Notes under the pieces: generated by a model
Seen by the model: the letters and a program-made list of their open reading frames with translations, nothing else
Database searches by the model: none
What the model was told of the DNA's origin: nothing
Origin: Corallococcus carmarthensis
Lineage (GTDB): Bacteria; Myxococcota; Myxococcia; Myxococcales; Myxococcaceae
Assembly: GCF_003611695.1 (NCBI RefSeq)
Contig: NZ_RAWE01000046.1
Span: 1 to 55,213 of the forward strand
DNA length: 55,213 nucleotides
Reading direction: 5' to 3'
Shown here: positions 1-55,213 of the stretch, one piece after another
Numbering within the stretch: the first letter of the stretch is position 1
How the letters are laid out: each line of letters opens with the position of its first letter
Translations under genes and position numbers: made by a program

Positions 1-1525
1 CAACTCCACCACCATCGGAGACGTCTGCAGCAGCACCGGGACGTGCGCCGGGACGGCCTGCAACACCCCTCCCAACAGCGAGTGCTACAACCCGACGGGC
101 ACGGACTCCAGCGGCACCTGCGTCTACACTCCGAAGTCCTCGGGTATGAGCTGCAATGACGGCAACTCCTGTACGACGGGAGACGTATGCAACGGCGGCG
201 GCACGTGCGGCGGCACAGCCCTGAGTTGCTCCACCGCGAGCACGACCTACTGCAGCGGCAACGACGTTCGGAGGAGCACCGGCACCGGAACCTGCAGCGG
301 CGGCGCCTGTAACTCCACCGACACGCTCGTCCAGACCTGTCAGACCGGCACCAGTGGTGCCTACTGTAGCGGCAACGGCGCCTACCAGACCGTCTACGGT
401 GGTTGCAGCAATGGCACCTGCACGTCCAGCCAGCAGCTCATCCAGACGTGCTCCCCCTCGGACAGCTATTCCTGCAGCGGCAACACCGTCCAGAAGACCA
501 CCAGCGGCGTCTGCAGCGGCGGCGGCTGTTCTGGCTCCAGCACCGTCAACATCACGACGTGCTCCCCCTCGGACAGCTATTCCTGCAGCGGCAACACCGT
601 CCAGAGGACCACCAGCGGCCTCTGCAGCGGCAGTGGTTGTTCTGGCTCCAGCACCGTCAACATCCAGACGTGCTCCCCCTCGGACAGCTACTCCTGCAGC
701 GGCAACACCGTCCAGAGGACCACCAGCGGCTTCTGCACAGGCGGCGGCTGTGGTGGCACCAGCACCGTCAACGTCCAGACGTGCTCCCCCTCGGACAGCT
801 ATTCCTGCAGCGGAAACTCCGTCCAAAGGACCACCAGCGGCCTTTGCAGCGGCAGCGGCTGCTCTGGCTCCAACACCGTCACCATCCAAACGTGCTTCCC
901 CTCGGACAGCTATTCCTGCAGCGGCAACACCGTCCGGAAGACCACCAGCAGCATCTGCAGCGGCAGCGGCTGTGGTGGCACCAGCACCGTCAACGTCCAG
1001 ACGTGCTCCCCTTCGGACAGCTATTCCTGCAACGGCAACACCGTCCAGAGGACCACCAGCGGCCTCTGCAGCGGCAGCGGCTGTACCGGCTCCAGCACCG
1101 TCAACATCACGACGTGCTCTCCCGTGGACAGCTACTCCTGCAGCGGCAACACCGTCCGGAGAACCACCAGCGGACTCTGCAGCGGCAGCGGCTGCAGCGG
1201 CTCCAACACCGTCGACGTCACGACGTGCTCCCCCGTGGACAGCTACTCCTGCAACGGCAACACCGTCCAGAAGACCACCAGCGGCCTCTGCAGCGGCAGC
1301 GGCTGCACCGGCTCCATCACCGTCAACGTCCAGACCTGTGGCAGCGGACAGACGTGCAGCAACGGAGCGTGCGTCCAGGTCACCTGCGGCTCCGGGCTCA
1401 CCATGTGCGACGGGGTGTGTACGGACCTGCAAACGGACTTTCACAACTGCGGCCACTGCAGGAACGATTGCGCGGCGGGCAACTATCACTGGTGCGCAGA
1501 TGGCAACTGTGAGGGCATCTTGTAG
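1..1525 (+). CDS. Secreted Cys-rich repeat protein, C-terminal part (5' end outside window)
   Basis: The reading frame is open from base 2, so the start lies upstream; the first ATG in frame (146) has no special claim to be the start. The visible part (about 507 residues) is a Cys/Ser/Thr/Gly-rich extracellular-type protein. It opens with Cys-rich modules like those in the middle of the protein at 4107-7385. Eight 37-residue repeats follow, each with the core CSPSDSYSCSGNTVQ, and the protein ends in a six-Cys tail with the pattern CxG-C-DL-NCGxC that is also found at the C-terminus of the 4107-7385 protein. No catalytic motif is visible. By analogy with that paralogue, the missing N-terminus probably carries a lipoprotein signal and kelch blades. 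A surface or matrix role is inference. Confidence 0.8.
   Translation, partial: NSTTIGDVCSSTGTCAGTACNTPPNSECYNPTGTDSSGTCVYTPKSSGMSCNDGNSCTTGDVCNGGGTCGGTALSCSTASTTYCSGNDVRRSTGTGTCSGGACNSTDTLVQTCQTGTSGAYCSGNGAYQTVYGGCSNGTCTSSQQLIQTCSPSDSYSCSGNTVQKTTSGVCSGGGCSGSSTVNITTCSPSDSYSCSGNTVQRTTSGLCSGSGCSGSSTVNIQTCSPSDSYSCSGNTVQRTTSGFCTGGGCGGTSTVNVQTCSPSDSYSCSGNSVQRTTSGLCSGSGCSGSNTVTIQTCFPSDSYSCSGNTVRKTTSSICSGSGCGGTSTVNVQTCSPSDSYSCNGNTVQRTTSGLCSGSGCTGSSTVNITTCSPVDSYSCSGNTVRRTTSGLCSGSGCSGSNTVDVTTCSPVDSYSCNGNTVQKTTSGLCSGSGCTGSITVNVQTCGSGQTCSNGACVQVTCGSGLTMCDGVCTDLQTDFHNCGHCRNDCAAGNYHWCADGNCEGIL
449..1336 (+). repeat. Eight tandem 111-bp coding repeats
   Basis: Units of exactly 111 bp (37 codons) begin at 449, 560, 671, 782, 893, 1004, 1115 and 1226. 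Each encodes two paired Cys motifs. Most differences are single-base or conservative; units 7 and 8 share a CSPVDSYSC variant. The exact spacing and high DNA identity suggest expansion by unequal recombination. Confidence 0.9.
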
Positions 1526-1858
1526 TTGAAGCCCTGAGAACCCGCCTTGACGCCAAGGCCCTCGCTGAACTCCTGCCCCTGAGCCGCATGGCAGGCGACC
1601 TCCTGGCGGACATGCATCGCCAGGAGGTCCATGGGGCGAGGATTCCAGGCTCCAAGGCGTCTCATGCACAAAGCCAGACTCCCCGTATTCCTGCCGGAGG
1701 GCTGAATCCCCTGGCCGAGCCCAGCGAAGAAGCGCCTGGGCTCGCCGGGTGCGCGTCGCCCCCCGGTGACACCGCCTCCACAGGAGACGTCCATCACCTG
1801 CACGCTGATCGGTTACAGCTCGGGGATCACCGCCGGAAGCGGTAGCCTCTCCCGAACG
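1526..1858. other. Gene-free stretch with a fossil copy of a lipoprotein gene start
   Basis: No gene is supported here. Bases 1641-1693 match 4084-4136, the upstream edge and first codons of the large kelch lipoprotein gene, with only about 8 mismatches over roughly 53 positions. In this copy the ATG at 1664 reads MHKARLPVFLPEG and meets a stop at 1703-1705, whereas the intact gene reads MHKARFSVFL and continues. It is the relic of a former or duplicated paralogue start. A TAGCCT element at 1843-1848 sits 10 nt before the next gene. Confidence 0.7.
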
Positions 1859-2473
1859 ATGAACCGCACCGAAGCCACCCAGGCCCTCGAACTCATGCGC
1901 CGGGTCGTCGCGCAGGCCCGCGACGACACCGCGCTCCAGAACTGGGGCGCCATCTGGATGCTCCATGCCTTCACCAACGGCGGAGGCTTCCTGGCCACGG
2001 ACTGGCTCTGGGAAGCGGGCCACCGCGGCCCGGGTCCCTTCGTGCTGCTCTGGGGCGTGCTGCTGGTCATCAACTTCGCCAGCATCTTCATGATGAAGCG
2101 CGGCCAGACGGCGGGGGTGCGCTCGTTCATCGAACAGCAGATCTGGGCCATCTGGACCACCTTCATCGGAGGGTTGGTGCTGGTGGCGCTGCTCAACCTG
2201 CTGCTCGGGCTGGACCGGCTCTTCGTGCCCGCGGTGGCGTGCGTCCTGTTCGCCATGTCCTTCGCGTCCATGGGCGCGCTGATGGGCCGCGTCTGGTACG
2301 GGATGGCCGCGCTCTTCGCGCTCTTCGCATTGGGGATGACCCGCATGGAGGCCCATGCGTTCGCCTTGCTGGGCGGGCTGTGGTTCCTCGTCCAGTTCGG
2401 CTCCGGCCTGGCGCTCCACCGCGCAAGGAGCCGGCGGCTCGCCGCCGGGGGCGAGGGGCCCCGGCTGGTATGA
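1859..2473 (+). CDS. Small multi-pass membrane protein of unknown function
   Basis: 204 residues. About five hydrophobic segments are visible, including FVLLWGVLLVINFASIF, a stretch around residues 100-120 ending in ALLNLLLGL, and two more before the Arg-rich tail. The N-terminal 30 residues look cytoplasmic and helical. The ATG at 1859 is chosen because the hydrophilic N-terminus starts there; no good Shine-Dalgarno precedes it, but a TAGCCT element lies 10 nt upstream, which would give a very short leader. Its stop overlaps the next ATG (ATGA at 2470-2473), so the two genes are translationally coupled. The family is not recognised. Confidence 0.75.
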   Translation: MNRTEATQALELMRRVVAQARDDTALQNWGAIWMLHAFTNGGGFLATDWLWEAGHRGPGPFVLLWGVLLVINFASIFMMKRGQTAGVRSFIEQQIWAIWTTFIGGLVLVALLNLLLGLDRLFVPAVACVLFAMSFASMGALMGRVWYGMAALFALFALGMTRMEAHAFALLGGLWFLVQFGSGLALHRARSRRLAAGGEGPRLV

Positions 2474-3486
2474 CCCCGGAGGCACTCGCGGCCCTGGTGG
2501 CGCTGGCCCTGGAACCGCTCGGGCTCCCCGAGCGGACGCTGACGGCGCGACTGAAGGCCGCGGGCATCGTGGAGCCCGGCTCGGTGCTGCGGCAGCTCGT
2601 CGCGGCGGGGCGGGTGCAGGCCACTCAAGGCGCGTGGGTGTTGACGCCGGCGGGACACGAGGCCCTGCGGGAGGCGCACGCCGCGCTCGCACGGGCCCAG
2701 GACCCCAGCCCGAGCTCCGCGGGCATGGAGGAATGTCCCTCCGTGCCGTGGCTCACGCAGGTGCAGACGCATTGGGTGGAGGCCGTCTCCGTCAACTACG
2801 CGGTGGACCCGGACCTCCTCGCGCGACTGCTGCCCGCGCCGCTGGAGCCCGAGGTCTTCCACGGCACGGCCTGGGTGCAGGTGCTGATGTCCTCGCTGCG
2901 CGACATGCGCCCCCGGGGACTGTCACCGCTGCTGGGCGTCTGCTTCTATCAGGTGAGCTACCGGGCCGCGGTGCGCTACCGCAACGCGAAGGGCGACTGG
3001 CGACGCGGCGGCTACTTCGTGCGCAGCGAGACGAGCGACCCCGTGATGCGCGGCGTGGGGAACGCGCTCAAGGAGTTCAAGTTCCACGAGTTCGGCGAAG
3101 CCCGGATGGTGATGGCGCGAGAGGGCGACCTGCTCACGGTGGGCGTGGATCCGGAGCCCGCCTTCCCCGGTGGGAAGCTGGTGGGCGTCTTCGACACCGA
3201 GCCGCGGACGCAGCCGCCCGAGGGCAGCGTGTGGCCGGACCTGGACGCGCTCCATGAGCCGCTGGTCGAATGCTACGACGCGTTCGGCGTGGCCGACGGG
3301 CACGTCTACGTGCTGACCATCGACCGCGAGCCCTGGAACGCGCGCTTCGCCAACCCGGTGCAGTTGTATTGCGAATACCTCCAGGAAGGTCCGCTCGCCC
3401 CGGGCGCGAGGCTCGACTCGGTGCTGCACCTCACCGAGTGCGCGTACCACTGGCGCCCGCTGCGTCGCGAGCGCTACGCGCGCTGA
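2470..3486 (+). CDS. DUF2071/YqjF-like protein with an N-terminal helix-turn-helix-like region
   Basis: 338 residues, starting at the ATG that overlaps the preceding stop. Residues 1-75 are short helices resembling a winged-helix fold (for example PGSVLRQLVAAGRV followed by WVLTPAGHEAL). From about residue 95 the sequence matches the DUF2071 (YqjF-like, acetoacetate-decarboxylase-like fold) pattern: VNYAVDPDLLARLLP, a WVQVLMSSLRDMRPRG strand, then YFVRSETSDP. No enzymatic activity is assigned to this family with certainty. Coupling to the membrane protein upstream suggests a two-gene unit. The combination of HTH-like and DUF2071 parts is my reading and needs a fold search. Confidence 0.7.
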   Translation: MTPEALAALVALALEPLGLPERTLTARLKAAGIVEPGSVLRQLVAAGRVQATQGAWVLTPAGHEALREAHAALARAQDPSPSSAGMEECPSVPWLTQVQTHWVEAVSVNYAVDPDLLARLLPAPLEPEVFHGTAWVQVLMSSLRDMRPRGLSPLLGVCFYQVSYRAAVRYRNAKGDWRRGGYFVRSETSDPVMRGVGNALKEFKFHEFGEARMVMAREGDLLTVGVDPEPAFPGGKLVGVFDTEPRTQPPEGSVWPDLDALHEPLVECYDAFGVADGHVYVLTIDREPWNARFANPVQLYCEYLQEGPLAPGARLDSVLHLTECAYHWRPLRRERYAR

Positions 3487-3877
3487 GCCCTGCCTTGTCG
3501 CTCCGCGCCCTCGCCCGCCACAGAGCGCGCACCGTGCCACCTGCGCGGTACAGCGCCTCCAAGGCCGCCACCGCGAGCGTGCCAAGCGCCGCTTGCAAGG
3601 GGATGGGCAGCCAGTGAAACCCTGGCGTCATGAGGTGCGGCTCGATGGGGAACCAGAAGTTCGGCGTCTGGATGAAGAGCACGGGCGCCAGCCGGCGGGC
3701 CTCGTGCGCGAACTGCTTCATCCGGGCCCATGAGCCCAGGTGCTCAATCATCGAGTTGGAATGAACAATGTCGAATTGATGGTCGGCGAAGCTCCTTTGG
3801 ATGGGAACTCCAGGAACAAGAACCGTGCCGGGCCAGAATCCCCGGAGCGGACGTGCAGGGGCCGGGTCCCTTTTGAA
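3431..3877 (-). pseudogene. Truncated class I SAM-dependent methyltransferase remnant
   Basis: On the minus strand an open frame from 3877 down to 3431 encodes a recognisable middle section of a Methyltransf_11-type enzyme: DHQFDIVHSNSMIEHLG (motif around the substrate pocket), then FIQTPNFWFPIEPH and PGFHWLP. The N-terminal SAM-binding GxGxG motif is absent: the frame is closed by two consecutive TGA codons at 3878-3883 and no ATG lies before the homologous part. The 3' end dissolves into the end of the DUF2071-like gene on the other strand. I therefore call it a decayed fragment. An ATG at 3751 exists but would give a protein without a cofactor site. Confidence 0.7.
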
Positions 3878-4106
3878 TCATCATTGTTCATGCATTCACA
3901 TAAAGACCGGCCTGTCTCGTTTTAGCCGCTCTGACCGCGGCTCTCCAGTGCGGGGATTGCTTGACGCTCATGCCTGTCGTTGGGCCTTTGAGGTGGGGTC
4001 GCAATTACTCCCTCTGGTTCAGGACACCCTCACCGGTGCTTGCATTGTGCGTCAAAAGCAGAGGCCCCGTTGCTTGTTCGACACATTCCAGGCTCTAAGG
4101 CGCCTC
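3878..4106. other. Intergenic leader of the kelch lipoprotein gene
   Basis: AT-richer than its surroundings. No gene is visible. The last 23 bases (4084-4106) belong to the segment duplicated at 1641-1663. A clear Shine-Dalgarno is not seen in front of the ATG at 4107. Promoter elements could not be assigned with confidence. Confidence 0.5.
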
Positions 4107-7100
4107 ATGCACAAAGCCAGATTCTCAGTCTTCCTGCTCATCGCACTCGCGATGGGCAGCTTGAGCTGTAACTCCAAGCCCGCGAGTCCCACGCCGGCCA
4201 GGACCGCCAGCTCCCAGGCGGCCCTCACCACGGGATGGCAGGAGACAGGCTCGATGAGCCTGACCCGCAGGTTCCCCACGGCCACCGTGCTCAGCTCCGG
4301 CAAGGTGCTCGTCGTCGGCGGCTGGGACAACGGCTTCCTCGCCTCGGCGGAACTCTATGACCCGGGCTCGGGCACGTGGCTCTCCACGGGGGCCATGCCC
4401 TTTGGACGGGAGGGCCACACCGCCACCCTGCTGCCCTCTGGCGAGGTGCTCATCGTCGGCGGGGAGATTCAGTCCGCGCCGGGCTACACCGCCACCGCGC
4501 TGCTGTATGCGCCGCAGACGGGCCTCTGGACGCAGGTGGGCTCCACCTCCATGGCACGCGCCTACAGCACGGCGACGTTGCTTCCCTCCGGAAAGGTCCT
4601 CGTCGCGGGGGGCGGCAACAACAATGGCTCTTATGCCAACGTGGACGTGTATGACCCGACAGCGGGCTGGTCCACCCTGCCCTCTGGGATGAACGACGAG
4701 CGCAGGCGCCACACGGCGACGCTGCTTCCCTCCGGAAAGGTGCTCGTCGTCGGCGGCCGGGGCTGGCGCATCTTCGAAACGGTGGAGGCTTACGACCCGA
4801 ACCATCCGCAATCGGGCTGGACTCCGGTCGCCTCCATGGCCACGCACCGCTACGACCACACGGCGACGCTGCTGCCCTCCGGCAAGCTCCTCGTCGCGGG
4901 CGGCAGGAATGAAACGGGCCCTCTCAACACCTCCGAAGTCTATGACCCGACGACGAATAGCTGGACCGCCGCGCAGATGGCCACGCCTCGGACGCTCCAC
5001 ACGGCGACGCTGCTGCCCTCCGGCAAGGTGCTCATCGCGGGTGGCGAGGCGGCCACCCCTCTGGACACCGTGGAGCTCTACGACCCGGAGACGAACACCT
5101 GGTCCTCCAGCATCACGCTGCGGACTCCGCGCAGGCTCCACGCAGCCGTCATGTTGAACGCCCTCGCCAAGGTCCTCGTGCTGGGGGGTGAGCATGTTGT
5201 CTCGGGCCAGACCGCGAGGCTCAGCACCGCGGAGCTGCTCGGTACCTGCGAAACGGTTACGTGCAACACCGCGCCGAGCCAGTGTCACAGCTCGGCTGGC
5301 GTCTGCTCCAACGGCGGCACCTGTACCTATCCCCTCCAGCCGACCGGCTTCAGTTGCAACGACAGCAACGCCTGTACTGGCAATGACGTCTGCGACAGCA
5401 CGGGCACCTGTGCCGGCGCTCCCGTCGCCTGCGAGGCCCCTCCTGGGCAGTGCTACCAAAGCGCCGGCTCCTGCTCCGACGGCTCCTGCTCCTATGCCTA
5501 CAAAGCGGCGGGGGCCGCGTGCGATGACGGGGATGCGTGCACGCTGAGCGAGACGTGCAATGGGTCTGGAGGATGCGCTGGCACGCCGGTGAGCTGCACC
5601 ACGCCTCCCGGGCAGTGCTACCAGGCGGCGGGAACCTGCGGCGGTGGGGCATGCACCTATGCGCCGAAGGCCGCGGGTGCCACCTGCAATGATGGCAATG
5701 CGGGGACCCTCAACGACGTGTGCAACGGAGCGGGGGCCTGCGCGGGAGTCCCGGCATGCACGACGCCGCCGAGCGCGTGCCATGACTCCCCGGGCACGTA
5801 CGCCAACGGAGCCTGCACATACCCGGTGAAGGCGGCTGGGACGGCATGCGGCGCCGGACAGGTGTGCAACGCGGCGGGCCAGTGTCTGAGCGGGTGTTGG
5901 ATTGGAGGGGCGTACTACGCGGCGGGGGCCACCAACCCGAGCGTGGCCTGCCAGGAGTGCAACCCGGGCGTAACGACGAGCGGTTGGAGCAACAAGGCCG
6001 TGGGAAGCACGTGCGCTGCCCCCACGAATGGAAACTGGGGGAGCTGCGGTGGATTCAGTGACACGTGCGATGAGACGGGGAGCCAGTCGCGCACGGTGAC
6101 GGCGTATGCCTGCACCAGCAGTGGGACGTGCGGCTCCTCCACCGGCACGGAGTCTCAGGCATGCACGCGCAGCACGGGGGGCACGGCTTGCGGCACGAGC
6201 TATGGGGGCTGGGGAAGCTGCGGGGGCTTTGACGACTCCTGCGACACGACGGGGACGCAGTCGCGGACGGTGACGGCGTCGACGTGTGGCACCGGGACGT
6301 GCAACGCGTCGAACACCAGCACGGAGACGCAGGCGTGTACGCGAGCGGCGCCCAACACGAGCTGCGCGGCGCCCAGCTACGGGGCGTGGAGTGCGTGCAG
6401 CTTCAGCGATGTCTGCGCGCAGACGGGGACGCAGTCGCGGACGGTGACGACCTCCAGCTACAGCTGCGCCACCGGGCAGTGCGTGGCGTCCACGAGCACC
6501 GAGACACAGTCCTGCACGCGCAACACGAACGGCAACAACTGCGGCGCCCCCAGCGCCGGAGGCTGGGGCACCTGCAGTGGCTACAGCAGCACCTGCGACG
6601 AAACAGGGACGCAGTCACGCTCGGTGACCTCGTATACCTGCTCCAATGGGACGTGTGGTTCCTCCACCGGCACGGAGTCGCAGACGTGTACCCGCAACAG
6701 GGACGGAGTGTCTTGCGGTACGAGCTCTGGAGGCTGGGGAAGCTGCGGAGGCTTCAGTGACTACTGCGACGCGTCGGGGTCCCAGTCGAGGACCGTGACG
6801 GATTACGAGTGCGGCGGTGGATCGTGCAACCTTTCGAGCAGCGACACGGAGACGCAGACTTGTACGCGGACGCCTCCCGGTCCTCAGGCCTGCCCCCCGA
6901 GCTATGGGAGCTGGAGCGCCTGTAGTGGGTTCAGCGATGCATGTGACGCGACGGGCACGCAGTCTCGCCAGGTGACTCAATACACCTACAGCTGCGCGAC
7001 AGGACAATGCACGCCGACATCCAGCAGCGCGGAGACGCAGACGTGTACGCGGACGGCTCCCGGTCCTCAGCCGTGCCAGCCGACAAGCTACGGGCCGTGG

Positions 7101-7385
7101 GGCACGTGCACCCGCGCTACCCCCTGCGGGCAGGGGTTCCAACAAAGGTCGGTGACGACCTACAGCTACAGCTGCGCAAGCGGGGCGTGCGGGGCGACCA
7201 CGACCACGGAGACGCAGGACTGTTCAGTCCCCGCGATTCCTGGCTGGACGCAGTGCGGCAACACGTGCTCGATTCTGGAGTCCGACTCCAACAACTGTGG
7301 CGCTTGTGGGAATGCCTGTACGGGCCCCAAGTACAATGTTTGTATGGGTGGAAGTTGCTGTTATTCGCCCACCAATTGCTTGTAG
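4107..7385 (+). CDS. Kelch-repeat lipoprotein with Cys-rich and thrombospondin-like repeats
   Basis: 1092 residues. The ATG at 4107 opens a signal peptide ending MGSLSC (lipobox-like; Cys20 would be lipidated), so upstream in-frame codons are not used. Residues about 45-370 hold seven kelch blades with the signature ATLLPSGKVLVVGG...YDP..W. Residues about 375-640 are Cys-rich modules with CNDGN/CNGSGGC patterns. About six TSP1-like modules of 60-70 residues follow (WGSCGGFSD.CD.TG.QSRTVT...), then a six-Cys C-terminal motif (NNCGACGNAC) shared with the protein ending at 1525. It is predicted to be exposed outside the cell; an adhesive or scaffolding role is inferred from the domain types. No enzyme motif is visible. 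Confidence 0.85.
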   Translation: MHKARFSVFLLIALAMGSLSCNSKPASPTPARTASSQAALTTGWQETGSMSLTRRFPTATVLSSGKVLVVGGWDNGFLASAELYDPGSGTWLSTGAMPFGREGHTATLLPSGEVLIVGGEIQSAPGYTATALLYAPQTGLWTQVGSTSMARAYSTATLLPSGKVLVAGGGNNNGSYANVDVYDPTAGWSTLPSGMNDERRRHTATLLPSGKVLVVGGRGWRIFETVEAYDPNHPQSGWTPVASMATHRYDHTATLLPSGKLLVAGGRNETGPLNTSEVYDPTTNSWTAAQMATPRTLHTATLLPSGKVLIAGGEAATPLDTVELYDPETNTWSSSITLRTPRRLHAAVMLNALAKVLVLGGEHVVSGQTARLSTAELLGTCETVTCNTAPSQCHSSAGVCSNGGTCTYPLQPTGFSCNDSNACTGNDVCDSTGTCAGAPVACEAPPGQCYQSAGSCSDGSCSYAYKAAGAACDDGDACTLSETCNGSGGCAGTPVSCTTPPGQCYQAAGTCGGGACTYAPKAAGATCNDGNAGTLNDVCNGAGACAGVPACTTPPSACHDSPGTYANGACTYPVKAAGTACGAGQVCNAAGQCLSGCWIGGAYYAAGATNPSVACQECNPGVTTSGWSNKAVGSTCAAPTNGNWGSCGGFSDTCDETGSQSRTVTAYACTSSGTCGSSTGTESQACTRSTGGTACGTSYGGWGSCGGFDDSCDTTGTQSRTVTASTCGTGTCNASNTSTETQACTRAAPNTSCAAPSYGAWSACSFSDVCAQTGTQSRTVTTSSYSCATGQCVASTSTETQSCTRNTNGNNCGAPSAGGWGTCSGYSSTCDETGTQSRSVTSYTCSNGTCGSSTGTESQTCTRNRDGVSCGTSSGGWGSCGGFSDYCDASGSQSRTVTDYECGGGSCNLSSSDTETQTCTRTPPGPQACPPSYGSWSACSGFSDACDATGTQSRQVTQYTYSCATGQCTPTSSSAETQTCTRTAPGPQPCQPTSYGPWGTCTRATPCGQGFQQRSVTTYSYSCASGACGATTTTETQDCSVPAIPGWTQCGNTCSILESDSNNCGACGNACTGPKYNVCMGGSCCYSPTNCL

Positions 7386-7545
7386 GTCCTGGCGCTCCGT
7401 CATGACGTGAGGACTGGAGCGTGAGCAGGTCCGTCACCGCTCGACGTGTTCGCCTGCATGAGGTGTGGAGGCAGGCGGCGAGTGCTGGCGGACGGGAAGA
7501 AGGCGGGGCTGGCGCGAGCTGCCCTTCCGATGCTCCTGGGCATTC

Positions 7546-7586
7546 AACGCAGGCTGCGATTCGCATTTCGCGTCGCAGCCTGCGTT
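7546..7586 (+). terminator. Perfect 14-bp stem hairpin, terminator candidate
   Basis: Arms AACGCAGGCTGCGA (7546-7559) and TCGCAGCCTGCGTT (7573-7586) are exact reverse complements around a 13-nt loop. It lies 160 nt after the kelch stop codon. Only a short T stretch follows, as is usual in high-GC bacteria, so termination is likely but not certain. Confidence 0.55.
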
Positions 7587-7693
7587 TCCATGCTGTGCAT
7601 TGGGGCGCCGACCTACGTCCATCCGTCCCGGACTGCACGGCGCCGCCACTCCTGTTGGCTTGCGCCTCAAAGCATCTCCCTGACGCGTTCAGC

Positions 7694-7719
7694 GAGGCTC
7701 CTGACGTGTCAGGAGCCTC
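7694..7719 (+). terminator. Perfect 12-bp stem hairpin followed by T-rich bases
   Basis: GAGGCTCCTGAC (7694-7705) pairs exactly with GTCAGGAGCCTC (7708-7719); allowing for loop closure, the stem is 11 bp with a 4-nt loop. TCCTGTTT follows, giving it the look of an intrinsic terminator just upstream of the FKBP operon promoter region. Confidence 0.55.
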
Positions 7720-7751
7720 TCCTGTTTCGTGGCTCCAGAGGGGAAAGGGGC

Positions 7752-7767
7752 TGGCACGTGCCTTGGA
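7752..7767 (+). promoter_or_regulatory. Sigma54-like (-24/-12) promoter for the FKBP-lipase-protease operon
   Basis: TGGCACG-TGCC-TTGGA matches the sigma54 consensus TGGCACG-N4-TTGCW at all but one specified base; the mismatch is G for C in the -12 GC dinucleotide, which is normally conserved. The predicted start near 7778 would leave a leader of about 37 nt containing the AGGAG at 7801. The mismatch lowers confidence. Confidence 0.35.
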
Positions 7768-7814
7768 TTGAGCGGGGCTCGCCTCCCGTTTCCATCCGCC
7801 AGGAGTCCCACCCC

Positions 7815-8495
7815 ATGAAGCACCTTGCCTTCCTCTTCTTCTTCACCGCGACCGCGCATGCCGCGGCGCCGTTGGGCACCGACAAGGAGCGGGACAGCTA
7901 CGCACTGGGTCAGGACGTCGCGGAGTCCATCAAGCGCACCGACGCGGACCTGGACGTCAACGCGCTGGTGCAGGGCCTCCGGGACAACCTGGAGGGGAAG
8001 CCCTCGTTGCTGAGCGGACCGGAGCTCACCCAGGCGCGGACGCGGGCGCAGGGCACGATGCTCCAGAACCGCACCGCGAAGCGCGCGGCGGACTCGGCGA
8101 AGTACGGTGCGGCGGGCCAGTCCTTCCTGGCGACGAACAAGGCCCAGAAGGGCGTGGTCACCACCGCGAGCGGGCTCCAGTACCAGGTGCTGACCGCCAC
8201 CACCGGCCCGAAGCCCGGCCCCGCGAACCGCGTGGTGATTGACTACAAGGGCACCGTGGCCGGCGGGACGGGCACGGAGTTCGACAGCTCCGCGGCCCAG
8301 GGGAAGCCGGCCGTCGTGGGCGTCAGCGACGGCATCGCGGGTTGGAAGGAAGCCCTCCAGCTCATGACGATTGGCAGCACGTACCGCTTCGCGCTCCCGC
8401 CGCAGCTGGCCTACGGCGCGCAGGGGCTGCCCGGCAAGGTTCCGCCGAACGCGACGGTCATCTACGAAATCACCCTGCGCGAGGTCGCGAAGTGA
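7815..8495 (+). CDS. FKBP-type peptidyl-prolyl cis-trans isomerase, exported
   Basis: 226 residues. The ATG at 7815 is preceded by AGGAG at 7801 and opens a signal peptide (KHLAFLFFFTATAHA) that would be cleaved after AHAA. Residues about 25-110 form the helical N-terminal dimerisation region typical of FkpA/Mip proteins (TDKERDSYALGQDV). The C-terminal FKBP domain follows, with VVIDYKGTVAGG, GIAGWKEALQLM, YRFALPPQLAYG and a final VIYEITLREV strand. It acts in the periplasm or outside as a folding catalyst. Its stop overlaps the GTG of the lipase gene, so it is likely to serve folding of the two exported enzymes encoded downstream. Confidence 0.93.
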   Translation: MKHLAFLFFFTATAHAAAPLGTDKERDSYALGQDVAESIKRTDADLDVNALVQGLRDNLEGKPSLLSGPELTQARTRAQGTMLQNRTAKRAADSAKYGAAGQSFLATNKAQKGVVTTASGLQYQVLTATTGPKPGPANRVVIDYKGTVAGGTGTEFDSSAAQGKPAVVGVSDGIAGWKEALQLMTIGSTYRFALPPQLAYGAQGLPGKVPPNATVIYEITLREVAK

Positions 8496-10153
8496 GCGCC
8501 CCGAACCTGCACGTGGCGTTCTGCGCCGCGCTCCTGTTCATGGGTTCGACGGCCGCCGCGCAGACGCTCGACTGCCAGACGTCCCAGGAGCGCTTTCCCT
8601 CCGCGGGCCTGACGCCCAACCCGAAGGTCGTGGCGATGGTGCCCGCCGACAAGCTGGCCGCGGGCTACGTCCGCGTGGGCGGTGGGTGCGAGGTGTCGCG
8701 CTTCGGCTTGGAGTCCGTGCACGCCGCGGTGATGGTGCAGAACGCACCCGACGGGACTTCCGGCTGGCGGTGCAAGGGCGCGGACCCCGCGTTCGTCTCC
8801 AACCCGGCCTGGGCGAAGGCGTCCGTCACGTACTGCCGGGCCACCGACGCGGGGGGCACCCCGCTGCCGCTCCAGTGCACGACGCTCACGAAGAAGACGG
8901 GCCTGCTTCGCAACCCCACCGTCGAGGTGACCCTCACCCCCAACCTCGTCACCGACGGTTACGTGGTGGTCTCCGGTGGCTGTGACACTTCCCATTTCGG
9001 CAATGGCTCCGTGCACGCGGAGAACGTGGTCATCTCCCGGCCCACGCCCGGCGGGCAGGGCTGGTACTGCCAGGCGGCGGATCCGCCGAACCACGCGCAG
9101 GACGCCACGGTGGAGGCCTCGCTCGTCGCGTGCCGCGTGGGCCCGACGGCCGTCACGCCGAAGCCCAACCTCCAGTGCACGGTGACGCAGGGCGCGCAGG
9201 GCACGGGGGCCTATCCGAAGTCCGTCGCGAAGGGGACGGGCAGGACACTGGGCGGCGGCTGCGAGCTGTCCTCCGCGGGAAATGGCTCCCTCCACGCGGA
9301 GTTCATGGTGCAGCAGGGGCCGCAGGCGGATGGCTCGTGGGCCTGCCTCGCCGCGGATCCTCCGCTCATCTCCAACCCCGGAACCGCGAAGGCCAGCGCC
9401 GTGAGCTGCAACCTCACCACCACTCCCCTGCCCCCGCCGGTCGTCGTGCCCGCGACGCGGAAGAACCCGGTCATCATCGTGGGCGGCACGCTGGCGAGTG
9501 AGATCCTGTACTGGATCCTGGCCGGGCGGCTCCGGGCGGACGGCTACTACGTGGAGATCTTCGAGCTGCCCGGGGGCGGACTCATCGACATCCGCGAGGG
9601 CGCGCAGGTCCTCAAGAACCGTGTCTCGGAGGTGCTGCTGAAGACCGGCGCGGAGAAGGTCAATCTCATCGGTCACAGCCAGGGCGGCATCACGGCCCGG
9701 ACCTACGTGCATGACTACGGCTGGCGGCTGGTGGACCACCTCATCAGCCTGGGCTCGCCCCACAAGGGAACCCACGTGGACCCGCTGCTGGCCGCGCTGC
9801 TGGTGGGGTGCACCGGAAAGCCCACGGACAGCCCCATCTGCACCCAGCTGCGCGCGGGCGCCTTCCTGGATGAGATCAACCAGCGGGCCCCGGACGACGG
9901 CATCGCCTACACGAACATCAACAACCTGAAGCAGTTCGATGTCTTCACGGACGGGCTGACCAACGGGCGCATGGACAACTGCGACCGCACGAACGCGCAG
10001 GGACAGGCGCTCAAATGCAACGTGGTGGTCCAGGAGCAATGCCCGGCGATCTTCGTCGAGCACATCGGCCTGGCGTCCAGTGGGGCCGTCTACAGTGGCG
10101 TCCGCCAGGCCCTGGCGAACCAGCCCCTCCAGTTCAACTGCGCGGAACTCTAG
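8492..10153 (+). CDS. Secreted lipase-like alpha/beta hydrolase with N-terminal repeats
   Basis: 553 residues. GTG at 8492 overlaps the FKBP stop (GTGA) and opens a signal peptide (HVAFCAALLFMG...AAAQ). Residues about 25-310 contain three repeats of about 90 residues, each with spaced Cys and a GGGC/GGC plus S.HAE motif (V.GGCEVSRFG...S.HA). The catalytic domain starts at NPVIIVGGT, carries the nucleophile elbow GHSQGG with Ser396, and then SLGSPHKGTHVD, as in triacylglycerol lipases/EstA-type esterases. An oxyanion-side IIVGGT strand is present. The substrate is not predictable; the N-terminal repeats may bind a surface or polymer. It is the middle gene of a three-gene export operon. Confidence 0.85.
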   Translation: MSAPNLHVAFCAALLFMGSTAAAQTLDCQTSQERFPSAGLTPNPKVVAMVPADKLAAGYVRVGGGCEVSRFGLESVHAAVMVQNAPDGTSGWRCKGADPAFVSNPAWAKASVTYCRATDAGGTPLPLQCTTLTKKTGLLRNPTVEVTLTPNLVTDGYVVVSGGCDTSHFGNGSVHAENVVISRPTPGGQGWYCQAADPPNHAQDATVEASLVACRVGPTAVTPKPNLQCTVTQGAQGTGAYPKSVAKGTGRTLGGGCELSSAGNGSLHAEFMVQQGPQADGSWACLAADPPLISNPGTAKASAVSCNLTTTPLPPPVVVPATRKNPVIIVGGTLASEILYWILAGRLRADGYYVEIFELPGGGLIDIREGAQVLKNRVSEVLLKTGAEKVNLIGHSQGGITARTYVHDYGWRLVDHLISLGSPHKGTHVDPLLAALLVGCTGKPTDSPICTQLRAGAFLDEINQRAPDDGIAYTNINNLKQFDVFTDGLTNGRMDNCDRTNAQGQALKCNVVVQEQCPAIFVEHIGLASSGAVYSGVRQALANQPLQFNCAEL

Positions 10154-10169
10154 CCCCAAGGACCTGCAC

Positions 10170-11360
10170 ATGAATCCCAAGCATTGGCTGTCCCGGATGG
10201 TCCTCGCGGTGCTGGCGGTCCCGGGCCTCGCGTCCGCGGCGGCTCCGGCGTACCAGACCCAGAACATCGAAGGCTGGACGGTGAACATCGACACGCGTCT
10301 GCCGGCGACGAACAAGGCCGCGACGGACAAGGCCGTCGGCCTGCTGACGTCGCAATTGAAGGACATCGTCCGGGGGGTCCCGGCGGGGCCCGTGGCGGAG
10401 CTGCGCAAGGTGACGCTGTGGTTGTCGCCGCAGTACGCCGGCCAGCCCCCCAGGGCCGAGTTCCACCCCAGTCCCATCTGGCTGAGCCAGAACGGACGCA
10501 ACCCGGCCATGGCCCTGGGCGTCGAGATCTCCAACGTCTTCGTCTATGAGGCAGAGACGCAGCGGATGCCCCTGTTCGTCCTGCACGAGCTGGCGCACGC
10601 CTACCAGAACCGGGTCCTGGGCGACGGGAACGCGGACATCCTGGCTGCCTTCAACCGGGCCACCGCGAGCAAGACCTATGAGCGCGTGGAGCGCTTCAAC
10701 GGCCCCGGCCTGCCCGTGACGTACGAGCGCGCCTACGGCATGAACAACGCGGCGGAGTTCTTCGCGGAGACGAGCGAGGCGTACTTCGGCCGCAACGACT
10801 TCCAGCCGTACACGCGCGACGAGCTGGCGAAGCATGATCCCGTCACGCTCGCGATGCTCCACAAGGTGTGGCAGGTGCCGCAGCCCCAGCCGGCGCCCCC
10901 GCCCCCCACGACGACGGCGGGCTTCGACACCCGCTGCTTCTACCGGCTGACGACCCAGTGGCAGGGAGAGGGCATGTCGCTGGACATCGTCAACGACGGC
11001 AAGAACAACACGCCCATCCTCGCGAAGTCGGGCAACTACGCCGGGCAGCTGTGGAAGCTGATGCCGGAAGCCGGCGGCGCATACCGGCTGGTGACCCAGT
11101 GGCGCGGCAACGGCCTGTCCCTGGCCAACACCGCGGGCAACCGGCCGCTGCTGGTCAACACGGCCGCCGCGGCGGAGCAGCTGTGGAAGGTGACGCCGGA
11201 GCTCAACGGCACCTTCCGGCTGACCAACGTGGCCCAGGCGGAGAGTCTGTCCTTGGACATCCTGAACGACGGCAAGGCCAACACCACGCCCATCCTCGCG
11301 AAGAAGGCCCTGGTGTCCGGACAGCTGTGGAAGGTCGCTCCCGTGAGCCCGTGCCCTTGA
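10170..11360 (+). CDS. Secreted HELAH zinc metallopeptidase with C-terminal ricin-like lectin domain
   Basis: 396 residues, starting 16 bp after the lipase stop with AAGGA at -12. Signal peptide: LSRMVLAVLAVPGLASA. The zinc site is H139-E140-x-x-H143 (LHELAHAY); a downstream NNAAEFFAE segment gives Glu196 as candidate third ligand, the arrangement seen in gluzincin/lethal-factor-like peptidases. After a Pro-rich linker (PQPQPAPPPPTTT) the last 140 residues form a beta-trefoil-like lectin with three repeats of the type YRL.TQW.G.GMSLDI.ND...PILAK..GQLWK. It is a probable extracellular protease tethered to glycan. The family within metallopeptidases is not settled by eye. Confidence 0.85.
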   Translation: MNPKHWLSRMVLAVLAVPGLASAAAPAYQTQNIEGWTVNIDTRLPATNKAATDKAVGLLTSQLKDIVRGVPAGPVAELRKVTLWLSPQYAGQPPRAEFHPSPIWLSQNGRNPAMALGVEISNVFVYEAETQRMPLFVLHELAHAYQNRVLGDGNADILAAFNRATASKTYERVERFNGPGLPVTYERAYGMNNAAEFFAETSEAYFGRNDFQPYTRDELAKHDPVTLAMLHKVWQVPQPQPAPPPPTTTAGFDTRCFYRLTTQWQGEGMSLDIVNDGKNNTPILAKSGNYAGQLWKLMPEAGGAYRLVTQWRGNGLSLANTAGNRPLLVNTAAAAEQLWKVTPELNGTFRLTNVAQAESLSLDILNDGKANTTPILAKKALVSGQLWKVAPVSPCP

Positions 11361-11391
11361 GGGACGGCGGCCATTGCCGCGGCGCTCGCGC

Positions 11392-12045
11392 TCAGCGCGG
11401 GCCCATGGCTTCGCCCGTCTCGACGCCCAGCTCCGGGCAGGCTCCGGGGAGGACCTCGTCCTTGACCGGACGGAACGTGCCCTTGTCGAGGACGAAGTCC
11501 CGCAGGACGCAGGTCTCGGCCCCGCTCTCGTTGCCGCCCATCCAGATGGCTCGCATCCACCGGCTGTCCGGGCGGAAGGCCAGCTGGAGCTGCCGGTAGT
11601 CTTCGCCACTCGCTGGCAGGGGCATGACGTGGCCGGTCTTCGCGTCAATCACGAAGCCGAGGATGCACTCGGTGCCACAGCCGCTGATCATCACCGCGTA
11701 CTGGCCGCCGAACGTCACCCCTCTGGCGGCCGCCTGACGGAGACGGGTGCGGTACAGCTTCACCGCCGCGCCACCCCCAGCCAGGTCGGGCTTCGCGAGC
11801 GGCCCGGTGTAGACCTGCGCGGGATGCGCCTGGAAGGCAGCGGGCGGGAGGACCGCGGCCGGCGGCTCGGCGTCGCTGGCCTCCTCGGCCGCCGGCGGCG
11901 AAACCACCGCCGTCGCGGTGGACACAGGCGGCGGGGGCGCGGCCTTCTCACCGCAGGCGGCCAATGCCAGCAGGACCGCGTGCCTCAGGACCTTCGCGTT
12001 CGCCACGTTCGAGCCCGCTCGCATCGTTGCGGACAGGGGCTTCAC
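11392..12045 (-). CDS. Lipoprotein of unknown function
   Basis: 217 residues. The start overlaps the stop of the upstream minus-strand gene (ATGA at 12042-12045). A hydrophobic stretch ends in LLALAACG, a good lipobox, with lipidated Cys at about residue 31. A Pro/Ala-rich linker follows to about residue 65, then a compact domain with FGGQYAVMISGCGTEC, GFVIDAKTGHVMPLP and a C-terminal CVLRDFVLDKGTF segment; four Cys could form disulfides. The family is not recognised; the pattern resembles small secreted proteins that report ions or wall stress, but no function is claimed. Confidence 0.8.
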   Translation of the reverse strand: MKPLSATMRAGSNVANAKVLRHAVLLALAACGEKAAPPPPVSTATAVVSPPAAEEASDAEPPAAVLPPAAFQAHPAQVYTGPLAKPDLAGGGAAVKLYRTRLRQAAARGVTFGGQYAVMISGCGTECILGFVIDAKTGHVMPLPASGEDYRQLQLAFRPDSRWMRAIWMGGNESGAETCVLRDFVLDKGTFRPVKDEVLPGACPELGVETGEAMGPR

Positions 12046-12494
12046 CCGCCCCTCTCCAGGCGTTCCCGCAGGGCCTCCACGGCGTCCTTGGCTTCCTTCA
12101 GGCCGACACCGTGGCGCTCCCGGTAGAGCTTGATGGCCTGGATGAGATTGCCCTCTTCCACGGCCTGCGCGATGGCGGCATCCGCATCCGGGGCGGGAAC
12201 GTTCCCGGTCGCGGGCGGCCCGATGGGGGCCCGGCCATCCCGCATCGCGTCCACGGCGTCCTTCGCTTCCTTCAGGCCCGTGCCGTACAGCTCCCGGTAG
12301 AGCTTGATGGCGTCGATGTGCCGCCCGGAGGTGATCAACAGCGAGAGACGGGCCTGCCCTTCCTCCGGCGTCAGCCGGCGGGCCTCCGGCTCCAAAGTTC
12401 CCGAGGAGGCGCTACGAAAGAAGCGCCACAGGAGCCCCGCGACGCCTCCGACGAGCGCCGCGACAACGACCCAGACGATGCGATCCATGGACAT
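12042..12494 (-). CDS. Membrane-anchored protein with two ribosomal L7/L12 C-terminal-like motifs
   Basis: About 150 residues from the ATG at 12494 (MSMDRIV). Longer starts at 12506 and 12563 are possible but add residues of poor composition. One N-terminal membrane helix (VWVVVAALVGGVAGLLW) is followed by two copies of a helical motif, IDAIKLYRELYGTGLKEAKD and IQAIKLYRERHGVGLKEAKD, separated by a Pro/Ala linker. The GLKEAK motif is the hallmark of the ribosomal L7/L12 C-terminal domain, which in ribosomes contacts translation factors. Here it is off the ribosome and membrane-bound. It is coupled to the downstream lipoprotein gene. Function unknown. Confidence 0.8.
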   Translation of the reverse strand: MSMDRIVWVVVAALVGGVAGLLWRFFRSASSGTLEPEARRLTPEEGQARLSLLITSGRHIDAIKLYRELYGTGLKEAKDAVDAMRDGRAPIGPPATGNVPAPDADAAIAQAVEEGNLIQAIKLYRERHGVGLKEAKDAVEALRERLERGG

Positions 12495-12784
12495 GCCGTC
12501 GAGCATAGCTCCGGCCTGCTCTCTTGAAGGGAGATCGCCGTGCCGTTCCCCCTGGCGTCCCAACCGAGATGGAGTTCATCGGATTGGGATTGCGGGTTCT
12601 GCTCTGTCCAGAGCCGACAATAATAGGAAGAGCGGAAAGCGCCACAAAGTCCGACCGACTGTGACCTGAACCGCCACAATCCCCGGACGGCAATCATTGC
12701 CATCCAAGGACTTGAACAGACGAAAGTCATGGTCTGGCCATTGCAGATGACTGGCATTCGCTGTCCACACCCAGGGAGGCATGG

Positions 12785-13612
12785 ATGTCAAAGATGCGCA
12801 CGAGAGTGTTCATGGGCCGGCTGCTGACGGCCACGATGTTGGGAGTATTCGCGGGCTGTCAGGCGGAGCCCTCGCAAGAGTCCGGCCCCAAAGCCACGTC
12901 GCAGGAAGTCACGGCGGCCACGGATAACTGCGTGAATCGCTTCGAGGGCATCACCCACTGCACCACGGGCAATGCGGCGCTGGAAGCCACGGACGAGGGC
13001 CTGGTGATCACCGGCCTGGCCAACCAGGAGCAGGACGGCATCGTCGGGGCCGTGGGCCGCGCTGAGAGCTGGCGGCAGCGGTCCATCGTGGACTTCGGCG
13101 AAGGCGACAAGGCCGTGACCTATTACGGCCGGAACGAGGACCAGGTCATCAGCACGCTGCGAATGGCCCCGGACCCGGACCATCCGGGCGTCCTGCGCTT
13201 GCGACCCACGTTCACTGGAAGCCCTGGCGGCTCCACCTACACCGTCACCGTGCGGGACCACGGCGAGCCGACGGCCTACAAGCTTCCGTACGGCTATTTG
13301 GATGAGCTGCGCATGGCCCTGGCGGAAATGCAGCGGCTGAACCGCCTGGCCGCCACCTTCTCCCGAACCGAGGGCGGATCGTCCTTGGGTGGGGACACCC
13401 AGGGGGCCTGTATCTGGACCGTGCGCTTCGAGGAAGCATCGTTCCAGTTGACCCTGAAAGATGGCACGGAGGTGACGGGCGATGAGATCGAGTTCGTGGA
13501 GGAGCTCGCGGACGGCGCCTACCCGTACTCCTCGTTCACACACATCGGGATGACCGGCGCGGTGGACAAGGTCACCGTCCTGGACGAGTCCGTGACCCTG
13601 AACAGCAAGTGA
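12785..13612 (+). CDS. Lipoprotein of unknown function
   Basis: 275 residues. The ATG at 12785 follows GGGAGG by a normal distance; another ATG at 12794 is in frame. Signal sequence with lipobox VFAGC (Cys25). The mature part begins with a flexible Ser/Gln/Thr-rich linker, then DNCVNRFEGITHC and a beta-rich domain (TYTVTVRDHGEP, YGYLDELRMALAEMQRL, ACIWTVRFEEASFQLTL). No family is recognised. It is monocistronic, read towards a strong shared hairpin at 13619-13649. Confidence 0.8.
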   Translation: MSKMRTRVFMGRLLTATMLGVFAGCQAEPSQESGPKATSQEVTAATDNCVNRFEGITHCTTGNAALEATDEGLVITGLANQEQDGIVGAVGRAESWRQRSIVDFGEGDKAVTYYGRNEDQVISTLRMAPDPDHPGVLRLRPTFTGSPGGSTYTVTVRDHGEPTAYKLPYGYLDELRMALAEMQRLNRLAATFSRTEGGSSLGGDTQGACIWTVRFEEASFQLTLKDGTEVTGDEIEFVEELADGAYPYSSFTHIGMTGAVDKVTVLDESVTLNSK

Positions 13613-13618
13613 TTGCCC

Positions 13619-13649
13619 GGGGCCCGCGCGTGGAGTGGGCGCGGGCCCC
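13619..13649. terminator. Perfect 11-bp hairpin between convergent genes
   Basis: GGGGCCCGCGC (13619-13629) and GCGCGGGCCCC (13639-13649) are exact reverse complements with a 9-nt loop. It sits between the lipoprotein stop (13612) and the end of the minus-strand RHS cluster (13677), so it can serve as a two-way terminator. No T-run. Confidence 0.65.
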
Positions 13650-13676
13650 CTTGAATGGATGCCGGAGCCGCCGGCC

Positions 13677-14618
13677 TCAGCCCAGCACGGCCCAGAGGTA
13701 GACGGCCGAGTACGTCTGCGCCTCCGTGTAGATCTCCGTCCCCGTCCTCACGATGGTGGTGCAGTCGGCCAGCCACCGCGTGGATTCGAATTCGAAGACG
13801 CCGGGCGAGGCCGGCACCGCCACCGGTTCGCCCGCGCCCATGGTCACCGAGCTGAGCGGGCTGGTGGACAGGTTCGTCGCGCTGAAGCGCCCGTAGAAGG
13901 ACTGGAGCAGCACCGCGGCGTGCCGCAGCGGCACCGGCGCGCCCGTCTCCACCCGCAGCGTCGTCTTCCCCCAGTTGGTGTCGTTGACGGTGTAGGTCGA
14001 CTCGTCGGCGACGAGCCCGAACCACGCGTTCTCCTCGGCCTCCCCCAGCACGAGCCCCGACGGGCTCACCGTGCAGTTGGAGGCGCCCTTGCCCGTCAGC
14101 GTCCCGGCGCCCGTGACGTAGGCGCTGCCCGGGTCGGTGAGGGACGCAGAGATGCCCGCCGACGCGCCCACGCCACCGACGTTGTGGCTGCCCGAGGCGA
14201 AGTCGAGCTTGAAGCCCGACAGCGCGGCGGCGGAGAACTCCGGCCAGGCCACCACGGCCTGCGGCCTGGACATCTGTCCCGTCGCCAGCTCCTCGCCGCT
14301 CACGACGTAGCGCGTGCTGGACGCGCCTCCGACCCAGGCGATGACGGTGATCCACACCGTCGCGGAGGACAGCGGCGTGCCCGTCACCTCCGCCTTCACC
14401 TTGACCTGCCGCTTGCTGTTCTCCCCCGCGTTCTCCCGCGTCAGCTTCACGCCGAACCCGGAGATGGGGGAGCCCCCCAGGTTCCCTCCCGAGGCCTTCG
14501 TGGCGAAGTTGATGTCGAAGCGCGAGATGCCATACAGCGCGAGCCCCACATCGCCCGAGAAGTCGAACGTCGCCGTGTCCCCGGATGCCACTTCCTTGCG
14601 GCTGAACTGCCAGCTCAT
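13677..14618 (-). CDS. RHS-linked protein, paralogue of the preceding gene product
   Basis: 313 residues. Its ATG overlaps the stop of the upstream gene (ATGA at 14615-14618). No signal peptide, membrane helix or catalytic motif. The sequence is beta-rich and Gly/Ser/Thr-rich throughout. It shares colinear motifs with the 334-residue neighbour: ITVIAWVG at about residue 90 (neighbour ITVVAVLG at 105) and RHAAVLLQ at about 232 (neighbour RRAGVLLQ at 249), so the two are diverged tandem duplicates. Third gene of the RHS operon. The family is not recognised; possibilities are a partner subunit of the RHS particle or an immunity-type binder. Confidence 0.75.
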   Translation of the reverse strand: MSWQFSRKEVASGDTATFDFSGDVGLALYGISRFDINFATKASGGNLGGSPISGFGVKLTRENAGENSKRQVKVKAEVTGTPLSSATVWITVIAWVGGASSTRYVVSGEELATGQMSRPQAVVAWPEFSAAALSGFKLDFASGSHNVGGVGASAGISASLTDPGSAYVTGAGTLTGKGASNCTVSPSGLVLGEAEENAWFGLVADESTYTVNDTNWGKTTLRVETGAPVPLRHAAVLLQSFYGRFSATNLSTSPLSSVTMGAGEPVAVPASPGVFEFESTRWLADCTTIVRTGTEIYTEAQTYSAVYLWAVLG

Positions 14619-15619
14619 GACGCACCTCCAGGCCGCGGCCTTGTGATTTCGGCGATGACGAACGCCGTCAGGTTGCTCTCGGGGGGCGGCGCGACTCCGT
14701 AGTCGTCTCCCGTGCGCGAGTTGAAGATGTTCAGGATGAGCGTCCCGGAGATGGTCTTGCCATTCGTGACGCTCAGCGTGTCACTGGTGACGCCCGCCTC
14801 GAACAGCTCCAGGTCGCTCGTCTTGTCCCGCTCGAAGTTGATGTTCACGTTCTGCAGGAGCACCCCGGCCCGGCGCACCGTCTCGCCCGACGCCAGGGTG
14901 GGCGTCACGCTGAAGGCGCACGTCACGCCGTAGCGCTCGTCGTCGACCTCCGTCCACTGGCTGGAGCCCGTGTCGATGGACAGGACCCGGTAGGAGGTCA
15001 CCCCGTCGGTGGACAGGAAGGCCACGTCCGCCGTTCCCGTCCGCTCCTCGTCACCGCTCTGGGTCGCCGTCCCGCTCACCTTCGCCTGGGCGCCGCCGGG
15101 CCGCTCCACGGAGGAGGTGAAGGACAGGCTGCTCAGCTCCTTCGCGCTGCTGCCCGCGATGTAGAAGCCCGCGAGGAACGCGCGGGCCTCCGCCGACGCG
15201 GAGGCGATGGGGATGGCGTCGGCCCACTGCCCGGCGAGCCCGTAGAGGTTGCCCGCCACCGCCTGGTACGCGGGGTTCATCACCCCGAGCACGGCGACCA
15301 CGGTGATGCGCACGAAGCTGTCGTGCCCGGTGCCGTCCGTCGAGCTGGCGGCCTCGGCGCCATCGTAGTTGGTCATCACCAGCGACGCCGTCACATGGAC
15401 GGCGTCCTCGGTGAGGTTCGGCACCAGCGTGACGCTGGTCTGTCCCACCGCCTCGGAGGTGGAGCCGTTGTCGGCGTAGTACAGCCGGAAGTAGCTCAGC
15501 CCCGCCATCGCCGCGAGCACGCGCTCACCCGGCAGCAGGTCTTCACCGAAGTCCACCTTCATGGGTGACGCCCAGGTCTTGTTCTTGGGCATCACCGCGG
15601 TCTTCACGCAGATCCTCAT
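14615..15619 (-). CDS. RHS-linked protein, first of two tandem paralogues
   Basis: 334 residues. The ATG at 15619 is chosen over an upstream in-frame ATG at 15700 because GAGGAG lies about 8 nt before it and because 15700 is inside the RHS gene. It starts 16 bp after the RHS stop. No export signal is visible. Beta-rich, with the motifs FRLYYADNGSTSEAVG, SFVRITVVAVLG and RRAGVLLQ. Overall it appears to consist of two related beta-sandwich halves, as does its paralogue at 13677-14618. Unknown family; the operon position implies action together with the RHS protein. Confidence 0.75.
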   Translation of the reverse strand: MRICVKTAVMPKNKTWASPMKVDFGEDLLPGERVLAAMAGLSYFRLYYADNGSTSEAVGQTSVTLVPNLTEDAVHVTASLVMTNYDGAEAASSTDGTGHDSFVRITVVAVLGVMNPAYQAVAGNLYGLAGQWADAIPIASASAEARAFLAGFYIAGSSAKELSSLSFTSSVERPGGAQAKVSGTATQSGDEERTGTADVAFLSTDGVTSYRVLSIDTGSSQWTEVDDERYGVTCAFSVTPTLASGETVRRAGVLLQNVNINFERDKTSDLELFEAGVTSDTLSVTNGKTISGTLILNIFNSRTGDDYGVAPPPESNLTAFVIAEITRPRPGGAS

Positions 15620-15635
15620 CGACGCTCTCCTCTTC

Positions 15636-18600
15636 TCAGGAAATTCCCATGACGCCGACGAGCCGGCCGGCCGGCCCGAAGTCCATGCCACCCGCGCCAC
15701 CCACCACGCTCGATCCCGACAGTCCGTCCAGCATCGCGCTGCCCGCGGATTCGAGTTTGCGCGTCAGCCGCTCCTTGAGCTTGTAGCGATTCTTGACGTA
15801 GCCGAAGGACGTCCCGCCCACGCCCACGGTCAGCCCCCAGGCCCCGTCCAGGATGACGTTGACGGCGTCCTTCCAGTCCATCCCGAACTCGTTCTCGCCG
15901 GAGACGACGAGCGTCACCAGGTTGGTCAGCGGGATCGAAACCAGTCCGGCGACGGTGTAGCCGATGGTGTTGCCCAGCGCGCTGTGCGGCAGGGCCACCA
16001 CGAATTGCTCCCACGCGTCTTCGGCGGGGTTGAGCTTCTTCTGAAGCTGGTCCCAGTAGGTGGACTCGGACATCCACTTCCTCGCCTTCGTCGCGCGCGA
16101 GGCGTCCGGCCTCGCCGCGTCCTCGGCCAGCCTGGCGGCCTGCTGCGGGAAGCCCCGCACCTTCTCCTCGCGGCCCGCCCTGGCGCGTCCCTGGATGCCG
16201 CCAGAGATGGCGCCGCGGATGAAGCCGGTCGCCGCGCCCACGGCCACCGCGCCGGAGAACTCCTTCCAGCTGAAGTCGTCGGCGGTCAGCGCGTAGGTCA
16301 TGCCGTTCCAGCCGGCCGCGGAGACCATGCTCGCGAGCGCCGACAGCCCCGCCGTCCTCCCCATCGTCGTCACGTCCAGGACGAGCCCCGCCACGGTCCC
16401 CGCGGCGGAGACGGCGCCAGAGAACACGACGACCGCCATGCGCATGCCGTCCGAGATGGCGCCCGTGCGGTCCACCCGCGTGGTCGGGTGGTTGCCCGCG
16501 TAGGTGTAGGGGCTGGGGAACTCGTCGGCCGGGTCCGGCGCGTAGAAGCGGCCCAGCACCGGATCCATGAGGCGGGCGTTGAGGTTGTAGAGGCCCGTCT
16601 CCGCGTCGTACTCGGCGCCGGAGAAGCGCAGGCGCATCCACGGCGCGGCGCCCGTCGCCTCCCGTGCCGCGCCGAAGGCGGTGTAGCCGAAGCCCTCCAC
16701 CAGCGTGCCCTGCGCGTCGAACAGCGCGCGCGTGGAGCGCAGCCGGTCGCTGGAGGCGTGGTAGCGGACACCGTCGCGGTACACCAACGGGCAGCCCGTG
16801 GGGCCCGGCACGTACAGCACGGTGCCGCTCTCCCCGCCCGTCACGAAGAGCGGCTGGTTCTCACCCGGGAAGCGCACCTCGCGCTGCTCGCCGACAGGGC
16901 CTTTCACCCGGGTGGCCACGCGGACGCCGTCGGCGTCGTAGGCGTACTCGACGGTGCTCGCGTCGCTGGCGCCGGGGCGGACCTGGATCCGGCTTGGCAG
17001 CGCCATGCCCGGCGAATAGGCGAAGTCCAGGTCCACGGGTCCGGAGCCCCGCGTGCGGCGCGACGACACCGTTCCGTCGGCCCGCCAGGTGAACGACGTC
17101 TCGCCGCCTTCCGGCCACGCCACCACATCCAACCGGTTGCCGCCCGGCACGTACGACAGCCTCGCGCCGGAGAGCTCGTGGATGTTGCCGTTGAGGTCTT
17201 CCTCGTACTGGAAGCGCTCGGGGGCGTCGGTGCCCTCTACCGTCTCGGAGGCGGTGATGCGGCCCAGCCCGTCATAGCCATAGGCGAGCTGCTCCCGCTG
17301 CGTGCCGAGCACCGCGCTGACGCCGCGCACGTTGCTGTCGGGCGCGAAGGTGTACGCCTGCGTGGCGCTCGTCCCGGCGGAGGCGGTGGAGTGCAGCAGG
17401 TGGCCCGGCGAGTCGTATTCCAGCTCCCAGCTCACGGGGCCGGAGCGGCTGGTCCGGACACGCGCCATCGCATCCCACCCGAACGAGGCCAGCTCCGTGC
17501 CCGCCTCGTCCTGGATGGAGGTGATGTTGCCCTGGACGTCGCGGCCGTACCGCAGAGGCCCAGGCTGGGGGAACAGCTCCCGCGGCAGGCCCAGCCGCAC
17601 CAGCGCGTTCGTGTTGTCGTAGCCGAACGTCACCTCCAGCGGCGCGGCCTCCTCGCCGTCGTCCCACGTCACGCGCAGGGTGCGCGCCTCGAGCTGTCCC
17701 AGCGGAGTCCAGCGGTACGCGGAGTCCACCGTCGCGGGCGCGCCCGTGTCCTGCGAGCGAGAGCCCACCAGCTGTCCCAGCGCCAGCGCGTCCCAGCCGT
17801 CGCCGTCGTAGCGCCACACGCCCGTCGTCACCGCGCCCGAGCCCGGATCCGTCAGCGGCCAGCCCGGGAGCTCCGCCCGCTCGAGCAGCAGCGCGTTCCA
17901 TTCGGCCGTCACGTGGCCACGCGCCGTCATCCGGCTCAGGGCGTCGTAGGTCGTCCAGGTGATGCGGCCCTCGGCCGCGTCCGCCGCGGTCTGGGCGAAG
18001 CGCGCGCGCCCGCCCCGGTCATGGACGTAGCGCGTCTCCCCCGCGTCGGGAGTGGACTCGCGCAGCAGCCGGCCCAGGCAGTCATAGTCGCGGACGATGG
18101 CCGTGTCCGTGCCGTCCCGCCAGCCGTCGGGGAGGATGACGCGCGTGCTCGTCCCCGTGGGCTCCATGCACAGCTCCATCGCGGAGACGTACGTGGAGTC
18201 GTCCCGCAGCGGCACGAGCACGGCGAGCGGGGCGTCCTTCGCGTCACGCACCCGCAGGCTCCGCTCGCCCACGGGGGAGATGAACGTGGTGACGCGGAAG
18301 TCGGTGGCCGGCAGGTCCAGCCCCGGGAGCACCGCCGCGTCCGGCGCGTAGCGCACCTTCGCCGTGGGCCGCGAGTCCGCGGGCGTGGTGTACGGGTCGA
18401 CGATGGCCCACGCGGCGCCCGCCAGGCCCACCTCCACGGTGCGCCCCAGCGGTGACGCCTCCAGCAGGCGCCGCGAGTACGGGTAGCCCCCGTCCGCGGA
18501 GCGGCCCGCCTGGCCATTCCAGTAGTCCGCCGCATCGCCGGCCATGACGCCGCTGCCCGCGAGCGAGGCCTGGAAGGCCGGCAGGTCCACCAGCCCCGTT

Positions 18601-21600
18601 CGATAGAGCAGCGGGGCCAGCGCCGCGCCCGAGCCGAAGTCGCCGGGCACGGACTTCGTCTTCACGATGGTGCGCCCCAGCGCGTCCTCGATGAGCTGGT
18701 TGACGAGGTACGTGTCCCCCCCGAGTGCCTGGAGCTGACGGTCCGCGCCGGTGGAGTCCTGAAGGCGCGCTTGAATCACCGGGCCCTCCATCCACGCCAG
18801 GTGGCGCAGGCCGAGCGCTCCCGTGCCCGAGGTGAGCGCCGCGCCTCCGCGTACGTCCGCCGCCACGGAGAACACCAGGCCGCCGTCCGTCCAGAACAGC
18901 AGCCGGCCTCCCGTCACCACCAGCAGCAGCGAGGCCGGACTGGAGGCACCCGTGCCCACGGGCGAGACACCCTGCCCTCCCACTTCCAGGTGCCAGCCCC
19001 CGTCCCAGGAGAGCCGCGCGGCGGTGCCCACCGTGAAGCCGAAGCCCGGCGACAGCCGCACCGGGCCACCATCCACCGCGGTGGGCTCCACGTAGAGGGC
19101 CCACGCCTCCGTCTCCGGCGCGGTGGCGGTGAGCGACGCGTCGGTGGTGCCCTCATGCAGCAGCAGGCCCGAGGCCGCGCGCCACGCGCCCTCCGCCGAC
19201 GGCGTCCAGGCATCACGCCACGCCTCACCGTCGCGGAACGTCTGCACGGTGCCGCCGCGCGTGGCCTGGAGGGCCACCTGGGCGTTCGGATCCCCCGGCT
19301 CGAAGGCGGCGTTGCGCTGGCGGGAGCTGAACTCGAGCTGCACGCCCTTCAGCGATCCGTTGGCGCGCACCTGGCCCACCATGCGCCGGGTGGGGCCATA
19401 GATCGCCCGGGACGTCAGGCCTCCGGGGCCCACGTTGGCCGTCAGTTTTTGCGTCCCCGGCTCGAAGGCCTGCGCCATGACGTTGGCCTCGCGCGGGTAG
19501 AAGCCCACGTCGTCCACCCACAGCTCGCCTCCGCCCGCCTCGACGCGGAGCCTGACGGAGAGCGGGCCGCCGGATGCGACGTGCTCACCCAGCGGAATGG
19601 CCGCCTGCGCCCAGGCCCAGCGCCCGGAGGTGTCGTCCAGCGCGATCCGGAGGGGCTCGCCCACCACCGTGCTTCCCGAGGTCACGGTGATGATCAGCAC
19701 GGGCGACGCGCCTGCCGCGGCGTCGCGGGGGCGCGCGTACCAGCAGCCGGCGACGTAGGTGCGCGCGTTGTCCGCGGGCGTCAGTGGTGCGCGCTCCACG
19801 GCGGCGGTCCCGCCCGGCAGCCACGCGCAGCGGACGCCGGTGTGGGCGCGCTCGGTGGTGACGGCGGCGCCTCCGGTGAAGGTCCACGCGGCAAGCGGCT
19901 CCTGCGACTCGAAGCCGCAGGCGTCGGCCTCCTGCGCTGCCAGGTCCGCGTTCGTCACCATCAACAGCGGCAGCTGCCCGGTGGCATCCACCCGGGTGGA
20001 GTGCGCCACGCCCGTCGCGTCCTTCGACAGCGTGGCGATGCCCCGGGCGTCGCGCGTCAGGATGCTCGTGCGCATGAACCATTCCGGGGGAACGGTGTCC
20101 GCGCCGAACGGGAACCGTGCGCCGTCCGATGCCGTCGAGCCGCCCCAGTCATAGCGGGCGGACACATCGAGCACCATGCAGCCTCCGGCCGTCTCGAAGG
20201 AGCGGTAGGTGGTGGCGGCGCACGCGGACACGGCGTCCACGCCGTCCTTCGGCCACACGCGGGTGCGCATCTGCGCGACGGAGGTCAGCACGTTCTCCCA
20301 CGCCAGGGCGCGCCAGGCGGGCACGGCGGCGGCGAAGGTGGTGGCCATCTCCGTCGTCCACGTCACGCCGTGGACGTCGCGCGTGTCGAACGACTCGGAG
20401 GTGGTGCCACCCGTCAGCGGCGCGGGGAAGCCTCCCAGGTAGCCATAGCGCGTCTCCAGCGCGAGGCCGTCCTTCATGGAGCGGATGCTCGCCGGCCGCA
20501 CGTAGGCGCCATGCAGCATCACCTCGCTCCACGTTCCCGAGGCCGCGTCCTGGAGCGACGTGAAGCCGGCGCGCGACGTGAAGACCTCCCAGGTGTTCGT
20601 CTCGCTGGCGACCAGATGGCCGGTGTAGCCGCGCACCGCCGTGGGGGACTCCGGATCCTCGTCGCTGTCCACCGTGTAGCGGCGCCGGGTGGTGGGATCC
20701 TCGACGGACCAGTACAGGAATCTCCCGTCGACGCGGCGGGCCTCGTAGACGGCCTGGGCGGACAGCGCCGCTCCTGCCGGGAACAGCGCTCGCAGGGCCT
20801 CCGGCACGGGGGTGCCCGGCGCCACGTCGGGAGTGAGGCCCAGGGCCGCGGAGGTGGGCGCGGCGAACAGCGCGGCGCCCTCGAAGGTGAGCGTCTGGAG
20901 GGGCTGGCCGTCCAGCATGCTCAGTCCATCGGCCGTGGTCCCGTTGTCGTAGGTCGTCACGGTCCGCCCGCCATGCGCGGAGGACGGATCGTCACAGCCA
21001 TCCCAGGCCGTGGAGCGGTAGTACTTGATGACCTCGCCGGACGGATCGCACGCGGCGCTCACCCGGTCGAAGCTCCACACGGAGCGCAGCGGCTCACCCA
21101 GGCCGGTGTCGATGGACAGCGAGCGCACCGGGTAGTCCACCAGCGCGCCCTGGATGTCGCCGCCCACGAAGCGGTGCAGGGTGAGGCTTGGCGCGCGCTC
21201 GAAGTCGGGCGCCGTCTGCGGGTAGGTGACGAGGGTGGCGGGGCCCGCGGGGCTCTTGCCCGCGCGAGGCGGAGACAGCAGTCCCTCCGGCGACAGGGGG
21301 CTGACGAACGTCTGTCCGGCGATGGTGGAGGTGGCCTTCGCGCGGCCGTTCTCCAGCAGGGCCAGGGCGATGCGCGCGGCGCCCTGCCCCGGCGGCAGGC
21401 GCCACCCCGCGAAGTCCGGGGCCGCGTCGACGACGCTGAAGAAGTCCGCGCCTTCCGGAGCGCCCTCGTAGACGGGCTGCTCGCTCTCCGGCCCCGTCCA
21501 TCCGGGTGCGGCGCCGCGGTACCAGACGGTGTTGGCGGCGACGATGAAGTCCTCGCCGGTGGCCGCGGGGTAGCCGGAGTCCTCCCCCGGCGGCAGCGCA

Positions 21601-24179
21601 GGCAGCGTCCTCGGCGCGCGGGCGAAGGTGCCACTGTCGGCGTCGTAGGCGAGCAGCCGCGTGGTGATGCCATCCGACACGTTGAGCACCTGCAACACCA
21701 CGTCGCGCCCGTACGCGTAGGCCAGCCAGCCCGGCCGGCCGCGCCCCTGGTCGGTCAGCGCCTCGGAGGTGTTCCAGCCCACGCCATCGAAGCGCCACAG
21801 GTACCGGTCGGTCCCCACCAGCTCATTGCCAGACACGGACGGCACCGGCGGCCATGAAGGCCTGGGCACCTGCGTGACGGAGGACAGGCGCAGGTTCTCC
21901 GCGTCCACGCCCTGCCCTTCCTGGAACTGGTAGTCCGCGTCCCAGCGGCGTACGCGCAGGGCGTAGCGGCCGGTGGCGCTGGAGTCCGTGGCCTCGCACC
22001 ACGCCACCATCGACGGGCCGTCCGCCCAGGACATCTCCGTCTGCCGGGGCCCCAGCTCCACGTCCAGGGAGCCGCCGTCGTTCCACCGGTGGTCGCCGTC
22101 CAGCCACGCCAGCGACACCGTCCCCCTGCCGTTGAGGTGGTGCCACAGCAGGTAGCGCTCGCCGCGAGCGAGCACCTGCATCATCCGTCCCTGCACCGCG
22201 GGCGCATCCCCGCCATTCCAGGTGCGCTGCTGCCAGTCCCAGGTGAGCCGGTAGAGGCTGTCACCGGCGCCGTCGAAGCCGGAGACGGTGGCCAGCAGGA
22301 AGCGCTCTCCGGCGGCGAGCCGGGCGCCCGTCGCCCGCGGGAAGGTGAGCCACGACGTGCCGTGCCCGCCCGAGTACGGCGCCCACTCCCACGCGCGCAG
22401 CGTGCTGCGCCGGAACGGGAGCACGCGCACCTCGTCGCCGACGCGGAAGGTCAGCCCGAAGAAGTCCATGGAGGTGACGCCCGCGAGCGAGTCCGCGTCC
22501 AGCGCCTGCTCACCTTCGTAGACGAGCCCTTCGCCGAGGGTGGAGCGCTGCCAGTGTCCCGTCCACGTGTGGACCTGGAGGCTCAGCCGCTTGCGCTGCG
22601 CATCCAGCCAGCAGGTGACGGCGTAGTCCGGCCCCAGCCAGACGAAGGGCGTGTTGCCGGTGGCGCTGAAGCCCACGGGCGGCGTGACGGTCAGGTCGCG
22701 CTCGCAGATGTCCAGCGGGATGGCGCCGTCGTAGGTGAAGGTGCCGGTGGCACCCTCGGGATAGGTGATGCGCGTGAGCGCGCCCGGGTGGGCCGCGCTG
22801 TCCTCCAGCGCGTAGCCGAACACGTAGCCGGGCAGGCTCCGTCCGGCCGGGTCCTGTTCGGTGATGCCCGTGAGGAAGCGCTTGCAGAGATCGGCGGACG
22901 ACACGGCGGGGGTGCCGGGCAGGGCCTGGGGCGGCGCGTAGTCCAGCTTCACGCGGTACAGCTCGCGGCCCGCGTCGTCCAGGACGCGCAGCCGATGGAG
23001 GTACAGCGTCTCGTAGCGGTCCTGGAAGGCGTTGGGGGTGGTGAGGTTCCCTGGCGCCACGCCGTCGGCGGCGGGCGCGAGCACCTTGTGCGGATCCTGG
23101 TACTCGTGGACGGTGGCCGTGTACCACTTGGGCGCGTAGTCCAGCGCCACGCTCCGGCCGCCCACGCCGGTGATGCTCGAGAGGTAGCAGGCCTTGGTGT
23201 ACGGCAGCCCTTCGGAGCCCACGCGCTGCTCGACGGTGGGGAGCAGTCCGTCCGCGCCGCGCTCGAAGGTGTTGTACGCGTAGGTGACGCGGTCGCCGTA
23301 GCGATCCACGCGCGCGACCAGGTTCCACGCGTGCGCGTACTGCGCCTGGCCTTCCCGGCGCGTCGAGCTGCCCACCCAGCCGCCCCGCTCGCCGCCGAAG
23401 CGCACGCCCCACTCGATGCCGTGGCCGGTGCTGGTGGCGAAGCCCTGGGGGGTGACGGAGACGCCACCGCCGAAGACCCGCTGCGTGCCCGAGTCGTCCA
23501 CCGCCACCCAGCGCTCGTAGGCCGGGTAGTAGCGGACGCGCCAGAAGCTGAAGTCCTGCGGCTCGAAGCCGAGTCCGCCCGCGGCCACCGCGAGCACCGG
23601 GGCGCCGTCCGTGCCGGCCTGCTCGGACAGGACGAAGGACTGCTCGTGGAGGGGATCCTCCACGTCCCACGGGCCCTGACCGCTGACGGTGGCCTGGGTG
23701 GACAGGGGGAGACCGGCTGCGGCGAAGGCGGCGATGAGCTCCTGCGAGACATGGGGCCCGCCGAGCCGCGAGGTCAGCACCGCGTCCAGCAGCGCGCGGA
23801 CCCACGGGCGGGTGGTGGGCACCAGCCGGTTGCGCGAGCCTCCGGACTCCAGGCTGAAGCGCCGCGCGGCGAGCGACAGGGCGCCGTCGGACTCCGCGAC
23901 GATCCGCTCGCGGGGGAGCATCCATCCCAGGCCGGCCACGCCCGTGGGCGCGTCGAGGTTCCAGCGCGTCGCGGCGAGGTGGATGGAGCTGTCATAGGAG
24001 AGGCCCAGCTCCACCGCGAGCGTGTCGTCTCCGAGCTTCCCCGGGAGTTGGACCAGCGGGCGCTGGTAGCTCACCGAGCCTCGGAAGAGGTTGATGCTCT
24101 GCCGGAGGGAGCCGACGTCGGTCGACGCGAACTGGGCAGGACGCTTCGGAGGAACCTGGTTGGGGGCGCGGGGAGGCAT
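15636..24179 (-). CDS. Giant RHS/YD-repeat protein with variable C-terminal domain
   Basis: 2847 residues. The N-terminus (about 1-350) resembles the SpvB/TcdB-like start of RHS and Tc-toxin shells: SINLFRGSVSYQRPLVQLPG and GVAGLGWMLPRE. A long beta-rich section with Trp-rich propeller-like repeats follows (about 480-800), then further beta-rich sequence. From about residue 1990 come YD/RHS repeats (YDCLGRLLRESTPDAGETRY, YGYDGLGRITASE). The RHS core closes at about 2530-2575 with GLYNLNARLMDPVLGRFYAP and a NHPTTRVDRTG end. The remaining 270 residues form a variable tip with Gly/Ala-rich hydrophobic segments (MAVVVFSGAVSAAGTVAGLV; LVSIPLTNLVTLVV) suggestive of membrane interaction. No signal peptide or PAAR domain is seen. 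Toxin delivery is inference from the family. Confidence 0.9.
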   Translation of the reverse strand: MPPRAPNQVPPKRPAQFASTDVGSLRQSINLFRGSVSYQRPLVQLPGKLGDDTLAVELGLSYDSSIHLAATRWNLDAPTGVAGLGWMLPRERIVAESDGALSLAARRFSLESGGSRNRLVPTTRPWVRALLDAVLTSRLGGPHVSQELIAAFAAAGLPLSTQATVSGQGPWDVEDPLHEQSFVLSEQAGTDGAPVLAVAAGGLGFEPQDFSFWRVRYYPAYERWVAVDDSGTQRVFGGGVSVTPQGFATSTGHGIEWGVRFGGERGGWVGSSTRREGQAQYAHAWNLVARVDRYGDRVTYAYNTFERGADGLLPTVEQRVGSEGLPYTKACYLSSITGVGGRSVALDYAPKWYTATVHEYQDPHKVLAPAADGVAPGNLTTPNAFQDRYETLYLHRLRVLDDAGRELYRVKLDYAPPQALPGTPAVSSADLCKRFLTGITEQDPAGRSLPGYVFGYALEDSAAHPGALTRITYPEGATGTFTYDGAIPLDICERDLTVTPPVGFSATGNTPFVWLGPDYAVTCWLDAQRKRLSLQVHTWTGHWQRSTLGEGLVYEGEQALDADSLAGVTSMDFFGLTFRVGDEVRVLPFRRSTLRAWEWAPYSGGHGTSWLTFPRATGARLAAGERFLLATVSGFDGAGDSLYRLTWDWQQRTWNGGDAPAVQGRMMQVLARGERYLLWHHLNGRGTVSLAWLDGDHRWNDGGSLDVELGPRQTEMSWADGPSMVAWCEATDSSATGRYALRVRRWDADYQFQEGQGVDAENLRLSSVTQVPRPSWPPVPSVSGNELVGTDRYLWRFDGVGWNTSEALTDQGRGRPGWLAYAYGRDVVLQVLNVSDGITTRLLAYDADSGTFARAPRTLPALPPGEDSGYPAATGEDFIVAANTVWYRGAAPGWTGPESEQPVYEGAPEGADFFSVVDAAPDFAGWRLPPGQGAARIALALLENGRAKATSTIAGQTFVSPLSPEGLLSPPRAGKSPAGPATLVTYPQTAPDFERAPSLTLHRFVGGDIQGALVDYPVRSLSIDTGLGEPLRSVWSFDRVSAACDPSGEVIKYYRSTAWDGCDDPSSAHGGRTVTTYDNGTTADGLSMLDGQPLQTLTFEGAALFAAPTSAALGLTPDVAPGTPVPEALRALFPAGAALSAQAVYEARRVDGRFLYWSVEDPTTRRRYTVDSDEDPESPTAVRGYTGHLVASETNTWEVFTSRAGFTSLQDAASGTWSEVMLHGAYVRPASIRSMKDGLALETRYGYLGGFPAPLTGGTTSESFDTRDVHGVTWTTEMATTFAAAVPAWRALAWENVLTSVAQMRTRVWPKDGVDAVSACAATTYRSFETAGGCMVLDVSARYDWGGSTASDGARFPFGADTVPPEWFMRTSILTRDARGIATLSKDATGVAHSTRVDATGQLPLLMVTNADLAAQEADACGFESQEPLAAWTFTGGAAVTTERAHTGVRCAWLPGGTAAVERAPLTPADNARTYVAGCWYARPRDAAAGASPVLIITVTSGSTVVGEPLRIALDDTSGRWAWAQAAIPLGEHVASGGPLSVRLRVEAGGGELWVDDVGFYPREANVMAQAFEPGTQKLTANVGPGGLTSRAIYGPTRRMVGQVRANGSLKGVQLEFSSRQRNAAFEPGDPNAQVALQATRGGTVQTFRDGEAWRDAWTPSAEGAWRAASGLLLHEGTTDASLTATAPETEAWALYVEPTAVDGGPVRLSPGFGFTVGTAARLSWDGGWHLEVGGQGVSPVGTGASSPASLLLVVTGGRLLFWTDGGLVFSVAADVRGGAALTSGTGALGLRHLAWMEGPVIQARLQDSTGADRQLQALGGDTYLVNQLIEDALGRTIVKTKSVPGDFGSGAALAPLLYRTGLVDLPAFQASLAGSGVMAGDAADYWNGQAGRSADGGYPYSRRLLEASPLGRTVEVGLAGAAWAIVDPYTTPADSRPTAKVRYAPDAAVLPGLDLPATDFRVTTFISPVGERSLRVRDAKDAPLAVLVPLRDDSTYVSAMELCMEPTGTSTRVILPDGWRDGTDTAIVRDYDCLGRLLRESTPDAGETRYVHDRGGRARFAQTAADAAEGRITWTTYDALSRMTARGHVTAEWNALLLERAELPGWPLTDPGSGAVTTGVWRYDGDGWDALALGQLVGSRSQDTGAPATVDSAYRWTPLGQLEARTLRVTWDDGEEAAPLEVTFGYDNTNALVRLGLPRELFPQPGPLRYGRDVQGNITSIQDEAGTELASFGWDAMARVRTSRSGPVSWELEYDSPGHLLHSTASAGTSATQAYTFAPDSNVRGVSAVLGTQREQLAYGYDGLGRITASETVEGTDAPERFQYEEDLNGNIHELSGARLSYVPGGNRLDVVAWPEGGETSFTWRADGTVSSRRTRGSGPVDLDFAYSPGMALPSRIQVRPGASDASTVEYAYDADGVRVATRVKGPVGEQREVRFPGENQPLFVTGGESGTVLYVPGPTGCPLVYRDGVRYHASSDRLRSTRALFDAQGTLVEGFGYTAFGAAREATGAAPWMRLRFSGAEYDAETGLYNLNARLMDPVLGRFYAPDPADEFPSPYTYAGNHPTTRVDRTGAISDGMRMAVVVFSGAVSAAGTVAGLVLDVTTMGRTAGLSALASMVSAAGWNGMTYALTADDFSWKEFSGAVAVGAATGFIRGAISGGIQGRARAGREEKVRGFPQQAARLAEDAARPDASRATKARKWMSESTYWDQLQKKLNPAEDAWEQFVVALPHSALGNTIGYTVAGLVSIPLTNLVTLVVSGENEFGMDWKDAVNVILDGAWGLTVGVGGTSFGYVKNRYKLKERLTRKLESAGSAMLDGLSGSSVVGGAGGMDFGPAGRLVGVMGIS

Positions 24180-24450
24180 GACGGTCCAGGGAGGGGATTG
24201 GATGGGCGCCCGTGATCAGGGGGAGAGCGCAGCGCGGGGTAATGCGTGGAGCGTGCCAGCGCGTGTTCAGGCGCGGCGTGGGGCCGCACGCCTGGGGAAC
24301 ACGGGGATGAAGCAGGTGATGACGCGTTACCTGGGCACGCGTGTGCGTTCTGGAGGAACGCGCTCGGCAGCAAGAAGACGCCCCCGGGTTGGAGCTTCGC
24401 CTCCTTCTCGGACTGGGACCGATCCTTCCGGGAGGCCGCCACGACGATCG
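24180..24450. other. Upstream region of the RHS gene, nothing certain
   Basis: No gene is supported. Several frames are open on both strands but have Arg/Pro-rich shadow composition. One plus-strand frame reads GWSFASFSDWDRSFREAATT near 24393-24452 and could be a frameshifted continuation of the toxin-like fragment that starts at 24451; this is unproven. The RHS promoter should lie here, but no element stands out. Confidence 0.4.
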
Positions 24451-24649
24451 CTGAAGGAGCTGGAGGCAGCAGGCTACCGTCTGGAGAAGATGAACAAGGG
24501 CTCCCAGCCCTATCGGATTCGCCGTCCGGACGGGCAGGCCCTGGGCGACGAGTACGGAGCGCTCACCATCACCGAGGACGCGCTGGTCGTGCTCAAGGTC
24601 GGCAAGGGGACGCCCCGCCTCAGTATCTTCAGCCGCTACCGGAAGAACT

Positions 24650-24664
24650 GGGGCTGTCCCTGAT
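24650..24664 (+). repeat. IS left terminal inverted repeat
   Basis: GGGGCTGTCCCTGAT; exact reverse complement of 25516-25530. Confidence 0.93.
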
Positions 24665-24770
24665 CTCCGGTCCGAAAATTCAACCTGCCGGATCGAACAT
24701 CGGGGTTGGACCCGGCTTCGGGAGGCATCAGGAGGTTGCCAGCCAGCGTCAGGCATGATCAACGCTGGCT

Positions 24771-25516
24771 GTGCGCCGACATGAACTGAGCGATGCCGAG
24801 TGGAGCCGCATTGAGCCCCTGCTGGGCTTGCGCAGCGGTCCTCCCTCGAAGCGTGGGGACCGCGACTTCATCAACGCCGTCATCTGGCGTGTGAAGACGG
24901 GCGTGCAGTGGCGCGACCTGCCCGAGCGATTCGGCCACTGGAAGACGGTCTACAACCGCTTCCACCGTTGGGCGCAGGCTGGGAGATGGGAAGCCATCTT
25001 CAAAGCCTTGCGGCTTGAAGTGGATGAGCGCGGCTCCCTCGCGGATGCCTCCGTCGTCCGAGCGCACCAGGACGCCTCGGGCGGAAAAGGGGGGTCCGAA
25101 GAAATGCTCTGGGACGTTCTCGAGGAGGTTTTTCAACGAAAGTTCACGCCGTCACAACGACGGGCGGTAAGCCGCTCCACCTCGAAGTAACGCCCGGCCA
25201 ACAGCATGAGTCCACGATGGCCGAGGAGCTGCTGGTGCACGCCGAAGGCGACGCCTTCATCGCGGACACGGGCTACGATGCCGACCGCATCCTCGCCAAC
25301 GTGCGCAAGCTCGGGATGACGCCTGTCATCCACTCCCACCCGGGCCGCAAGCACCCGCCGCCCTTGGACCGCACCCTCTACCGGTTGCGCTACCGGGTGG
25401 AATGCTTCTTCCACGACCTCAAGCGCTTTCGGGCTGCTGCTACCCGCTACGACAAGACGGCGACCTGCTACCTCGCCGTCCTCCACGTCGCCTCCATGCT
25501 TCTCTGGCTGCGTTAA
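24771..25516 (+). CDS. IS427-type transposase made by programmed frameshift (orfA + orfB)
   Basis: orfA starts with GTG at 24771 (MRRHELSDAEWSRIEPLLG) and would end at 25190 (139 residues). The catalytic C-terminal half continues in another frame: GRSRGGFSTKVHAVTTTGGK, ADTGYDADRI and YRVECFFHDLKRFRAAATRY, up to TAA at 25514-25516. Before the switch lies a slippery run, A4G6 at 25085-25094, fitting frameshifting to yield one protein of about 248 residues. Candidate catalytic triad: Asp in LADASVVRAHQ, Asp in ADTGYD, Glu in RVECFFHD. All are present, so the element may be active. Confidence 0.88.
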
Positions 25517-25530
25517 TCAGGGACAGCCCC
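25516..25530 (-). repeat. IS right terminal inverted repeat
   Basis: ATCAGGGACAGCCCC; exact reverse complement of the left end. Confidence 0.93.
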
Positions 25531-25786
25531 TACCTGGACTGGGTGGAGAAGACCCACGGCCCGGCCGCCCGGAAGGCAGCGGAGGTTCGCATCGCTCGCG
25601 GAAATCCCCCAAATACAACAGCGATGTCACCACCCTGCCCGATGATGCGCTGGAAGCCCTTGATGACGCCCTGAGCAAGCGCAAGCCAGGATCCAGCCCG
25701 GCACCGCGTGAGATCGAGGATGGTATCGTCGTGGGGGTGAAGCTGGCGTTGCTGGAACTCCCATCCCACGAGGAGTCACTCACGGC

Positions 25787-26434
25787 ATGATGTACGCACT
25801 GACGGCCGACATCTCGCACATCGAGGAAGAAGATGTCTTCGACGCCGTCAGCATCGAGTTCGACGGCTTCGAGTCCGTGACGTTCCACAAGCCCGGCATC
25901 GACTACCAGCGGGAACGGGGGGCTCCCGAGGTCATTGAGTTCGTTGGCAACCTGGAGAACGCCGCCCGGCTCGACCACCTGTTCACCGCACCCCGGGGGC
26001 TGCTGCTGATCTCCCGGCGCATGGTGCGCGTGCTCGAATCCGTGGGGCCATTCCGCCACCGGCTCATCCCCACGGTCATCTACTCGGAACGCATCAAGCA
26101 GCTGGTGCGGGACCGGTTCACCCGGCAGCGGACCTGGTACCCGGTACAGGACCCCGCGATGAAGAACGAGGACTTCGTCATCCTCCAACTGCTGGAGGAG
26201 ACCGACTGCCTCGACCGGGAACGAACCCTCGTGAAGGGCGTGCCCTTCCACCAATCCGGAGCGGGACTCCTGGGCAGGGAGAAGGCCCGTCCCCTCGTGC
26301 TCCACCCACCACCGGGAGGCTTCCCTCCCGTGTTCGCCGTCCCCGAGCTGGCCTTCTACTGCTTCACGGAGGCAGCCCGGCAGGCATGTGAACAGGCAGG
26401 ACTGAAGGGGCTCTGGTGGAGGCCCCAGCAGTAA
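25787..26434 (+). CDS. Imm11-like (DUF1629) immunity protein, orphaned
   Basis: 215 residues from ATG 25787 (a second ATG at 25790 is equally possible), with GAGGAG about 9 nt upstream. The pattern is that of the Imm11/DUF1629 family common in myxobacteria: an N-terminal DxxxFDGFESVTF strand, LLLISRRMVRVLESVG, then RLIPTVIYSERI, YPVQDPAMKNEDFVILQLLE, and the C-terminal PELAFYCFTEAARQACEQAG LKGLWW region. Such proteins bind and block a toxin encoded just upstream. Here that upstream gene is interrupted by the IS, so this looks like a leftover antidote. The family assignment is by eye. Confidence 0.65.
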   Translation: MMYALTADISHIEEEDVFDAVSIEFDGFESVTFHKPGIDYQRERGAPEVIEFVGNLENAARLDHLFTAPRGLLLISRRMVRVLESVGPFRHRLIPTVIYSERIKQLVRDRFTRQRTWYPVQDPAMKNEDFVILQLLEETDCLDRERTLVKGVPFHQSGAGLLGREKARPLVLHPPPGGFPPVFAVPELAFYCFTEAARQACEQAGLKGLWWRPQQ

Positions 26435-26437
26435 TTG

Positions 26438-26461
26438 TGGGTGCCTGGGGTTCAACACCCA
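26438..26461 (+). terminator. Short hairpin after the immunity-like gene
   Basis: TGGGTG (26438-26443) pairs with CACCCA (26456-26461), loop 12 nt, starting 3 nt after the stop codon. Weak stem; a terminator is possible. The remaining 188 bp up to 26650 show no gene. Confidence 0.3.
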
Positions 26462-26649
26462 GTGAACACAGCCAGATTCAACCAACCCTACGGTCGCCTT
26501 CGATGTGCCGCACCGGACCCGAGGAATGGACAGACGTGCAGGTCCAGCCTCGCACCGGTGTGTGACATTGACATTCACTGAGGCGCGACGAACCTTCCGG
26601 GCAGAAAGCTCCGCTGCTCCCTGCTCCAGGAACCCGAGGGCCGTCACGC

Positions 26650-27636
26650 ATGGACACGACAGGCGAGCCCCCCTTCATCTCCACCGGGCAGCTCCCCGCC
26701 GCGGAGCGGGTCCGGGCGCTGGTGGACGAGGCCTACCAACGCCACCGGGGGAACACGGAGGGACAGTGCTCCCAGGTCTACCCTGCCCTGGCGCGGGTGG
26801 ATCCCCGGCTCTTCGGCGCGTGCGTCGTGGGGATCAACGGCAGCAGCCATGGGGCTGGGGACGTGGACCATCCCTTCTCCATCATGAGCGTCTCCAAGCC
26901 CTTCCTCTTCGCCCTCGTCTGTCAGGCCCTGGGGCCCGAAGTGGCCCGGCGCAAGCTGGGGGTCAATGGCACCGGCCTGCCGTTCAATTCGGCCATGGCC
27001 ATCGACCAGAGCCCGGACGGACGGACGAACCCCATGGTGAACACAGGAGCGCTGGCGACCACCAGCCTCGTTCCAGGCAGCAGCCCCGAGGCCCGGTGGC
27101 GCTTCATCCATGAGGGGTTGTCTCGCTTCGCCGGACGTCCGCTCGCGCTCGACGAAGAGGTGTATGCCTCCGCGCGAGAGACCCACCACCGCAACCAGGG
27201 GCTCGCCTTCCTGTTGCACGGGCTGGGCCGCCTGGAGACGGATCCGGTCCTGACGACGGAGCTCTACACCCGCCAGTGTTCCCTGGCGGTGACCGCCAGG
27301 GAGCTCGCCGTGATGGGGGCGACCCTGGCGGACGGAGGCGTCAACCCGCTCACCGGGACGCGCGTCGTCGACGAGGAGGTCTGTCATCACACGCTCGCGG
27401 TGATGGCCACGGCGGGGATGTATGAAACCTCCGGGGACTGGCTCTACGACGTGGGGGTCCCGGGCAAGAGTGGCATTGGTGGCGGCATCGTCGCCGTCGC
27501 GCCGGGAAAGGGCGGGCTGGGCACCTTCGCCCCGCTGCTCGACGCGGCGGGGAACAGCGTCAAGGGGCAGCTCGTCGCGCGGTTCCTGGCCCCACGGCTT
27601 GGCTTGAGCCTGTTCATGTCGCGCCCCAACCCCTGA
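26650..27636 (+). CDS. glsA: Glutaminase (serine-type, GlsA family)
   Basis: 328 residues; hydrolyses L-glutamine to glutamate and ammonia in the cytoplasm. The family is recognised from the beta-lactamase-like fold with the S-x-x-K catalytic motif S80-V-S-K83 (FSIMSVSKPF), the conserved early segment GxxSQVYPALARVDP (EGQCSQVYPALARVD), GLPFNS, NPMVNTGA and the final GVPGKSGIGGGI. Length is typical (about 310-330). ATG 26650 has GAGG about 9 nt upstream. The next gene follows after 8 bp, so they are probably cotranscribed. Confidence 0.95.
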   Translation: MDTTGEPPFISTGQLPAAERVRALVDEAYQRHRGNTEGQCSQVYPALARVDPRLFGACVVGINGSSHGAGDVDHPFSIMSVSKPFLFALVCQALGPEVARRKLGVNGTGLPFNSAMAIDQSPDGRTNPMVNTGALATTSLVPGSSPEARWRFIHEGLSRFAGRPLALDEEVYASARETHHRNQGLAFLLHGLGRLETDPVLTTELYTRQCSLAVTARELAVMGATLADGGVNPLTGTRVVDEEVCHHTLAVMATAGMYETSGDWLYDVGVPGKSGIGGGIVAVAPGKGGLGTFAPLLDAAGNSVKGQLVARFLAPRLGLSLFMSRPNP

Positions 27637-27644
27637 GCGCCCTG

Positions 27645-28421
27645 ATGCGGGATCTGGCAGTCACCACGCTGTTGGTGTTGGCCCTGGAGGGGGTGCTCTT
27701 TCTCACGCTGCTGCTGGCCATCGAAGTGGCCTACCGCATCGCGCGCAAACGGAAGTTCCCCTCCTCCCAGGCGCGCTCGGTCAACGCGGTCACCAACGTC
27801 GTCTTCTCCTTCATGGGGCTCATCCTGGCCTTCTCCTACTCCGAGGCGGGAAAGCGCCTGGAGGTGCATCGGAACCTGGTGGTCGACGAGGTCAACGCCA
27901 TCAGCGGTGTGTGGTCGCTCGTGGACGTGGTGCCGGAGGCGGATCAGGCGCCGCTGCGCGACCTGCTCCGGCAGTACCTGGACGCGCGCATCGAGGCCCA
28001 TCAGATGCTCCCCTGGGTGGAGGAGTTCGAAGCGCGCCGCGCCTGGGCCGCCCGCCTCCAGAAGCAGGTCTGGGCGTCGATGGTGGCCATCACCCAGGCC
28101 GCTCCCGACAAGGAGGTCCTGCTGCTGCCTCCCGTCCGCCTGATGGCGGAGGTCGCGGCGAAGCGAACGCTCGCCGTGCGAACACACATCACCTCGCCCA
28201 CCTTCATCTTCATGCTCGGGCTCTCCGTGATTGGAGCCATGCTCGTGGGCCTGACGACGGCGCGGGGCGAGGGCCGCAACTGGCCCTACCGGTTGCTCTT
28301 CGCCTTCGTCATCTCCTCGGCAATCCATGTCGTCGTGGACCTGGAGTACCCCCGCACGGGCATCGTCAGCACGGAAGACGCCGACTCGCTCCTGCTGGAG
28401 CTGCGCGAAAGCATGGAGTGA
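27645..28421 (+). CDS. DUF4239 (bestrophin-like) membrane protein
   Basis: 258 residues, 8 bp after glsA. Two N-terminal membrane helices (LALEGVLFLTLLLAIEVAY; NVVFSFMGLILAFSYSEA), a central soluble helical section with RNLVVDEVNAISGVW, and two C-terminal helices (FIFMLGLSVIGAMLVGLTT; LLFAFVISSAIHVVVDLEYP). This 2+2 layout with R..VV.E.NAI..V matches DUF4239, which is related to bestrophin channels. Transported ion unknown; pairing with glutaminase could hint at acid or ammonium handling, but that is speculation. Confidence 0.8.
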   Translation: MRDLAVTTLLVLALEGVLFLTLLLAIEVAYRIARKRKFPSSQARSVNAVTNVVFSFMGLILAFSYSEAGKRLEVHRNLVVDEVNAISGVWSLVDVVPEADQAPLRDLLRQYLDARIEAHQMLPWVEEFEARRAWAARLQKQVWASMVAITQAAPDKEVLLLPPVRLMAEVAAKRTLAVRTHITSPTFIFMLGLSVIGAMLVGLTTARGEGRNWPYRLLFAFVISSAIHVVVDLEYPRTGIVSTEDADSLLLELRESME

Positions 28422-28455
28422 TTCCTGGCAATCCACATCCGAGCGCCCGGACCGG

Positions 28456-28469
28456 GGTAGCCTCTCCCC
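28456..28469 (+). promoter_or_regulatory. TAGCCT -10-like element giving a near-leaderless transcript
   Basis: GGTAGCCT with TAGCCT at 28458-28463 lies 6 nt before the ATG at 28470. If used as a -10 box, transcription would begin at or beside the start codon. Related elements precede starts at 1859, 29280 and 49981. Confidence 0.4.
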
Positions 28470-28955
28470 ATGAGCACTCCGATGGATCCCTTCATGCGCG
28501 TGGCCTACCGCGGCGCCTACCACCTGGCGCTCGCGTGGTGGTTCGTGCGCCGTCCGCGCACGGAGGGCACGCTCGTAGGGGTGTGGCGCGGCCGCGAGGT
28601 GCTGCTGCTGCAGAACTCCTACAAGCAGGCCTTCTCCCTGCCGGGCGGCGGCCGGCACCGCGACGAGTCCCCGGAGGAGACGGGCGCGCGGGAGTTGCGC
28701 GAGGAGGTGGGCCTGGATGTGCCGGCGTCGCGGCTGCGCTTCGCGTGCGAGCTGCACCACACGGACGAGTTCAAGCGGGACCGGTGTCACTTCGTCGAGC
28801 TGGAGCTCGACACCGAGCCTCACCTCGTGCTCGACCAGCGCGAGGTGGTGTGGGCCCGGTGGCTCGACGTGGAGACCGCGCTGCGGCTGCCGCTCATGCC
28901 CGTGGTGCGCGCCTACCTCGAGGATGCCGCGCGGCGGCGGGGATTCATGCCCTGA
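28470..28955 (+). CDS. Nudix hydrolase
   Basis: 161 residues. A complete Nudix box is present: GGGRHRDESPEETGAR followed by ELREEVGL (G-x5-E-x7-REUxEExGU), binding Mg2+ and cleaving nucleoside-diphosphate-linked substrates. The flanking strands LVGVWRGREVLLLQNSY and CHFVELELDTEP fit the fold. The N-terminal 30 residues (YHLALAWWFVRRP) are mildly hydrophobic. Substrate unknown. No Shine-Dalgarno is seen; a TAGCCT element lies directly upstream. Confidence 0.9.
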   Translation: MSTPMDPFMRVAYRGAYHLALAWWFVRRPRTEGTLVGVWRGREVLLLQNSYKQAFSLPGGGRHRDESPEETGARELREEVGLDVPASRLRFACELHHTDEFKRDRCHFVELELDTEPHLVLDQREVVWARWLDVETALRLPLMPVVRAYLEDAARRRGFMP

Positions 28956-29279
28956 CGGGACGGCCTTCGGGCCTCAGCTGAAGCCATCGTCAGTCAATGA
29001 CAGACATTGCCCCGGTTCGTCCATGCGAGGAGCCTTGACCGCGCTTCGCCGCCGCGCGACGAGCCCACGGACGGAGGCCTGGAGCCCCCAGCCCAACGCG
29101 ACCAGCCCCACCGATTCTCCGATGCGCGTCAAGCGGCGAAGACAAGCCGGCGCGGGCGCCAGGTGCCCCGTCGCGGGATGCTGGCGTTGGACGCCCGTGC
29201 TCACGGTGCGCGCGGGCCGCGGGGTTGCCCGTGGCCGCCTGCTCCGGGTGCCGTGAGGACGGGGTAGGCTCCCGGGCTC
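28956..29279. other. 324-bp intergenic region upstream of the CHAT/STAND genes
   Basis: No gene is supported. A minus-strand frame near 28977-29130 (ending in MDEPGQCLSLTDDGFS) has protein-like composition but no start codon, so I do not call it. At 29265-29270 TAGGCT lies 9 nt before the ATG at 29280 and is a candidate -10 box for the CHAT-STAND operon. No repeat or operator was found. Confidence 0.5.
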
Positions 29280-31313
29280 ATGAGCACGAGCGGAACGGCG
29301 GCGCCCGGATTCTGGCTGGAGGTCGACCTCGCGCTGGCAGGCGAGGAGGTCAGCGCCACGGCGCGGGGCAGCGGGGGCCAACAGCCCGCGCCGCACATGT
29401 TGGGGCCCGCGCACTCGCTCGAGGCCCTCCGCCGCTTCGGCGAGTGGGTGCGGGACGCGGCCGTGCGCGGGGGGCCCCTGGAGTCTCCCGAGCAGGCGCG
29501 GGCGCTGCATTCCGCGCTCTTCCGCGATGGACTCCAGGAGGTGCTGCTCGAGCTGCGCGGGGTGTTGCGCAACACCGGGAGCAAGAAGCCGCTGCTGCTG
29601 CGGCTCCTGCCCCGGGACCGCGAGCTCCAGGCGCTTCCCTGGGAGGCGCTCTGTGGACCGCTCGGGGCGCTCGACTTCCTCGGCATCTCGCCGGAGATGT
29701 GCATCGTGCGCGGGGTGCAGTCCACGAAGCCCTGGCTTCCTCGCGAGGTCACCGGCGCCGTGCGGCTGCTCGTCGTCTCGCCGCTGGACGCGGAGGCACC
29801 GGCCCGCCTGCGCGCCATGCTCCAGCCGGCCATCGACTCCGGAGCGCTGGAGTGGATGGAGCCGCTCGTGGGGCCCCGCACGCGGCGCGACTACGTCATC
29901 GACCGGCTCCGCTCCGAGCCCGCGCCGCACATCCTGCACTTCATCGGGCATGGCGGCGTGGACACGCGGGGAGCCCCGGTCCTGCAACTCACGGATGCGG
30001 ACGGCGCGTCCGCGGGGCTTCCCGTGGAGCTGCTGGCGAAGGAGCTGGCGGGAGCCTTCCGGGGCGACCTGCGATTGGTGGTGCTCGAAGCCTGTGAGGG
30101 CGCGCAACCGGGGACGCTGACGAGCGCGGCGGAGCTGCTCGCACAGGGCGGCGCGGACGCGGTGGTGGCGCACCTGTGGCCGGTGAAGACAGACGTGGCG
30201 CGCGCGTGCTCGCGGGCCTTCTACCGCGCGTTGGTGGGAGACACCCGGCACCGGGGCGACGTGGCCCGCTGCCTCCACGACGCACGCAGCACGGTGCTGA
30301 CGGAGTTCAACGAGAGCGCCGAGGCCTTCTCCCCCGTGCTGTACCTGCGGGGCAGTGACACCACCCTCTTCTCCTTCCGGCCCGCCCGGGCGAACAGCGC
30401 CCCCCGAGCCCCCGTGCAGGCCGAACCGGTGCGCGCGGAGGACCCCTCCCTGCGCGGGCTGATGGACCTGGTCTCACGTCCCTTCTCCCTGGTGCTGGGC
30501 GACCACGGCGGCACCCCGGACGACGACCTGCGGGAGCTGCTGCACGGCCGGATGCGGGGCACGCCGTGGGCCGTGCCGGAGGCACTGCCGATGAGCGCGC
30601 TGGCGCAGCGATTCACGCTGCGCTTCGGGCCGAAGACGCTGGACTCGCACTTCCAGGAGGTGTTCCGGGATGCGATGCCCACCCTGCCGCTGGTGGAGGC
30701 GCTGGCGCGGCGGCTGAGGCCCGGCGTCCACATCACGCTCTTGCGCATGCCCGTGTTGGAGCAGGCGCTCGCGCTGCACCGGCCCGAGCTGCCGCTGTAC
30801 GTCATCCAGCCCTCGACGCCCGACGAGGGCTCCGCGCTGATCCGGCGGCGCCTGCCGGGGCAGGACTGGGAACCGCTCGACACGCTGCCCCTGGACTTCG
30901 ACCCATCGCGCGACGTGGCGCTGGTGAGGCTGTACCGGGGCTACCTGCCCGACCGCGTCTTCGAAACGCCCCTGCTCACGGAGGACGACTACCTGCACGG
31001 CGTGCGCGACCTGGAGTCCGTCCTGCCGCCGGACCTGGCGGACGCCATCCTGGGGACGCTGGACAGCCGGCCCGCGCTGCTCATCGGACTGTCCTTGCTC
31101 GCATGGCACCACCGCATGCTGCTGTCGCGGCTGTTCGGACGCCGGCCGCTCCCTCGCAAGAGCCTGGTCCTGCTGGAGCCCGGGGTGCATGAGGCGGAGT
31201 CGTGGAGGTCTGGCCGGGGCCTCCCCGCGGGCGCGGGCATCCAGGTGGTGCAGGCGGACGCGGGCGCGGTGGCCGAGTCCCTGGGCGTGGGGACGCCGGG
31301 AGGTTCGCGATGA
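29280..31313 (+). CDS. CHAT protease fused to a degenerate SIR2-like domain
   Basis: 677 residues. Residues about 60-365 form a CHAT (caspase/separase-like) peptidase: LRLLPRDRELQALPWEAL, the His motif HFIGHGGVD (His224), the Cys motif VLEACEGAQPG (Cys272) and AVVAHLWPVKTDVARACSRAF. Residues about 390-625 read like a SIR2-family domain: TEDDYLHGVRDLE resembles the SIR2 'TeedY' segment and ALLIGLSLLAWHHRMLL the 'flGySl.D...r.l' helix. The SIR2 catalytic positions look lost: the TTNYD-type Asn motif reads TLLRMPVLEQAL and the HG motif reads LYRGYL. So a protease is predicted, with a probably non-catalytic SIR2-like part. The stop overlaps the STAND gene start by 4 bp. Confidence 0.85.
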   Translation: MSTSGTAAPGFWLEVDLALAGEEVSATARGSGGQQPAPHMLGPAHSLEALRRFGEWVRDAAVRGGPLESPEQARALHSALFRDGLQEVLLELRGVLRNTGSKKPLLLRLLPRDRELQALPWEALCGPLGALDFLGISPEMCIVRGVQSTKPWLPREVTGAVRLLVVSPLDAEAPARLRAMLQPAIDSGALEWMEPLVGPRTRRDYVIDRLRSEPAPHILHFIGHGGVDTRGAPVLQLTDADGASAGLPVELLAKELAGAFRGDLRLVVLEACEGAQPGTLTSAAELLAQGGADAVVAHLWPVKTDVARACSRAFYRALVGDTRHRGDVARCLHDARSTVLTEFNESAEAFSPVLYLRGSDTTLFSFRPARANSAPRAPVQAEPVRAEDPSLRGLMDLVSRPFSLVLGDHGGTPDDDLRELLHGRMRGTPWAVPEALPMSALAQRFTLRFGPKTLDSHFQEVFRDAMPTLPLVEALARRLRPGVHITLLRMPVLEQALALHRPELPLYVIQPSTPDEGSALIRRRLPGQDWEPLDTLPLDFDPSRDVALVRLYRGYLPDRVFETPLLTEDDYLHGVRDLESVLPPDLADAILGTLDSRPALLIGLSLLAWHHRMLLSRLFGRRPLPRKSLVLLEPGVHEAESWRSGRGLPAGAGIQVVQADAGAVAESLGVGTPGGSR

Positions 31314-34300
31314 GCAACCTGGTGAACCCCTTCCTCGGGCCGCAGCCCTACCGCGCGGCGGACCGCGAGCGCTTCTTCGGCCGCGAGACCGTGACGCAGC
31401 GGCTGGTGAACCGCATCCTCGCGCACCCGTGCCTCACGCTCTTCGGCCCCTCGGGCGCGGGGAAGTCGTCGGTGATGCAGGCCGGCGTGATTCCGCTGCT
31501 GGAGGAGGTGCACGAGTTCCGCACGGTGCGCATCGACGGGTGGCTCGCGGGGGAGGCTCCGCTGGCGCGGCTGGTGCGCACGATGCACACGGAGCTGGAG
31601 CTGGGGCCGCCGCCGGAGCAGGCGGGGACGGCGCAGGCGCTGGACGCGGCGCTGGAGCTCGCCTCGCAGCGGTCGGACCGGCCGGTGCTCATCTACCTGG
31701 ACCAACTGGAGCAGCTCTTCCTTCCGGGGCGCGACGTGGAGGCGACAGGCGCGCTGCTGAAGGGGCTGGACGCGCTGGCACGCAAGCCGGTGCGTGGGCT
31801 GCAGCTCGTGCTGGCGATGCGCGAGGACTACCTGGGGCGCTTCCGGGACCGAGTGCGGGGCCGGCGCGAGTTGCTGGAGCAGGGCTTCCGGCTGGGGCCG
31901 CTCACCGTGGGCGAGATGGTGAAGGTGTCGTGCCGGCTGGCCACCGAGAAGGGCCTGCCCTCGCAGCCCTGGGCCGAGCAGGAGGTGCGCGCGCTGATGC
32001 GGCAGGTGCGCATGGCGGGCCAGGGCGAGCAGGACGATGACGCCGAGGTGCAGGCCGCGTTCGCGCAGATCGTCTGCCGGGCGCTGTGGGACGAACGGGC
32101 GCGGGGCCAGGCCGTGGAGCCTGTCGCCGCGGAGCCGATGGTGCACCGCTACCTGGAGGCGACGCTGGACGCGCTCGGCTCCGACAAGAAGAAGGCGACG
32201 CGCCGGTTGCTGGAGCAGCACCTCATCGCGAGCGACGGCAGCCGGACCCTGCTGACGGAGCAGGAGGCCCGCGCCGAGCTGCCACCCGAGCACGCGGACG
32301 CGGTGCTGACGCACCTGGAAGCGGCGGCGGTGCTGCACGCGGAGCAGCACCAGGGCAGCCGGTACTTCGAATTGGGACACGACTGGCTCGCGCGCAAGGT
32401 CTTCGACCTCAAGCAGCAGCGCATCGAGCGGGAGTCAGCGCAACGGCAGCGCCGGCGTGAAGCGGCCGAGCGGCGCAGGCTCATCGTCCTGGCCTCGGTG
32501 GCGGTGGGCGTGGCGGTGATGATGACCCTGCTGCTCGTCTGGGCCTGGACGGAGCGAACCCAGGCGGAGCGGGCGAAGAAGGACGCGGATCTCGCGAAGC
32601 AGGAAGCCGTCAGGCAGGCGCGCGACGCGCGGGGATTGGCGTTGATGACGGGGGCTCGCGACCTGCAAGGCCGCGGCTACACCGCGATGGCCACGAAGCT
32701 GCTGCTCGAAGTCCCTGAACCCGAGCAGGCGCGGTGGTGGACGCAGCTGGCGCATGACTTCCTGAAGGAACCCCTCCCGGAGGCGACGCTCCAGGGAACA
32801 GCTCCGCTCAACGTCGCGGCCTTCAGCCCGGACGGCCAGCGGGTGGCGGCGGCCTCCAGGGAGGGACCGGCGTGGGTATGGCGCCTGGACGGGACGGGCA
32901 CACCCGTGGCGTTGACGGGCCATGAGGGCATCGTCGGCTCCATCGAGTTCAGCCCTGACGGGCAATGGGTCGCGACCGCCAGCCAGGACGCCACCGTCCG
33001 GGTGTGGCGGGCGGATGGGACGGGCACGCCCGTGGTGCTCCAGGGGTACGAGGACACCGTCCACTCCGCGAGGTTCAGTCCGGATGGCCAGTGGCTGGTG
33101 ACGGCTTCGGCGGACATGAGCGTGCAGGTGCGGCGGGCGGATGGAACCGGCAAGCCCGTGCTGCTGGCCGGGCACGAGGCCTCGGTCCTGTCGGCGCGCT
33201 TCAGCCCGGACGGGCGGCGCGTGGTGACGGCGTCGTACGACGGGACGGCGCGGGTGTGGCGGGCGGATGGGAAGGGCTCGTCCGTCGTGCTCAAAGGGCA
33301 CACGAAGCCCGTCTCCTCCGCCGGGTTCAGCCCGGATGGCCGGTGGGTGGTGACGGCTTCCGAGGACAAGACGGCGCGGGTGTGGAAGGCGGATGGGACG
33401 GGCTCGCCCGTCGTGCTCAAAGGGCATGAGGGGAACGTGACCTCCGCCACGTTCAGCCCGGATGGCCAGTGGGTGGTGACGGCTTCCGAGGACAAGACGG
33501 CGCGGGTGTGGAAGGCGGATGGGACGGGCACACCCGTCGTGCTCAAAGGGCATACGGACCTCTTCACCTCCGCGGAGTTCAGCCCGGATGGCAGGTGGGT
33601 GGTGACCACGTCCCTCGACGGGACCGCGAGGGTGTGGAGGGCGGATGGAAGGGGCCCCCCCCGGATGCTCAAGGGTCACCAGGGCTGGGTCGCGGACGCG
33701 CGATTCAGTCCGGACGGGCAGCGGATCATCACCGCGTCCAGCGATGGAGCCCTCCGGGTCTGGAAGGCGGGCGGGCCGGAGCTTCCCGTGGTGTTCCAGA
33801 GCCCCGGAGACGCGGCCGACGCGGTCCGGTCCGCGCGGTTCAGTCCGGATGGGCAGCGGGTCGTCACGGCGGGCACCGACGGAGCGGCACGCGTCTGGCG
33901 CACGGAGGGGACGGGAGCCCCCGTGGTGCTCGATGGGCACGCGGGCCCCGTTTCGTCCGCCGCGTTCAGCCCGGATGGACACCAGGTGGTGACGGTCTTC
34001 GAGAACGGGAGTGCGCGGGTGTGGCGGGCGGATGGGATGGGCTCTCCGGTGATGCTGGAGGATCCGCACAGGCCCATTGGATCAGCGGAGTTCAGTCCGG
34101 ATGGCCAGTCGGTGTTGACCACGTCCGGGGGCGTGCCCCAGGTGTGGAGGGCGGACGGGAGCGGGACACCTCGGGAGCTGGGGTCCGACGATGCGCGCTC
34201 CGCCCGGTTCAGCCGCGATGGGCAGTGGGTCGTGACCGCGTTTGTCCGGACCCCGAGGGTGCTGAGGACGGATGGAACAGGCACGCCCGTGGAGCTCAAG

Positions 34301-34957
34301 GGACATGAGCGCCGCGTCCTCTCCGCCGAGTTCAGCCAGGACGGCCAGTGGGTGGTGACGGCTTCCGAGGACTGGACCGCGCGGGTGTGGAGGGTGGACG
34401 GGACGGGCACGCCCGTCGTGCTCAAGGGGCATGGGGGTGACGTCTATTCCGCGAGCTTCAGCCCGGATGGCCAGTGGGTGGTGACGGCGTCCGCGGACAA
34501 GACCGCGCGGGTGTGGAGGGCGGACGGAACGGGCACGCCTGTCGTGCTCAAGGGACACCTGAACGTCGTCTCCTCCGCCCGCTTCAGCCCGGATGGCCAG
34601 TGGGTGGTGACGACCTCGGTTGACCAGACCACGCGGGTGTGGAGGGCGGACGGAACGGGCCTGCCCCTGGTGCTCCAGGGATGTGAGACGGAGGTCGCCT
34701 CCGCCGAGTTCAGTCCGGACGGGCACCAGGTCCTGACCGTTTGCGATGATGGAGCGGCGCAACTCTGGCCCCTGGATGTTTCGGAGCTCCAGCGGCGGCT
34801 TCGGGCCGTCAACAAGGACTGCCTTCCTCCGGACGTCCGTCGCAGCTACCTGGACGAAAGCGAGGAACAGGCTCGAAGCGCCTATGCGGAATGTGAGCGG
34901 GTCCAGGGACGGGATCCGCTCGTGACGCCGCCCCCGACGCTACGGCTGCTGCCCTGA
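31310..34957 (+). CDS. Transmembrane STAND NTPase with 16 WD40 repeats
   Basis: 1215 residues, translationally coupled to the CHAT gene (ATGA). N-terminus NPFLGPQPYRAADRERFFGR is the signature opening of the nSTAND1 group. Walker A is GPSGAGKS (46-53), Walker B VLIYLDQLEQLF (about 127-138), then AMREDYLG as sensor. A helical region leads to one membrane helix at about 391-416 (IVLASVAVGVAVMMTLLLVW) and an Ala/Arg/Lys-rich coiled stretch. Sixteen WD40 blades run from about 503 to 1155 (FSPDGQWVVTAS.D.TARVW..DGTG). STAND ATPases act as switches that oligomerise when the repeat region senses a signal. Coupling to a protease suggests it gates the CHAT enzyme. The stop overlaps the convergent gene's end by 18 bp. 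Confidence 0.9.
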   Translation: MSNLVNPFLGPQPYRAADRERFFGRETVTQRLVNRILAHPCLTLFGPSGAGKSSVMQAGVIPLLEEVHEFRTVRIDGWLAGEAPLARLVRTMHTELELGPPPEQAGTAQALDAALELASQRSDRPVLIYLDQLEQLFLPGRDVEATGALLKGLDALARKPVRGLQLVLAMREDYLGRFRDRVRGRRELLEQGFRLGPLTVGEMVKVSCRLATEKGLPSQPWAEQEVRALMRQVRMAGQGEQDDDAEVQAAFAQIVCRALWDERARGQAVEPVAAEPMVHRYLEATLDALGSDKKKATRRLLEQHLIASDGSRTLLTEQEARAELPPEHADAVLTHLEAAAVLHAEQHQGSRYFELGHDWLARKVFDLKQQRIERESAQRQRRREAAERRRLIVLASVAVGVAVMMTLLLVWAWTERTQAERAKKDADLAKQEAVRQARDARGLALMTGARDLQGRGYTAMATKLLLEVPEPEQARWWTQLAHDFLKEPLPEATLQGTAPLNVAAFSPDGQRVAAASREGPAWVWRLDGTGTPVALTGHEGIVGSIEFSPDGQWVATASQDATVRVWRADGTGTPVVLQGYEDTVHSARFSPDGQWLVTASADMSVQVRRADGTGKPVLLAGHEASVLSARFSPDGRRVVTASYDGTARVWRADGKGSSVVLKGHTKPVSSAGFSPDGRWVVTASEDKTARVWKADGTGSPVVLKGHEGNVTSATFSPDGQWVVTASEDKTARVWKADGTGTPVVLKGHTDLFTSAEFSPDGRWVVTTSLDGTARVWRADGRGPPRMLKGHQGWVADARFSPDGQRIITASSDGALRVWKAGGPELPVVFQSPGDAADAVRSARFSPDGQRVVTAGTDGAARVWRTEGTGAPVVLDGHAGPVSSAAFSPDGHQVVTVFENGSARVWRADGMGSPVMLEDPHRPIGSAEFSPDGQSVLTTSGGVPQVWRADGSGTPRELGSDDARSARFSRDGQWVVTAFVRTPRVLRTDGTGTPVELKGHERRVLSAEFSQDGQWVVTASEDWTARVWRVDGTGTPVVLKGHGGDVYSASFSPDGQWVVTASADKTARVWRADGTGTPVVLKGHLNVVSSARFSPDGQWVVTTSVDQTTRVWRADGTGLPLVLQGCETEVASAEFSPDGHQVLTVCDDGAAQLWPLDVSELQRRLRAVNKDCLPPDVRRSYLDESEEQARSAYAECERVQGRDPLVTPPPTLRLLP
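32811..34774 (+). repeat. WD40-coding tandem repeats, 16 units of about 126 bp
   Basis: Unit length is 126 bp in the best-conserved part: the CCCGGATGGC core at 33331 recurs at 33457. Those two adjacent units differ at only about 3 of 98 aligned bases, including third codon positions, so duplication or gene conversion is recent. Units 11 and 12 are shorter and more diverged. Confidence 0.85.
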
Positions 34958-36403
34958 AAGCCTTGCAGCGGGGTCTCCGAGCAGCACGTAGCCGCGCAAG
35001 TCATTGCGTTGCATCCACTGATGACCCTGTCGCTTCGGATCGACAGGATCCGGAATGCCATACACCTGCGCGTCCTGCCGCGCCCGGTAGCCCGCCAGCA
35101 GCGCATCGTTGACGCCCCGGTATGCGCTCATCAGCGCGTCCAGGGCGACGCCCGCGCGGCTGCCATTTGACAGGACCTGGAGCGCGGAGAGGACGCGCGA
35201 GGCACGGCTGCGCGTCATGTCCTCCGTGTCCAGGAACCCGAGCGTCCACGCCAGGTCGCTGTGGCCGATGATGCCCAGCGGGCCGCGCGGGTTCGCCAGC
35301 AGGGCCTGGGGCAGCGCCGCCACGAAGGGACGCTCCCCCGCCCTGGGCAGGCTGTGCAGCACGGAGTCGGGACGGCCCGAGAACCCGCCGGCCGCGGCGA
35401 TCTGCGCAAGCCATGCATGGAACGCGCTGTCCGCCGGGGTCGCCGCGCCGAAGCACGCCACGCTGAACCACATGCCTCCCGGCAGGAAGGGCGTATCCCG
35501 CAGCAGCGCTCCCGTGAGCGGTGGGCCTCCGCCCAGCGTCAGCGCGCCCTGCATGGCCCGCTGCTCCTGGGCAGAAGCCCAGCCCTTCGAGGGCCGCCCC
35601 AACCCATGCGCCACCGTGAGCATCACCGCCGAGCGCGCATGGGCCGCGGCCTCCAGCAGCGCGTCCGCGTCCGAGTAGTCATAGGGAACCTCCTGGACCT
35701 TCAACGCGGGCCGCTTCTGCTTCCACCGCGTCTCCATGATCTGCCGGCACGGCTCCACCAGCAGCTGGTGTCCCGAGGCCGTGGCCGTCGTCCCGTCCCG
35801 CGCCGTGTACAGGAGCATGTCGGGGGCCTCCGGAGGCGCGCCCCGCTTCTCGGCCGCGATCACCTTCTGGGCATAGGACGTGTAGCCCGAGAGGTCCGGT
35901 TCACCGTCGGGCAGCCCCACGTGAAGCCGTCCCACGAACGCGCCATGCGCGAGCACGTGCTGCAACTCCATGGACACGTCGGGCAGGTCCCCGAGCAGCA
36001 GCAGGTACCTGGGACGTTCCTCCTCGGGGACGTCCTCGGCCCGGTGCACCGATTCCTTCCAGCGCACCGCCGCGTTCGCGTCCATGCCGGGAGGAACGCG
36101 GTAGCGCATCACGGGAGCGCCCTGCTCCTTCTCACGGTGCTGGAGGAGCGGCTCCATGGCGCGCAGCAGGGCATCGCCCGTCGTGCCCAGGGGCGCGATG
36201 ACACCCCAGCGCTGCGAGGGCAGGTCATTCGGGTTCGCGTCGGGGCGCTCCAGCGTCATCCCCTCGGCACCGCGAAGAAGCGGCGCGGGCCTGGGTGCAT
36301 CCCGGGTGGAGTCCGCGGGAAGTCCTTCCTCCAGCACGGGCCGGCGGTCGTCAGCGCGCGAGAGCAGGAGCTGCAGCGCTTCATCCTTCACGGGCTCGGG
36401 CAT
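34940..36403 (-). CDS. Caspase-clan (gingipain/CHAT-like) cysteine protease
   Basis: 487 residues, converging with the STAND gene and overlapping its end by 18 bp. Two-part layout: residues about 60-170 (RWGVIAPLG, RPRYLLLLGDLPDVSMELQH) resemble the first subdomain of C25/gingipain-like proteins, and the second holds a His motif MLTVAHGLGRP (His266) and a Cys motif WFSVACFGAATP (Cys317), the dyad of clan CD peptidases. A GIIGHSDLAWT segment follows. No signal peptide is seen, so it is cytoplasmic. ATG 36403 has only a weak AAGG next to it; an internal start (MTLERPD) is possible. Likely a partner or target of the neighbouring CHAT/STAND pair. Confidence 0.7.
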   Translation of the reverse strand: MPEPVKDEALQLLLSRADDRRPVLEEGLPADSTRDAPRPAPLLRGAEGMTLERPDANPNDLPSQRWGVIAPLGTTGDALLRAMEPLLQHREKEQGAPVMRYRVPPGMDANAAVRWKESVHRAEDVPEEERPRYLLLLGDLPDVSMELQHVLAHGAFVGRLHVGLPDGEPDLSGYTSYAQKVIAAEKRGAPPEAPDMLLYTARDGTTATASGHQLLVEPCRQIMETRWKQKRPALKVQEVPYDYSDADALLEAAAHARSAVMLTVAHGLGRPSKGWASAQEQRAMQGALTLGGGPPLTGALLRDTPFLPGGMWFSVACFGAATPADSAFHAWLAQIAAAGGFSGRPDSVLHSLPRAGERPFVAALPQALLANPRGPLGIIGHSDLAWTLGFLDTEDMTRSRASRVLSALQVLSNGSRAGVALDALMSAYRGVNDALLAGYRARQDAQVYGIPDPVDPKRQGHQWMQRNDLRGYVLLGDPAARLSGQQP

Positions 36404-36643
36404 CCTTCGGCTTCCGGTAGGAGCCCGTCAGAACCGCGGCACGGGTGGGTGCCCCCTGTGCAGCGGTCTGGCGGACTCGGTGCCCCAGCATCTTCGCCGA
36501 AGACCTGTCCGCGGCACCGGCTTCCCCCGGCTTGATTCCAGATTCCGGAGCCCGGTCCAGGAAATGGAAACAGCCCTCCGCCGTGCTTGCGCCCTCTCCG
36601 CCAATCCCTTGCAATGATTGAAATTGAGCCGTGACACCCTGCG

Positions 36644-36659
36644 TGGCACAACCGCTGCA
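36644..36659 (+). promoter_or_regulatory. Sigma54-type -24/-12 promoter before a receiver gene
   Basis: TGGCACAACCGCTGCA: the -24 box TGGCAC is exact, the -12 box is CTGCA against TTGCA, and the GG (36645-36646) to GC (36657-36658) spacing is the required 10 nt. The predicted start near 36670 is only about 2 nt before the ATG at 36672, so the transcript would be nearly leaderless. Confidence 0.45.
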
Positions 36660-36671
36660 CTGTTCTTATGC

Positions 36672-37082
36672 ATGCACGGTAAAATCCTCCTCCTCGATTC
36701 GAAGCCCCCGGTTCGTGGGGCAACGGCGCGTCACCTGACGGCCGCGGGCTTCACCGTCCTCACCGCTCGCACGGATGGGCAGGCGCGAAGCCTGCTGGAC
36801 ACCAATCTGTTCGACGCGGTCCTCATCGACCACCCCTTTGGCCGGCCCGGCATGGAGGAAGGCCTGCGCTTCGCGCGCGACCTCCGCCTGCAGGACGCGC
36901 GCGTTCCCCTCCTGCTGATGACGGCGCTACCCCTGGACGAGGTGCGGCATTCGGCCTGGGCAAGCGGCATCACCAAGCTGCTGCCCAAGCCGCAGCTGAT
37001 GCCGGTGCTCATCCTCCACCTGTCCGCGCTCATCCCCGCCGCGGACAACGAGGACCAGCCCCAGCCCATCCCGATGCGCTAG
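36672..37082 (+). CDS. Stand-alone response-regulator receiver protein
   Basis: 136 residues from ATG 36672, which sits right at the first receiver strand (KILLLDSKPPV). A longer in-frame start at 36618 adds residues outside the fold and upstream of the predicted promoter. Phosphoacceptor Asp53 (AVLIDHPFG), Thr/Lys switch residues in LLMTALP and KLLPKPQ. The usual acidic pair near the N-terminus is reduced to D9 alone, so Mg2+ binding may be weakened. No output domain; probably works through protein contacts. A second single-domain receiver follows at 37239. Confidence 0.8.
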   Translation: MHGKILLLDSKPPVRGATARHLTAAGFTVLTARTDGQARSLLDTNLFDAVLIDHPFGRPGMEEGLRFARDLRLQDARVPLLLMTALPLDEVRHSAWASGITKLLPKPQLMPVLILHLSALIPAADNEDQPQPIPMR

Positions 37083-37238
37083 AACTCCGGGCTGCCTGGG
37101 TCCCGATTCCGGTCCGGATTCCGGAAAATGGATCCGCAAGCTGGACAGACAGGCTCGGCGGACGGTGTTCCGCCGGGCCAAGTGGCTGTAACGACTTCAC
37201 ACTGTTTTATTCCCAGGTCCCTGGCCTCGCCCTTGCTC

Positions 37239-37628
37239 ATGCCTCCTCGTGTGCCCCGGAACCTGCTGATCATCGATGACGAAACGGTCCTGTGCTGGGT
37301 CCTGGGCCGCTTCTTCTCCAGCGCGGGGTACGAGGTCGACTCGGCCACGGACCTGGATGAGGCGTTGGAGCGGGTGAAGCACGGCCGCTACGACCTGGTC
37401 ATCAGCGACCTGCGGCTGAGCGGGACGCAGTCCGAGGAAGGGCTCATCATCGCGGAGCGCCTGCGGGAAGCCTCCCCGGACACACGCATGGTGTTGCTGA
37501 CGGCGTTCGCGACACCGGACCTGGGAACGCGCGCACAGGCACTGGGAGTGGACCTGGTGCTGAGCAAGCCCCAGCCGCTGCCGGACCTGGCGGAGCACGT
37601 CTCGCAATTGCTGGAAGCTCCGCGATAA
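37239..37628 (+). CDS. Stand-alone response-regulator receiver protein
   Basis: 129 residues. The start at 37239 (MPPRVPRNLLIIDDE) is preferred because the fold begins immediately; longer in-frame starts from 37128 are possible. Acidic pair D13/D14, phosphoacceptor Asp57 (LVISDLRLSG), Thr in VLLTAFA and Lys in LVLSKPQ are all in place, so it should be phosphorylatable. No output domain. It lies 156 bp after the receiver at 36672, which it resembles in layout (both end with K-PKPQ/SKPQPLP), so they may be diverged duplicates. The cognate kinase is not in the vicinity. Confidence 0.82.
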   Translation: MPPRVPRNLLIIDDETVLCWVLGRFFSSAGYEVDSATDLDEALERVKHGRYDLVISDLRLSGTQSEEGLIIAERLREASPDTRMVLLTAFATPDLGTRAQALGVDLVLSKPQPLPDLAEHVSQLLEAPR

Positions 37629-37873
37629 GGAAACACGCGGTCGCCGCCCCGTAGAGGCCCATGAAAGCTCCCACCGTCGTCCCCCCCGTGCCCCGCAGGG
37701 GGTTCCCGGGCCCCGTGCCCGCTGTCCTGCGCCTGCCGATGTCGCGGCTGCCGTCCGCCGCGCTCGCGGAGGATGCGCCGGACTTCACCCAGACGGTTTC
37801 GAGCGTCCGGGCGGTGTCGCCCCGGCCCGATGGCCAGCCCCGGGGCAAGGACGTCCTGGAGGACCCCCTCACG

Positions 37874-39684
<1,811 letters not shown>

Positions 39685-39688
<4 letters not shown>

Positions 39689-40863
39689 GGAAGTCAGGCG
39701 CCCCCTTGATGCTGTCGCTGCTGCTGTTGGCCTCGCCTGTCGCGGGCTTCGCGGCGGAGGCGGACAGTGCCTGTGGCGGGCTGACGTTCGACAACGGGCG
39801 GCTCACGACGGGCCGTCCCCTGGAGGCGAAGGGGCCCCAGACGGAGGCCTGCCTGCGCGAGGTGGCGGAGGCCGTGAAGGCGCGCCCCGCAATCCGGGGC
39901 CTCACCGTGGCCGCGAAGCTGCCGGACGCGGAGCGGCTGGACGGCCAGGGACTGGCGGTGGCGAAGGCCGCGGCGGAGGTGCTGGTGAATGCCGGCATCC
40001 CCCGCACGCGCGTGTCCTTCGTGGCGCCCCCGGCCGAGGCCAACACGCCGGGCCGGTTGCAGCTCGCCTACGTGGAGCGCCCCGCGCAGCTCGCGGTGGC
40101 GCGGCTGCGCACGGCCAGCGGCCAGGTGACGGTGAGCCTCGGCGAAGGGCAGCCCACGCCGCGACTGACGGGAGATTCGCTGTACGCGGGTGAGCTCGTG
40201 GCGACGAACGACACCGGCCGGGCGGAGCTGGCGCTGGCGGACGGCAGCCTCCTGTTCCTGTCCCCCCGGAGCGCGGTGCGCCTGGGCACGCTGGAGCTCA
40301 CCGCCGAGCGCCACCGCAAGGTGCTGCTGGACCTGGTGAAGGGCACGGTGGAGACGCAGGCGGCTCCGGGCGGCGCGGGCTCCACCTTCGAGGTGCGCAC
40401 GCGCGGCGCGGTGGCGGGCGTGCGCGGCACGCGCTTCCGTGTGTCCCAGCAGGAGGACGGCACCAGCCGCGTGGAGACGCTGGAGGGAAAGGTGGCCCTG
40501 GGCGCGGAGCGGCGCTCCGTGGACGTGGACGCGGGCTTCGGTTCACGGGCGAAGCCGGCCCAGGCGCCGGAAGCCCCCCGGGCGCTGCTGGCGGCCCCGG
40601 CGCTGGAGCGGCCGCGCGGCGGCGTATACCCGAAGGCGCCCACGCTCGTCTGGAAGGCCGTGCCGGGCGCGAGGACGTACCGGGTGGAGCTGGCGTCGAC
40701 GGCGGACTTCGCGGGCGACGTGAAGGTCCAGGAGTCGACGCACCCCACCGTGGACGCGGCGGCGCAGGGGACGGGCAAATGGTTCTGGCGGGTGCTGGCG
40801 GTGGACGCCGACGGCTTCGTAGGCTACCCGTCGAGAATCTTCAGCTTCGACGTCGCCGGGTGA
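39685..40863 (+). CDS. Exported FecR-domain protein
   Basis: 392 residues, GTG start overlapping the OmpA stop (GTGA at 39685-39688). Signal peptide MLSLLLLASPVAGFAAEA. Residues about 30-135 form an OmpA-like or BON-like fold (EACLREVAEAVKARPAIRG, NAGIPRTRVSFV). Residues about 140-280 are a FecR domain: SGQVTVSLGEG, LADGSLLFLSPRSAVRL, VKGTVETQA and GVRGTRFRVSQ. A fibronectin-like domain follows (PTLVWKAVPGARTYRVELA ... WRVLAVDADGFVGYPS). No sigma-factor gene is near, so classic FecI signalling is not indicated; envelope sensing together with its operon partners is more likely. Confidence 0.87.
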
Positions 40864-40864
40864 A

Positions 40865-42337
40865 ATGACGCTGCCAGATCGCGGTCCCAGGTCCTCGCGC
40901 TTGTCCTCTCCCGCCCTGCAGCGGGGCCTGGGCGCGGGCGTGGGCCTGCTGCTCGCGGTGGGCACGGCGGTGATGGGCGGCGCGCCGGGCCCGGGCGAGC
41001 GGGCCCTGTATGACTTCGCGGTGAGCCGGCTCCTGTCGCCGCTGCCCACCACCGCGGACCTGGTGCTGGTGGAGGTGGACGACCGGGCGCTCGCGGCGCT
41101 GGGCGAGCGCTGGCCGCTGTCGCGCGCCACCTGGGCCAAGGCCTTCCAGGCGCTGGCGGAATACCGTCCCAACGCGGTGGTGGTGGACGTCCTCTTCGAC
41201 GCGCCGGAGTCCCGCGACGCGCTGGACCTGGGCGAGGACGTGCTGGAGCGCCTGCGCACATCGGGGCTCGCGAACACGCCCGCGGGCGCCTCGCTGGCCA
41301 GCGACCTGGAGGCGCGGCTGTACGCGCAGGATGGCGATGCGCGCCTCACGGAGGCCTTCTCCGGGGTGGGCACCGTCATCCTGGGCAGCATGGCGCTGGC
41401 GGACGACACGGGGGGCCTGCCCGTGCCGGGAGACCCGCTGACGCCGGTGCCCCTGGACGCGGGCCGGCTGCGCCTGGACGCGAGGGGCCTGTCCACGAAC
41501 CTGGCCCCGCTGCGGCTGGCGGCCTGGGGCAGCGGGACGTTGAACGTGCTGCTGGACGCGGACGGTGTCATCCGGCGCTACCCCTACGCGGTGCGGGTGG
41601 ACGGCAAGGCGTGGCCCTCGCTCGCGCTGGCGACGGCGCTGCGCCTGTGGCCGGAGCGTTCCGAACCCATCCTCCGCGTGGCGTCCACCGACGACGGCGC
41701 CCCCCTGATGCGGCTGCCCGCGCCGGACTGGTTGCCGCGCGTGAGCCTGGCGGACGTGCTGGCCGCGGGGCCGTCCTCCGTGGGGCTGGACCTGGCGCTG
41801 CGGGAGAAGACCGTGTTCGTGGGCGTCACCGCCACGGGGCTGCACGGTCAGAGCACCCTGCCCGGCCAGCTCGCGGTGCCGGGCGTGGAGATCCACGCCT
41901 TCGCGATGGACAACCTGCGCACCGGCCGCGTGCTGCGGGCCACGGGCCCCGTGGAGGTCCTGGGCCTGGTGGAGACGGCGCTGGTGCTGGGCCTGCTCCT
42001 GTGGCGCCGGGGCCGCGCGAGGAGCCTGGGCGCGGTGGTGGTCCAGGCCTCGCTGCTGCTCGTCGCGCACACGGCCTTCGTGGGCTGGCTCCTGGCGGAT
42101 CCGGGCTGGGTCGTGCCGCTGCTTCCCGCCGCCGTGGGCGTGGTGCTGGTGACCCTGGCGGAGGCCGTGGCGCGCACCGAGGACCTGCAGCGGCAGAGCG
42201 GCGCCCTCAAGCGCCTGTTCGGCCGGTTCCCCCGGGAGGCCCAAGCCCCTCCTCCCGGAACACCGGACGCGAGCGCGCCCCCGGGCGATGCGGGCTCCGG
42301 GGCTTCACGCTCACTGCCGGGCGATCCCCGGGGCTGA
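40865..42337 (+). CDS. CHASE2-domain membrane sensor without output domain
   Basis: 490 residues; ATG 1 nt after the FecR-protein stop, so same operon. One N-terminal membrane helix (GLGAGVGLLLAVGTAVMGGA), then a large periplasmic CHASE2 domain with the signature DLVLVEVDDRALAALGERWP, PNAVVVDVLFDAPE and PGVEIHAFAMDNLRTG, then three C-terminal helices (VLGLVETALVLGLLLW; ASLLLVAHTAFVGWLL; VVPLLPAAVGVVLVTLA). After about 60 cytoplasmic residues (Arg/Pro/Ser-rich) it stops: there is no kinase, cyclase or GGDEF module, although CHASE2 usually feeds one. The next gene encodes a receiver-GAF protein that could supply the output. Confidence 0.87.
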   Translation: MTLPDRGPRSSRLSSPALQRGLGAGVGLLLAVGTAVMGGAPGPGERALYDFAVSRLLSPLPTTADLVLVEVDDRALAALGERWPLSRATWAKAFQALAEYRPNAVVVDVLFDAPESRDALDLGEDVLERLRTSGLANTPAGASLASDLEARLYAQDGDARLTEAFSGVGTVILGSMALADDTGGLPVPGDPLTPVPLDAGRLRLDARGLSTNLAPLRLAAWGSGTLNVLLDADGVIRRYPYAVRVDGKAWPSLALATALRLWPERSEPILRVASTDDGAPLMRLPAPDWLPRVSLADVLAAGPSSVGLDLALREKTVFVGVTATGLHGQSTLPGQLAVPGVEIHAFAMDNLRTGRVLRATGPVEVLGLVETALVLGLLLWRRGRARSLGAVVVQASLLLVAHTAFVGWLLADPGWVVPLLPAAVGVVLVTLAEAVARTEDLQRQSGALKRLFGRFPREAQAPPPGTPDASAPPGDAGSGASRSLPGDPRG

Positions 42338-42456
42338 CCAGGCGCGGCGGAACCCCCTGGGGCTTCGCTCGGCCGACCCGGGGCCCGGCGCGCGCCCCTT
42401 GGACAAAGGACCAGGGTACGTCCGTGCGACATGCGTGACACCATGTGCTGACCACC

Positions 42457-44256
42457 ATGCCCCGCTACGCCCTCATCGCCGAACCGGATCGCCACCGTGC
42501 CGCGGGACTGCTCGCGCTCGCCCAACAGGAGGGCCTGGAGGGCACTGTTGCTCGGGATGGGGCGGAGGCCCAGGAGCTGGTGCGCCAGCGCGGCGCCCCT
42601 ACCCTCCTGGTGACGGACCTGGCGCTGCCCCGCGTGGACGGGTTCGCGCTGCTGGCGTGGCTGCGGGGCCGCCCGGACGCGAGCGGTACGGCGGTGATGG
42701 TGGTGACGGCGTTCGACGAGCTGCGAGTGCGCGCGTGGCAGCTCAAGGACGCGCTGGGCATCCACGCGCTGCTCAGCCGGCGCGCGGGCCCGGAGGCGAT
42801 GCGCGACGGCGTGCGGCGTGCGCTCGCGGGCCAGCTCGCGGGCAGCGGCTCCATGGAGCCGAACGCGGACGAGGAGAAGCGGCGGCTCGCGCGCATCGAT
42901 GAGCTGCGGTTGGTGGACCCGGGCGTGCCCGACCAGGAGTTGCAGGAGCTGGTGTCGGAGGTGGCGCAGGCCTTCGGGGTGCCCGTCGCGCTGCTGACGC
43001 TGGTGCTGGGGGACCGCCAGTGGTTCAAGGCGCACGTGGGGCTGCCCGCCGCGCTCGCGAAGGACCGCGGCACGCCGCGCGACTGGTCCTTCTGTCACCA
43101 CGTGGTGCAGGGCCGCGAGGCCATGGTGGTGCCGGACGCCACCCGCCACCCGGTGTTCCGGGACAACCCGCTGGTGCGCGACGGCATCGTCGGCAGCTAC
43201 GCGGGCGCTCCGCTCATCACCTCCACGGGGGAGGTGCTGGGCTCGCTGTGCGTCATCGACACGCGTCCGCTGATGCTGGGCACGGAGGACCTGGCGGCAC
43301 TGCGCGAGCTGGCGGGCCGCGTGGCGGAGGACCTGGAGCACTCCACGGCGCACGGACGGCTGCGCCCCGCCATGCCGCGTCCCAGGAGCGCGCCGGAGCC
43401 GGTGCTCACCGAAGCGGCGGCGCTGGCGCTCGTGCGCGAGGCCGTGAGCGCCCTGGACGTGCCGGTGCTGGTGGTGGCCCCGGGCCGCAAGCCCTTCGCC
43501 GCCAACGCGGCGCTCGCGGAGCTGCTGGGGCTGCCGGAGGAGCGCCTGTCGGGCATGGCCTTCGATTCGCTGTGCCAGCACATCGCGAACCTGACCGCGG
43601 ACCCCGGCGGCACGCTGCGGCAGCTGGACCTGGCGGCGGAGAGCTCCCGAGGGCTGCACCTGACGCTGTCGCTGGAGCGGCCCCGGCCGCGCGTGGTGCG
43701 CTGGGTGGCGCGGCCCTTCCTGGTGCCCGGGGGCGTCGCGCAGATGCTGTCGCTGATGGACCTGAGCATCGGCTCCGACCTGGTGGGCAATCGCGAGCGG
43801 CTCCTGCGCCAGGACGCGCTCACGGGGCTGGACACCCGGCGCGTGGGCGAGGAGCGGCTGGCCAAGGAGATTGGCCGCTGCCGCCGGGAAGGGCTGCCCG
43901 TCAGCCTGGTGCTGGTGGACCTGGTGGAGCTGGGCACCCTCAACCGCACGCGAGGCTACGACGCGGGCGACGGGGCGCTGCGGGAGCTGGCCCGGCGCGC
44001 GGAGAGCCTCTGCCTTGCGCCGGGCTTCGCGGTGCGCTGGACGGGGGACACCTTCCTGCTCGCGCTGCCCGGAGCGGATGCCGTGGGCGCGGAGGCCGTG
44101 CGCCAGCAGCTCCACGACCTCCCCGGCCAGCCCGCGTGCGTGTCCATCGCGGTGACGGTGCAGGGCGAGGAGGATCCCCACGGCACCCTGGCCCGCGCGC
44201 ACGCCGCGCTGGTCCGCGCCAAGCCGGAGCGAAAGGCCGCCCCCCCGCACGACTGA
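42457..44256 (+). CDS. Receiver-GAF-PAS protein with degenerate GGDEF-like domain
   Basis: 599 residues from ATG 42457 (an in-frame GTG at 42445 is an alternative). Order: receiver (about 1-125, Asp near 54 in LLVTDLALP), GAF domain (about 140-300: CHHVVQGREAMVVPDATRHP, GSYAGAPLITSTGEVLGSLC), PAS-like (about 325-440) and a GGDEF-fold domain (about 450-590: RQDALTGLDTRRVGEERL, VLVDLVELGTLNRTRGYDAGD). The signature loop reads TGDTF instead of GGDEF, so diguanylate cyclase activity is probably lost; it may bind GTP or act as a scaffold. It stands 120 bp after the CHASE2 gene. Confidence 0.85.
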   Translation: MPRYALIAEPDRHRAAGLLALAQQEGLEGTVARDGAEAQELVRQRGAPTLLVTDLALPRVDGFALLAWLRGRPDASGTAVMVVTAFDELRVRAWQLKDALGIHALLSRRAGPEAMRDGVRRALAGQLAGSGSMEPNADEEKRRLARIDELRLVDPGVPDQELQELVSEVAQAFGVPVALLTLVLGDRQWFKAHVGLPAALAKDRGTPRDWSFCHHVVQGREAMVVPDATRHPVFRDNPLVRDGIVGSYAGAPLITSTGEVLGSLCVIDTRPLMLGTEDLAALRELAGRVAEDLEHSTAHGRLRPAMPRPRSAPEPVLTEAAALALVREAVSALDVPVLVVAPGRKPFAANAALAELLGLPEERLSGMAFDSLCQHIANLTADPGGTLRQLDLAAESSRGLHLTLSLERPRPRVVRWVARPFLVPGGVAQMLSLMDLSIGSDLVGNRERLLRQDALTGLDTRRVGEERLAKEIGRCRREGLPVSLVLVDLVELGTLNRTRGYDAGDGALRELARRAESLCLAPGFAVRWTGDTFLLALPGADAVGAEAVRQQLHDLPGQPACVSIAVTVQGEEDPHGTLARAHAALVRAKPERKAAPPHD

Positions 44257-44300
44257 GGCCGCCCCCCGGGCGCGGGCTCGGGCAATCCTGTCCGGCAGTC

Positions 44301-44353
44301 GGACCCGTCAAGCAGCCAAGGCGTCGGGCAGACGGGTCCTACAGTCGGACCCG
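44301..44353. other. Three-armed inverted repeat in the 44257-44521 gap
   Basis: GGACCCGTC (44301-44309), GACGGGTCC (44331-44339) and GGACCCG (44347-44353): the middle arm can pair with either outer arm, and CAGTCGGACCCG occurs twice. This could be alternative hairpins or a decayed repeat. Nothing else is seen in the gap except GAGGG in front of the gene at 44522. Confidence 0.5.
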
Positions 44354-44521
44354 CTGAGCGCCCTCGGTCCCCGGACGCGTCTGGCGACAAGCCAGGCTGA
44401 TGGGTGGGTGGGCCCCGGCTTGCCAGGCCGGAGGGCGCTGGGGGCGTCAATGGCGTGAAAACCCCGGAGCCCCTGGCTATCGAAGGGCTTTCCCGCCCCC
44501 CGTGGCGCGAGGGTCCCCCTG

Positions 44522-45553
44522 ATGATCCCCTTCTCCGTCCTCGACCTGTCCCCCGTCATCTCCGGGGGCGACCCCGGCCTCGCCCTGCGCAACAGCCTGG
44601 ACCTGGCCCGCCACGCGGAAGACCTGGGCTACCAGCGCTTCTGGCTGGCCGAGCACCACAACATGACGGGCATCGCCAGCGCGGCCACGTCGGTGGTCAT
44701 CGGGTACGTGGCGGGGGGCACGAAGAAGATTCGCGTGGGCGCGGGCGGCGTCATGCTGCCCAACCACGCGCCGCTGATCATCGCGGAGCAGTTCGGCACC
44801 CTGGAGACGCTCTACCCCGGCCGCATCGACCTGGGCCTGGGCCGCGCGCCGGGGACGGATCAGCGCACCTCCGCCGCCCTGCGCCGGGGCCTGGGCGGTG
44901 CTGACAGCTTCCCGCAGGACGTGGTGGAGCTGCAGAACTACTTCAAGGACCCCACGCCGGGCCAGGCCGTGCGCGCGGTGCCGGGCGCGGGCCTGCACGT
45001 GCCCCTGTGGCTGCTGGGCTCCAGCACCTTCAGCGCGCAGCTGGCCGCGGCACTTGGCCTGCCCTTCGCGTTCGCGTCGCACTTCGCGCCCGCGCAGATG
45101 ATGAGCGCGCTGCACCTGTACCGCACGCAGTTCCGCCCGTCGGACGTGCTCCAGAAGCCGTACGCGATGATTGGCGTCAACGTCTTCGCCGCGGACACGG
45201 ACACGGAGGCCCAGCGCCTCTTCACGTCGCTGCTCCAGGCCTTCATCAACCTGCGCCGCGGCCGTCCAGGTCCGCTGTTGCCGCCGGTGGACAGCATGGA
45301 CGGTCAGCTCAACGAGATGGAGCTGGCGGAGATCGAGCACATGCTGGCGTGCACCGTGGTGGGCTCGCCGGACAGCGTGCGCGAGGGGCTCCAGTCCCTG
45401 CTCAAGCAGACCGGGGCCGACGAGCTGATGATCACCGCGCAGATCCACGACCACGCCGCGCGGCTGCGCTCCTTCGAAATCGTCGCTCAGGTGCGCGAGC
45501 AGCTCACGGCCGCTGACACGCGGCCCGCACCGTCCCCGCAAGCCGCGCGATGA
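44522..45553 (+). CDS. Luciferase-like (LLM class) flavin-dependent oxidoreductase
   Basis: 343 residues. Bacterial-luciferase-like TIM barrel of the MsnO8/YhbW type: [13 protein letters not shown] at the start, [55 protein letters not shown] and [19 protein letters not shown]. It is predicted to use reduced flavin (FMN) to oxygenate a small substrate; which one is unknown. GAGGG precedes the ATG. Its last 50 bp overlap the end of the convergent minus-strand gene at 45504-46025. Confidence 0.9.
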
Positions 45554-46025
45554 GCTGGGCGTCGTGGCTGCCGAAGACGCGGCGCGCGCCGCCCGGCAGC
45601 CCCAGCACCAGGTAGTGGGTGTCCTCCACCACGAGCAGCGCGGCCATGGACGCGAAGAGGCCCAGGGCGGTGAGGACGAGCCCCGCCTCGTACGCGCCCC
45701 TCAGCGCCGTGACGCTGACGGACAGCCAGGACAACAGCGGCAGTCCCAGCGCCCCGGCCAGTCCCACCGCGAGCAGGTAGGGCCACACCTTCGGAGTGCG
45801 GCGCGAGGTCTCCACCTGGAGCACGTCGCGCAGCGCCCAGCTCTGGCCCCCCACGACGAGCCGGTCGCGGGTGACGCGAACCTGACCGGCCTGGAAGAGG
45901 GAGGGCTCACCCGCGTCCGGCACCGGAGCCACCAGCGGCTCCGGCGGAGCCACCGGCCGGCGGTCCACTTCACGCAGGGGGACAACGGGACGCAGCACGG
46001 TGACGACGGTCATCGGTTCACCCAT
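45504..46025 (-). CDS. Small two-helix membrane protein (DUF6232-like)
   Basis: 173 residues from the ATG at 46025, which has GGAG 7 nt upstream; it overlaps the end of the upstream gene (46018). An alternative ATG at 46013 lacks a ribosome site. The N-terminal 45 residues are Pro/Val-rich; then a PH-like stretch ([20 protein letters not shown]), two membrane helices ([39 protein letters not shown]) and a strand-rich tail. The layout resembles DUF6232. Cotranscribed with the degenerate receiver upstream. Function unknown. Confidence 0.65.
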
Positions 46026-46383
46026 GGGTGGTCTCCAACAGAGGAAAGTGCGAGCGCAGGAGGGCGCGAAGCTCATCGAGCGGACGGCCCAGCGCGAAAC
46101 ATGCCCGGGCCCCCTGACACAGGGCGCGGGACACCAGGCGCTCGTCCGCGAAGGGCAGCAGGACGACGACGGGCGCGGCGGCGGCGCAGGCCCGCGCGCG
46201 CGTCAGCACCGGGAGGATGGCCTCCCCGCGCTCCACATGCGCCAGCACCAGGTCCGGCCGGGCCGCGTCCGCGGCGTCCAGGAACAGGGCGATGCCCAGG
46301 TCGCCCAGCACGTCCGCCAGCAGCGAGGCCAGGGACTCATCCGCTCCGAGCAGCAAGGCCCGGGTTGTGCGCAGGGACGCCAC
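46018..46383 (-). CDS. Degenerate receiver-like protein
   Basis: 121 residues with a GTG start at 46383. The order of strands and helices follows a response-regulator receiver (ALLLGADESLASLLADVLGD, PVVVLLPFADERLVSRAL, LGRPLDELRALLRS). The phosphoacceptor position in the third strand reads LVLAHVERGE, with no Asp, and the conserved Lys is missing, so it cannot be phosphorylated normally. A sigma54-type promoter ends 14 nt upstream of the start codon. Probably the first gene of a two-gene unit with the membrane protein at 45504-46025. Confidence 0.65.
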   Translation of the reverse strand: MASLRTTRALLLGADESLASLLADVLGDLGIALFLDAADAARPDLVLAHVERGEAILPVLTRARACAAAAPVVVLLPFADERLVSRALCQGARACFALGRPLDELRALLRSHFPLLETTHG

Positions 46384-46396
46384 GGCCCCACGTCAC

Positions 46397-46413
46397 AGCA
46401 AGCTACATGCCGG
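46397..46413 (-). promoter_or_regulatory. Sigma54-type -24/-12 promoter
   Basis: On the minus strand CCGGCATGTAGCTTGCT: GG at 46411-46410, GC at 46399-46398, with exactly 10 nt between; the -24 box is CGGCATG (consensus TGGCACG) and the -12 box TTGCT is a full match to TTGCW. The predicted start near 46386 is about 3 nt before the GTG at 46383. Confidence 0.5.
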
Positions 46414-46455
46414 AACCACCGTCCCCCGGGGCCAGGGAGTGATCGCCAATGGACC

Positions 46456-46491
46456 GTGGCAATCCGCCATCCCCCCGTGGCGGATTGCCAC
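46456..46491. promoter_or_regulatory. Two in-phase TGGC-N5-GCCA dyads (candidate enhancer sites)
   Basis: TGGCAATCCGCCA (46457-46469) and TGGCGGATTGCCA (46478-46490) are each dyads and are reverse complements of each other, so the whole 46456-46491 is a perfect 14-bp inverted repeat. Their centres are 21 bp apart, two helical turns. They lie about 77-98 bp upstream of the predicted sigma54 start and 10 bp past the end of an NtrC-type activator gene. They could also fold as a terminator for that gene. Confidence 0.5.
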
Positions 46492-46500
46492 GCGGGGGCT

Positions 46501-47848
<1,348 letters not shown>

Positions 47849-47871
<23 letters not shown>

Positions 47872-49981
47872 GGCGTTCCTCTGGGACGGCGCGGGCCACC
47901 GGCCACAGCACGGTGACGCGGGTGCCCTGCCCCGGCGTGCTCTCCAGCTCCACCCGGCCGCCGTGGTTGCGCACGACGTGGGCCACCATCGTCAACCCCA
48001 GCCCCGTGCCCTGCCCGCGCTTCTTCGTCGTGAAGAACGGGTCGAACACCTGGTTGAGGCGCTCCTTGGGAATCCCACACCCGTCGTCGCGCACCGTGAG
48101 CGCGACCAGGCCCCAGGTCCCCTCCTCCGGCCCCGCCAGCGCGGAAGCGGAGACCTCCACCTTCCCGCCCTCGCTGCACGCATCGCACGCGTTGAGCGTG
48201 AGGTTGAGCAGCACCTGCTGGAGCTGATCCGAGTCCGCCGCCAGCGAGGGCACCGACTCCGGCACGTCCACGCTCAGCGTCACCCGCCGCCGCTCCGCTT
48301 CCACCTGCAGCAGCTCATGCACGCTCCGCGCGAGCGGTCCCAGCGCCACCGGCCGCACCATCGCGGGTTGCAGGCGCGAGAAGTCCAGCAGCTGGCGCAG
48401 CGTGCGGCTCACCCGGTCGATCTGCTCGACGATGACGCCCAGCCCCGGCCCCTGCGGGTGCGAGGGGCCCAGCTTCCCCTGCACGTACTCCGCCCGGCCG
48501 CGCACCACGCCCAGCGGCGTGCCGATTTCATGCGCGATGCCCGCCGCCAGCACACCCACGGTGGCCAGCTTCTCCGCGCGCAACAGCTGCGTCTCCAGCG
48601 CGCGCACGTCACTCAGGTCCTCCACGACGAGGAGCGCGCGGGTCTCCTCCTTCGGATCCTCGGCCGTCAGCGGCACCGCGTGCAGGTTGTACGTGCCCTC
48701 CTCGCCAAAGAGCGCCAACGGTTCTCCCAGCAGGCTCAACGGCCGGTCCTCCTGCTGCGCGGAGGCCACCAACGCCGCGAGCCGCTCCACCACCGGCGCC
48801 GGAGCCGAAGGGAACGCGGCCGTCAGCGGCGCACCCGTCACGTTGCCGGGCACGCGTGAGCGCAGGGCCTGGTTGACGGCGCTGATCCGCCCGTCCGCCG
48901 TCAGCGCCAGGACGCCCGTGGGAATGTGGTCGAGGATCTTTCGCGTCCGGTCATGGAGCGCGGCGAGCTGGGCCGCGTGCCGGCGGCTCTCCCGGAGCGC
49001 CACCGCGCGACGGCGCGCCAGCACCACGTACACCGCGAAGGTCACCAGGAAGAACGCCACCAGCGCGCCCGCGCCCAACAGCCGCACCACCAGCGACTGC
49101 TCGTGCGAACGCAGCGCCGCGGTGGACACCAGCGTCGCCACCGCCCAGTGGCTGCCGCCGCGCATGCGGATGGGCGTGTAGACGGCCACCACCTCCGCGC
49201 GCCCCAGCCCCAGCCGCTCCGCCTCCTGTTCGGACAGGGGCAGCATGCCGCGCGCGCCGGCCTTCAGCCGCGTCACGAGGAACGCGAAGCCCGGCACGCC
49301 CGCGTCCTTCTGGCTCGCGCGGCGGAACCACTCCGCCAGGCCCGGGTCGCTCGCGGGGGTGGGCTGGCCGTGCGTGCCCACGAGCAGCATCCGCGCCTCC
49401 AGGTCCGACGTGACGATGCGCAGCGGCGCGAAGAAGGACTCCGTGTCCACCAGCACCGCCACCGCGCCCTCGGGCTTGCCGTCCGTCGCGGGCAACGCCG
49501 TGGCCAGGATGCGCAGCCAGCCGCCGTTGGCCGCGTCCAGGATGGGCGACGTGGTCAGGTCCCCCGGCGGACGCTGCAACGCCCGGCGCGCCGTCCCGGC
49601 CATCTCCGCCACCAGCCCCTCGCGAGTCACCTGCGCGTCCGGCTTGCGGTCCAACAGCAGGAGCCGCTCCGCGCCGTCGCCGTCGTACGCCGCGATGGCC
49701 TTGTACTGGCCCACCGCCTCCAGCAGCGCGCGCAGCTCGCGCCGGTGCTCCGGCAGGCTCCCCGGCTGGGACATCAGCTCCCCGGCGAAGCGCAGGTTCT
49801 TGCCCACCTCCTCCAGCGAGTCGGTGACGCCGCCCACGGCCTCGTCCAGCTGCTTCTGCCGGTCCCCCGCGAACTGCTCCACCAGGGCCGTCCGGCTGCG
49901 CTTCACCAACGTCCAGACCCCCACCCCCACGCTCGCGAGCGCGGCGCACAGCAGGAGGATGGGCAGGAGTGTGGACCGCAT
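47849..49981 (-). CDS. Membrane sensor histidine kinase (NtrB-type partner)
   Basis: 710 residues from ATG 49981 (MRSTLLP), preferred over upstream ATGs because the membrane helix starts at once (LLPILLLCAALASVGVGVW). Periplasmic sensor part about 30-300, second helix about 303-325 (LLGAGALVAFFLVTFAVYVV), PAS-like domain about 350-450 (ILDHIPTGVLALTADGRISAV), then the kinase core with H-box AAGIAHEIGTPLG (His484), N-box LLNLTLNACDAC, G1 VRDDGCGIP, F-box FDPFFTTK and G2 GTGLGL. The GTP rather than NP in the H-box is typical of many myxobacterial kinases. Followed by its regulator gene. TAGGCT at 49998-49993 is a candidate -10 box. Confidence 0.92.
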
Positions 49982-49992
49982 GAAAGACCCAC

Positions 49993-49998
49993 AGCCTA
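49993..49998 (-). promoter_or_regulatory. TAGGCT -10-like element before the histidine kinase gene
   Basis: Read on the minus strand, TAGGCT lies 11 nt before the ATG at 49981, giving a predicted leader of about 5 nt. Member of the set also seen at 1843, 28458 and 29265. Confidence 0.35.
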
Positions 49999-50067
49999 AT
50001 CCGTCGGGTGGGTCCAAGTCCTTGTTTCCAATGGCTTTTATCCCACCTGCCCTCCGGTGCTTGCCCA

Positions 50068-50097
50068 TTGACGAACTGCGTTGGCCAGTGCTACCTA
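50068..50097 (+). promoter_or_regulatory. Sigma70-type promoter of the aib operon
   Basis: TTGACG (50068-50073) and TACCTA (50092-50097) with an 18-bp spacer; CTACCT at 50091 gives 17. The -10 box lies inside the first AibR palindrome, so bound repressor would block polymerase. Confidence 0.5.
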
Positions 50098-50134
50098 CCG
50101 GTCGGTAGGTGAAGTGACCTACCGGTCGGTAGGT
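50093..50134. promoter_or_regulatory. Tandem AibR operators
   Basis: Two identical 18-bp palindromes ACCTACCGGTCGGTAGGT at 50093-50110 and 50117-50134, with 8-bp perfect arms around a central GT, centres 24 bp apart. ACCGGTCGGT is typical of TetR-family sites. They lie between the promoter and the TetR gene, predicting autorepression of the whole operon. Confidence 0.8.
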
Positions 50135-50180
50135 GGTTTCAGCCCGGCAGGAGCAGGCAGGCCGGCGAGGGAAGGCACGC

Positions 50181-50882
50181 ATGACACCCACAGGGCGCAA
50201 ACCGGATGAGGGCGAGCGGTACCGGACCATCCTGGAGACGGCGGCGCGGCTCATCTGCGAGCGCGGCTACGAGGGCACGTCGATGCAGGAGATCGCCGCC
50301 GCGTGCCGGATGACCAAGGCGGGGCTCTACCACCACATCCAGAACAAGGAGCAGCTGCTCTTCGCCATCATGAACTACGGCATGGACGTGTTCGAGGAGC
50401 AGGTCCTCGCGCCCGTGCAGGACGTGGTGGACCCCGTCGAGCGCCTGCGCCAGTGCATGCGCCAGAACATCCACCTGGTGACGAGTGGCCGCAGCAAGGA
50501 GGTCATCATCATCCTCCACGAGCACGCCACGCTCACCGGTGAAGCGCGCGAGTACATCGACCGGCGCAAGAAGCGCTACGTGCGCTTCCTGGAGGACGCG
50601 TTCGCGGAGGCCAACCGCCTGGGCCGCCTGCGCGGCGTGGTGGATCCCACCGTCGCGGCCTTCTCGTTCCTGGGGATGATCCTCTGGGTCTACAAGTGGT
50701 TCAAGCCGGACGGCCGCCTCACCGAAGAGCAGATCGCCGACGGCATGGTGGAGCTGCTCTTCCCCAGCGCAGCGGTGGGTGTGTCCGCCGCGGCCCCTGC
50801 GTCTGATGACCAGGACGCGCCCGCGCTCCGCATGGTGCCGCGCGCCGCTTCCGCTTCAGGTTCCGGAGAGGAGCCCCAGTGA
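50181..50882 (+). CDS. aibR: AibR, TetR-family repressor of the isovaleryl-CoA operon
   Basis: 233 residues from ATG 50181 (GAGG upstream; an in-frame GTG-type start at 50133 would run into the second operator). TetR helix-turn-helix at about 12-55: ILETAARLICERGYEGTSMQ and ACRMTKAGLYHHIQNKEQLL. The C-terminal ligand domain ends in a Pro/Ala/Ser-rich tail. In Myxococcus xanthus AibR is known to respond to isovaleryl-CoA, the pathway product. Its stop overlaps the aibA start (GTGA at 50879-50882). Identification rests on gene order plus the TetR fold. Confidence 0.88.
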   Translation: MTPTGRKPDEGERYRTILETAARLICERGYEGTSMQEIAAACRMTKAGLYHHIQNKEQLLFAIMNYGMDVFEEQVLAPVQDVVDPVERLRQCMRQNIHLVTSGRSKEVIIILHEHATLTGEAREYIDRRKKRYVRFLEDAFAEANRLGRLRGVVDPTVAAFSFLGMILWVYKWFKPDGRLTEEQIADGMVELLFPSAAVGVSAAAPASDDQDAPALRMVPRAASASGSGEEPQ

Positions 50883-51679
50883 ACCGCGCCCGTTGGAGTT
50901 CCCTGTCGGAGGCGGTGGCCTCCATCCCGGACGGCGCATCGCTCGCGGCCGGTGGGTTCATGCTGGGCCGCGCGCCCATGGCGCTGGTGCTGGAGCTGGT
51001 GGCGCAGGAGAAGCGCGACCTGCAGCTCATCTCCCTGCCCAACCCGCTGCCGGCGGAGTTCCTGGTGGCGGGCGGGTGCCTGAAGCGCGTGGAGCTGCCC
51101 TTCGGCGCGCTGGTGCTGGAGAACCGCGTGCGTCCCCTGCCCTGCCTCAAGCGGGCCATCGAGGCGGGCGACATCGCGTGGCGCGAGCACGACGGCTACC
51201 GCGTGGTGCAGCGGCTGCGCGCGGCGTCCATGGGGCTGCCCTTCATCCCCGCGCCGGACGCGGACGTGTCGGAGCTGGCGGAGGTGGACGCCCCACGCAC
51301 GGTGGAGGATCCCTTCACGGGCCGCCGCGTGCCGGTGGAGCCCGCCTACTACCCGGACGTGGCGCTCATCCACGCGCGTGCGGCGGACGACAAGGGCAAC
51401 CTCTTCATCGAGGACCCCACCACGGACCTGCTCGTCGCGGGCGCGGCGAAGCGGATCATCGTCACGGTGGAGGAGCGCGTGCCGAAGCTGTCGCGCGTGA
51501 CCATCCCCGCCTTCCAGGTGGAGCGCGTGGTGCTCGCCCCCGGTGGCGCGCTGCCCACGGGGTGCCTGGGCAAGTACCCGCATGACGACGCGATGCTGGC
51601 GGCCTACCTGGCCGCGGCGGAAGCGGGCGAAGCGAAGGGCTTCCTCATGTCGCTGCGCGCGACGCGGAGCGCGGCATGA
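50879..51679 (+). CDS. aibA: AibA, subunit of 3-methylglutaconyl-CoA decarboxylase
   Basis: 266 residues, GTG start overlapping aibR. Glutaconate CoA-transferase alpha-subunit fold: SLSEAVASIPDGASLAAGGF, RDLQLISLPNP, ALIHARAADDKGN and the C-terminal GCLGKYPHDD. Although the family is named for CoA transfer, AibA with AibB decarboxylates 3-methylglutaconyl-CoA to 3,3-dimethylacrylyl-CoA in the alternative isovaleryl-CoA route of myxobacteria (established work in M. xanthus). The stop overlaps the aibB start by 4 bp. Confidence 0.9.
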   Translation: MNRARWSSLSEAVASIPDGASLAAGGFMLGRAPMALVLELVAQEKRDLQLISLPNPLPAEFLVAGGCLKRVELPFGALVLENRVRPLPCLKRAIEAGDIAWREHDGYRVVQRLRAASMGLPFIPAPDADVSELAEVDAPRTVEDPFTGRRVPVEPAYYPDVALIHARAADDKGNLFIEDPTTDLLVAGAAKRIIVTVEERVPKLSRVTIPAFQVERVVLAPGGALPTGCLGKYPHDDAMLAAYLAAAEAGEAKGFLMSLRATRSAA

Positions 51680-52422
51680 CGGCGACGACGGTGGACGCGA
51701 CGCCCGCGGAGACGGTGGTGTCGCTGCTGGCACGGGAGATTGAGGACGGCTCGGTGGTGGCCACGGGTGTGGCGTCGCCGCTGGTCATCCTGGCGATCGC
51801 GGTGGCTCGGGCCACGCATGCGCCGGGGCTGACGTACCTGGCGTGCGTGGGCTCGTTGGATCCGGACCTGCCGGAGCTGTACCCGTCGTCGGAGGACCTG
51901 CGGTACCTGGACGGCCGGTCCGCGGAGGTGAGCATCGCGGACCTGTTCGACCACGCGCGGCGCGGCCGGGTGGACACGGTGTTCTTCGGCGCGGCGGAGG
52001 TGGATCCGGCGGGCCGCACCAACATGACGGCGTCCGGCAGCCTGGAGAAGCCTCGCGCCAAGTTCCCCGGAGTCGCGGGCGCGGCCACGCTGCGCCAGTG
52101 GGTGAAGAACCCCGTGCTGCTGGTGCCCCGGCAGTCGCGCCGCAACCTGGTCCCCCAGGTCCAGGTGGCCACGACGCGCGACCCCAGCCGTCCGGTGCGG
52201 CTCATCTCCGACCTGGGCACGTTTGAGCTGGGCGGGCCTCGTGGGGCGCGGCTGTTGTCGCGTCACCCGTGGGCCACGGTGGACGGCATCGCCGAGCGCA
52301 CCGGCTTCGAGTTCGCGGTGCCGGACGCCCTGCCCGTCACCTCGCTTCCGGACGCGCGCACGGTGTCGGCCATCCGCGCGCTGGACCCCCGCAACCTGCG
52401 CGACGCGCTGGTCGGCGGCTGA
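51676..52422 (+). CDS. aibB: AibB, catalytic subunit of 3-methylglutaconyl-CoA decarboxylase
   Basis: 248 residues, ATGA overlap with aibA. Glutaconate CoA-transferase beta-subunit fold: GSVVATGVASPLVILAIAVA, TVFFGAAEVDPAGRTNM, RLISDLGTFEL. The residue at the place of the transferase's catalytic Glu is Cys57 (LTYLACVGSLD), which is the hallmark separating the AibB decarboxylase from true CoA transferases. This supports the pathway assignment beyond gene order. A 45-bp gap with GGAAAGAGG precedes aibC. Confidence 0.92.
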   Translation: MTATTVDATPAETVVSLLAREIEDGSVVATGVASPLVILAIAVARATHAPGLTYLACVGSLDPDLPELYPSSEDLRYLDGRSAEVSIADLFDHARRGRVDTVFFGAAEVDPAGRTNMTASGSLEKPRAKFPGVAGAATLRQWVKNPVLLVPRQSRRNLVPQVQVATTRDPSRPVRLISDLGTFELGGPRGARLLSRHPWATVDGIAERTGFEFAVPDALPVTSLPDARTVSAIRALDPRNLRDALVGG

Positions 52423-52467
52423 ACCGTCTTCCCCCACCCTTTAGCGCAACACGGAAAGAGGCACCGC

Positions 52468-53505
52468 ATGGAGGCTGTCGTTCTTCGCCAGTTCGGGAGT
52501 GCAGAGAACCTGCGTCTGGAGACCGTGCCGATTCCCCGGCCGGGCAAGGGCGAGGTGCTGCTGAAGGTCCACGCGTGCGGCGTCTGCTACCACGACGTCA
52601 TCAACCGCCGCGGCAACCTGCCCCGCACGCACGTGCCGGCCATCCTGGGGCACGAGGCCGCGGGCGAGGTGGTGGAGGTCGGCCCGGACACGGTGGGCTG
52701 GAAGGTGGGCGACCGCGCGGCGACGCTGCAGCGCATGTCCTGCGGCGAGTGCGCGCTGTGCCTCTCCGGCCGCAACAGCCTGTGCAAGACGGACAACCGC
52801 TTCTTCGGCGAGGAGCTCCAGGGCGGCTACGCGCAGTTCATGGTGGCCCCGGTGCGCGGCCTGGGCCGCGTGCCGTCCGACCTGCCCTGGGCGGTGGCCG
52901 CGACGGTGTGCTGCACGCTGGGCACCGCCGTCCACACGCTGCGCACGCGGGCGAAGGTGAAGGCCGGTGAGACGGTCCTCATCACCGGCGCCAGCGGCGG
53001 CGTGGGGCTGGCGGCCGTGCAGCTGGCGAAGGTGGACGGGGCGCGCGTCATCGCCATCACGTCCGGCGAGGCGAAGGTGGCGGCGCTGAAGGAGGCGGGC
53101 GCGGACGAGGTGATTGTTTCGCGCGGCCTGGACTTCGGGGCAGAGGCGCGAAAGCGCACGCAGGGCCAGGGTGTGGATGTGGCGGTGGAGATCGTCGGCA
53201 GCGCCACCTTCGACCAGACGCTCAAGGCCATGGCTCCCGGTGGGCGCGTGGTGGTGGTGGGCAACCTGGAGTCGGGGGTGGTGAACCTCAACCCGGGGCT
53301 GGTCATCGTGAAGGAGCTGGAGATTCTTGGCGCGTACGCGACGACGCGCGAGGAGCTGGACGAGTCCCTGCGGCTGACGGCCAAGGGCCTCATCCGCCCC
53401 TTCGTGTCGGAAGAGGTGGCGCTGGCGGAGGCGGGCCGCGCGCACTTCCGGCTGGAGAACCGGGAAGTGGCGGGCCGGCTGGTGCTGGTGCCGCCGGCGG
53501 CCTGA
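52468..53505 (+). CDS. aibC: AibC, medium-chain dehydrogenase/reductase making isovaleryl-CoA
   Basis: 345 residues. MDR (zinc alcohol dehydrogenase-like) enzyme: catalytic-zinc region HACGVCYHDVINRRG and GHEAAGEVVEVG, structural-zinc Cys cluster SCGECALCLSGRNSLC, and nucleotide-binding GASGGVGLAAVQLAK. In M. xanthus AibC reduces 3,3-dimethylacrylyl-CoA to isovaleryl-CoA with NADH. Start ATG 52468 with GAGG at -11. Sits between aibB and mvaS, the order expected for this operon. Confidence 0.92.
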   Translation: MEAVVLRQFGSAENLRLETVPIPRPGKGEVLLKVHACGVCYHDVINRRGNLPRTHVPAILGHEAAGEVVEVGPDTVGWKVGDRAATLQRMSCGECALCLSGRNSLCKTDNRFFGEELQGGYAQFMVAPVRGLGRVPSDLPWAVAATVCCTLGTAVHTLRTRAKVKAGETVLITGASGGVGLAAVQLAKVDGARVIAITSGEAKVAALKEAGADEVIVSRGLDFGAEARKRTQGQGVDVAVEIVGSATFDQTLKAMAPGGRVVVVGNLESGVVNLNPGLVIVKELEILGAYATTREELDESLRLTAKGLIRPFVSEEVALAEAGRAHFRLENREVAGRLVLVPPAA

Positions 53506-53546
53506 GGCCCTCTGCATTCGCGACCTTTTGACTTGAGGAGTTCCCC

Positions 53547-54797
53547 ATGAAGAAGCGGGTTGGAATCGAAGCGCTGGCGGTGGCGGTCCCCCGGCGGTAC
53601 GTGGACATCGAAGACCTGGCGCGGGCGCGCGGCGTGGACCCGGCGAAGTTCACCGCGGGCCTGGGCGCGAAGGAGATGGCGGTCAACGACCCGGGTGAGG
53701 ACTCCGTGTCGCTGGCGGCCACGGCGGCCGCGCGGCTCATCCAGCAGCAGGGCGTGGACACGTCCAAGCTGGGCATGCTGGTGGTGGGCACCGAGACGGG
53801 CGTGGACCACTCGAAGCCCATCGCGTCGCACGTGCACGGCCTCTTGAAGCTGCCGCGCGCCATGCGCACGTTCGACTCGCAGCACGCCTGCTACGGCGGC
53901 ACGGCGGGCCTGATGGCGGCGGCGGAGTGGATTGCGTCCGGCGCCGCGGCGGGGCGCTCCGCGCTGGTGGTGTGCACGGACATCGCGCGCTACGGCCTGA
54001 AGACGGCGGGCGAGCCCACGCAGGGCGGCGGCGCGGTGGCGCTGCTGGTGTCGGAGACGCCGGACCTGCTGGCGCTGGACGTGGGGCTCAACGGCGTGAG
54101 CACCGCGGACGTGTACGACTTCTGGCGGCCGGTGGGCCGGCGCGAGGCGCTGGTGGACGGGCACTACTCCATCACCTGCTACCTGGACGCCATGGCGGGT
54201 GCGTACCGGGGCTGGCGCGAGCGCGCGCTGGAGCAGGGGCTGGTGCGGTGGGATTCGAAGCTGCCCAGCGAGCAGCTGGCGCGCATCCTCTACCACGTGC
54301 CCTTCTGCAAGATGGCGCGCAAGGCGCACGCGCAGGTGCGGCTGTGCGACCTGGAGGACTCCAGCAACGGGCCGGTGACGCCCGAAGCCCGCGACGAGTC
54401 CGCGAAGTCGCAGGCCAGCTACGACGCGCAGGTGGCGAAGTCGCTGGGGCTGAACGCCCGGGTGGGCAACGTCTACACGGCGTCGCTGTACCTGGCGCTC
54501 GCGGGCCAGCTGCACGCGGAGGGCGCGGCGCTGGCGAATCAGCGCATCGGCCTCCTGTCCTACGGCAGCGGCTCCTGCGCGGAGTTCTTCTCCGGCATCG
54601 TCGGTGAGAAGGCGGCGGAGCGCATGGCCCGCGCGGACCTGGACACGGTGTTGGCGAAGCGCGAGCGCGTGTCGGTGGAGGAGTACGAGCGGCTGATGAA
54701 CCTGCCCTACGACGCGCCGGAGGCGATTGCTCCGGAGCCGGGCACGTTCCGGCTGGCGGAGATCCACGAGTTCCGCCGCAAGTACGCGGGCGCTTGA
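53547..54797 (+). CDS. mvaS: MvaS, 3-hydroxymethylglutaryl-CoA synthase
   Basis: 416 residues. Condenses acetyl-CoA with acetoacetyl-CoA to HMG-CoA, the entry step of this isovaleryl-CoA route and of the mevalonate pathway. Thiolase-like fold with catalytic Cys115 (SQHACYGGTAGL), catalytic Glu in VVGTETGVDHSKP and catalytic His in ILYHVPFCKMARKAH; SYGSGSCAEFFSG near the C-terminus. GAGGAG lies 7 nt before the ATG. Last gene of the operon, followed by a strong hairpin. No other mevalonate genes are in the window, so a dedicated role in isovaleryl-CoA supply is inferred. Confidence 0.95.
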   Translation: MKKRVGIEALAVAVPRRYVDIEDLARARGVDPAKFTAGLGAKEMAVNDPGEDSVSLAATAAARLIQQQGVDTSKLGMLVVGTETGVDHSKPIASHVHGLLKLPRAMRTFDSQHACYGGTAGLMAAAEWIASGAAAGRSALVVCTDIARYGLKTAGEPTQGGGAVALLVSETPDLLALDVGLNGVSTADVYDFWRPVGRREALVDGHYSITCYLDAMAGAYRGWRERALEQGLVRWDSKLPSEQLARILYHVPFCKMARKAHAQVRLCDLEDSSNGPVTPEARDESAKSQASYDAQVAKSLGLNARVGNVYTASLYLALAGQLHAEGAALANQRIGLLSYGSGSCAEFFSGIVGEKAAERMARADLDTVLAKRERVSVEEYERLMNLPYDAPEAIAPEPGTFRLAEIHEFRRKYAGA

Positions 54798-54825
54798 GGC
54801 CAGTGTCTGGAGTTTGAGGCAGCTC

Positions 54826-54861
54826 ACGGGCGATGCGCGCTGGTCGGCGTGCATCGCCCGT
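54826..54861 (+). terminator. Hairpin terminator of the aib operon
   Basis: ACGGGCGATGC (54826-54836) and GCATCGCCCGT (54851-54861) form a perfect 11-bp stem with a 14-nt loop, 28 nt after the mvaS stop. No T-run follows. Confidence 0.6.
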
Positions 54862-54883
54862 TCGCGTACTCGGTAGTCAAGAG

Positions 54884-55213
54884 GTAAGCGTTCACGGGGT
54901 GGTGCTCGCCTGAGGGGGCGGTGAGGCAGCGAACGGTGGGCCTCACCACGCTCGACGTGGGCCGGGGGCGGATTAGAAATAATGGGGCGTGGCCACGCCC
55001 GACCCAAGAGATGCGCGTATCGCGGAGCTGGAGCGACTGCTGAGCGCTGCGCTCGCGCGAATCGAGCAGCAGGAGGCTCGCATTGCGCAGCAGGAGGCTC
55101 GCATCGCAGAGCTGGAGGCGCGGCTGCGGAGTACCTCGCGCAATTCCTCGAAGCCTCCGTCCTCGGACCCACCCGGTACGCCGCCCAGGAAGTCGGAGCC
55201 GACGGGGCGTAAG
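54884..55213 (+). mobile_element. IS66-family element, left end, running out of the window
   Basis: GTAAGCG at 54884-54890 is the characteristic IS66 terminal sequence. It is followed within about 100 bp by the start of a TnpC-like transposase. The right end is outside the window, so completeness and target duplication cannot be judged. Confidence 0.65.
54989..55213 (+). CDS. IS66 transposase (TnpC-like), N-terminal 75 residues
   Basis: Frame open to the last base. GTG 54989 starts a protein with a coiled-coil region (ELERLLSAALARIEQQEARI, then repeated QQEARIA) and the diagnostic IS66 motif LRSTSRNSSKPPSSDPPG, followed by RKSEPTGRK. Another frame from ATG 54982 is open but lacks recognisable sequence. 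The DDE catalytic domain would lie beyond the window. No tnpA/tnpB genes precede it here. Confidence 0.8.
   Translation, partial: MATPDPRDARIAELERLLSAALARIEQQEARIAQQEARIAELEARLRSTSRNSSKPPSSDPPGTPPRKSEPTGRK

Follow-up and report, generated by a model that had tools for sequence, protein, structure and literature searches.

The question raised by this locus of Corallococcus carmarthensis is whether two clan CD proteases encoded on either side of a single STAND receptor belong to one system and, if so, which of them acts on the other. In the window, which is the whole stretch of 55,213 nucleotides that was analysed, gene 1 (29280..31313, forward strand, 677 aa) encodes a CHAT-SIR2 fusion, gene 2 (31310..34957, forward strand, 1215 aa) encodes a receptor composed of an nSTAND1 NTPase, a predicted transmembrane helix and WD40 blades, and gene 3 (34940..36403, reverse strand, 487 aa), convergent to gene 2, encodes a C25-like protease of predicted gingipain fold. 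Genes 1 and 2 overlap on the forward strand by 4 bp (ATGA, with the ATG of gene 2 at 31310), and genes 2 and 3 overlap by 18 bp (34940..34957, with stops at 34957 on the forward and 34940 on the reverse strand). All three reading frames were backed by third-position GC, and no sigma-70-type promoter was found between 28900 and 36700 by a scan that covers myxobacterial promoters poorly.

The CHAT domain of gene 1 (residues 72-342; 29493..30305, forward strand) was recognized by Pfam with an E value of 2.3e-20, and its dyad, His224 (codon 29949-29951) and Cys272 (30093-30095), was invariant in an 18-row alignment and aligned with the His and Cys of SAVED-CHAT, so that gene 1 has both the domain and the dyad of a CHAT protease. 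The C-terminal domain (residues 387-673; 30438..31298, forward strand) matched SIR2 weakly by sequence (SIR2_2, E 0.059, under the Pfam cut-off), and its label is therefore carried by the predicted fold, which matches the SIR2 domains of DSR2 and ThsA (DSR2, VIA Z 16.1 over 236 residues; Foldseek TM by target 0.65), in a model with a pTM of only 0.57 for the whole protein. SIR2 enzymes are marked by an NAD-binding GAG motif and a catalytic Asn and His. The canonical forms were not seen by eye in the alignment, where the stretches in which they are expected read LGD, HxTLL and LYRGY, and the SIR2-fold domain is probably devoid of NAD chemistry. Weak matches of gene 1 to KaiB were set aside as chance.

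In gene 2, the nSTAND1 NTPase (residues 7-383; 31328..32458, forward strand; Pfam E 1.9e-35) passed its profile with 123.7 bits vs a cut-off of 27.1. A single hydrophobic segment (KD 2.75), IVLASVAVGVAVMMTLLLV (32483..32539, forward strand), was predicted from hydropathy to be a transmembrane helix, with a net charge of +5 before it and +1 after it, and blade motifs delineated 16 WD40 blades (32813..34825, forward strand), each about 42 aa long, which are underlain by a tandem repeat with a period of 126 (32822-34675). The predicted helix separates the NTPase from the blades, so that the WD40 sensor may lie beyond the cytoplasm; this speaks against a simple sensor of phage proteins in the cytosol. 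A PADLOC scan of gene 2 (E up to 0.1) gave no antiviral STAND (Avs) model; its lone match was Csx19 (E 0.0017), within the blades.

A comparison of the blades of six orthologues, position by position, showed at the sequence level that the putative binding face of the propeller diverges fast. The dN/dS was 0.48 for the WD40 part vs 0.12 for the NTPase, and blade positions 42, 16, 40 and 18 ranked 1, 2, 3 and 5 of 42 by dN; these four, located on the propeller face, had a dN/dS of 1.35 vs 0.36. Since the bootstrap interval of the former value is 0.93-1.98, relaxed constraint may account for it in place of positive selection. If the four positions are taken to be equivalent to the fungal hot spots by the fungal numbering, the diversification is of the HNWD type. 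In the fungal HET-D/E allorecognition NLRs, four WD40 positions are described as being under positive selection (PMC1805685).

The assignment of gene 3 to C25 is likewise carried by its predicted fold because the sequence match was weak (Peptidase_C25, E 0.0011, 18.7 bits vs a gathering score of 23); three relatives lie above that score (L099, 31.3 bits; L194, 30.0; L195, 25.5). The model of gene 3 (pLDDT 91.8, pTM 0.93) is predicted to have the two-part gingipain fold, with gingipain RgpB matching at Z 25.5 over 302 residues, Kgp at Z 23.8 and, by Foldseek, 1cvr at E 1.4e-7 with a TM by query of 0.48. His266 (codon 35606-35608, reverse strand) was invariant and Cys317 (35453-35455, reverse strand) was present in at least 90% of rows in a 60-row alignment, and both were retained in 118 of 122 C25 copies. 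Searches of NCBIfam and of PDB sequences provided no useful name for either protease.

The anatomy of this protease, as modelled, appears zymogen-like, with a confidently placed N-terminal peptide followed by a loose linker. The peptide (residues 10-36; 36296..36376, reverse strand) had a mean pLDDT of 95, 90 and 84 for residues 11-20, 21-30 and 31-40, respectively, and is conserved in A1, and the flexible linker (residues 37-60; 36224..36295, reverse strand), with a mean pLDDT of 59 at residues 41-50, contains the motif LLRGAEG (42-48), a candidate cleavage site. In relatives, the linker motif LP[GR]R[AV]E was tied to the class of the partner: the pattern, which was composed after inspecting the sequences, matched 23/36 SIR2-type C25 copies vs 5/86 others; a pattern for the N-terminal peptide proved unreliable and was set aside. 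Among these five others, L109 is itself of the SIR2 type and lies at a contig end, and L118 sits in the SIR2-type clade of a preliminary tree that contains 12 misframed rows. These results bear out the preliminary description, which had drawn from the window a CHAT protease (His224, Cys272) fused to a SIR2-like domain and coupled by 4 bp to the STAND gene (now supported by Pfam, alignment, predicted fold and coordinates), a membrane-anchored STAND ATPase with 16 WD40 blades (nSTAND1 profile, blade motifs and one predicted helix), and a convergent second clan CD protease (His266, Cys317) overlapping by 18 bp (alignment and predicted gingipain fold); the SIR2 and clan CD folds, on which it had staked its reading, are both predicted.

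Comparison with related genomes showed, as far as sequences indicate, that the three genes are one inherited, mobile unit. Three related genomes (G057, G059 and G062), all without the three genes, have an empty site, in which a match to the window as far as 28939 or 28956 is followed by 11-17 bp and then by a match to 36529-36532; on the basis of these empty sites, the insert spans 28957..36530 (approximately 7.6 kb) and contains exactly three genes. In G061, G064 and G066, the unit is present at another place, with the shared block stopping near 36504, giving two insertion sites within the genus. Full-length gene 1 was present in 7 of 16 genomes of the genus, in searches that scored the best candidates of a first pass, so that absences are soft. 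No shared or inverted 9-mer, which might represent terminal repeats, was found between 28921-29100 and 36351-36560. No relative of the C25 family was confirmed among 24 pattern matches in viral_contigs, nor was one found in phages, and the idea that the family derives from a prophage or virus was rejected.

Beyond the genus, sequence comparison showed that C25 and CHAT proteases are repeatedly encoded together. Ten complete genomes contain 22 C25 copies with the N-terminal peptide, and each of these lies no more than 10 kb from a CHAT gene, several of them being tandem neighbours or sharing one CHAT; a 23rd copy (G068:C1:7130628), which was typed to this class although its match begins at model position 36, is fused to CHAT; when positions were shifted, chance pairing reached a mean of 0.52 of these 23 copies (22 in trans and 1 in cis) and a maximum of 6 in 10,000 trials. 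In Myxococcota, 61/88 C25 copies have a CHAT within 10 kb and 27/88 do not, with 8 of the latter within 5 kb of a sequence end. All seven plasmid loci that were viewed, which come from cyanobacteria, alphaproteobacteria and Embleya, pair C25 with CHAT; three of them contain an alpha/beta-hydrolase-like gene, and that of Sinorhizobium had no relative in the myxobacterial loci at E 1e-6. Conversely, a C25 gene was found within 10 kb in 25 of 32 CHAT-SIR2 loci at the family level (hand count), one of the other seven being at a contig end, and a STAND gene follows the CHAT gene in 20/20 loci (L061-L080). The C25 gene may be convergent with, upstream or downstream of CHAT, and its CHAT partners come in several architectures, with STAND, TPR or anti-sigma parts; what stays constant across these arrangements is that the two proteases are paired and that each keeps its catalytic dyad. 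The preliminary description had also made its reading depend on the three genes being neighbours in related genomes, and they are indeed kept together there. Its exact three-part make-up stands as a recurrent unit, but the C25 protease proved to be a wider partner of CHAT, with varied architectures and beyond Myxococcota. This recurrent pairing in several phyla suggests an alarm system with two proteases that has yet to be described; no description of a CHAT-C25 system was found in paper searches, which left most subscription journals and preprints outside.

Known systems resemble the locus in part. SAVED-CHAT belongs to the same CHAT subfamily as gene 1 (PADLOC SAVED_CHAT E 1.1e-8; VIA Z 20.1, 22% identity), and PCaspase is reportedly its partner in a cascade. 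SAVED-CHAT of type III-B CRISPR and CBASS is said to act via a proteolysis cascade (PMC11229360). However, gene 1 has no SAVED domain, the remainder being a predicted SIR2 fold and the alignment being limited to residues 156-366, and here the gate is a STAND-WD40 receptor and the second protease a gingipain-fold C25. Csx29, the TPR-CHAT of Craspase, is also a receptor-gated protease of CHAT fold (Z 21.2) with a neighbour gene, but the Craspase gate is RNA-guided, and its neighbour, Csx30, is said to be a substrate and not a protease, whereas the neighbour here, gene 3, is a protease. The nSTAND1 conflict and VMAP/vWA-MoxR ternary systems similarly combine a STAND NTPase, a caspase-superfamily peptidase and a second enzyme gene. 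In multicellular bacteria, the peptidase of nSTAND1/VMAP systems is paired with an alpha/beta hydrolase (PMC7159879); C25, the second enzyme here, is not named in the passages that describe this pairing. MoxR and vWA genes were absent from the Pfam matches of ten window proteins at or beside the locus. Fungal HET-D/HET-E (HNWD) proteins share an NTPase, repetitive WD40 blades and the same four fast positions, but they have a NACHT NTPase with a HET effector in place of nSTAND1 with a separate CHAT gene, and they are cytosolic, with no known transmembrane helix or protease. In the DdvS/DdvA system of Myxococcus xanthus, the CHAT protein also contains a zinc finger of anti-sigma type and TPR and has no WD40, but DdvA orthologues adjoin members of the same C25 family. 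Gingipains resemble gene 3 in overall fold and in the His/Cys dyad, at 14% identity; unlike them, gene 3 has no evident signal peptide and has an intracellular genetic partner.

We tentatively favour, at somewhat less than an even chance, an account of the locus as a mobile three-gene alarm module in which the STAND receptor activates CHAT and CHAT activates C25 by linker cleavage; we infer its topology, oligomerisation, direction and site of cleavage, and outcome. The STAND protein would cross the inner membrane with the NTPase inside and the variable propeller probably outside. A ligand bound to the propeller would cause the NTPase to oligomerise and gather CHAT-SIR2 subunits, with the SIR2 fold acting as a scaffold rather than an NADase. 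Clustered CHAT would then become active and cut the flexible linker of C25 behind its docked N-terminal peptide, and the freed protease would cleave cell proteins as an amplifier or executioner, resulting in growth arrest or cell death. The earlier proposal that the second protease is a substrate, amplifier or executioner fits this account. Against it stand the C25 copies without a nearby CHAT and the CHAT-SIR2 loci without a nearby C25 gene.

It is rather unlikely that the order is reversed, with C25 as an upstream regulator that cuts CHAT, the STAND partner or a DdvA-like protein and so switches the CHAT module on or off. In ECF-sigma operons, C25 copies adjoin a DdvA orthologue (8rot, E 9.5e-186), and PMC4374960 leaves unnamed what inactivates DdvA. 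Because 13 of 29 CHAT-less C25 copies in the 122-row set adjoin a metallophosphatase (within 5 kb), C25 can also work without CHAT. Both single-chain CHAT-STAND-C25 fusions (L100 and L166) have lost the His and Cys of the C25 part, which may therefore act as a non-catalytic component; this speaks against the favoured cascade. The CHATs that neighbour C25 copies keep their dyad, and a protein that served only as a substrate would have no need of it. In addition, it is the C25 linker that carries the class-linked motif; the linker between the CHAT and SIR2 domains (residues 368-386, approximately) is not conserved, and no shared cleavage motif was seen in it by eye.

That the two proteases are instead parallel effectors under one receptor, without mutual cleavage, appears quite improbable: the dyads are intact in nearly all C25 copies and likewise in the CHATs closest to them, and gene 3 is transcribed separately from the opposite strand in the window, but CHAT and C25 distances correlate (r 0.88 for 16 copies and 0.75 for 36, with 0/5000 permutations each), which, with the specific linker motif, suggests direct contact. 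Co-inheritance alone also gives correlated distances, and shared descent could yield the motif as well. A role in signalling or development rather than defence, in which a membrane sensor steers regulated proteolysis and gene expression as in the DdvS/DdvA branch, would accord with the enrichment in myxobacteria and with the ECF-sigma/anti-sigma setting in which members of this C25 family occur; we give it only a small chance, as the patchy presence, the clean mobile insert and the fast propeller face fit conflict or recognition better. A more specific form of the favoured cascade, in which a transmembrane NLR that reads non-self at the surface, through a propeller face whose diversified positions match those of fungal allorecognition receptors, sets off CHAT and then C25 in myxobacterial kin or non-self recognition, as an undescribed conflict system across phyla, is doubtful.

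In the cell death of animals and fungi, control of caspase-like proteases by NLR-type receptors is a major theme. If the favoured account is true, two different clan CD proteases, one of them gingipain-like, that answer to one receptor would parallel in bacteria the initiator and executioner caspases, in a CHAT-C25 pair that spans at least three phyla. It would offer a defined function for a so far unnamed C25 family and make C25 a candidate for the trigger of DdvA-type anti-sigma factors, and the convergent diversification of receptors in bacteria and fungi would become directly testable.

The three genes preliminarily described at 29280-36403 proved to be real and correctly placed. Gene 1 (29280-31313) encodes a CHAT protease that carries a further domain at its C-terminus; gene 2, encoding an nSTAND1-TM-WD40 receptor, was set to start at 31310 because of its ATGA overlap (4 bp coupling) with gene 1, the start at 31202 of the first-listed open reading frame being too early; and gene 3 lies on the minus strand (34940-36403), overlapping gene 2 by 18 bp. 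The gene 3 model, built from 60 relatives (pLDDT 91.8, pTM 0.93), had the gingipain RgpB as its top solved match (Foldseek 1cvr, E 1.4e-7; VIA Z 25.5) and gave a Z of 23.8 with Kgp (VIA), whereas scores with CHAT proteases were far lower (Craspase Z 14.8, separase Z 14.7). The clan CD fold claimed for this protein is thus predicted to be that of a gingipain (C25). Lower Foldseek rows were unrelated binding proteins with low TM. The gene 1 model, built from 18 relatives, had a pLDDT of 80.2 and a pTM of 0.57, so the relative placement of its domains is unsure. In this predicted model, residues 1-367 resemble the CHAT of Craspase (Z 21.2), separase (21.2) and SAVED-CHAT (20.1), and residues 387-673 the SIR2 domain of DSR2 (Z 16.1) and ThsA (15.4), in agreement with the proposed SIR2-like fusion. 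The C-terminal domain is likely a pseudo-SIR2, because the canonical SIR2 motifs were not visible in the gene 1 alignment.

Among 145 genomes of the order, gene 3 matches were found in 42 and gene 1 matches in 29, weak ones included. Counted by hand from match positions, a gene 3 relative lay within 10 kb in 25 of 32 CHAT-SIR2 loci, the others being three loci in genome G043, two in G082, one in G046 with the CHAT part only, and a contig-end locus. A STAND gene followed the CHAT gene in all 20 of the loci L061-L080, and gene 3 was present in 15; the trio thus recurs together in the order. Gene 3 relatives of only 29-50% identity adjoin other CHATs, either a single-chain CHAT-nSTAND1(-WD40) or, in operons with an ECF sigma factor, a zinc-finger-TPR-CHAT protein, which is a DdvA orthologue (8rot, E 9.5e-186).

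To quantify this partnership, every PF12770 place in ten complete genomes (125 over the cut-off) was compared with every gene 3 place. As a result, C25 copies with the N-terminal peptide lay within 10 kb of a CHAT in 22 of 22 cases, plus one in-cis fusion, against a chance expectation of 0.52 of 23 on average and 6 at most in 10,000 circular shifts; with a 5 kb cut-off, 9 of 23 C25 copies were near a CHAT. One of three copies without the peptide was within 10 kb, and it adjoins the fusion locus. Only 27 of the 125 CHATs had gene 3 within 10 kb; it is therefore mainly C25 that depends on CHAT. A scan of 84,980 species genomes, from which the best 80 of 175 confirmed stretches were retained, supplied 76 Myxococcota loci; here a CHAT lay within 10 kb of 61 of 88 C25 copies, and 8 of the remaining 27 lie within 5 kb of the end of the available sequence. 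A wider set, of 122 distinct copies, is biased in that part of it was retrieved on CHAT matches; 29 of these copies have no CHAT, and for 13 of the 29 a calcineurin-like metallophosphatase lies no more than 5 kb away. CHAT-less relatives often follow this gene by 30-170 bp (L122, at 1549-4619; L136, at 1709-4780; L139, L140, L145, L082 and others). At L099:11517-13487, a lipoxygenase gene sits between the CHAT and C25 genes.

Beyond Myxococcota, eight records were obtained by searching plasmids with gene 3 and with two of the matches to it, and seven of them were inspected (Planktothrix, Nostoc, Sinorhizobium, one of two Bradyrhizobium, Gemmobacter and two Embleya). All seven, spanning three further phyla, carried a CHAT gene that adjoins C25 or lies at most 6.4 kb from it. 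In the Nostoc plasmid C25 precedes two CHAT-nSTAND1 chains, of which the first bears WD40 blades; the Planktothrix order is CHAT-nSTAND1, transposase, WD40, C25; and an alpha/beta-hydrolase-like gene was also found, with weak scores, in the Sinorhizobium, Bradyrhizobium and Gemmobacter loci.

On a quick tree of the 122 C25 sequences, built without N-terminal peptide and linker and with many open forks, the partner class required 36 changes compared with 71 in shuffles (0/200 as low); partner classes are therefore passed on by descent but have repeatedly been exchanged. CHAT and C25 distances correlated (r 0.75, 36 pairs; r 0.88, 16 family-level copies, several per genome; each 0/5000 permutations), a correlation also to be expected if both genes simply descend together as a unit. 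Both His and Cys are kept in 118 of 122 C25 copies. The four exceptions are the CHAT-neighbour-less L092 and L131 and two single-chain CHAT-nSTAND1-C25 fusions whose C25 part has neither residue, L100:5598-9263 (minus strand) and L166:7382-11497 (plus strand). Cys is replaced (Ser, Gly) in L129:10007-11485 and L131:10061-11527, which neighbour a nucleoside hydrolase and a pentapeptide/periplasmic-binding protein (the Pfam scan covered only L129). The nearest CHATs listed retain His and Cys, except at L138, where each CHAT has one dyad residue missing from the alignment.

WD40 receptors carry a hydrophobic segment between NTPase and blades in 63 of 68 STAND rows, duplicates included. In gene 2 the charge is +5 ahead of this segment and +1 behind, and the positive-inside rule would therefore put the blades outside; the difference is missing in some STAND rows. 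Over six orthologues, dN/dS was 0.12 for the NTPase, 0.17 for CHAT, 0.16 for SIR2 and 0.17 for the C25 catalytic part, and 0.49 for the membrane linker and 0.48 for WD40. For fungal HNWD genes, positive selection is reported on codons 7, 9, 25 and 27, flanking conserved codons 8 and 26 (PMC1805685). The matching blade positions, chosen from that study with the register from motif alignment, are 40, 42, 16 and 18, around 41 and 17; over 13 regular blades their dN/dS was 1.35 (bootstrap interval 0.93-1.98), compared with 0.36 at the 38 remaining positions, all positions having been inspected for divergence beforehand. Among 111,930 position quadruples, 2 reached their dN and 597 their ratio.

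Full-length gene 1 is present in 7 of 16 Corallococcus genomes. The flanking NUDIX and response-regulator genes are only 11-17 bp apart by alignment in genomes G057, G059 and G062, and about 7.57 kb lies between them in the window. The right flank is common to the window and G058, G068 and G070; the unit sits elsewhere in G061, G064 and G066, where the shared block stops near 36504. Neither terminal repeat nor recombinase was found for the insert. The STAND gene is split (678 + 539 aa) in L181/L101 (G070, Corallococcus sp. AS-1-6) and the CHAT-SIR2 gene in L079 (G043), the module being at times disabled by frame damage, or by sequencing error. Elsewhere in the window, a protein at 10170-11360 (plus strand), with a ricin-type lectin domain and, below the cut-off, a match to a fold family resembling anthrax lethal factor, is a possible predation or conflict protein; and a 2847-aa protein at 15636-24179 (minus strand; its DUF6443 match is also under the cut-off) and, past a transposase fragment (25217-25516), an Imm11-like gene at 25787-26434 (plus strand) are possible toxin-immunity remnants.

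As for the mechanism, the receptor would act on CHAT and CHAT on C25, an order to which we give slightly less than an even chance. In the gene 3 model, mean pLDDT was 84-95 for residues 11-40 and only 59 for residues 41-50, and this N-terminal peptide with its loose linker suggests a zymogen-like anatomy. In copies adjoining CHAT-SIR2 genes the linker contains motifs resembling LP[GR]R[AV]E, and in those beside other CHATs it reads differently; a pattern composed after inspection fits 23 of 36 CHAT-SIR2-type copies versus 5 of 86 others. The motif is a candidate cut or docking site, or it may be plain clade identity. The rivals to a receptor-CHAT-C25 order are the reverse order of CHAT and C25, their action as parallel effectors, and a regulatory role of the module. 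In L086 (6421-11822), L088 (3663-9716), L130, L095, L097 and L098, an ECF sigma factor, a DdvA-like anti-sigma factor of zinc-finger-TPR-CHAT type and a C25 protease are encoded in an operon-like run, where the C25 protease is a candidate agent of the DdvA-inactivating step. The nearest described logic is the SAVED-CHAT cascade (PMC11229360), from which the module differs by having no SAVED domain and to which it therefore does not belong. A literature search of limited coverage yielded no description of a pairing between C25 proteases and CHAT. The module combines known parts in a recurrent but undescribed way, and it joins the protease systems gated by NTPases in multicellular bacteria as a variant.
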